From: a bacterium
Lineage (GTDB): Bacteria > Electryoneota > RPQS01
Reading direction: 5' to 3'
DNA length: 34,363 nucleotides
Assembly: GCA_018812265.1 (NCBI GenBank)
Contig: JAHJDG010000182.1
Coordinates: 1 to 34,363 of the forward strand
The position numbers were made by a program, and so were the translations under genes. Every line of letters begins with the position of its first letter. Position 1 is the first letter of the stretch. This document shows positions 1-34,363 of the stretch, piece by piece. The notes beneath the pieces are model-generated. The model worked only from the letters and a program-made list of their open reading frames with translations. It was not told where the DNA came from and made no database searches.

Positions 1-709
1 AGATGTCGCCGCCGCGCGCTTTCAACACAAACAGAATCAGCGACCGTCCCGTCTGAGGAAGACTGAGGATCACCGTGAGAAGCAGCGTCCGAATGAGAAG
101 TCTTGTGTTCTGCCGAATCGCCGGGTATTCGGGATACTGCCGGAAAACGAAATACCCCGCAACGTGCGCCGGAAAAAGCAGGATCGCCAGCGGATGAGAG
201 AAGAGAGCCACCAGCGTACTGATCACGTAGAAGGCCGCGCGACCGCGTGAGTACCGCTCCAAGAGAAGCACCAGGGAATAGATCGAAAGGATCCCGCCCA
301 GCAGATACAGCGTATAGGGCCGCGCCTCCTGCGAGTGCTGGATGGCAAACGGACTCACCGCCATGAATAGCGCCGCCGCCAGACCAGCCGTGCGCCCGAA
401 CATCTTCTTGCCCGTCACATAGATCGCCCAAACGCACAGCACGCCGAATATCGATGACGGAAGGCGCAGTGCGGTCTCGGATGATCCGAATACCCCAAAC
501 CAGAGTTTGAGCAGAAAGGGATGGAGCCAGCCTTGCCGGTGGCTGTGCCAGTCGGTAAACAATCCCCAATAGCTGCTCTCGATCCGCACCAGCACGGCGC
601 TCTCATCGAACCAGAGACTCTCGGATGCGATGCGAAAGATGCGCAGCACTGCCGCCAGCGCGATGATCGCCAGAAGGATCCAATCAAACGATTTTCGCTT
701 GTCGGTCAT
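1..709 (-). CDS. GT-C family membrane glycosyltransferase (ArnT/PMT-like, GT39), 3' end outside window
   Basis: Translating the minus strand from the ATG at 709 gives 236 uninterrupted residues that run off the left edge. The protein opens with a positively charged stretch and a membrane helix, followed by SLWFDES. An acidic WFDE motif in the first extracytoplasmic loop is typical of GT-C enzymes of the ArnT/PMT (GT39) type, where the Asp acts in catalysis with a polyprenyl-phosphate sugar donor. Further hydrophobic helices follow, plus HPF and an SQEARPYTLY segment, also typical of the family. These enzymes move sugars onto lipids or proteins on the outer face of the inner membrane; the acceptor here is unknown. 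No clear Shine-Dalgarno precedes the start. The gene lies downstream of tRNA-Arg and a hairpin. Family assignment is good; substrate is not inferable. Confidence 0.8.
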   Translation of the reverse strand, partial: MTDKRKSFDWILLAIIALAAVLRIFRIASESLWFDESAVLVRIESSYWGLFTDWHSHRQGWLHPFLLKLWFGVFGSSETALRLPSSIFGVLCVWAIYVTGKKMFGRTAGLAAALFMAVSPFAIQHSQEARPYTLYLLGGILSIYSLVLLLERYSRGRAAFYVISTLVALFSHPLAILLFPAHVAGYFVFRQYPEYPAIRQNTRLLIRTLLLTVILSLPQTGRSLILFVLKARGGDI

Positions 710-777
710 CGGATCAATTTGGTTTGGACTGAGGATAGAAACAGGCAGGACGATGAGTGGCGAGAAGACAGAGAAAG

Positions 778-800
778 CCAAGCCTAACTGCTTGGTTTTT
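778..800 (-). terminator. Hairpin terminator 3' of tRNA-Arg
   Basis: A 6-bp stem (CCAAGC at 778-783, GCTTGG at 790-795) with a 6-nt loop lies just past the 3' end of the tRNA. On the minus strand it is followed by CTTTCTCT; on the plus strand by five T. It may work in either direction. Confidence 0.5.
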
Positions 801-806
801 CAATTG

Positions 807-880
<74 letters not shown>

Positions 881-899
881 TCGTCAAATGATGGAGGCA

Positions 900-928
900 A
901 ATTTAGCGGTAAATCCTTGAAAAGTCAA
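900..928 (-). promoter_or_regulatory. Sigma-70-type promoter of tRNA-Arg
   Basis: On the minus strand TTGACT (plus 923-928) is separated by exactly 17 nt from TAAATT (plus 900-905). Initiation about 7 nt further would fall about 12 nt before the mature tRNA 5' end. The -35 box sits inside a small inverted repeat (CCTTGA...TCAAGG, 915-930) that may also help end transcription from the upstream protease gene. Confidence 0.7.
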
Positions 929-943
929 GGCGGCTTGGGGGAC

Positions 944-2251
944 TCACTTGCTTGTTGTTCGTAAATTGGCAAAAGCGGCCTCAAGAACTTCATCCCGACC
1001 CTCGGCAAGCCCGGCAGCGGTAGGCACAGAGACGACGTCAACCGGAAAGCCCTTGCCGTTTCCGTAGCCGTTTTCCCAGTACGGCTCTCGAACGGTAATG
1101 ACGGCGCACGCGCCTTTCCCGAACTCGATTCGGTGGGTGATCCCCCCCGCCCCGGCGGTAGGTTCTCCAATCAGAACGGCTCGCTTCGCCCACACCAGCG
1201 GTTGCAGGAATTGTTCGGCCACGCCGGATGTCAGCGCGTTGACCAATACCATCACCTTCCCGCGAAAGACCGGAGGCCGGGGAGCGAGCATTTCCTCCGG
1301 TACGTCTTCCTTGTGTCGTAAGTACCAAACACCATTGTGCGTCGTATCCCGTTGGGAAGGCTGCACGATCTCGCAATAGGGTCCGAGCGGCAATGGAAAG
1401 AGCGCCAGTCTCGCCAGAAGCTCGCGCGGAAGTTCACCGCCGGAAACGTCCCGCAGATCGAGAATCACCGCAGAAGCTTCAGAATTCTCATCCAGAAGGC
1501 GAACTGCGTCCTCCGCCGCGGCGGCAGTGAGCGCATGATGGAAATCGAGGTACAGAATTCCTCCGCCCATCAGTCTCGAATCCAGGCCAGAGCGGGCGAA
1601 CAACTCGTGGTAATAGGTATTGCGCAGGCCGGAATCACGGACGAATATCACTTCGTATTCATCGCCATTCGGTCGCCGGAATCGGAAGCTCGCCTTTGTG
1701 CCTGCCTTCCCCGTGAACACTCGCTGGGCCGCTTGCGCCCGCTTCGCCGGTAAAGCTGAAGCGCTCACATGCGGAAAGCACTCCGTTTCGATCCATTCCC
1801 ACACCGGAATCTCATCCACTGCAATCAGCTCGTCACCAATCTGAACCCCGCTGGAACGGACTTCGGGAGAGCCGCTCAATTCGCATACCAACACCTTCTC
1901 CTCCGCCACAAGGATGCGAATCGGCACGGTGTCGTATTCCTGCGGAAGATCGTCCGGGAACTCAATCGTGGTCTGCCCATCGCCAAGTTCAGCCAGCTTC
2001 ATCCGCAAGATTCGCCAGAATTCGACGTCGGTCGGCGCGTTCAGAAGTCCCCGCAGGATCGGATCGAAATCCCTTGCCCACTGCCTGCGATCCATAGTAC
2101 GGCGTGTCGTCGTCTCGAAACCGACAAAATGATCGCGCACGGCCACCCACGTCTTCGTCCAAAGGGCGGCTCGCTCGGCCGAATCAAGGGCGAACGCCTT
2201 CAGTGATAACAGTGCGATGCACAGCAGCGTCAAGACAATTCGGGATTTCAC
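944..2251 (-). CDS. Secreted S41-family (C-terminal processing protease-like) protein
   Basis: The 435-residue protein starts at a GTG preceded by GGAAGGATTTC, a good ribosome-binding site. An N-terminal signal peptide ends near AFA (residues 19-21). A PDZ-like region lies around residues 110-155 (VQIGDELIAVDEIPVW), and a TSPc-type fold occupies the C-terminal half. The S41 nucleophile region VLVNALTSGVAEQF places the Ser at 342, followed by LIGEPTAGAGG. The Lys of the CtpA/Prc Ser-Lys dyad is not visible after the Ser, so this resembles the tricorn/retinoid-binding-like branch of S41, or is inactive. It follows the mutase gene by 64 bp and is probably cotranscribed with it, though no functional link is evident. 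Expected location: periplasm or cell surface. Confidence 0.75.
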   Translation of the reverse strand: MKSRIVLTLLCIALLSLKAFALDSAERAALWTKTWVAVRDHFVGFETTTRRTMDRRQWARDFDPILRGLLNAPTDVEFWRILRMKLAELGDGQTTIEFPDDLPQEYDTVPIRILVAEEKVLVCELSGSPEVRSSGVQIGDELIAVDEIPVWEWIETECFPHVSASALPAKRAQAAQRVFTGKAGTKASFRFRRPNGDEYEVIFVRDSGLRNTYYHELFARSGLDSRLMGGGILYLDFHHALTAAAAEDAVRLLDENSEASAVILDLRDVSGGELPRELLARLALFPLPLGPYCEIVQPSQRDTTHNGVWYLRHKEDVPEEMLAPRPPVFRGKVMVLVNALTSGVAEQFLQPLVWAKRAVLIGEPTAGAGGITHRIEFGKGACAVITVREPYWENGYGNGKGFPVDVVSVPTAAGLAEGRDEVLEAAFANLRTTSK

Positions 2252-2273
2252 GAAATCCTTCCAACAGAGTTGA

Positions 2274-2292
2274 GGCGGCCCGTCAAGCCGCC
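2274..2292 (-). other. Weak GC hairpin between mutase and S41 genes
   Basis: A 6-bp stem GGCGGC/GCCGCC with a 7-nt loop lies in the 64-bp spacer. No T-run follows on the minus strand, so it is more likely an attenuating or mRNA-stability hairpin than a full terminator. Confidence 0.3.
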
Positions 2293-2315
2293 CCGATCAT
2301 TCGGTTGATCCGATC

Positions 2316-3986
2316 TCAGAACGCGACGGTTTCCTCGTATTCCGAGTAGACTTCCTTAAGTGTGTCAACCATCTCGCCGAGCGTGCAGTAGGCGTGCGCG
2401 CTCGCGATCAAAGACGGCATGATGTTTTTGTCGGCCTCCGCGTCTTGCTTGATACGATCCAGGCACTCTTGCGCCCGTTTCGCATCACGTCTGCGGCGAA
2501 GCGCGGCGATGCGAGTGGATTGCCGCTTCTGAACTTCGTTCTCCTCGATTTTCAGAATGGGAATCTCGAGCTCCTCGCCTTCGACCTGATATTTGTTGAC
2601 TCCCACAATAACTCGCCGGCCTTCGTCAATCTCCTGCTGGTACCGGAAAGCCGCGTGGGCGATCTCTCTCTGGAAGAATCCGCCTTCAATCCCCCGCACG
2701 ACTCCGCCGAGCGCTTCGATCTTCTGGAAATATTCTTCGGCTCCTTTTTCCATCCGGTCGGTCATCCACTCGACAAAGTAGCTTCCTCCGAGAGGATCTA
2801 TGGGCGCTCCGGCCACCACTTCATGCCGAATCACCTGCTGCGTGCGCATAGCCAGCGTGACGGCTTTCTCACTGGGAAGCGCCAGCGTCTCATCCATCGA
2901 ATTGGTATGCAGACTCTGCGTCCCGCCGAGCACTCCCGCCAGAGCTTCCGTCGCGGTGCGAATGAGATTCACTTCCGGTTGCTGGGCGGTCAAGCTGCAC
3001 CCGGCGGTCTGCGTGTGGAACCGGCAGAGCATCGAGCGCTCACTTTGGGCTCCGTAACTGTCGCGCATTCGCCGGGCCCAGATCCGGCGGGCGGCCCGAA
3101 ACTTGCCGATCTCCTCGAAAAAGTCGAGATGCGAATTGAAAAAGAGGGAGATGCGCGGCGCGAACTCGTCAATATCCAATCCGCGCTTGAGCGTCTCCTC
3201 GACATAGGTGAATCCGTCGGCCAATGTGAAGGCCAGTTCTTGAATCGCGGTGGAGCCCGCTTCGCGGATGTGATACCCGCTGACGGAAACGGGATTCCAC
3301 TTCGGCATCTCGCGCGCCGCAAACTCGATCGTGTCCACCACCAATTTGACGGACGGCTGGGGCGGGTAGATGAACTCCTTCTGCGCGATATACTCTTTCA
3401 GAATATCGTTCTGCAACGTTCCGCCGAGTTGCTCGCGTTTCCAGCCCTGATTCTCGGCGGCGGCGATAAACATCGCCCAGATGACCGCCGCCGGGCCGTT
3501 GATCGTCATCGAGGTTGTGATTTTCCCCAGCGGAATGTCTTTGAAGAGAATCTCCATATCTTCGAGAGACGCCACCGCCACGCCGCACTTCCCGACTTCT
3601 CCGGCTGACCACGGACTGTCCGGATCGCGACCCATCAGAGTCGGCAAGTCGAACGCCACCGACAAACCCTCTCCCCCCTGCTCGATGATGTAGCGATAGC
3701 GAGCATTCGTCTCCTCCGGTCCGGCGAATCCCGAAAATTGCCGCATCGTCCAGGGCTTTCCGCGATACATGGACGAATGCACTCCCCGGGTAAAGGGAAA
3801 CTGCCCGGGGAATCCCAGTTTCTCCAGGTACTCTTCGGCCTGATGTGGTTCCTCCGTCCAGCTCAGCGGCGGAACCTCCATACCGGACGTCGTGACATAC
3901 TTCATTCCGTCGGGTACACGACCTTTGGTCCGATAGTCCTGCTCCCATCGGCGGCGCGCGGCAAGAAGTTTTTCGAGCGGGGTCAT
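2316..3986 (-). CDS. Cobalamin-dependent acyl-CoA mutase, catalytic (large) subunit; isobutyryl-CoA mutase-like pocket
   Basis: The 556-residue protein is the methylmalonyl-CoA mutase catalytic TIM barrel without the C-terminal B12-binding domain; full MCM chains run to over 700 residues. The start is supported by GAGGAGG 6 nt before the ATG. Family motifs seen: [14 protein letters not shown] (about 74-87), [35 protein letters not shown] with the catalytic His at 239, and HTQTAG. Aligned to Propionibacterium MutB, Tyr89 corresponds to Phe84 and Arg207 to Gln202, with identical 118-residue spacing. Phe/Gln at these sites is the isobutyryl-CoA mutase signature, whereas Arg207 in MCM contacts the methylmalonyl carboxylate. 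The enzyme would therefore carry out isobutyryl-CoA/n-butyryl-CoA carbon-skeleton rearrangement or use a related uncharged acyl-CoA. The B12-binding small subunit is not encoded in this window. Confidence 0.9.
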
Positions 3987-4054
3987 GGATCCCTCCTCAT
4001 AGACTTTCCTACCAGAGAATCTACAAATTTATCAAGAGGAGCGCAATCGCAACC

Positions 4055-4510
4055 CTAACGAATCCAGAACGTGATCCCGATCCCCGCCTGAAATTCGGCT
4101 TCCGTTTCGGGCACAAGTTGGAGGGCCGGGTCAATTTCGCCCCAGACATCTACATAAGAGTGTGGAAAGTGGTACTTTAGCCCGATGGGTACGCGAATAC
4201 CGAAGGTGCCATCTTCGTTTTCCGGCAGCGCCAGATAGGCTCCCAAACCGTAGTACCACCGCCATTCCGGAGGAGAATCGAGGAGGTAGTCATAAATCTG
4301 GAAATCGGCGGTGCTCATGAACCAGTCATGCAAAGACCAGGCTGCAGTCACGTCCAGGGCGGTCCGTGGACTCCAGAAGAATTGCCCGTGGACGCCGGAT
4401 GGCTCGCCCAGTGTCAGTCCAAGGCCAAACTCATCGCGATCGGCGGCACTGGCCACACCGATTGCACCTGCGAGAAGCAAGGCGATGATAGGCCCGGTGA
4501 ATTGTCTCAT
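4055..4510 (-). CDS. Small outer-membrane beta-barrel-like protein
   Basis: The 151-residue protein has a clear signal peptide ending near ASA (residues 20-22). The mature part alternates polar and hydrophobic residues, is rich in Gly and aromatics (FGLGLTLGEPSGVHGQFFW, WRWYYGLGAYLAL) and ends in FWIR, as expected for a short beta barrel with a terminal aromatic-containing strand. The GLGLTLGEPSG opening resembles DUF3996/BAPKO_0422-like outer-membrane barrels, an assignment from memory that needs a profile search. It sits 68 bp upstream of the mutase gene on the same strand. Only a weak ribosome-binding site (GCGAGA) precedes the ATG. Role unknown. Confidence 0.6.
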   Translation of the reverse strand: MRQFTGPIIALLLAGAIGVASAADRDEFGLGLTLGEPSGVHGQFFWSPRTALDVTAAWSLHDWFMSTADFQIYDYLLDSPPEWRWYYGLGAYLALPENEDGTFGIRVPIGLKYHFPHSYVDVWGEIDPALQLVPETEAEFQAGIGITFWIR

Positions 4511-5049
4511 GATAGATCTCGCTGCAATTCGATTGTAGCTGTGTGTTTACACGTGAAACGAAGGTATCTGCGATAGGGTTCCAAAGATTCTCTATGAAAA
4601 GCCATAGCAAAACCGGATGGTTTCCGCATTTTGTTCACGAAAATGATGCCCTCCTTGATTGGCTGACTTTCGGAGAGGCATGATTGTCGGAGAACGTCAT
4701 CGTGGCGCAGGCAATCCGGCCCTGAAATTAGGGAGTCTGCCGATGATCCGCAGACAATCACAATACTGACCCCGCGCTGCGGCATTTTCGAAAGTCGTGA
4801 TATCATGTTCGTACATAGTTTACATGGAACAAGAGAAATGGACGTCCATGGATAGAAAACACGATCTGTCAAACAGTGATGCAAGGTGGCCTGCTGCGTA
4901 GCATTCATGCAAATCGTGCTGCGCTGCTTTCAACTTATTGACTTTGCAGCCTTCCGTGATTAAGTTATAGTCTCAGGAATCCGAAACACATGCCTTTTGC
5001 CTTGGAACCAACTGCCTTTACGTATTTCCAATGAAACGGAGGAATTAAG
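4511..5049. other. 539-bp intergenic region between divergent genes
   Basis: This stretch separates a minus-strand gene from a plus-strand gene, so it should hold both promoters. A 133-codon minus-strand reading frame covers most of it, but its composition (scattered Cys, no hydrophobic pattern, no good ribosome-binding site) looks random. A perfect 12-bp palindrome ATGGACGTCCAT lies at 4838-4849, and a weak promoter is proposed at 4938-4971. I see no RNA gene. Confidence 0.5.
4938..4971 (+). promoter_or_regulatory. Possible promoter of the Cys-rich secreted protein gene
   Basis: TTGACT (4938-4943) is followed after 17 nt by TAAGTT, with TATAGT just beyond (4966-4971). The -35 is good, the -10 is poor at 17-nt spacing, and the better -10 is too far away. 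The start is about 80 nt downstream. Confidence 0.35.
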
Positions 5050-8000
5050 ATGAGTCTGAAACCGATTTGGTTGTGTGTTCTAGTGGGCGTAGTCGGCTTG
5101 GTCGTCCTGAGCTTTGCCTCTCCTTTGCCGGTGCAGCCGATCGCCGTCCAAGACGCGCAAGAAATGTTGCTTCAATTCGAGAACAACCCGCCTGCAACAA
5201 TTCGTTCAGCGGGCGCAATCAGTGCGGTCCCATTAGGTGCATCCACGGACCCGCAAGTGCAAAGCCATCTTCAAGATTTGGCCAAGACGTTTGAGCGGCC
5301 TCAATACCGCAATCTGGTACCTAGCCCGCTAACCAATTACACGCGTGGCTACATGAGCCTGAGCAATGCATCACGGAATTCGCTGGATCTGCCGCTCTGT
5401 TCGCTGATCACGGCTCCCGACACATCGCTCTCGTATTTCTCGGGAATCACACCGGGCGACGCCTACAAGGTATGGATTAATCCGGCCAATTGCACTGGCT
5501 GCACTCCTGTCTATCCTTTCAATGTGGACTCGGTGACGATTCTGGTTGTCCAGCAGTCCCGGTTGGCGCCCGATACGGTCTATTTCGGTATTGACATCGA
5601 GTGTGCTCGCTTCGATCCTACCGATCCTTGCCGGGGTCCGGGCCAAGAACGTTGTTTTGATCTCTACTACCTTGCTCTGCCGGCCGACACCGACACCGTA
5701 GGACTGATTCTCTGGACGGTGACGCTGCCGTTTGATTCCTGTTGGATTGACGGCCCCGGCTTCATCGGCATCTGGCATTTGGGCCACACCCTGACCACCG
5801 CCTTCCATCCAAACGTCGCGTTCGATGGCGAGAACCTTCCGCCAGTAGTGGATTGCTATGCTTGGACGAATTTCCAGGGATGGATCAAGTGGGCCGACAC
5901 GTGGGTGGATCCCGATCCGGGTTACCCGGCACTGACCATTTACGGCGAGTGCAATAGCACTCCCCCGGCTCCCATTGATCCCTGTCCGGAGTCGTGCTCG
6001 CAGCAGCGCTTCAGCGGTGGTCCGGCATGGTACGATCCCACCACAACCGCCGTATGGCAATGGTTCGGCGTTGCCGCTCCCGATCTGGTCTTTCCGTACA
6101 AGCCGATGACGATTGACTTCAGCATGTACTACTTGAATGCCGGTGCGGTGGATGACTCCGTCCAACTGCTGGTCACCTATGGCTGTACCCGGTTTGATGA
6201 TGTGTGTTGCTCGCCGGAAGATATTCTGTGCGCCGGCTCCATCTGGCTCGTGCGCGGAAATGCGGCCGCTCAATATACGATGCCGGTGAGTCTCGATATT
6301 TCGGCTTTGTCGTGCTGCCTGGTGGAGGATTTCTGGGTGGGCGCGGCCGTTATCGGACTTGGCGCGGGTGATCCCCTTCCCAGCTTCCTCTGGACAGCCG
6401 ACACCGGAGTGCCCGTATGCGAACAGTGGATCTACACCAACGGTGCCTATGAACACTGGCCGCAGGGATCCATGGGTTGGGCGAATATCGTCCTGTCCGG
6501 AAGCTGTGAGGATTGTTTGGGCGATACCTCGGACGTCTGTCCGCCCTATGTACCGGAAACTCTGAATTGCACGGGAGCCACGCTCGTGAACTGCGGTTCC
6601 GTGACTCTGACCGGTCAAACGAACAGCGGTGGCAACAGCAACGTCAGAAGCTACTGCTGCACACCCTGGGATGAGGATGGCCCGGAGAAGGTGTACACGA
6701 TCATTGTTCCCAACAACGGCAATCTGAGTGTAGCCCTTTCGAATATCACCGGCGGCGACGTGGATGTATTCGTTCTCAACGCGTGCGATCCCGCAGCCTG
6801 CCTCGGAGCCGGTGATGAGAGCGTGGATCTTACCGGACTTTCCTACGGGACCTATTACATCGTCGTGGATGGATTCAACGGTGGAGTAGCCACCTATGAC
6901 ATCAGCGTCACCTGCATCGCCAGTTGTCTCGGGACGCTCTGCCGGGTGATTACACCCGTTACGCCCGCCACGACTACCCGCTACTATGATGCGGAGTGGG
7001 GAAGATCGGCTGTTGATACCGTATTTCAGACGTTCTGGAATTCCACACAAACGTCAACACAGAGCATTCTGAAATGGAATCCCGCCACCTGCGATACGTT
7101 CCGCCGAGTTATTTGGACGTCCCAACAGGCCACGGCGAATCGTATGATCGCCTACGATCCGCGTAATGGTGGACAGTTCTGGGTTTCGACGGCCACGGGA
7201 GTCGGCGCAACGTTCGCCTTCCGTCTGCATCGTCTGAGTTCGACGGGCGGGATACTCAACACTTGGTCAACGTTGGCAGGCATTGATACGTTCCGCGCTT
7301 CGGGCGCTGCCTTTGACCCGGATCACAATCACCTGTGGGTGTTCATGAGAAGTGCGGTGCCGCCGGCTTCCGGTGGTAGCTACACCAACGACTTCTACTA
7401 CTGCATTGACGTGAACAACGAAGCCAGTCCGGTGCTGATTCAGGGTCCGCACAGCATAGTGGCCTTGAACGCGTCACCCTACGAGTTCTTCTCCTCGGCC
7501 GGCGCTGACTATGCGGAATCGGTTGATCGGATCATGCTCCAGAATCAAGGCGCAACCAGCCAGAACTTCATGCTGTGCCTGCGGGACATTGATCCGGCCT
7601 ATGCGGGTCCGCCTCCCGGGCCGGGTTTGGCCGTTGTTTCATGGTGTCCGCCTGATCTCAATGCGGCGCGCGGTTTCAGTCTGGCGGCCATTGACAACAT
7701 CGGCTCCGGCGTGATTCAACTCCTTGATTGGACGGATGGCGCGACCCCGCCGCAGGAAGTGAACAACTATCCTTCACCGTGTCCGCTTCAGCAGTGCGAC
7801 CGGGTGAACAATCTCCGCTGCTACTTTGCCAGCGGCAGCCTTACCCTGCATTGGACGGCTCCGCAATCGGGCAACTACCAGATCTACATGACCACTGACC
7901 CGAACAACGACGGAAATCCGGACGGCGGTGCCGATCCTGACTTTGGCCCGCCGCAGGCAACGGTCTACCGTGCCGCCGGCGCAGCCTCGTGGACGGCCCC

Positions 8001-8052
8001 GGACGTTGTAGGTTCGTACCGTAACTACGTGGTCGTTAGCTCCTGCAACTAA
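5050..8052 (+). CDS. Large Cys-rich secreted protein with a PPC-like beta-sandwich domain
   Basis: The 1000-residue protein starts at an ATG preceded by GGAGGAATTAAG. An N-terminal hydrophobic segment (about 6-24, ending SFASPLP) is a signal peptide. The body has many Cys, often paired or clustered (CTGC, CCSPEDILC, SCC, CEDC, YCC), suggesting disulphides and export. Residues about 495-625 look like a bacterial pre-peptidase C-terminal (PPC) domain: NCGSVTLTGQT, VYTIIVPNNGNLSVAL, GDVDVFVL, YGTYYIVVDGF. Residues about 690-890 resemble a beta-propeller-like or T9SS-associated repeat region, and the last about 75 residues form a fibronectin III-like sandwich ending VVVSSCN. Unlike the other secreted proteins here it lacks the NYPNPFN sorting domain. 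It stands alone between a possible promoter and a strong terminator. No catalytic motif is recognised; an adhesin or surface-layer role is only a guess. Confidence 0.75.
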   Translation: MSLKPIWLCVLVGVVGLVVLSFASPLPVQPIAVQDAQEMLLQFENNPPATIRSAGAISAVPLGASTDPQVQSHLQDLAKTFERPQYRNLVPSPLTNYTRGYMSLSNASRNSLDLPLCSLITAPDTSLSYFSGITPGDAYKVWINPANCTGCTPVYPFNVDSVTILVVQQSRLAPDTVYFGIDIECARFDPTDPCRGPGQERCFDLYYLALPADTDTVGLILWTVTLPFDSCWIDGPGFIGIWHLGHTLTTAFHPNVAFDGENLPPVVDCYAWTNFQGWIKWADTWVDPDPGYPALTIYGECNSTPPAPIDPCPESCSQQRFSGGPAWYDPTTTAVWQWFGVAAPDLVFPYKPMTIDFSMYYLNAGAVDDSVQLLVTYGCTRFDDVCCSPEDILCAGSIWLVRGNAAAQYTMPVSLDISALSCCLVEDFWVGAAVIGLGAGDPLPSFLWTADTGVPVCEQWIYTNGAYEHWPQGSMGWANIVLSGSCEDCLGDTSDVCPPYVPETLNCTGATLVNCGSVTLTGQTNSGGNSNVRSYCCTPWDEDGPEKVYTIIVPNNGNLSVALSNITGGDVDVFVLNACDPAACLGAGDESVDLTGLSYGTYYIVVDGFNGGVATYDISVTCIASCLGTLCRVITPVTPATTTRYYDAEWGRSAVDTVFQTFWNSTQTSTQSILKWNPATCDTFRRVIWTSQQATANRMIAYDPRNGGQFWVSTATGVGATFAFRLHRLSSTGGILNTWSTLAGIDTFRASGAAFDPDHNHLWVFMRSAVPPASGGSYTNDFYYCIDVNNEASPVLIQGPHSIVALNASPYEFFSSAGADYAESVDRIMLQNQGATSQNFMLCLRDIDPAYAGPPPGPGLAVVSWCPPDLNAARGFSLAAIDNIGSGVIQLLDWTDGATPPQEVNNYPSPCPLQQCDRVNNLRCYFASGSLTLHWTAPQSGNYQIYMTTDPNNDGNPDGGADPDFGPPQATVYRAAGAASWTAPDVVGSYRNYVVVSSCN

Positions 8053-8074
8053 CCGCTGAATCGTAGAAACTAAC

Positions 8075-8115
8075 CAAGGGGATCGGGTGTTAGGCCCGAT
8101 CCCCTTGTTGTTTTT
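8075..8115 (+). terminator. Rho-independent terminator
   Basis: A 13-bp stem (8075-8087 with 8095-8107, core GGGGATCGGG/CCCGATCCCC) with a 7-nt loop is followed by TTGTTTTT. It lies 23 bp past the stop of the 1000-residue gene. Confidence 0.92.
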
Positions 8116-8141
8116 ACCGATGATAGGCTGTTTCGGATGAC

Positions 8142-8170
8142 TTGATTTGACCGAATGGATGTGCTATATT
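8142..8170 (+). promoter_or_regulatory. Sigma-70-type promoter of the aldolase operon
   Basis: TTGATT (8142-8147), a 17-nt spacer and TATATT (8165-8170) predict initiation near 8177. This lies downstream of the ATG at 8155 and so argues that translation begins at 8224. Confidence 0.7.
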
Positions 8171-8223
8171 GCATGCATTGTCAGAAGTTACACGAGGATT
8201 CATCTAACTACGCGAGGATCGCC

Positions 8224-9276
8224 ATGTCGTGCAAAGTCCACGAAATACTGGGCTCCGAGGCGGATGCCCTGCTGAGCTACCAGTGTAAAGGCATCACGAA
8301 AAACATGCTCCACCTGCCCGGGCCGGATTTCGTTGACCGGGTGGTGCTGTATACCGACCGCCCCTCGGGAGTGCTGGTCAATCTGCAACGGATGTTCAGT
8401 CAAGGTCGCGCCGCGGGAACGGGATACTTGTCCATCCTTCCCATTGACCAGGGCATCGAGCACTCCGGTGCCGCCTCGTTCGCTCCCAACCCGATCTTCT
8501 TCGATCCGGCCCAGATCTGCGAACTGGCCATCGAGGGGGGCTGCAACGGGGTGGCCTCGACGCTCGGCGTCTTGGGTGCCGTGAGTCGGAAATATGCCCA
8601 CAAGATTCCCTTCATCGTCAAGCTCAACCACAACGAACTCCTCACTTACCCTAACAAGCACGATCAAATCGAGTTCGGATCGGTGGAACAGGCCTTCAAT
8701 CTGGGCGCGGCGGCGGTGGGAGCGACCATCTACTTCGGTGCCGAGGAAAGCGCGCGGCAGATTCAGGAAGTACGGATCATGTTCGAAGAGGCGCACCGCC
8801 TCGGCATGTTCTGTATACTCTGGTGCTACCTCCGCAATAATGCCTTCAAGAAGGACGGCGTGGACTACCACGTCTCAGCGGACTTGACGGGCCAGGCCAA
8901 TCATCTCGGCGTGACCATCGAGGCCGATATTATCAAGCAGAAGGCTCCCGAGAACAACGGCGGCTTCAATGCGATCAACTTCGGCAAGACGAACAAGAAG
9001 GTGTACGGCGAGCTGGTTCCCGATCATCCGATTGAATGGACGCGCTGGCAGGTGGTGAATTGCTACATGGGACGCGCGGGTCTCATCAACTCCGGCGGCG
9101 CGGCCGGCAAGAACGACATGGCGGATGCCGTGCGCACGGCCATCGTCAACAAGCGGGCCGGCGGCATGGGAATGATCAGTGGCCGCAAGGCGTTCCAGAA
9201 GCCCGTCAAGGACGGCGTTGCGCTGCTGAACGCCATTCAGGACGTGTACATGGACAAGAGCATAACCGTTGCGTGA
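8224..9276 (+). CDS. fbaB: Class I fructose-bisphosphate aldolase (archaeal/FbaB type)
   Basis: Fructose-1,6-bisphosphate aldolase splits FBP into dihydroxyacetone phosphate and glyceraldehyde 3-phosphate, or the reverse in gluconeogenesis, through a Schiff base. The reading frame opens at 8155, but the ATG at 8224 is preferred: GAGGATCGCC precedes it, the predicted transcript begins near 8177, and the product is then 350 residues, equal to the usual FbaB length. Seen motifs: LPIDQGIEH (about 72-80), [23 protein letters not shown], and IEADIIKQK, where Lys238 is the expected Schiff-base lysine. It is the first gene of a probable two-gene operon with the Trm112-like gene 9 bp downstream. Cytosolic. 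Confidence 0.93.
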
Positions 9277-9285
9277 GGCATTGCG

Positions 9286-9504
9286 ATGAATCAACCGCTC
9301 GATCCTGAGCTTATGAAGATTCTGGTCTGTCCGCTCTCGCACGCGAGGCTCGTGCAGGACGGCGACACTCTCGTTTCCACCGATCCGCAGACCCGCCGCC
9401 GCTACCGCATCGTCGAGGGCATCCCCAACATGCTGATTGACGAGTCCGAGGAACTCAGCAATTCGGAATGGAAGGCGATCATGGAGCGCTGCGCGAAAAC
9501 TTGA
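9286..9504 (+). CDS. Trm112/UPF0434-like small protein
   Basis: The 72-residue protein matches the Trm112-like (YcaR/UPF0434) fold: LMKILVCPLSHARLV at the N-terminus, then RRRYRIVEGIPNMLIDE. In eukaryotes and archaea Trm112 activates methyltransferases; bacterial versions are mostly uncharacterised and often sit by lipid A or cell-envelope genes. The usual CPxC zinc knuckle is reduced to CPLS, so only one Cys remains and zinc binding is doubtful. The start follows GTGAGGCATTGC, 9 bp after the aldolase stop, so the two are probably cotranscribed. Confidence 0.8.
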   Translation: MNQPLDPELMKILVCPLSHARLVQDGDTLVSTDPQTRRRYRIVEGIPNMLIDESEELSNSEWKAIMERCAKT

Positions 9505-9560
9505 GCTTTCCCGCCGAGCCGGGTTTCCAAACCCGGCCGGAATCTGAGGCAAGAGACTTG

Positions 9561-9588
9561 AAAGGGCGCACGAGAGTGTGCCCTTTTT
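9561..9588 (+). terminator. Rho-independent terminator of the aldolase operon
   Basis: AAAGGGCGCAC (9561-9571) pairs with GTGTGCCCTTT (9576-9586; one G-T pair) around a GAGA tetraloop, and the T-run continues to 9588. Confidence 0.9.
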
Positions 9589-9656
9589 AGATACAATCCG
9601 CCGACCCAGACTTGTGCATGCATATAGCAAGAAGTGGAATTCCCTTATGAAATGGA

Positions 9657-9675
9657 AGATATCAGTACGATATCT
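9657..9675. repeat. 19-bp inverted repeat, possible operator
   Basis: AGATATC-AGTAC-GATATCT is a perfect 7-bp-arm inverted repeat. It lies about 100 bp upstream of the LamG promoter -35, so it could bind a dimeric regulator; nothing else supports this. Confidence 0.35.
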
Positions 9676-9778
9676 GGCACGGAGGCATGTCACGCATAGT
9701 AGTGGTTATCTTTCACTACGAATCCTGTAAGTTGTTTTTTTTTGCCACTTGGGATATATCGCAGATCATGGTCTATTA

Positions 9779-9807
9779 TTGACATTGTGCTTGTCTCGGC
9801 GTAAATT
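9779..9807 (+). promoter_or_regulatory. Sigma-70-type promoter of the LamG gene pair
   Basis: A perfect TTGACA (9779-9784), 17-nt spacer and TAAATT (9802-9807) predict a start near 9814, about 40 nt before the ATG at 9853. Confidence 0.75.
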
Positions 9808-9852
9808 GACAGAAATGCTGGAAACCGAGAAAAAGTGGACAGAAGGTGGCAC

Positions 9853-11469
9853 ATGAAACGCTTGCTCTTGATTTTTGTGATATCAGCAATTATGCCAGAA
9901 CTCCTACATGCTCAGCTTCATACACGTTTGCTGGTGCATTTTGATGAGGGCAGTGGGACCATTGCACACGACTCATCGGGCAACAACCTCCATGGCACCT
10001 TGGGGGGAGTTCCTACATGGACGAGCGGCTACGTAGGAGGCGGTCTCCAGTTCGACGGCAACGGGGATCGGGTGGATTTCGGATCTTCTGACTTATTGCG
10101 ACCGGATATCCTAACCTGCGAGGCTTGGATCTATGCAGACTCGCTCCGACAGCAAGAGATGTTGATTGTGACCAGCGGCAAGGATTCTAATGGATTCGTG
10201 TTGAGCCTACGTGAAGGAGGGAAACCGTCCTTTGATTGTCAGGGTAGTGGTTCGCGACACATCGCAATGTCGCCCGATCCGTTGACCATCCATCAGTGGC
10301 ATCATCTGGCGGGGACGTTCGACGGGACCACGGTGCGCATTTTCGTTAACGGGGCTTGTCGGGCCAGCGTCCTGGGTACACTTTCACCGGCCACTTATCC
10401 GCTGCTTGTGGGCACGGATGTGACTCCGCCCTACACCTCGGACCCGTTCTTTGGAAAGATTGATGAAGTCCAGATAACGGATACGGTACGATATCTTTGT
10501 GGCGAAAATTGTGCAATTTCCCTGGATGGCATCACCGCCTATGGTGCGGTTCCCGACAATCCAGTTCTTCAATTCGGTTCCGGTAATTTCACTATGGAAG
10601 TCATGGTACGCGTGGACAGAATCGGCACCGTCTATGACTTCCACCTTGTCACGAAAGGTCGCTATTCGAACATAGCGTATTTTCGATTAGGTATCTATCT
10701 TGGCACCAACTGGCCAGTGTTTTGCGGCGCCAGTAACAATATCGAGTGGAACGCAACATCCCCGGATCCGATCAGCATCGGCGAGTGGCACCATATTGCC
10801 GGTGTGCGTGAAGGAAATACATACATTCTCTATGTGGATGGAATAGAGAAAGCGCGGGCCAATCTCGCGGTGGGCAGCGTAGACACGAACGATTCACTCT
10901 TCATCGGCTACCTGCCTATGGCCGATCCGCCCCCCTTCTTTCCCGGCGATGTGGACGAGGTCCGCCTGTGGAATGTGGCCCGTTCAGCATCCGACATCGC
11001 GGACAATGTCTGTCGCGAACTCTCAGGTTCTCCACCCGGACTCGTGGCATATTACCAGTTCAACAGCTGCGCCGGAACCACTATAGAAGACAACGCAGCC
11101 TCACCACACGATGGTGTCCTGCGCGGGAGTTACCAGTATGTCACGGCGGACTGGTGTCCTGAGAATGTAGTTGAACGTGCGCCAATGCCGATAGATTTCT
11201 TCCTTAACCAGAACTACCCGAATCCTTTCAATGCGAGTACCGAGATTGGCTACGCCGTGGCTATGGGCGGCCCTGTGAAAATGGAGGTGTTGAACATACT
11301 TGGCCAGCACGTGGTAACGCTTGTTGATGCCTTTCAATCACCCGGAAGCTATCGGGTCATATGGAATGGAAAAGATGACTCCGGCAACGCGGTGGGTTCT
11401 GGTGTTTACATGTACCTTCTTGAAAACCGTGGTCAGTATCAAGGTAGGAAAATGATACTGATTCGATAG
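9853..11469 (+). CDS. Secreted protein with two LamG/concanavalin A-like domains and a T9SS sorting domain
   Basis: I start at the ATG at 9853, not the upstream GTG at 9835, because AAGGTGG precedes it and the product then opens with a standard signal peptide (MKRLLLIFVISAIMPELLHA). This gives 538 residues. LamG-like domain 1 covers about 24-210 (LLVHFDEGSGTIAHDSSGN, WHHLAGTFDGTTVRIFVNG, GKIDEVQI). LamG-like domain 2 covers about 217-415 (WHHIAGVREGNTYILYVDG, GDVDEVRLWNVARS). Residues about 450-538 are the FlgD-like sorting domain with NQNYPNPFNAST and the final KMILIR. Such domains bind carbohydrate or protein ligands at the cell surface; no enzyme domain is present. The next gene is a paralogue 55 bp downstream with no terminator between, suggesting one transcript. 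Confidence 0.88.
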   Translation: MKRLLLIFVISAIMPELLHAQLHTRLLVHFDEGSGTIAHDSSGNNLHGTLGGVPTWTSGYVGGGLQFDGNGDRVDFGSSDLLRPDILTCEAWIYADSLRQQEMLIVTSGKDSNGFVLSLREGGKPSFDCQGSGSRHIAMSPDPLTIHQWHHLAGTFDGTTVRIFVNGACRASVLGTLSPATYPLLVGTDVTPPYTSDPFFGKIDEVQITDTVRYLCGENCAISLDGITAYGAVPDNPVLQFGSGNFTMEVMVRVDRIGTVYDFHLVTKGRYSNIAYFRLGIYLGTNWPVFCGASNNIEWNATSPDPISIGEWHHIAGVREGNTYILYVDGIEKARANLAVGSVDTNDSLFIGYLPMADPPPFFPGDVDEVRLWNVARSASDIADNVCRELSGSPPGLVAYYQFNSCAGTTIEDNAASPHDGVLRGSYQYVTADWCPENVVERAPMPIDFFLNQNYPNPFNASTEIGYAVAMGGPVKMEVLNILGQHVVTLVDAFQSPGSYRVIWNGKDDSGNAVGSGVYMYLLENRGQYQGRKMILIR

Positions 11470-11524
11470 GTAAATTGTTGAAAATGTGTTCCCTCTGCGG
11501 CTATGAAAGGAAAGTGAGTCCACC

Positions 11525-13072
11525 ATGACACCTGCAATTCGTCTTTTATTCGCGATAGCGATTCTTGCCCTGCCACTCACTCTGTGCGCACAGGAGTTCG
11601 CCACAGATAGCCACACGCGACTCCTTATTCACTTCAATGAAGGTAGTGGAACCATTGCATATGATGCCTCGGGCAACAACCTGCATGGCGCGATCTATGG
11701 CAACCCTGAGTGGACGGGTGGTCGATATGGCACCGCCCTCCGGTATCACGGAGGACCGGATGGGGTGAACTTCGGGGATTCCGATCTGCTGAAACCGCCA
11801 ATCCTAACTTGTGAAGCTTGGGTATACGCCGACTCGATTCCACCGGGCGAGAGACTTATTGTGACCAGCGCCAAAGATTATTACGGCTATGCGCTCATGC
11901 TGTGGGAGAGTGGCAATCCGGCTTTCGATTGTCAGAGCAGTAATACGCGACACATCGCGATGTCCCCTGATCCGCTAACCATCCACCGGTGGTACCATCT
12001 CGCGGGGACATTTGACGGGAGTACTGTGCGAATCTTCGTTGACGGGATATGCAAAGCCAGTGTGTCAGGAAGCCTTTGGCCAGCCACTTGGCCACTTCTG
12101 GTTGGCATTGACGTTACCGGCCCGCCTTATTACTCCGACCCGTTCTACGGAATCATAGACGAAGTCAGAATCAGCGATGTTGTTCGCTACGCCTGCACAT
12201 TCCCCGATCAGATTCGAATCGGTGATCACTTCTGCCTTCACTTGCAGCCTTTGCAGCCTACCGTAGTGTACTGGTGCTGCCCGTGGGAAGGGCCGCCGAT
12301 TTTCAGTTGGCTGCCCGGCTGCGAGTACCAGATGCCCGGCTGCATGGAGACCTGCCCGCCCTATACAGGCCCCGTGACTTGGACGGCGCAGTATGATTCC
12401 AGCACCGCCGACTGTCCGCTGCCCGGAGGATGGTGGTCGGGCAGATTCATCGCGCAGGGTGGGGGTTGCGTCTGCGTGTTCTTCGAAACGCAGCTTGCCG
12501 TCGAACTGACCATCTTTGCGGCGGTGCCCAGCAGCGCTGGAATCGAACTCAGATGGACGACCGCCTCCGAGATCGAGAACGACCACTTTGAAATCCACCG
12601 CTCGATTGAAGGTGGCCTGTGGTCCAAAATCGGTACGGTACCCGGACACGGCACATCGAGTTCGGCTCATCACTATTCCTACTTGGATGAGGCCGTCGAA
12701 ACCGGAACAACCTACAGTTATCGCCTTGCGTCCGTGGACCTGAATGGCGCAACGGAGTGGGTGGGTAACATGGTCTCGGCAACTCCGACGGCTGCGGACG
12801 TCATGCCGGCTACCTACGCGCTTCATCAGAATCATCCGAATCCTTTCAACCCGAGCACGGAGATCGTGTTCGAGATTCCTGAAGCCGGGAACGTTGCTCT
12901 GAAGGTGTTCAATGTGGCTGGTCAGAAAGTAGCGGCGCTCTTAAATGGGCCACAGAATGCAGGATTGCACCGCGCGACTTTTAACGGTTCCGGGCTGCCC
13001 TCAGGAGTCTATTTCTATCGTCTATCGGCAGATGGTTTCATAGCGACAAAGAAAATGCTGCTACTCAAGTAG
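11525..13072 (+). CDS. Secreted LamG-domain protein with Cys-rich insert and T9SS sorting domain; paralogue of the preceding gene
   Basis: The 515-residue product opens with a signal peptide (about 1-22, ending LCAQ). Residues about 27-225 are a LamG domain almost collinear with domain 1 of the previous gene (SGTIAYDASGNNLHG, SPDPLTIHRWYHLAGTFDGS). The second half differs: a Cys/Trp-rich segment (about 235-320: YWCCPW, PGCMETCPP, GGGCVCVF) and then a fibronectin III-like region (about 325-425, IELRWTTASEIENDHFEIHRS) found in many T9SS cargo proteins. Residues about 433-515 form the sorting domain (NHPNPFNPSTEI ... KMLLLK). The N-terminal similarity and adjacency show a tandem duplication followed by exchange of the downstream module. 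A ribosome-binding site (GGAAAGTGAG) precedes the ATG. Confidence 0.88.
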   Translation: MTPAIRLLFAIAILALPLTLCAQEFATDSHTRLLIHFNEGSGTIAYDASGNNLHGAIYGNPEWTGGRYGTALRYHGGPDGVNFGDSDLLKPPILTCEAWVYADSIPPGERLIVTSAKDYYGYALMLWESGNPAFDCQSSNTRHIAMSPDPLTIHRWYHLAGTFDGSTVRIFVDGICKASVSGSLWPATWPLLVGIDVTGPPYYSDPFYGIIDEVRISDVVRYACTFPDQIRIGDHFCLHLQPLQPTVVYWCCPWEGPPIFSWLPGCEYQMPGCMETCPPYTGPVTWTAQYDSSTADCPLPGGWWSGRFIAQGGGCVCVFFETQLAVELTIFAAVPSSAGIELRWTTASEIENDHFEIHRSIEGGLWSKIGTVPGHGTSSSAHHYSYLDEAVETGTTYSYRLASVDLNGATEWVGNMVSATPTAADVMPATYALHQNHPNPFNPSTEIVFEIPEAGNVALKVFNVAGQKVAALLNGPQNAGLHRATFNGSGLPSGVYFYRLSADGFIATKKMLLLK

Positions 13073-13131
13073 CATACTGCGTCAGACCAAGTAGTGCCGT
13101 TGCGGCTCAGGAGAGCCACGAAGGCCAAGAT

Positions 13132-13165
13132 GCCCGACAGAGATTCTGCCGGGCTTCGTTTTTTT
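13132..13165 (+). terminator. Rho-independent terminator of the LamG genes
   Basis: GCCCGACAGA pairs with TCTGCCGGGC (one A-C mismatch) around a 3-nt loop at 13132-13154, followed by TTCGTTTTTTT. Confidence 0.85.
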
Positions 13166-13194
13166 CGCCCGGCTTCCGCGCCGCAGAACCGGTC

Positions 13195-14436
13195 TCACCG
13201 CAGCGGATGCCGAAAGGTCATGTTGGGGCGGCCCATGCGCTGATAGGCGGATTTTCGTTTCGCGCCCGCGTGGAAAACACCGCTCGCAAAGCCGATGGAG
13301 GATTCTCCGAAACGATCTTTGATCGAGTCGCAGGTCTGGGCCAGAAAGTCCGGCTCGTCCGGAGCAATGAATAGTTCCTGCTGAAGAATTCGCGACGTCG
13401 GCAGCAGGTGAGCCACTTGAACTCCGATCAGCCGCACCGGCCGCTCGGGATCGCGGCACTCCAAAAACAGCCGCTCGGCCACCGGATAGACGTCCATTTC
13501 ATGCTGGACGAACCGCTTCAGCCGCCGCTCGTGCGTGAGAGTCTGAAAGCCCCGATAGCGCACCTTCACCGACACGCAGCGACCGGTCATGTGCGCCGCG
13601 CGAAGACGACGGGCCACCCGTTCGCAGAGAAGATGAAGACGGCCGAGGAGCGCCTCCCGATCCGTCAAATCGGAGCTGAAGGTGTGCTCGTGGCCCATAG
13701 ACTTTTCGTCCGGCCACTCATCCGCCGCCAGAACCTGATCGCTCCCTTCCCCTCTGGCAATGCGATTCAAGTCTTCTCCCCACTTGCCGAAGTGCCGCCG
13801 CAGAATCTCCACCGGAAAAGCGGCCAATTCCCCCGCCGTGCGGATGCCGAAGCTCTCCAGCACGCGCGCCGTGGAGCGGCCGACTCCATAGAGGTCTCCC
13901 ACCGGCAGATTCCGGAAAACCGCCGCCACTTCGCTCGCGCGAATCCACGTGAACCCGTCGGGCTTGTTCATGCCCGACGCCATCTTCGCCACCAGCCGGT
14001 TCGGCCCGGCTCCGATGGTCGCCGTTAATCCCAGTTCATTTACGACAGTTCGTTTGATCTTATGGGCCAGCGCCGGAATGCCGCCGAACACTCGCACCAC
14101 GTCCGTCACGTCCAGATACCCTTCATCCACTGAAACCGGTTCGACGCGGTCCGTGAACTGCCGGAGCAACTTGAACATCTCCCGCGACGCGTGAACGTAC
14201 TTGGCGCTGTCCGGGCGAATGAAGATGGCGTCCGGGCACAGCCGCAACGCTTCACCCGCCGACATTCCCGACTTCAAACCGAAGCGGCGGGCTTCATAGG
14301 ACGCGGTGGTGACAATTCCCCGCCCCTGCGGAGTCCCGCCCACCACCACCGGCTTGCCGCGCAGTTCCGGATAGCATCGCAGCTCGACCGCCACGAAGAA
14401 CTGATCCATGTCCAGATGAAAAATCGCTTTCGACAT
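13195..14436 (-). CDS. dinB: DNA polymerase IV (Y-family translesion polymerase)
   Basis: The frame opens upstream at 14646, but GGTGGAGAG just before the ATG at 14436 and the canonical N-terminus give a 413-residue protein. Pol IV copies past damaged template bases with low fidelity. Metal-binding acidic residues are present: Asp9 in HLDMDQFF and Asp104-Glu105 in SVDEGYLDVT (the family usually has EAYLD). Finger motif YEARRFGLKSGM (48-59), GAGPNRLVAKMASGMNKPDG (palm) and YGVGRSTARVLESFGI (thumb HhH) follow. A sliding-clamp motif, QQELF (352-356), lies in the C-terminal region and is followed by about 57 residues. It is the second gene after a DUF6504-like gene (77-bp gap), under a promoter with LexA-type boxes. 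Confidence 0.95.
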   Translation of the reverse strand: MSKAIFHLDMDQFFVAVELRCYPELRGKPVVVGGTPQGRGIVTTASYEARRFGLKSGMSAGEALRLCPDAIFIRPDSAKYVHASREMFKLLRQFTDRVEPVSVDEGYLDVTDVVRVFGGIPALAHKIKRTVVNELGLTATIGAGPNRLVAKMASGMNKPDGFTWIRASEVAAVFRNLPVGDLYGVGRSTARVLESFGIRTAGELAAFPVEILRRHFGKWGEDLNRIARGEGSDQVLAADEWPDEKSMGHEHTFSSDLTDREALLGRLHLLCERVARRLRAAHMTGRCVSVKVRYRGFQTLTHERRLKRFVQHEMDVYPVAERLFLECRDPERPVRLIGVQVAHLLPTSRILQQELFIAPDEPDFLAQTCDSIKDRFGESSIGFASGVFHAGAKRKSAYQRMGRPNMTFRHPLR

Positions 14437-14513
14437 CACGGACTCTCCACCCCGTCGGATGCGCAACACTCTTGGCGATTCTCGACACGACCTGCCGAGC
14501 GCGGACGGGGCAG

Positions 14514-14768
14514 TCAACCGACCAGCGAAACCTTCTCGATTCGCCACGAATGAGCGCGCACGTTGTACGAGAGTTCGTACACGTCCGGCCCTTCCGACAC
14601 CACCGCGAAGTGATGAAAGCGGGTCGTCCCCTCTTCCGAATTCCATCCGCCGTTGATCCGCAGCACCCGAAACACCCGGTTGCGCCAGCGGAATTTGAGC
14701 GGCGAAATCCGCCCGTCGCGAAACAGGGCAATGACTTCCACGGGTTCTTGTACGGTCTCAACACGCAT
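14514..14768 (-). CDS. DUF6504-like small protein, SOS-operon partner of dinB
   Basis: The 84-residue protein has the pattern of the small DUF6504 family: VEVIALFRDGRISPLKFRWRNRVFRV, then INGGW and WRIEKVSL. These proteins of unknown function are often encoded beside Y-family polymerases, which is also the case here, and might be polymerase accessory factors. It is the first gene behind the LexA-controlled promoter, with the start about 50 nt downstream of the predicted transcription start. Family naming is from memory. Its reality as a gene is well supported by position, coherent composition and the shared promoter. Confidence 0.7.
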   Translation of the reverse strand: MRVETVQEPVEVIALFRDGRISPLKFRWRNRVFRVLRINGGWNSEEGTTRFHHFAVVSEGPDVYELSYNVRAHSWRIEKVSLVG

Positions 14769-14806
14769 AGGGGAAACCCAAATCCATCGCCAGAATCAGA
14801 GTAAAT

Positions 14807-14826
14807 AAGTGAACATCTGTTCACTT
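14807..14826 (-). promoter_or_regulatory. LexA (SOS) box 1, GAAC-N4-GTTC type
   Basis: A perfect 20-bp palindrome AAGTGAAC-ATCT-GTTCACTT. Its core, GAACATCTGTTC, matches the Bacillus/actinobacterial LexA consensus CGAAC-N4-GTTCG except for the outermost bases. It overlaps the expected transcription start, about 3-20 nt past the -10 box, where a bound repressor would block RNA polymerase. Confidence 0.8.
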
Positions 14827-14828
14827 AC

Positions 14829-14857
14829 AATATACATCTGTTCAGTGCCGTTGTCAA
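14829..14857 (-). promoter_or_regulatory. Consensus sigma-70 promoter of the dinB operon with second LexA half-site
   Basis: On the minus strand a perfect TTGACA (plus 14852-14857) is separated by 17 nt from TATATT (plus 14829-14834). Within the spacer lies GAACAGATGTAT (plus 14832-14843), one good GAAC half and one degenerate half of a second LexA box, 17 bp from box 1. A strong promoter held off by two repressor sites fits SOS induction. Confidence 0.85.
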
Positions 14858-14963
14858 GCTAATTCAGCATTATTTCGTATAGGGTACGTTAATATTATCA
14901 AAAATTTATAACAAAACCGGAGGCTTCCATTCACAGGCAGCCTCGTCCAAACACCCAAATTGA

Positions 14964-14996
14964 AAGCGGCCGGTCGCGATTGACGACCGGCCGCTT
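14964..14996 (-). terminator. Strong hairpin terminator of the subtilase gene
   Basis: A perfect 13-bp stem (AAGCGGCCGGTCG/CGACCGGCCGCTT) with a 7-nt loop lies 24 bp past the stop codon of the minus-strand subtilase. On that strand it runs into TTTCAATTT. Confidence 0.8.
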
Positions 14997-15019
14997 CTTA
15001 TGGTGAGACTCGTCCTGAT

Positions 15020-17755
15020 CTACTTGAGAAGAACCATCCGCTGAGTGGCGGAGTAGTCACCCGCCTGCAAATGCGCGAGGTAGATTCCGCTGGCCAAACC
15101 GGTACCATCGAACGTTACGGTGTGGGACCCGGCCGCCATCTGTCCATCGGCCAGCACGGCCACCTGCCGGCCCTGAATGTCGAACACCCGCAGCTGGACC
15201 GGCACCGCGCGCGCCAAGTCGAAGGCAAGCGTCGTTACCGGATTGAACGGATTCGGATAGTTGGCGTGCAGCGCGAAACCACTCGGCACCGGAGCCGCTC
15301 CGACCGGTTCTTCGGCGGAACTGGGCGTCGCGCCGAACCATGCCATCACGTTGCGGAGAATCTGCGAATAGTGGGTGGTGTTGTTCATGCCGCAGCCCGC
15401 TTCGATGGCGAACGCGAAATAGGCCGTTTTGTACGTGCCGTTTTCGAAACGCACCGCACCAACCCCGCCCTGCGTGTAGTTGAAGAAGGCCGTGCCGCCC
15501 CCCACGGGGAGAATCTTCGATGGACTCGTGTTGTTCCCCGCACAGGCACCGCCGATCAACAAGAGCGATGTGCCGCCCGAGATCGGATCACCGTCCACGC
15601 CTCGAAGCTGCCGTTGTGGGGTGGCGTCACCGTCCGTCTGAGCATGCAGGTAGTCACTGTAGAACGTCGAACCCGAAATGTCCTCGTCAATGTTCTGACC
15701 GGCCAGCAGCAGATTGCCGCCGCCATTCAGGAAACTTGCCAGCAAGGTTTGATTCTCCGGAGTCAACGTGCCGGTGGCTTCGCTCCCGCAAACCCAAATA
15801 ACGTTGTCATACTCGGCCAAAGTCCCTGCGGCAGGTTCGCCATTATGGGTGGTAGACCAGACGTCATGGTTGTACCACGTGGCCGATCCTTGCGTCAAGC
15901 CGGACACAAAATACGTGTAGTAGTCGCTCGTGCCGTCATCATCAACGAGCAGCGTCTGGGGCCGGCCAATGCGAAGCGCCACCAATTCCGTGTGGGGATA
16001 ATCGCCGCCATCGCTGAGCGTAACGTTCAGGGTAGCCCAGTACGCATCCGTCACCGCACCGGAAACCGTAATCTGCACCGGACTCGATGAGTTGTTCACG
16101 GATTGTCCGGCATTCAGGAATCCAAAAGGAACCAGTCCGTTGGTAATGGTAAGGTTCGGATCATCCGAGGTGACTTCCATCTGCGCGTTGTAGGCCATCT
16201 GCCAACCCGCTTCGTTGGCGATCGTCACAATCAATCCTCCGCTCTCCCCCGCTTCCAGGCGGCCGTCGCCGTCCGTGTCGTTCTGCACCGCGACGCCCTC
16301 ATACACGAGATACGGGAAAACGGACATCAGCGGACGCATCGCGTCAATGCGACCCCGACCGAGATGACTTGGATTGTATTCGGGATTCAATGCGGTGATG
16401 TCCACGCAGTAGTCGAGAACGAAGTCTTCGATTTGCTGATTGGTCATGTTCGGAAACAACGACCATAGGAGAGCAAACACGCCCGCCGCATTGGGAGACG
16501 CCATCGAAGTACCGTCGAGCGCTTCATAGCTGGGATTGATGGACGTGGACGTGATGTTGCTGCCGGGCGCGTAGCAGTCAACGGTTGTGCCGTAGTTCGA
16601 GAAATCCGAAACTCGATCGCCGGTAGTCGTGCTTCCCACCGAAATCACGTGGGCATATGCCGAGGGATAGTGGGGACCGCTGCTGTGCTCGTTCCCCGAC
16701 GCTCCGCACAAGAGCGCTCCGTTGTTCCACGCCGCCAGGCAGGCATTGGCGGCCGAACTGCTGTAGCCGGGCCCGCCGTAGGACATATTGATAACCTTCG
16801 CCCCATGGGTAACCGCCCACAACATCGCCGGGATCGTAGCCGACTCGGGCAGCCGTCCCTCATATTGGGTGGTAATGTATCCCGCGCGGCACATCATGAT
16901 CCGGACGTTCCAATTGACCCCCGTGACACCAATGCCGTTGTTGCCGACCGCACCGATGATCCCCAAAACGTGAGTCCCGTGGTTGTCAATGCTGGATGGA
17001 TTGTTGTCTTCGCTGTTGTCACAGTCCTCGCCCGGTGCGCAACCTCCGATATTGCGGATGAAGTCCCAGGCGATGAAATCGTCCACCTTGCCGTTGCCGT
17101 CATCATCAACCCCGTTCAGATCGTCGTTGTCACCGGGATAGCTGGTGTCGGTGTACGGCTCAGAATCTTCATCCATGTCTTCGCCCGGATTCACCCACAG
17201 ATTCGCCGGATAATCGGCGTGAATCCAGTGAACTCCGATGTCAATGGCACAGACGATAAAATCACGGCTTCCGGTTGTGAAATCCCACGCCCGTGGGCAG
17301 TTCATCTGTCGTTTATCCCACTGATTTGCCCACAGTGGATCATTGGGGATACGGTCACAGGGTTTTCGCAGCAGGTTCGGCTCCGCGTATTCGACGTTCG
17401 CATCGGCCTCGAAATCGGCAATCATCGCCAGAAGGTCGGCTTCCGGTGGACATTCGAGAAGCATCAGCCGATAGAAATCCGGAGGAAACGTCAGGTTCTC
17501 GAGAATCACATCATTCACGATGCGCGTCATACGAACCACTTTGTATCGCGCGAACAGTCCGTCCAATGACGCGATTCCCAGACTCACCGTCGCATCGCCC
17601 GTCTCCACGTCCTGCAACATGCCGACGCTTTCCGTAAAGTTGACGATGAGGTGTCCCGGATACCACTCGCATCCGGTGTAGTCGTGGCCGGCCAGAACAC
17701 AAGCCGGTGCAAGCAGGAACGTCAAAAGGATGAAGCCAACCAACGAACGAATCAT
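15020..17755 (-). CDS. Secreted subtilase (S8 peptidase) with T9SS sorting domain, copy 1
   Basis: The frame opens at 17902, but the ATG at 17755 is preceded by AAGGAGTGCATC and begins a signal peptide (MIRSLVGFILLTFLLAPACVLAG), giving 911 residues. A propeptide-like segment (about 30-135) precedes the S8 domain. Catalytic residues: Asp172 in AIDIGVHW (usually DTG), His259 in NHGTHVLG, oxyanion Asn355 in GASGNE, and Ser417 in DGTSMASPNAAG. An Asp-rich insertion between Asp and His (about 191-250, DDLNGVDDDGNG, CAPGEDCD) is probably calcium-binding. After about residue 480 come beta-sandwich regions and a region with LLVDDDG, then the sorting domain (NYPNPFNPVTTL ... MVLLK). The protein would be exported by Sec, then T9SS, to the cell surface. 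It lies 55 bp after a paralogue and shares its transcript. Confidence 0.92.
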   Translation of the reverse strand: MIRSLVGFILLTFLLAPACVLAGHDYTGCEWYPGHLIVNFTESVGMLQDVETGDATVSLGIASLDGLFARYKVVRMTRIVNDVILENLTFPPDFYRLMLLECPPEADLLAMIADFEADANVEYAEPNLLRKPCDRIPNDPLWANQWDKRQMNCPRAWDFTTGSRDFIVCAIDIGVHWIHADYPANLWVNPGEDMDEDSEPYTDTSYPGDNDDLNGVDDDGNGKVDDFIAWDFIRNIGGCAPGEDCDNSEDNNPSSIDNHGTHVLGIIGAVGNNGIGVTGVNWNVRIMMCRAGYITTQYEGRLPESATIPAMLWAVTHGAKVINMSYGGPGYSSSAANACLAAWNNGALLCGASGNEHSSGPHYPSAYAHVISVGSTTTGDRVSDFSNYGTTVDCYAPGSNITSTSINPSYEALDGTSMASPNAAGVFALLWSLFPNMTNQQIEDFVLDYCVDITALNPEYNPSHLGRGRIDAMRPLMSVFPYLVYEGVAVQNDTDGDGRLEAGESGGLIVTIANEAGWQMAYNAQMEVTSDDPNLTITNGLVPFGFLNAGQSVNNSSSPVQITVSGAVTDAYWATLNVTLSDGGDYPHTELVALRIGRPQTLLVDDDGTSDYYTYFVSGLTQGSATWYNHDVWSTTHNGEPAAGTLAEYDNVIWVCGSEATGTLTPENQTLLASFLNGGGNLLLAGQNIDEDISGSTFYSDYLHAQTDGDATPQRQLRGVDGDPISGGTSLLLIGGACAGNNTSPSKILPVGGGTAFFNYTQGGVGAVRFENGTYKTAYFAFAIEAGCGMNNTTHYSQILRNVMAWFGATPSSAEEPVGAAPVPSGFALHANYPNPFNPVTTLAFDLARAVPVQLRVFDIQGRQVAVLADGQMAAGSHTVTFDGTGLASGIYLAHLQAGDYSATQRMVLLK

Positions 17756-17810
17756 GATGCACTCCTTAGAACGATAAGCCGTCGGCCCGCAAAGGACCGC
17801 CCCAGAAAAT

Positions 17811-20531
17811 TCATTTGAGAAGAAGCATGCGGGAAGTGAACGTCGCTTCCCCCGCCTGCATGCGCACGAAATAGACTCCGCTGGAAAGACCGCGTCCGTC
17901 AAAGACCGCGGAATGCGTTCCCGCGGTCAGGACTCCGTTCATGACCGTGGCGACCCGCCGGCCGAGAACGTCGAATGCGACAAGCTCAACGTGAGTGGAC
18001 ACCGCCACGTCAAACACAATCGTGGTGGTGGGATTGAACGGATTCGGATAGTTCCCCCGCAGCGCGGTCGTTCGCGGCAGGACCGCGCTGGGCGTCGGCG
18101 TCGCATCCAATGTCCCCATCCAGACCAGCATGGAAGAAACGACGTCCGCCTGATGAGTGGTCTGTCCCAATCCGCAAGCGGCCTCCAGAGCGAAAGCCAG
18201 ATAAACGACCTTGTAGCTCCCCGAGTACAGAATCGCGCCCGTTCCCCCGCCGCTATAAGAGAACAACGGTTCACCGCCGTTCACGGGAACGATTTGCGAT
18301 GGACTGGAGCTGTTGTTCGCGCAATCGCCGCCTTGCAGGAGCAACGACATTCCCTGCGATACGGGACTGCCCGGCACTCCGGAGAGTTGGCGGTTGCCGT
18401 CGCCGGTCTGGCTCTGTGCGTGAAGATAGTCGGAATAGAACGAAGTGGCCGCCAGGTCTTCATCCACGTTTTGGCCGATGACCATCAGGTTTCCGCCCCC
18501 GTTCAGATACACGCTCAGAACCGCCTGATCGTCGGCCGTCAACGTCTCCCAATTCTGATCTCCGCAGATCCAAATCACCGTCGAATACTGCGACAGTTCG
18601 CTTGAGGAAACCGCGCCTTCGGTCAACGTCGTGCGCTCGTCCGCCGTTACTCCGGCTTGAGTGACGCTGGTCGCGTAGTACGACTCGTATTGCATTCCGC
18701 CGTCGTCATCCACGATCAGAACCTCGCCGCGTCCGACGCGGACTTCCAGCGTTCGCGTGGCGCGGTAGCCGTTCGGCGAACTGAACGTCACCGACAGCGG
18801 CGCCCAGAAGGCGGTGTCGAGTTCGGAAGCGGCCGAAATGATGACGGGATTGCCGGAGTTTGACACGGTTTGCCCGGCCACTACGTCGCCCAGGAACACC
18901 GTGGAATTGGCAAGCGAAACGAACGGCGCCTCGCTGGAAATCGTCATCGAAAGATCATCGGCATTCGCCCAACCGGGATCGTTGGTGCAGGTGAGTACAA
19001 GATTCCCGCTCTCGCCCGATTCCAGACGTCCGTCGCCATCGCCGCCGATTTGGTCGGAAAGGTCAAAGCTCGCAATTCTCATCTGTGGATAAAAGGAAGC
19101 GACGGCCGCCGCTGCGTCCACCCGTCCGTGCCCCAGATGGGAAGGGGGTACGCCGGAATTGTTGCCCGTAATATCGTGTGCCGTATCGAAAATGAGGTCG
19201 CGAAGTTGAACGTTCGTCATTTCCGGTGCGAGCGACCAGACCAGCGCCGCCACTCCCGCGGCATTGGGGCTGGCCATAGACGTGCCGCTCATCGTGCCGT
19301 ACGTGTTGTTGACGGTGCTCATGACGCCGGGCGATGCCCCGGGAGCGCAGAGTTCGGTCCACGTCCCGCGATTGGACCAATGGGCCAAGCGATCATTGTT
19401 GTCGGTGGCGTTGACGGCGATTACGCTCGCGTAGGCGGCCGGATAATGAAGGTCGGTGACGCCGTCGTTGCCCGAGGCGGCGAACAGCATCGCGCCTTCC
19501 GCCCATGCAGTATTCATTACTTCATTCGCATGCGACGAGAAACCCGGTCCGCCATAAGACATATTAATCACACGGGCGCCGCCCACAACGGCATACAGAA
19601 TGGCCGGCAAACTGGCGCTCTCCGGAATTCCTCCGTTCCCCTGATTGTCGAGATAGCCGGCCCGAATTCCCATCAGCCGGCCGACCCAGCTCATTCCCGC
19701 GATGCCAATACCGTTGTCTCCCCGCGCCGCCATGATCCCGCCCACGTGCGTTCCGTGCGAGTGCTGGCCGAACACGTTGTTGTCCATCTGGCTGTCGCAA
19801 TCTTCACCCGGAGCGCAATTGCCGATGTTGCGGATAAAATCCCAGCCGAGGAAATCGTCGGTATATCCGTTCCCGTCGTCGTCAACTCCATTCAGGTCGT
19901 CGTAGTCTCCGGGATAGGTCGCGTCGGTCCAGGCCACACCGTCTCCATCCAGGTCTTCTCCGGGATTGACCCAAAGATTGGGAGTCAAGTCGGGATGATT
20001 CCAGTCCACGCCGGTGTCAATGCCGACACAGATGATCTCCGAAGATCCGACCGAGACGTCCCACACTGCCGGAGCTCCGACAATGCGCTTGTCCCACTGT
20101 TGACCCCACAGCGCATCATTGGGGACGCGGCTGATCCGCGCAATCAGGTCGGGCTCGACGAGCACCACGTTGGCGTCGCCGGCCAAACGATCCAGGACGT
20201 CAAGCACGGGATATTCGGAGCGAAACGTCAGCACGTACGTATGATACAGATCAGGGGCGACTTTGAGCCGGCCAAGAATCCCGTCGGGAACCAGCCGCTG
20301 GGCGGATGTGCATTCAAACTCGCTAAACAGCGCATTGAGCGTCGGTATATTCGTCACCAATGCCGGTTCAGCATCGGTCATTCCGGTTTCAAACCGAACA
20401 TCCTCATCAAAGCTAACAATCAATCGGCCCGGAATATACTGACACGAACTCCATTGATCGGACAAACCACAAGAAGCCTGTGAAGCGGTCAGCAGTAAAA
20501 CTGCGAGTGTGGCAACGACACGAGTAGACAT
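17811..20531 (-). CDS. Secreted subtilase (S8 peptidase) with T9SS sorting domain, copy 2
   Basis: The 906-residue product has a signal peptide (about 1-19, ending TASQA) and a ribosome-binding site CAGGAG before its ATG. The order of parts copies that of the downstream gene: propeptide (YIPGRLIVSFDED), Asp172 in GIDTGVDW, an Asp-rich probable calcium insertion (DDLNGVDDDGNG, NCAPGEDCD), His259 in SHGTHVGG, Asn355 in AASGND, Ser418 in SGTSMASPNAAG, a VDDDGGMQY-type region (about 620-780) and the sorting domain (NYPNPFNPTTTIVFD ... MLLLK). Its full catalytic triad indicates an active secreted endopeptidase. It is the first gene of the pair, with its own promoter at 20589-20617. The two genes arose by tandem duplication. 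Confidence 0.93.
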   Translation of the reverse strand: MSTRVVATLAVLLLTASQASCGLSDQWSSCQYIPGRLIVSFDEDVRFETGMTDAEPALVTNIPTLNALFSEFECTSAQRLVPDGILGRLKVAPDLYHTYVLTFRSEYPVLDVLDRLAGDANVVLVEPDLIARISRVPNDALWGQQWDKRIVGAPAVWDVSVGSSEIICVGIDTGVDWNHPDLTPNLWVNPGEDLDGDGVAWTDATYPGDYDDLNGVDDDGNGYTDDFLGWDFIRNIGNCAPGEDCDSQMDNNVFGQHSHGTHVGGIMAARGDNGIGIAGMSWVGRLMGIRAGYLDNQGNGGIPESASLPAILYAVVGGARVINMSYGGPGFSSHANEVMNTAWAEGAMLFAASGNDGVTDLHYPAAYASVIAVNATDNNDRLAHWSNRGTWTELCAPGASPGVMSTVNNTYGTMSGTSMASPNAAGVAALVWSLAPEMTNVQLRDLIFDTAHDITGNNSGVPPSHLGHGRVDAAAAVASFYPQMRIASFDLSDQIGGDGDGRLESGESGNLVLTCTNDPGWANADDLSMTISSEAPFVSLANSTVFLGDVVAGQTVSNSGNPVIISAASELDTAFWAPLSVTFSSPNGYRATRTLEVRVGRGEVLIVDDDGGMQYESYYATSVTQAGVTADERTTLTEGAVSSSELSQYSTVIWICGDQNWETLTADDQAVLSVYLNGGGNLMVIGQNVDEDLAATSFYSDYLHAQSQTGDGNRQLSGVPGSPVSQGMSLLLQGGDCANNSSSPSQIVPVNGGEPLFSYSGGGTGAILYSGSYKVVYLAFALEAACGLGQTTHQADVVSSMLVWMGTLDATPTPSAVLPRTTALRGNYPNPFNPTTTIVFDVAVSTHVELVAFDVLGRRVATVMNGVLTAGTHSAVFDGRGLSSGVYFVRMQAGEATFTSRMLLLK

Positions 20532-20588
20532 CCAATGCTCCTGAAGGAATCATCCAAGTCACGATAGAGAACCTTGCTCTATCTTGTT

Positions 20589-20617
20589 AGAATAATAATT
20601 TATAGTCACAAAGTCAA
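20589..20617 (-). promoter_or_regulatory. Sigma-70-type promoter of the subtilase pair
   Basis: On the minus strand TTGACT (plus 20612-20617), a 17-nt AT-rich spacer and TATTCT (plus 20589-20594) lie about 60 bp before the ATG at 20531. Confidence 0.6.
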
Positions 20618-20673
20618 TTCCATGCCTGTGAGATGCAAATATAATGCTGGCTCGTAATCTACTGAATTACAAT

Positions 20674-20700
20674 AGAAAAGCCTCGATTAGAGGCTTTTCT
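20674..20700 (-). terminator. Terminator at the end of the type IV pilus operon
   Basis: AGAAAAGCCTC pairs perfectly with GAGGCTTTTCT around a 5-nt loop. On the minus strand the stem ends in TTTTCTATT, about 85 bp past the pilQ stop. The A/T symmetry would allow use in both directions, but no plus-strand gene precedes it. Confidence 0.85.
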
Positions 20701-20783
20701 CGTGCGAATATTGCATAGGACTCTGCAATCCATACCTACCTTATCCGTGCAGGGCGTGGCGCTACATCCCCAAGACAGGCGAA

Positions 20784-22013
20784 CTACTTGGTCGCCACAC
20801 GGGCCGGGATCACGTGCGGCGTTACAAAAACCATAATCTCCGTCTTGTCAAGCGTTTTGGCCTGATAGCTGAATAGCCGGCCGAAAAGAGGTATGGCGTG
20901 GAGGAGCGGCACGCGCCGTTCCACCAGACCATCCTTCGATCGGATCACGCCTCCGATCACAACCGTTTCGCCATCATGAACCAGAAGCGTGGTGCTGACC
21001 TGTGAGGTCAGGATGATGATACCACCCGAAACGGTGGCTTCGCCTGATAGGTCGGAAACCTCGGGATTCAGGCTCATCAAGACGTCCCCATCCGGATTGA
21101 TATGCGGCGTCACCCGGAGTTTCACGGCAACGTCGAACAGTTCCGTGACCAGATTGCCCGCTTCGTCCAGAACATTGATCGGGATTTTCTTCCCCGACAA
21201 GATCTCGGCAGACTCATTGTCATTGATAAGAACCGAGGGTTGAGAAAGAATCTCGGCACGCCGGCTCTCCTCCAGCGCCGAGATCCTGGCCTCGATGTCC
21301 ACGCCGTTCTCGAGACGACCAAAAGAGAAGGTCCCGTGCGGCTCGTTGATGCCCAGATCCACGCTGCCTTGCGCCCGAGTGTTGGCGAGCGGATTTTCGA
21401 GATTTCCCAGTGACCAATTCACGCCGATTTCACGGGCCGTGGCGAAATCCACCTCGACGAATTTGGCTTCGATAAGGACCTGCGCGGCCGGCCGGTCAAG
21501 CGAAGCCACGATCTCGTCCATCGAGCTGATCACCAGCGGAATGTCGCTGACGATCAGGGCATTGGCTCGGACGTCCGCCTGAGTGCGACCGCGTTCGCTG
21601 AGTAGCTTGCTGACCACCAATTGAAGCTTCTCAGCCCGAGCATACTTGATCTGATAGACCTTGGTCGCCAGGTTCTCGAGCTTGCGGGCCTGCTCATAAT
21701 CCTTATGGGTTGATACACGAATAATCCCCTGATTCTCGATGGCCACGAAGTCATTCATCTTGAGGATATTCTCCAGCGCTTCGCGCCAGGCCACATCGTG
21801 CAGAAGCACCGTCACCGGGCCTTTCACTTCGGAGCCGGCCACGATGTTCATGCCCGAGAATTCGGAAATGCTCCGCAGCACGGCCCGGATATCGGCTTCC
21901 TCCACGTTCATGGAAATCCTGCCTGCGGTGCCTCGGTAGGGAGCGGTCTGAGCCCCGGCACCGACCGCCACGCTCAGGCAAATCAGGAGGAGAATGATGG
22001 TCTTGAGTTTCAT
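20784..22013 (-). CDS. pilQ: Type IV pilus secretin PilQ (short form)
   Basis: PilQ forms the outer-membrane pore through which the pilus passes. The ATG at 22013 (AAAGGTG 7 nt upstream) is preferred over a GTG at 22022, giving 409 residues. A signal peptide ends near GAGAQ. An STN/N0-like domain (about 30-90: ADIRAVLRSISEFSGMNIV, AWREALENIL) and one N1-type domain (about 105-180, VYQIKYARAEKLQ, RANALIVSD) precede the secretin barrel (about 190-409), which ends VPLLHAIPLFGRLF and EIMVFVTPHVI. Typical PilQ has N-terminal AMIN domains and over 600 residues; these are absent, so the periplasmic part is minimal. It is the last gene of the operon, with pilP 44-54 bp upstream. Confidence 0.93.
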   Translation of the reverse strand: MKLKTIILLLICLSVAVGAGAQTAPYRGTAGRISMNVEEADIRAVLRSISEFSGMNIVAGSEVKGPVTVLLHDVAWREALENILKMNDFVAIENQGIIRVSTHKDYEQARKLENLATKVYQIKYARAEKLQLVVSKLLSERGRTQADVRANALIVSDIPLVISSMDEIVASLDRPAAQVLIEAKFVEVDFATAREIGVNWSLGNLENPLANTRAQGSVDLGINEPHGTFSFGRLENGVDIEARISALEESRRAEILSQPSVLINDNESAEILSGKKIPINVLDEAGNLVTELFDVAVKLRVTPHINPDGDVLMSLNPEVSDLSGEATVSGGIIILTSQVSTTLLVHDGETVVIGGVIRSKDGLVERRVPLLHAIPLFGRLFSYQAKTLDKTEIMVFVTPHVIPARVATK

Positions 22014-22066
22014 CGCCTGCACCTTTCCCCGGTTGGGAATGATTTCAACTGCCGCCGTTGCCGTCG

Positions 22067-22651
22067 CTATCCGTTGATCTTCAGCGTGATCTGGTCGTAG
22101 TCGCCGAAGTCCCAGACTTCCAGAGTGACCATCGAGTTGGTCACCGTCAGCACGCGGCCCTGATAGATCGGATCGCCTTCCCGCAGGAAGAACGTCTGGC
22201 CATTCTTGTCCTTTACCATGGCCAGATACTCACTTTCCGCCCACACGACACCGCTGAGCACCGCATTCTCGTGACGCAACAGATCGGTCTCGATTTCACC
22301 CTCGCGCTGCTCGTCACGAATCAAGGCGCGGAACGGATCGCGCTTCCCCGTCGGATCGTAGCGGATGGGTTCTTCGCGACGGAACACCGAGCTCTCGAGG
22401 TTGATGCGTCGCGTGCCGCCCCCGAACGAAGTGATCATCTCCTTCGGCAACACACCGAGAGTATCAAGCCCCTCCATTCTCGTGGAAATCTCCACCGGCT
22501 CGGCGGGAGATTCGTCGGCGCTCGTGATCGCGGCTTCCGCGTCCGTATCCGATGCGCCGACGGGAGCGGTGGATTCCGGCTCGTTCGCGCGCCCCGACGG
22601 GGCTCCTAAGCCGATAAGCAGCACCACGGTCAAGAAGAGAACGGCTTTCAT
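22067..22651 (-). CDS. pilP: Type IV pilus assembly protein PilP
   Basis: PilP links the inner-membrane PilN/PilO complex to the secretin PilQ. The 194-residue protein has an N-terminal hydrophobic segment (about 4-22) without a lipobox Cys, unlike many PilP lipoproteins. A low-complexity acidic linker (about 25-60) is followed by YDPTGKRDPFRALI (about 97-110), the conserved PilP hallmark, and a small C-terminal beta domain (LSGVVW, AMVKDKNGQTFFLREGDPIYQGRV). The start (GGGAGGACGCC upstream) overlaps the pilO stop by 4 bp, so translation is coupled. Confidence 0.88.
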   Translation of the reverse strand: MKAVLFLTVVLLIGLGAPSGRANEPESTAPVGASDTDAEAAITSADESPAEPVEISTRMEGLDTLGVLPKEMITSFGGGTRRINLESSVFRREEPIRYDPTGKRDPFRALIRDEQREGEIETDLLRHENAVLSGVVWAESEYLAMVKDKNGQTFFLREGDPIYQGRVLTVTNSMVTLEVWDFGDYDQITLKING

Positions 22652-23298
22652 GTGCGGCGTCCTCCCGGTTTCGCGGGCGCGGGCCGGCCGGGTGCGGGAC
22701 GCTCGTCCTTTTCCGACTCGATCTTGACCGGCGCTCCCAGTTCTTTGAAGATGTAAATGGACGCCACAAATTCGGCATCCACCGTTTCCGAGCTTCGTTT
22801 GCGGCGAGATTTATACTCACGGAGTTTGAGATCATTGACGTTCACGATTCGATCCAGCGCGGCCACGTCGGACAAGAACGCCCCCAGATCATGATACGTA
22901 GAGAGCGTGCGAATCTGGATGGGATTCTCCCAGTAGTAGGGCTTTTCGACCGGATCCAACGGCCGGAACAGCGTGAAAGTTACGCCCCGTTTCTGACCGG
23001 CCAGTGTAATCGTTTTCAGCAGGCCTTCCATTTCCCGTTGCGTCGGCAAGAGCTCGTGCGCGATACTCCAACTCTGCATGAGTCGTTCGTAGTCCTCCTG
23101 CATCGTCTGGTAGTTCGCGGCGATCCGCTTCCCGCGGGCCAACAGGTCGCTCTCGGTGGCGATTTCGCTGGCAAGCCGTCGAGCTTTCTCCTGCCGCGGG
23201 ATGTACGCGAAATTGACGAATGCATAGACCGTTCCAAAGGCCAGCGTGAGGATGATGATCCACTTCTGCGTGGCCTGGCTTCTCAGATTGATCTGCAT
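22648..23298 (-). CDS. pilO: Type IV pilus assembly protein PilO
   Basis: PilO pairs with PilN in the inner-membrane alignment complex. The 216-residue protein has a short cytoplasmic N-terminus, one membrane helix (about 13-31, WIIILTLAFGTVYAFVNFA), a coiled-coil stretch (about 35-85), then the PilO ferredoxin-like domain (LLPTQREMEGLLKTITLAGQKRGV, NPIQIRTLSTYHDLGAFLSDVAAL). The C-terminus is a Pro/Arg/Lys-rich tail. GAGGGATCATC precedes the ATG. It lies 12 bp after the lipoprotein gene and overlaps pilP. Confidence 0.9.
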   Translation of the reverse strand: MQINLRSQATQKWIIILTLAFGTVYAFVNFAYIPRQEKARRLASEIATESDLLARGKRIAANYQTMQEDYERLMQSWSIAHELLPTQREMEGLLKTITLAGQKRGVTFTLFRPLDPVEKPYYWENPIQIRTLSTYHDLGAFLSDVAALDRIVNVNDLKLREYKSRRKRSSETVDAEFVASIYIFKELGAPVKIESEKDERPAPGRPAPAKPGGRRT

Positions 23299-23310
23299 GA
23301 TGATCCCTCG

Positions 23311-23736
23311 TTAGCCTCCGCTGACCACGGGAACGAACATGGTCGTGTCCACCGGCGGCAGCGTAAAGTGTGATCCGGGGCTGACCGTAATTCCGCCTCC
23401 CCATGAAAACGCCTTGCTCCGCCAGAAGTAGCCGGCACTCAGGTCGGCGATGTAGTTGTATTCGCCCGATTGATTTCCGAGAAACACGTGACCCTCGAAG
23501 TATCCGTTGGCGTCGGTGGTCACCCAACGATCCGGGCCCTCATAGGGATTGTCGGCGTCCGGATCGGATTCCAGGATCACTTGGACCCCTTCCACGCCCC
23601 GGGTGTGACCGGGATCCGCGAAAACGTATCCTGAGATCTTGGCCGAACTGTTCCAGTCGTCAATTCCTTCGTCACACGCCGAGACGAAGAGAACCAGTGG
23701 TAGGAACATCAGCATCGTGCAGATGGTTCGTTGCAT
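23311..23736 (-). CDS. Small lipoprotein with Ig/carboxypeptidase-regulatory-like domain inside the pil operon
   Basis: The 141-residue protein has a signal sequence ending in a lipobox, FVSAC (Cys at about 21), so it should be lipid-anchored. The rest resembles a carboxypeptidase-regulatory-like/Cna-B-type beta sandwich: ISGYVFADPGHTRGVEGVQVIL, then WVTTDANGYFEGHVFLG and YNYIADLSAGYF. These domains carry out binding or structural roles. The gene has its own strong ribosome-binding site (GGAGGAGAATTTCG) and sits between the pilMN fusion and pilO, where no gene normally intervenes. A part in tethering the alignment complex is inferred from position only. Confidence 0.75.
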   Translation of the reverse strand: MQRTICTMLMFLPLVLFVSACDEGIDDWNSSAKISGYVFADPGHTRGVEGVQVILESDPDADNPYEGPDRWVTTDANGYFEGHVFLGNQSGEYNYIADLSAGYFWRSKAFSWGGGITVSPGSHFTLPPVDTTMFVPVVSGG

Positions 23737-23770
23737 CGAAATTCTCCTCCGAATCCTATGATAGGGACGG

Positions 23771-25495
23771 TTATTTGCCGGTTTGTTTCTTCAGATCTTC
23801 TTCCGCGGCCCGCCGTTCCCGAATGGCTTGTGCGCCGCGTTTCAAGAGATCCACGTTCTCGGGCGGCTTCTGCTCCTGAATTCCCAGATCGCCCATCGCA
23901 ATCTGCAGGGTGAAGCGGGTCACGTTCGCGTGGCCGATTTCCGTCTGCTCCGACACCAGGAGATCCACGCCGGTCACCGATCCGCTGCGCAGCAAATTGG
24001 ACATGAACTCGGAGACTTTCAGGTTCGAGCTGGTTACGCCCATCACTTTGGCTCCCGGTCCGCGGGGGGTGGCGCTCTCCTGAACGTCCGTAATCCACGT
24101 CAATTCAGGAAGGGCATTGTTGATGAGCTGCAGAAGTCTGATTCGCGCGAAACGGTTCCGGTCCAATCGCGATATCACGTCCATCCGCGCGGCGATATCG
24201 GCTCGTTTGCGGCTGAGACTCTCCACCAGCTCGATCTTGTCCTGATACAGACTCGCTTCTTTGCGAATCCCCTCGAGTCGTTTTCCCAGCGCGTCGAGCG
24301 CGCCTTCCTGAGAGAGATATACCATCACCATTCCGAACAGCAGAATGGAGAAGCCCATGATGGGCAGGACGGTGCCCAGTCCCGCGTATTTGACTTTGCG
24401 GTGTTCGGGCCGATCTTGCGCCAGCAGCAGATTGAAGCCGGGATGGCTGTCGTCGAGAAGCCTCAATGCCAGCCCCACCGCCGCCGCGAAGTCCGGGGCC
24501 GAGGCCGCCGCTACCGCCGGATCCACCGTCTTCGGATTGAGTTCAAACCGCTGGAACGGATCGCAAACGATGACCTCGATTCCGAACCGTTCGCGGAGAG
24601 CCGCTTCCAACATCGGCAAGTGTGCGCCGCCGCCGCACAGCATGATCCGCGAGAGAGGATTCTCGGCGCCCAGTCCGAAATACTCGGGGAAACTCCGCTC
24701 GATCTGCTCGGCAATCTTCTCGCTCACCCTGAAAGCCACCCGGTTCAATACCTCCGTTTCATCGAGACTGCGTTCGGCGGCCGCCAAGAGTGCCGCCGCC
24801 CGCTCGAACGGAATCCCCATTTCCCGGATCAGCTCTTCCACGTAGATCTTGCCGCCGACGTTGAGGTTGCGGTTCGTATCGTACACGCCGCCGGCGAAGA
24901 GGGTGACGTCGGTCGTTTGGAATCCAAGCTGCAGTACGGCGACCGTGCCCTGTTCCTCGAGATATCCGGCCTCCGTCAGCGCAGCCTGCAACGCAAACGG
25001 TTCGGCTTCGAGGAGTACCGGATGCCCGCCCGCCCATCGAAGGTGATCCACCGCGTCGCCAACCACTTCGTTCTTGGCGGCCACCAGCAGCACGCCCATT
25101 CGTCCGGTGTCGGGGTCCTGCGGAAGACGCGCATAGTCAAGGGACAGCTCCTTGATATCGTACGGAAGATTCGTTCGGGCTTCATAGGCGATGGTAGCGC
25201 TGAGCTCTTCCTCGCTCATCTCGTCGGTGGCTACGCGCTTAATCATTACTCGGCGGCCGCCGACGGAAATCGCGATCTCGCGGCCCTTGACCTGATTCTC
25301 TTTCAGCAACTCGCCAATGCGGCTGCAGACGGCGTCCGTGTCCATGACGACGCCTTCCACGATCGCATCATGGGGCAGCTCTTTGGACGCGATACGTTCC
25401 ACGCTCACCGAACCGCGCTTGGCTCGCAATACGGCGAGTTGAATGCTCCGACTGCCGATGTCGAGTCCGATTCCCAACTTGTTCCGTTTCGCCAT
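23771..25495 (-). CDS. PilM-PilN fusion protein of the type IV pilus alignment complex
   Basis: The 574-residue single chain joins two proteins that are usually separate. Residues 1-350 are PilM, a cytoplasmic actin-like (FtsA-type) ATPase fold: GIGLDIGSRSIQLAVL, VGGRRVMIKRV, IAYEARTNLPYDI, VLQLGFQTTDVTLF, and LCGGGAHLPML. Residues 354-358 (FNLLL) correspond to the INLLP motif at the PilN N-terminus that docks in the PilM groove. A membrane helix follows (about 372-394), then a coiled coil (about 395-445) and the PilN periplasmic domain (LLQLINNALPELTWITDV, VMGVTSSNLKVSEFMSNLLRSG). The end is a charged coil. The frame is continuous with no sign of a sequencing fusion. It begins 12 bp after the kinase-like gene. 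Confidence 0.92.
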   Translation of the reverse strand: MAKRNKLGIGLDIGSRSIQLAVLRAKRGSVSVERIASKELPHDAIVEGVVMDTDAVCSRIGELLKENQVKGREIAISVGGRRVMIKRVATDEMSEEELSATIAYEARTNLPYDIKELSLDYARLPQDPDTGRMGVLLVAAKNEVVGDAVDHLRWAGGHPVLLEAEPFALQAALTEAGYLEEQGTVAVLQLGFQTTDVTLFAGGVYDTNRNLNVGGKIYVEELIREMGIPFERAAALLAAAERSLDETEVLNRVAFRVSEKIAEQIERSFPEYFGLGAENPLSRIMLCGGGAHLPMLEAALRERFGIEVIVCDPFQRFELNPKTVDPAVAAASAPDFAAAVGLALRLLDDSHPGFNLLLAQDRPEHRKVKYAGLGTVLPIMGFSILLFGMVMVYLSQEGALDALGKRLEGIRKEASLYQDKIELVESLSRKRADIAARMDVISRLDRNRFARIRLLQLINNALPELTWITDVQESATPRGPGAKVMGVTSSNLKVSEFMSNLLRSGSVTGVDLLVSEQTEIGHANVTRFTLQIAMGDLGIQEQKPPENVDLLKRGAQAIRERRAAEEDLKKQTGK

Positions 25496-25507
25496 GGCCG
25501 TTCGTCC

Positions 25508-26683
25508 TCAGACGTGAGTGGTTTCACGGGATAGGTTCGACTGCGTCGGCGAGGGAGCGGCTCCGATGCTGAACGTTTCCACCGGGCGTCGCGGCAACGT
25601 AACGCGAAACTCGCTGCCTTTGCCGACCCGGCTTTGCACCGAAATCCGTCCTCCCATCGCTTCCACCAGCAGTCGAACGATGGTCAGCCCCATCCCGGCG
25701 CCCTGCGCTCCGGATGCCGCTGAACCCGCTCCGCGATAGTACTTATCAAAGATATTGGAAATTTCGCCTTCCGGGATTCCTACGCCGTTGTCGCGCACGA
25801 AGATGTCCACATAGGTCTCGTGGTCTTCGACCGTCAACCCGATCTTCCCGTCGTGCAACGTGTGGTGCATTCCGTTTTGAATCAGGTTCATCAGCACGCG
25901 ACAGAGAGCTTCTTTCGGCAGATACATCGGCTGCACGCTCTTCGGAACCGAAAATTCCAGTTCCACGTTCCGCCGCGTCGCCTCGTCGCTGCAATGGGCC
26001 ACGGCATTGGCCACCGCCTCCGCCACGTTCACGACGTCGAGTTCGGTTTCCAGAGCGGAATTCTCAAGTCGGCGAACATCAAGGATATTCTCCACGATCC
26101 GCGCCAGATGATCCACTTCTTCCTCGATAATCTGCGTATAACGCGCGTGTTGCGCTTCCGACAGATCACCGTATCGTCGCAGAGTGTATACGTACCCTTT
26201 GATGAGTCCGAGCGACGTGCGCAGAGCGAAATCCACCGACGTCCGGCGGCTCTCCGATGCGTCCCAGAGTTTCTGCTCGAGAACAATCTCCTGGCTTACG
26301 TCCCGCCCGATCCCGGCGATCGCCCATACCTCTCCATTGTGAATGAGCGGACTCTCCAGGAGTTCGAACGTATACTGCCGATTCTTGCCGATCGTATAGG
26401 TGCGCGTCGAGCGCTCGGGGATTCGCTGTCGTCGGATTTCGTCGAGGACTCGGCGGGTGATGGCCACTTGTTCGCCTTCGAGCCTGTCGAACACCGTCGA
26501 ACCGATCATTTTCTCGCGCGGCAACTGGAAGACCACGCACATCCGCGGATTGACCTCCAGGTACTCGCCCGTGGGCGTGGCCACGTACACGATGTCGAGG
26601 CCCGTTTCCACCACGACTTGCCACGGGTGTTCGCCCAACAAACCGTGCGGACGGTCTTGAAGCCGCTGCAGCGCCTCGGTCAC
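25508..26683 (-). CDS. PAS-domain histidine-kinase-like protein lacking the phospho-acceptor His
   Basis: The 391-residue soluble protein starts at a GTG after AGAAGGAG and overlaps the response-regulator stop by 4 bp. A PAS domain spans about 20-135 (DIVYVATPTGEYLEVNPRM, then GIGRDVSQEI). A HisKA-like helical hairpin follows, but the H-box reads SVDFALRTSL at 149-158, so the usual HELRTP His is Phe152 and Pro is Ser. The DNA there (GTG GAT TTC GCT CTG CGC) leaves no doubt. The HATPase domain keeps an N-box Asn270 (NLIQNGMHHT), G1 DNGVGIP (298-304), and G2 GAGMGLTIV. It probably binds ATP but cannot autophosphorylate in the standard way. It may be a phosphatase or conformational partner of the adjacent regulator. 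Confidence 0.88.
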   Translation of the reverse strand: MTEALQRLQDRPHGLLGEHPWQVVVETGLDIVYVATPTGEYLEVNPRMCVVFQLPREKMIGSTVFDRLEGEQVAITRRVLDEIRRQRIPERSTRTYTIGKNRQYTFELLESPLIHNGEVWAIAGIGRDVSQEIVLEQKLWDASESRRTSVDFALRTSLGLIKGYVYTLRRYGDLSEAQHARYTQIIEEEVDHLARIVENILDVRRLENSALETELDVVNVAEAVANAVAHCSDEATRRNVELEFSVPKSVQPMYLPKEALCRVLMNLIQNGMHHTLHDGKIGLTVEDHETYVDIFVRDNGVGIPEGEISNIFDKYYRGAGSAASGAQGAGMGLTIVRLLVEAMGGRISVQSRVGKGSEFRVTLPRRPVETFSIGAAPSPTQSNLSRETTHV

Positions 26684-27099
26684 GACCGCACTCCTTCTGT
26701 GCTTTGCCGCGAAAGCAAACGGATTCGCGAGACCAGTTCCTTCATCGAAAACGGTTTCATGAGATAATTCACGTCAGTTCCGTCGAAATTCACCGAGCCT
26801 TTTGCCGGCTCCCCCGTGGCGGACACGAAAAGAAGCGGAATTTGGGCCGTTCGCCGATCGGATTTCAGTCCGGCCGCCATCGTGAAACCATCCATGTCGG
26901 GCATGGCCACGTCGGTAACGATCACGTCCGGGTTCATCGCCAGCGCCATTTCATGCACTTTGCGGGGATCATGCACGCGCTCCGTAAGAAAGCCTTCCAC
27001 TTCCAAGGCGACAGCCAGCATTTCCGTGTATCGGGGATCATCATCCACGATCAGTACCTGCGTCAGCCTAGTCTGCCGATCATCCATTGCGCTTCCCAT
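26680..27099 (-). CDS. Single-domain response regulator (receiver only)
   Basis: The 139-residue protein is a CheY-like receiver with no output domain. All active-site residues are present: acidic pocket Asp19-Asp21 in LIVDDDPRY, phospho-acceptor Asp63 in VTDVAMPDMDG, Ser93 in FVSATGEP, and Lys115 in YLMKPFS. The start at 27099 has a distant GGGAGAG; an internal ATG at 27087 (MDDRQ) is also possible. Its stop overlaps the GTG of the kinase-like gene, so the two are translationally coupled, and it should be the direct partner of that protein. Without an output domain it must work through protein contact, plausibly with the pilus or the adjacent AAA+ protein. Confidence 0.9.
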   Translation of the reverse strand: MGSAMDDRQTRLTQVLIVDDDPRYTEMLAVALEVEGFLTERVHDPRKVHEMALAMNPDVIVTDVAMPDMDGFTMAAGLKSDRRTAQIPLLFVSATGEPAKGSVNFDGTDVNYLMKPFSMKELVSRIRLLSRQSTEGVRS

Positions 27100-27166
27100 A
27101 CAATCCGTTACTCTCCCGTCCTTCGCCGCGTTTGAACGCTGACGAGCCTATTCAGTTTCCCCCGCA

Positions 27167-28552
27167 TCAGAGCCGTTTCAATCCCGGTACGTCCTGCGAC
27201 GAATCCGTCTGAGCTTCACCGGACGGCCTGCCGATTCCCGTGTCAAGAAGCATCCGAATCTTCTCTGCGCTTCCGGCCGTCAAGCTGACTCCGCAGTAGT
27301 CGGCAATGTCCCGGACGACCGAGATCGTCACGTCTTGACCCTCGATCACGTTCATCGCCACCAATTGCTGCGCAACGTTGATCAAGTCTCTCAGATCGTC
27401 GCCGCTGCTGGCGGCCAAGAAATCGAGGACGTCGTCGGAAACGCTGACCCGACCGATCCGGCTGCGGACGATCTCGCGCTTGCCCGGTTCCGAGTAGCGG
27501 CCGATGTGCGCAATCACTCCCGATTCAATAATCATGCGCAGATCCTGACTCCATCTTGGCTCGGTCACCAAGTTGTTGTCGGCCGCCAGTACCAGCTGCT
27601 TCTGACTCCTCTCCATGTGCCGGTAGGTGTCCGCCAGTTCACGCTGTGCCCACGGGTGGGTCAAGAGCGCCTCCGCATCATCCACCATCAACAGATCAAG
27701 CTCACGATAGAGATAGCGGAAGAAATTCAGTTTGTTGTCGCGGATACATTCGAAAAGATCGTCCACAAACCCTTGTCCGGTCGTGAGAACGAGGCGCTTC
27801 AAGGGCGATTGAGTGGACACGAAGTTGGAGATCGCGTGAAGCAGATGCGTCTTGCCCGTCCCCGGCGCGCCCCACAGATGGCAGGGATTGTATCCGCTGT
27901 CCGCCTCAAAGCGGGCGATGGCGCGCGCCACTCCGACGGCGAACTGGTTTGCCGAATCGGCTACGAACGTGTCAAAGATCGCGCCCCGACGGGGTGACAT
28001 ACTCTTCCCGACCGGCAACATGCTGCCTTCCTCCATGAGGTCGCGCGGTCGGCTTCTGCGGCCGGAATCATCGGCACATCGGATCACGGCGTCTGAGTCC
28101 GGTTCGTGATGAGGTTCACCGTAGTGGAGATAGACGGCGTGTTCGATGGCGTCATAGCGAGCGGAAAAAGGTTGCACGTCGAAGTCCGTCACCGACCGAA
28201 GCGCGGCCAGCGCCTCAGGGCCGGTCGGCTCCGCCATGGCCACCGCCAGCGTGTTGCCGCTTCTTCGAAACGGAATCAGATGGTGCTTGTGTGCCACCGC
28301 CCCCGGCACATGGCGAACCGCTTCGGGATCAATCTCCACGTCCTCCAGCTTCAGGAATCGAATCTGAAACGCATCGTCATAGATGGCGCGGATATCCTCG
28401 GCCGACAGCCATCCCAACTCAATAAACGCCTGATCCAGAGCGATCCCTTTCTGTTTCGTCAGAAGGATCGCTTCCTTCAGTTGCTCGGCCGTGATGATCT
28501 GCCGGTGGATCAGCACGTCCGCCAGACTATGCTCCGCTGCCGTCGGCGTCAT
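27167..28552 (-). CDS. Fusion of GspE/MshE N-terminal domain with a DnaA-type AAA+ ATPase
   Basis: The 461-residue protein combines two units. Residues about 9-145 match the N-terminal domain of pilus/secretion ATPases (MshEN/T2SSE-N): LADVLIHRQIITAEQLKEAIL, LDQAFIELGWLSAEDI and HHLIPFRRSGNTLAVAMAEP. The RLG residues of c-di-GMP-binding MshEN motifs are not conserved. A charged linker leads to a DnaA-like AAA+ module from about 192: FDTFVADSANQFAVGVARAIA, Walker A GAPGTGKT (228-235), Walker B LLMVDDAEAL (Asp291/292), a sensor-1 region LVLAADNN, and sensor 2 DDLRDLINVAQQL. The DnaA HTH DNA-binding domain is missing, as in Hda. Its ATG overlaps the preceding stop (ATGA). It probably assembles with the pilus machinery or its regulators; this is inferred only. 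Confidence 0.85.
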   Translation of the reverse strand: MTPTAAEHSLADVLIHRQIITAEQLKEAILLTKQKGIALDQAFIELGWLSAEDIRAIYDDAFQIRFLKLEDVEIDPEAVRHVPGAVAHKHHLIPFRRSGNTLAVAMAEPTGPEALAALRSVTDFDVQPFSARYDAIEHAVYLHYGEPHHEPDSDAVIRCADDSGRRSRPRDLMEEGSMLPVGKSMSPRRGAIFDTFVADSANQFAVGVARAIARFEADSGYNPCHLWGAPGTGKTHLLHAISNFVSTQSPLKRLVLTTGQGFVDDLFECIRDNKLNFFRYLYRELDLLMVDDAEALLTHPWAQRELADTYRHMERSQKQLVLAADNNLVTEPRWSQDLRMIIESGVIAHIGRYSEPGKREIVRSRIGRVSVSDDVLDFLAASSGDDLRDLINVAQQLVAMNVIEGQDVTISVVRDIADYCGVSLTAGSAEKIRMLLDTGIGRPSGEAQTDSSQDVPGLKRL

Positions 28553-29268
28553 TCGTCACCCTGCGAATCGCGTACGTCTCCGAGCAACGTCATCTGCCGG
28601 CCGGCCTCGGCTCCCGCCCAGAACAACGCTTCGGGCGCAGTCTGCGACTGGGCCGAGAGAACCGTGGCAAACTGACCCGTCTTGACGATCAGCAAGGTAT
28701 GCTCGCCCTGCCGGACGTACAATGTCTCCGGCTGATCGCCGGCGTTTCCCAAGAACGTTTTCAACTGCCGATTCAGCCACTCGCGGGTTTCCTGATCCCG
28801 TTCCGTGGTCATCTCCACAAGCCCTCCGGCACTCACCGTCAAACTCTGTATTTCCGGGACTCGCTGGCGAAGATGACGCAAGACTTCTTCCAGCTCCGGT
28901 CCGGCCGGCGTTTCAACTTCCGCGGCGCGAGGCATCTCCTTGGAATGCGGCGTGGAGCGAATACGAGCCAACAATTCCAATGAACTCTCACGGATCGAGC
29001 GCGCGGGGGGAAGCGAGCCGGGCTCCAGCAGGTACGTTCCTTCCGTCCAATCGGCCAGCTCTTCCAGCGCCGGAGGACCCTCAATGCGGACGGTTCCCTC
29101 GATGGACAGTGCGTGGGCGATCTGTCCGTTGACCAGCCAGGCAACGCCGATCCGTCGGCCACTCCGAAGCCGCAGCGCCCCACTCCAGTTTTCACCGAGA
29201 AGCGACTCGATCAAGGGAATCACTCGATCCCGTTCAATCTGACCCAATCTTGCCCGATGTGTGCTCAT
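28549..29268 (-). CDS. DUF4388 (PATAN-like) and Roadblock/LC7-like protein
   Basis: The 239-residue cytosolic protein has two parts. The N-terminal half (about 10-100) fits the DUF4388 pattern: a WSGALRLRSG strand pair, LVNGQIAHAL, PALEELADWTEGTYLLEPG. DUF4388 domains occur in bacterial signalling and gliding-motility proteins. The C-terminal half (about 125-230) looks like a Roadblock/LC7 fold (VPEIQSLTVSAGGLVEMT, TLYVRQGEHTLLIVKTGQFATVLSAQSQ), as in MglB, the GTPase-activating partner of MglA that sets pilus polarity in Myxococcus. It overlaps the AAA+ gene by 4 bp and follows pilT by 23 bp. No MglA-like GTPase lies in this window. Assignment to these folds is by pattern and moderately sure. 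Confidence 0.65.
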   Translation of the reverse strand: MSTHRARLGQIERDRVIPLIESLLGENWSGALRLRSGRRIGVAWLVNGQIAHALSIEGTVRIEGPPALEELADWTEGTYLLEPGSLPPARSIRESSLELLARIRSTPHSKEMPRAAEVETPAGPELEEVLRHLRQRVPEIQSLTVSAGGLVEMTTERDQETREWLNRQLKTFLGNAGDQPETLYVRQGEHTLLIVKTGQFATVLSAQSQTAPEALFWAGAEAGRQMTLLGDVRDSQGDE

Positions 29269-29291
29269 GGCCTGCCATGCCCTCCGTCAAA

Positions 29292-30416
29292 TTACCCGGA
29301 CACATTCGTCGTAACCGCCGTCTCCGCAGCCGTCAGACGGGAACCCGACGTATTGATGCCTCGAATGGCCATCTCGACGTCATGCGGGTTGCTGGCGCTT
29401 TCCATGGCCATTTCGTGGCTGATGTATTGCTGGCGAAGCAGTATCAGAATGGATTGATCGAACGTTTGCATTCCGTGCGCGCCTCGATCATCCTCCAGTA
29501 ATCCTTGCAGCATGTGCATTTTATCCGGATCCGCCAGACACTCCCGAATCGCCGCCGTATTCACCAGAACTTCCACGATCGGAACTCGACCGTTCCGGTC
29601 GGCTCGCGGCACCAACCGTTGACTGACCAGCGCCTGTATGGTTCCCGACAGGATAGACCGCACCTGCCCCTGTTCATTCAAGGGGAAGAATGAGATGATT
29701 CGGTTGATCGCCTCCACGGCGTTCAACGTATGCAACGTCGTGAGCACCAGATGCCCGGTCTCGGCGGCCTGCAACGCGACCTTCATCGTTTCGTGATCGC
29801 GAATCTCACCCACCATAATGACGTCCGGATCTTCACGAAGCGCGTGCGTCAGCGCGGAGTGAAAGCTCCGCGTATCTATGGCGACCTCACGCTGCGCAAT
29901 GAGGGACTTCTTGTTGCTGAACAGATACTCGATCGGATCTTCGATGGTCAGGATGTTCGCGCTGCGACGACTGTTGATATACTCGATAATGGCGGCCAGC
30001 GTGGTGGACTTGCCCGAACCGGTCGCTCCGGTCAAGAGAACGATTCCCCGCCTTAGGGTGGCGATCCGCTCCATCACCGGCGGCAGCATTAGTTCCTCAA
30101 AGGTCGGAATCAGGGTCTTGATCGAGCGAATGGCCAGACCCGGAGTTCCCTTCTGAAAGTAGACGTTGACACGAGTCCGGCCATGGCCGGGAACGCTCAC
30201 GGCAAGATCCAGTTCTTTCTCTTGATACAGAGTCTCGATCTGCGGCGGCGTCAGAATTTCCTTCAGAAACGCCTCCATTTCCGCTCCCGTAATCCGCTCC
30301 GAGCGCGTGGCATACAGCTCGCCGTCTATGCGGAGGACGGGCAACGATCCGACCCGCAGATGAAGATCCGACGCCTTCTTCACGAACAGAAGTTCCAATA
30401 AGCCGCGTACGTCCAT
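29292..30416 (-). CDS. pilT: Twitching-motility retraction ATPase PilT
   Basis: PilT is the hexameric ATPase that disassembles and retracts type IV pili. The 374-residue length is typical. Motifs: N-terminal SDLHLRVGSLPVLRIDGEL (16-34), Walker A GATGSGKST (130-138), Asp box LTIEDPIEY (157-164), Walker B DPDVIMVGEIRD (196-207, catalytic Glu204), and His box TGHLVLTTLHT (220-230). The C-terminal AIRNL motif of classical PilT is altered to AIRECL, so coupling of ATPase to retraction may differ. The extension ATPase PilB and platform PilC are not in the window. The gap to the upstream TPR gene is 68 bp and the ribosome-binding site is weak. Confidence 0.95.
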   Translation of the reverse strand: MDVRGLLELLFVKKASDLHLRVGSLPVLRIDGELYATRSERITGAEMEAFLKEILTPPQIETLYQEKELDLAVSVPGHGRTRVNVYFQKGTPGLAIRSIKTLIPTFEELMLPPVMERIATLRRGIVLLTGATGSGKSTTLAAIIEYINSRRSANILTIEDPIEYLFSNKKSLIAQREVAIDTRSFHSALTHALREDPDVIMVGEIRDHETMKVALQAAETGHLVLTTLHTLNAVEAINRIISFFPLNEQGQVRSILSGTIQALVSQRLVPRADRNGRVPIVEVLVNTAAIRECLADPDKMHMLQGLLEDDRGAHGMQTFDQSILILLRQQYISHEMAMESASNPHDVEMAIRGINTSGSRLTAAETAVTTNVSG

Positions 30417-30484
30417 AATGTCTTTGCCGACCTGCTCCGTCTGGTTTTCCGATCTCCTACCCGATGTCCGTGGGACGCCCGCGA

Positions 30485-31672
30485 TCAGGACGCCGTTTCG
30501 CCGCTCCCCAGCCGATCGCTCAATTCGGATATCCGTTCCTCGACGTCTCCATAGGAAGGATTCCGCTCGCGAACGGCCTCGAAATGGGACAGCGCTTCCC
30601 TCAAATTCCCCAGCAGCTCGTGTAAGTTGCCGATTTGGAAGCCGAGCGCAACCTGAGCATCGTCATCGTTAGATTGAGCCGCGCGCTCGCGCTCCAGTAG
30701 ATCGAGCGCCGCCGGCAGGTCGTCCATTTCATGCAGGCATTCGGCCAACGCCAGCGAAGCCCGGATCCGCATGGACGGATCTTTCCGCGCTTGCTCAAAC
30801 TCGGCGACGGCGGCATCCCACAGCTTCATTTCCTTGTATACGACTCCAAGATCATAATGATCTTTGCCCTCACCAGACGATAATTCCGGACCGACATCAA
30901 CCTGTATCCCGCCGGTCGGCGACGAAGTTCCGGGTACGGTTCCCATACCGGACGGCATCGTATTGCCGTACATATCGGCATCGGTCTCGGGATAACTATC
31001 CAATCCCTCCAGACCGATCAATCCATCGGAAGAACTTCGCGCTTTCGCAGGCTGCGCCGCCGTATCCTCCGCAAGCGCCGGCTGCTCTGGGAACATGGCG
31101 GTTTTGTGTGTATCATCCGGCGTGCGCTCTTCGATAGCCCGCGCGTACTCGTCGAGTCGCTGTTGCAGTTCGAAGTCTTCAATACCGCTCTCCGCCCAGA
31201 TCGTCTTGAGTTCGCCGACGAGGTGACGGTGACGCAGGGACACTCCGAGAATTCTCTTCACCAGCGCCCGGACGTCCTGTTCGGCGGGGTGTTTGGCAAG
31301 TTTCAGATAGCTGCGCAGCGATCCCAGGCAATCGGCGTGGTATTCAAGGCCCAGATAGGCGTCGGCCAGAAACAAATGCACGCCTTCTTCCTCGGGGACC
31401 AGCCGCAGTACCTTGCGCGCGACGCCGAGCGAGTTCTCGTACAGCCCCTCCGAGGCGAAGCCCTCGATCGCGCGTCGCCACGCTTCGGTCGCCTTCGGAC
31501 GGGTGCCGCTGTGCCAATAGAGATCCCCGAGGCGGTTCCACGTCGCAAAGTCGCGATCGGCCTCCTGCAGCCGTCGCTCGTAGTGGGAAATCGCCTTCCC
31601 CCACTTGCGTTTGCGAACCGCTTCGCGGATGCTCTGCTCGGATTCTTCTCGACCGCCGAACAATTTCTTCAT
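30485..31672 (-). CDS. Cytoplasmic tetratricopeptide-repeat protein of the pil operon
   Basis: The 395-residue protein has no signal peptide. TPR-like helical pairs occur at about 15-130 (WGKAISHYERRLQEADRDF, TWNRLGDLYWHSG, KATEAWRRAIEGF) and again at about 270-390 (HYDLGVVYKEMKLWDAAVAE, LALAECLHEMDDLPAALDLL, LHELLGNLREALSHFEAV). A middle linker (about 185-260) is rich in Ser, Thr, Pro and Gly. TPR proteins act as assembly scaffolds; here the partner may be pilus or FimV-like components, inferred from its place between the prepilin and pilT genes. GAGGAATCAGCG precedes the ATG, 11 bp after the PilX-like stop is reached on the other side. Confidence 0.8.
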   Translation of the reverse strand: MKKLFGGREESEQSIREAVRKRKWGKAISHYERRLQEADRDFATWNRLGDLYWHSGTRPKATEAWRRAIEGFASEGLYENSLGVARKVLRLVPEEEGVHLFLADAYLGLEYHADCLGSLRSYLKLAKHPAEQDVRALVKRILGVSLRHRHLVGELKTIWAESGIEDFELQQRLDEYARAIEERTPDDTHKTAMFPEQPALAEDTAAQPAKARSSSDGLIGLEGLDSYPETDADMYGNTMPSGMGTVPGTSSPTGGIQVDVGPELSSGEGKDHYDLGVVYKEMKLWDAAVAEFEQARKDPSMRIRASLALAECLHEMDDLPAALDLLERERAAQSNDDDAQVALGFQIGNLHELLGNLREALSHFEAVRERNPSYGDVEERISELSDRLGSGETAS

Positions 31673-31682
31673 CGCTGATTCC

Positions 31683-33335
31683 TCAACTGATTTGTCGCCA
31701 AGCGCCGCGCTGAACCGTGTGGACGCGGGGAGTACCCGGCGGCCAGTTGGCTGGCGTCAACAGGCCCGTGTCGAATGCCCAGTTCCGGTTGGGAGCCGTA
31801 TAGAATGACCCGTAGTTCCAGCTCGCCGTCGCCTGCCGGCTGTTCCAGAGGTCAATGATACTGCCGCGATACGTCACGGTCACGCCGCTCCAATTCTCGA
31901 GGAAACGGAACAGATTCTCCAGTCCGCCGCTGTACGTCGAACCGGAGTCCGTCGGCACATGCCCCGTCATTACGCAGGCATTGATGCTCATCGCCGTGGG
32001 AACGCGACTGCCCAAAGACCAATTCGATTTCGCGTCGTCCCAATTCGGAGAAAGCAGGGTGATGGCGTCGCACAGAAGAGCCGAACCCTTCTTGGAAACG
32101 GTGTTGTAGTTGCCCTTGACGTAAAGAGGCAGATTCGAGGCTATCGTCAAACCACCGTTCGGAAGCGTCTGCGCATTCATGATACGAATCGCAGGGTAGT
32201 CTCCGCTCGAATGAGTGATGTAGATGATGCCGTTGGGCGGAGCATATCCTCCCGAGATCATCGTCCCGATGTTGATATCCACCACGTCCGCCCAGCGGTC
32301 TTGGCGATCATCCCAGAATTTGTTGGCCTGATAGGTATAGACGCCGGGCTGGGTCAAGGGATTGCCCAAGCTGTCGGTGAGGACTCCGTCCACGTAGCGG
32401 ATCGTCGCTTTGTACCAGTATTTCGCCTCCCGTTCCAGTGGGCCGTCCCCGGCCACTCCCCGCTCGACAACGACGTGCTGATCCGCCGCCGGAGGAAGGG
32501 GCAGTCTTAGGTTTGAGAGTCCATGCGAACCGTCGCGGAACCTGCCGTTCCAGACCGACAGCGCTTCGGTAGCCCACGTCGCCTGCCGGTTATCCAGCCA
32601 GTAGCTGCCGCGCCAGACGTTCTGCCAGGCGCCGAATTGATCCTTGACGCGCACGTATCCGGGGGGATCCACGTGGGCGTTGTCCTTCCGGAAGTGCCAA
32701 TACCTGCCGACCGCCGTCACATAGGACTCGCACTGGATGCCGGTCTCGGCACCCATGTACAGATTGGCATTGGTATGAATCGGTCCGGCAAAGGTCATCG
32801 CGGGACCCGGATAGATTTCCAGGTCATTCTCGTAGAAGACGCCGAATTGAAAAAGCGGGATGAACTGATGCTGGATCTCCCGCACAATGGCGGCTTCCCG
32901 CCGGTCGCTGGATACCCGCGCTTGGACCGTGTACCGTTGTACGTAACCGCGCAAACCCGTATAATCTCCCGAAGAAATGATTTCTTCGGTCAACGGCCCG
33001 ACTTTCGTGACCTGAAACTGATTCACGTTGAAACCGGAATAACTCGGGGGCGTGAGTTGATCAATCTGACTTTGCGTAGGATCGAGCGTGTTGTTGAGCA
33101 AGTTCTTCAGCTCGCCGCATCCCCATTCTACGGCTCCCTCAGCCGCATAGAACGTCCGAGCGTTGTCCAGCTGAACGGCGGTCACCTGAGTCTGCCGCGT
33201 TGACCGGAGAGCCGACGTGGTTGCAATGAAAATGAGTCCGGTCATCAGAATCAGCGCCACCACCATCACCAGACCTCGCTGATGAGCCGAACGCCCTCTG
33301 CCCTGCCCTTTTGACCCCACGGGTATATTCCGCAT
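31683..33335 (-). CDS. Large PilX-like minor pilus protein
   Basis: The ATG at 33335 (GTGGAGAAAAGAC upstream) gives 550 residues; an earlier ATG at 33365 overlaps the upstream stop and cannot be excluded. A basic leader ends QRG, then LVMVVALILMTGLIFIATTSA forms the membrane helix, resembling PilX/GspK class proteins: it has the Gly of a prepilin site but no Glu at +5. The segment TRQTQVTAVQLDNARTFYAAEGAVEWG is typical of PilX N-termini. The remaining about 450 residues, including AGPIHTNANLYMGAETG, resemble large DUF4900-type pilus proteins. It may cap the pilus tip or bind surfaces. Its length is two to three times a classical PilX. Confidence 0.75.
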   Translation of the reverse strand: MRNIPVGSKGQGRGRSAHQRGLVMVVALILMTGLIFIATTSALRSTRQTQVTAVQLDNARTFYAAEGAVEWGCGELKNLLNNTLDPTQSQIDQLTPPSYSGFNVNQFQVTKVGPLTEEIISSGDYTGLRGYVQRYTVQARVSSDRREAAIVREIQHQFIPLFQFGVFYENDLEIYPGPAMTFAGPIHTNANLYMGAETGIQCESYVTAVGRYWHFRKDNAHVDPPGYVRVKDQFGAWQNVWRGSYWLDNRQATWATEALSVWNGRFRDGSHGLSNLRLPLPPAADQHVVVERGVAGDGPLEREAKYWYKATIRYVDGVLTDSLGNPLTQPGVYTYQANKFWDDRQDRWADVVDINIGTMISGGYAPPNGIIYITHSSGDYPAIRIMNAQTLPNGGLTIASNLPLYVKGNYNTVSKKGSALLCDAITLLSPNWDDAKSNWSLGSRVPTAMSINACVMTGHVPTDSGSTYSGGLENLFRFLENWSGVTVTYRGSIIDLWNSRQATASWNYGSFYTAPNRNWAFDTGLLTPANWPPGTPRVHTVQRGAWRQIS

Positions 33336-33361
33336 GTCTTTTCTCCACAGCAAATTACACA

Positions 33362-34138
33362 TCATGCGCCCAGACTCAAGTTGCGGCCGCGCACCAGAAA
33401 CCGATGTACGGTCCGGTGATAGCCGTCATACCAGTACGTCCCGTCCGGCAGATACAGAAATTCGGGATGGGCGTTTTCTTGACGATCCGAACGCGTTACT
33501 ACCATGATCTCGACCGCCGTGACCCGGCTCCGCTCCCCGGTAGTCAGCGTGTATCCGGACCCATAGGGGTAGCCAGACGCCGGAATCGAGTTCCCGTCGC
33601 GATCCCAATAAAGGAACATCATATGATCCACGTGGGTAGCCACCGTTTTCATTACCGGAGGCAGCCAGCGCAGCGAATCCCGTGACCACTCCCACACCGT
33701 CTGTTCAACCGTGTTATGTCCGGCGTTGCGCCGATACCGAATGGTCTCGGTCCGGCCGTCGTTGTCGTAATCGCCCGTACACACCAGATCGTAGGTGTTG
33801 GCGAACTCGAAGTCGCTGCGGATCGAGTCACTCCAGCTCTCGTTCGGAACGTCCCGGTTAATGTCGTTCGCGTCTCCGTTGACGTCCTGCGGCGCGAGCA
33901 AGCCAACCAGCTTGAATTCACGAGCCAGTCGCTGAACCACCATGCGCGACTCCTGGTTGGCCGCTCCGCGCGCTTCGTCCCGCGCGGCGCCACGGGCCGC
34001 ACCGTAGTACAAAGCGAATAGGGACGTGAGCAGCGTAATCGCCAGCGTCATGCTGATCAGCATTTCCAAGAGCGTCACCCCGGCGCACCGCGGTCGCGCC
34101 CGAGGCAACGTCTTTCGATTCGAAAATCTACGTCTCAT
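33362..34138 (-). CDS. PilW-like type IV prepilin/minor pilin
   Basis: The 258-residue protein has a basic leader followed by CAGVTLLEMLISMTLAITLL (about 18-37), the prepilin site G-V with the conserved Glu at +5 (the usual residue after Gly is Phe, here Val). This is typical of minor pilins processed by PilD. The C-terminal domain includes MVVQRLAREFKLVGL and Asp/Asn-rich stretches (DVNGDANDINRD, DYDNDGRTE) that may bind calcium. The start follows AGGGGAGACGAAG. It lies 30 bp downstream of the partial pseudopilin gene and its stop overlaps the PilX-like frame. Confidence 0.85.
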   Translation of the reverse strand: MRRRFSNRKTLPRARPRCAGVTLLEMLISMTLAITLLTSLFALYYGAARGAARDEARGAANQESRMVVQRLAREFKLVGLLAPQDVNGDANDINRDVPNESWSDSIRSDFEFANTYDLVCTGDYDNDGRTETIRYRRNAGHNTVEQTVWEWSRDSLRWLPPVMKTVATHVDHMMFLYWDRDGNSIPASGYPYGSGYTLTTGERSRVTAVEIMVVTRSDRQENAHPEFLYLPDGTYWYDGYHRTVHRFLVRGRNLSLGA

Positions 34139-34168
34139 CTTCGTCTCCCCTGCTGATTCATCGTATCG

Positions 34169-34363
34169 CTACAAGTTCGAAACATACGTCGTCAGTTCCG
34201 CGAAGCGTCGGTCGTTCTCGAAGTAGATTCGCAGCGTGACCTGCTTCCGATTGACGAGCGTCGTCACATACGTTTCGTGGCGAAAGTCGGGCTGCTCGTT
34301 GTATTCACTGTAACCGCCAACCTCCGATTGAATGTTGGCATATGTCATGTTGCGAATCCGCTC
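34169..34363 (-). CDS. C-terminal fragment of a probable minor pseudopilin (5' part outside window)
   Basis: An open minus-strand frame enters from the right edge and ends at TAG (34169-34171), giving 64 residues: IRNMTYANIQSEVGGYSE near the start and TTLVNRKQVTLRIYFENDR later. The region is beta-rich with no domain I could name. Its position 30 bp before the PilW-like gene, on the same strand, suggests a PilV/PilE-like minor pilin. The identity rests on context alone. Confidence 0.5.
   Translation of the reverse strand, partial: ERIRNMTYANIQSEVGGYSEYNEQPDFRHETYVTTLVNRKQVTLRIYFENDRRFAELTTYVSNL

Follow-up and report, generated by a model that had tools for sequence, protein, structure and literature searches.

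What does a DnaA-type AAA+ module do inside a type IV pilus (T4P) operon? This module is familiar from proteins that start, time or load replication. The question is raised by a 461-residue protein encoded at positions 27167 to 28552 (minus strand, ATG start) of a contig of 34,363 nucleotides, the whole of which was analysed and is called the window here. The protein combines the Pfam domains MshEN and Bac_DnaA and has homologues elsewhere; we refer to it as MshEN-DnaA. All operon features given below lie on the minus strand.

Domain architecture of MshEN-DnaA

A sequence-only reading of this DNA had proposed that a GspE/MshE N-terminal domain is joined to a DnaA-type AAA+ core with no DNA-binding domain, and our searches bear this out. 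In Pfam, MshEN matched residues 62 to 148 with 62.4 bits (cut-off, 23.1) and Bac_DnaA matched residues 192 to 345 with 111.5 bits (cut-off, 23). The same scan of the 461-residue open reading frame (ORF) found no T2SSE motor domain (PF00437), no DnaA domain I and no Bac_DnaA_C (PF08299), the DnaA-box-binding helix-turn-helix (HTH) of domain IV. The protein is thus composed of a PilB-type MshEN (GSPII; ND0-ND1) domain at residues 8 to 148 (28109 to 28531), a mostly predicted-disordered linker at residues 149 to 187 (27992 to 28108), and a DnaA domain-III-type AAA+ module with its lid at residues 188 to 418 (27299 to 27991). Among NCBIfam models, the PilB model TIGR02538 covers residues 10 to 150, and the MshE motif region (residues 10 to 56) scored 35.6 bits against NF053729, slightly below the cut-off of 38. 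Residues 191 to 416 scored 145.6 bits as DnaA versus 80.1 bits as Hda, the latter below the TIGR03420 cut-off of 194.8. A PDB sequence search returned DnaA domain III at 3e-28 and PilB/PilF N termini at 6e-14.

An AlphaFold2 model built from a 15-row alignment (mean pLDDT, 81.7) shows two domains modelled with confidence and, between them, a disordered linker, with residues 149 to 178 below a pLDDT of 50. In Foldseek, the AAA+ part of the model matched DnaA domain III (2z4r, TM 0.90, rmsd 1.9; 8bv3, TM 0.93, rmsd 1.6), and the N-terminal part matched c-di-GMP-bound MshE (5htl, TM 0.72). By Pfam and fold match, residues 1 to 145 therefore stay in the MshEN/T2SSE_N family, and by fold and DnaA score the AAA+ part groups with DnaA/Hda, not with a known pilus ATPase. 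The reading's DnaA/Hda lineage can be narrowed to DnaA rather than Hda on the scores and on the absence of an Hda-type clamp-binding motif.

The motifs quoted in the earlier reading are all in the sequence: GAPGTGKT, VDDAEAL, a sensor 2 Arg, and SLA where RLG is expected. Walker A (GAPGTGKT; residues 228 to 235, 27848 to 27871) has a Lys that is invariant in all aligned homologues, and Walker B reads LLMVDD (residues 287 to 292, 27677 to 27694). The position of the DnaA arginine finger (R285 in Escherichia coli) is occupied by Ile341 (27530 to 27532). Two degenerate 24-residue c-di-GMP motifs lie within the MshEN domain, at residues 9 to 32 and 38 to 61.

Compared with known proteins, MshEN-DnaA shares with PilB, MshE and GspE an N-terminal MshEN (GSPII) domain about 140 residues long, a flexible linker, an ATPase and a T4P gene context; however, its ATPase is a DnaA-type AAA+ module, not T2SSE. 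It resembles DnaA domain III in its AAA+ fold with lid (TM 0.90 to 0.93), its box order and its ISM region but differs from DnaA in having neither domain IV nor domain I and, in the window lineage, no arginine finger. Like Hda, it is derived from DnaA, belongs to the AAA+ proteins and has no domain IV; unlike Hda, it lacks the clamp-binding motif, scores as DnaA, and has a pilus instead of a replication context. Fusions of MshEN to ATPase, glycosyltransferase and other domains were described in 2016, with a DnaA partner unmentioned in the main text of that paper (PMC5013675). Each domain, and MshEN fusion to other domains, is thus already known, and in the literature searched, mostly outside subscription papers, we found no description of the MshEN-DnaA combination or of its linkage to pili.

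The pilus operon and its four-gene cassette

The gene lies inside a T4P operon, as the earlier reading held, within a cassette that has pilT on one side and pilM-N on the other. In the window lineage, the cassette encodes a DUF4388 (PATAN-type) protein with a predicted roadblock/LC7 (MglB-like) domain (28549 to 29268; DUF4388, 29.8 bits), MshEN-DnaA, a stand-alone receiver (REC) protein (26680 to 27099; Pfam Response_reg, 71 bits) and a PAS-HisKA-HATPase histidine kinase recognised by Pfam (25508 to 26683). The reported overlap with its neighbours holds on one side only: the gene overlaps the upstream one by 4 nucleotides (ATGA, 28549 to 28552), but the downstream receiver gene is 67 nucleotides away. 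The flanking genes encode a PilT/PilU-family retraction ATPase (29292 to 30416; TIGR01420, 439 bits) and a PilM-PilN fusion, the proposed docking platform (23771 to 25495; PilM_2, 175 bits; PilN, 43 bits). Further out are PilO (22648 to 23298), a PilQ-type secretin (20784 to 22022) and a TPR protein (30485 to 31672) whose C-terminal repeats weakly match SgmX, an activator of T4P (NF052243, 64 bits, far below the cut-off). The upstream part of the operon, conserved in order, encodes an HpsA-like protein and an HpsC-like N-methyl pseudopilin (31683 to 34138). We saw no pilB in the window operon; the genome encodes two further MshEN proteins resembling PilB-type ATPases, and its own dnaA is a separate gene, at C90.

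The conserved neighbourhood with pilT and pilM that was anticipated is present in 11 genomes of the window's phylum. With small recognition gaps and some short contigs, the order there is HpsC-like, HpsA-like, TPR, PilT, DUF4388 protein, MshEN-DnaA, receiver, kinase, PilM-N, small protein, PilO, AMIN-like protein, PilQ and subtilases. In the window, two subtilases with Por_Secre_tail sorting domains directly follow the secretin gene (15020 to 20531), and such genes follow the pilus operon in most relatives. Beyond them lie two adjacent laminin-G/concanavalin-like proteins (9835 to 13072) with 65% identity across about 215 residues; a Por_Secre_tail is also present in the second.

Two genomes of a sister family depart from the full cassette. 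In G012, no DUF4388 gene was recognisable and the other three genes are present. In G011, the same pilus operon runs from pilT directly to pilM-N and all four cassette genes are missing. Because the operon is intact in this one genome without the cassette, the cassette is probably a regulatory module and MshEN-DnaA probably a regulator, not a core part of the machine. Of the two roles that the sequence-only reading had left side by side, regulator or assembly factor, the former is favoured, since G011 lacks the gene together with its three partners.

The DUF4388 partner contains the PATAN domain (DUF4388 in Pfam) and, in its AlphaFold2 model, a C-terminal roadblock domain, for which Foldseek matches included Myxococcus xanthus MglB (TM at most 0.67, E about 1e-3); a sequence-profile comparison with roadblock protein or PDB sequences gave no match, so that this assignment comes from the fold search. 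An Arf-family search of the window genome, an insensitive one, recognised no MglA-like GTPase; its sole match there lies in a 916-residue ORF, IF2-like by size, as are its matches overall (ORFs of 637 to 1048 residues). The operon resembles the MglA/MglB/SgmX and PATAN regulatory systems in grouping DUF4388 (PATAN), predicted roadblock and TPR partners; it differs in the AAA+ component, which is absent from the literature surveyed on those systems.

Distribution and ancestry of the family

Profile searches, covering 386 sampled genomes and then whole or sampled phyla, located full-length homologues in five phyla, 40 genomes in all. One more lies on a Hydrothermota metagenome-assembled contig (L052) that may or may not fall within the large fifth phylum. 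The fusion is therefore not due to chance, and a chimeric assembly or frameshift was rejected on the same count. In the window's phylum, 11 of 39 genomes are positive, all of them from two related families; one of these, the eleventh (G010), passes the first profile searches and falls below the threshold of a stricter one. Three small phyla have a homologue in 3/3, 3/3 and 3/3 genomes, and the large phylum in 20 of 100 sampled genomes, where a few matches, one of them in G467, hold a stop codon, mostly at the ORF end.

Gene order was also compared outside the window's phylum. In another phylum (3/3 genomes), MshEN-DnaA is directly upstream of pilB, followed by pilT, pilS, pilR and pilC. In the large phylum, it lies between an upstream TPR gene and a downstream pilM-N at 12/12 loci, and the same two genes flank it on the Hydrothermota contig. 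A further phylum carries arrays of MshEN and MshEN-DnaA genes, beside a prepilin peptidase gene and pilB in G188. Thus, linkage of MshEN-DnaA to pilus genes is conserved in four phyla. In the remaining phylum, no pilus genes were found in the neighbourhood viewed; the gene is accompanied there by genes for two DUF4388 proteins and by one each for a roadblock protein and a Ras-like GTPase, a further likeness to the MglA system.

Trees separated the fusion domains from those of other proteins. The MshEN domains of 36 fusion proteins split cleanly from 26 PilB proteins (support, 95/89), and the AAA+ modules of 23 fusion proteins fell on one side versus 54 DnaA rows (support, 85, unstarred). Other DnaA paralogues, tandem or TPR-linked, fall among the fusion AAA+ rows, and the roots are unsure. 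Both trees omit a degenerate 983-residue protein of G188; the MshEN tree also omits two MshEN-only rows, and the AAA+ tree the second AAA+ module of a 1999-residue protein. A recent local fusion of each host's own PilB and DnaA is disfavoured by these splits. One old origin of MshEN-DnaA is compatible with the sequence data, though not proven by them.

Several variants were encountered in these searches. The arrays of consecutive MshEN and MshEN-DnaA genes span L116:4309-15923 (G188) and L115:1940-11341 (G325) and include a 1993-residue protein that has, besides MshEN and its two DnaA AAA+ modules, a long middle part that is probably helical. A homologue in G004 (L038:9264-10982) bears an additional C-terminal CBM20 starch-binding-type domain. 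Tandem DnaA AAA+ proteins without an HTH domain are encoded at L077:8643-10598, L078:6924-9017 and L079:5392-7497, with DUF4388 proteins adjacent or near at two of the three loci and a large TPR protein at the third. Lastly, a 2132-residue protein (L082:7958-14356) consists of TPR repeats followed by a terminal DnaA AAA+ module.

Residue losses and the role of the AAA+ module

We aligned the homologues to E. coli DnaA positions. In the window lineage, the Walker A Lys is kept in 11/11 members and the first Walker B Asp in 9/11, with the sensor 1 Asp in 1/11, the arginine finger in 0/11 and the sensor 2 Arg in 3/11. The DnaA comparison set reads 55/55, 55/55, 54/55, 55/55 and 55/55, respectively; one of its rows, DnaA_L115, is a paralogue from an MshEN-DnaA array, not the replication DnaA. 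Hence, the sensor 2 Arg named in the earlier reading is real in the window protein but is shared by few of its relatives. In L042, a member of this lineage, both Walker B acids are gone, and the lid is truncated in L041, L042 and L044. The P-loop GxxGxGK[TS]H, including its Lys, is nonetheless kept in every aligned MshEN-DnaA row. Several homologues in other phyla keep the arginine finger and the sensors; where other homologues have lost the finger, the loss may have arisen independently or by descent. The c-di-GMP motif (two RLGxx..L..L..Q) follows a similar course: it is near-intact in most members of the pilB-linked phyla and broken in 11/11 members of the window lineage, with SLADVL..T in the window protein, so the degeneracy noted earlier extends to the whole lineage. 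A complete ancestral form that gave rise to a degenerate ATP-binding form in the window lineage would be the simplest reading of these alignments. The ATP dependence that had been suggested survives in part. With an invariant P-loop but an eroded finger, sensor 1 and sensor 2, proteins of this lineage more likely bind ATP than run through a DnaA-style ATPase cycle.

These residues bear on what the protein might do. A role as alternative pilus motor, or as active assembly ATPase in place of PilB, would fit a PilB-like MshEN domain in an operon without pilB. We regard it as highly improbable: the T2SSE ATPase domain is absent, the genome has its two other PilB-like MshEN proteins, pilB and MshEN-DnaA coexist where they are adjacent, the window lineage has lost the arginine finger and sensor 2, and G011 keeps the operon without the gene. 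An Hda-type regulator that links chromosome initiation to the state of the pilus, for instance through an interaction with DnaA, is very unlikely, despite the DnaA-derived AAA+ module and the separate dnaA gene. The arginine finger is lost, the Hda score of 80 bits is far under the model cut-off of 194.8, and the gene accompanies pilus genes in four phyla, not replication genes. Moreover, the N-terminal clamp-binding motif QL[SD]LPL is absent from 18 of 19 scanned members, the one match being a chance-like QLDLL in L042.

DnaA domain III binds single-stranded DNA (ssDNA) through its AAA+ core, and T4P machines can serve DNA uptake, so the module might instead handle incoming ssDNA at a competence machine; our model also matches 3r8f, a DnaA-ssDNA complex. 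We give this little chance, as the annotated neighbours include no recognised competence gene and the presumed ssDNA-contact residues of E. coli DnaA are replaced in the window lineage: the R245 position is Trp in 8/11 and Arg in 0/11 members, and the V211 position is Val in 0/11. The losses of finger and sensors, of Walker B in L042 and of part of the lid in three members would also be expected of a passive scaffold, a docking domain attached to a dead AAA+ fold with no nucleotide-dependent role. This is unlikely, since retention of the P-loop in all aligned rows is unexpected for a dead fold.

We therefore favour, as somewhat more probable than its negation, a role for MshEN-DnaA as an AAA+ switch that regulates the type IV pilus, binds ATP, docks at PilM and is under two-component control. 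The MshEN part would dock the protein at the PilM platform; in type II secretion crystal structures, the N-terminal domain of PilB homologues binds PilM homologues (PMC8389850). In Thermus thermophilus PilF, however, PilMN binding requires none of the three GSPII domains, although stimulation requires GSPIIC (PMC6325625), so the PilM anchor could be something other than MshEN. The DnaA-derived module could serve as the state element, which would bind ATP and change conformation or partner when ATP, the DUF4388-roadblock protein or the phosphorylated receiver engages it. The output may be that PilB/PilT action at the platform is licensed or blocked, under the control of the kinase-receiver pair of the same cassette. 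Comparable parts are described elsewhere: in Synechocystis, PilB1 is the proposed binding partner of a PATAN regulator (review, PMC7690835), and in M. xanthus, MglA and the TPR protein SgmX bring PilB to the pilus base, with PATAN proteins among the predicted SgmX partners (PMC11580455).

Homologues from other phyla whose c-di-GMP and AAA+ motifs are intact may be ATPases that respond to c-di-GMP and form DnaA-like oligomers; the window lineage, having lost both features, might now be an ATP-binding scaffold or switch. A broader view, which we hold tentatively and at rather less than even odds, is that an old DnaA-derived AAA+ family was recruited in several phyla to the control of surface motility, its complete forms undergoing DnaA-style, ATP-driven oligomerisation at PilM that is gated by c-di-GMP bound to MshEN, with DUF4388, roadblock and GTPase proteins as possible partners, and the window lineage a two-component ATP switch. 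MshEN-DnaA is a concrete candidate for what licenses the access of PilB and PilT to the pilus base. If our reading is true, the family would add a new class to the known T4P regulators and show the DnaA fold at work outside replication.
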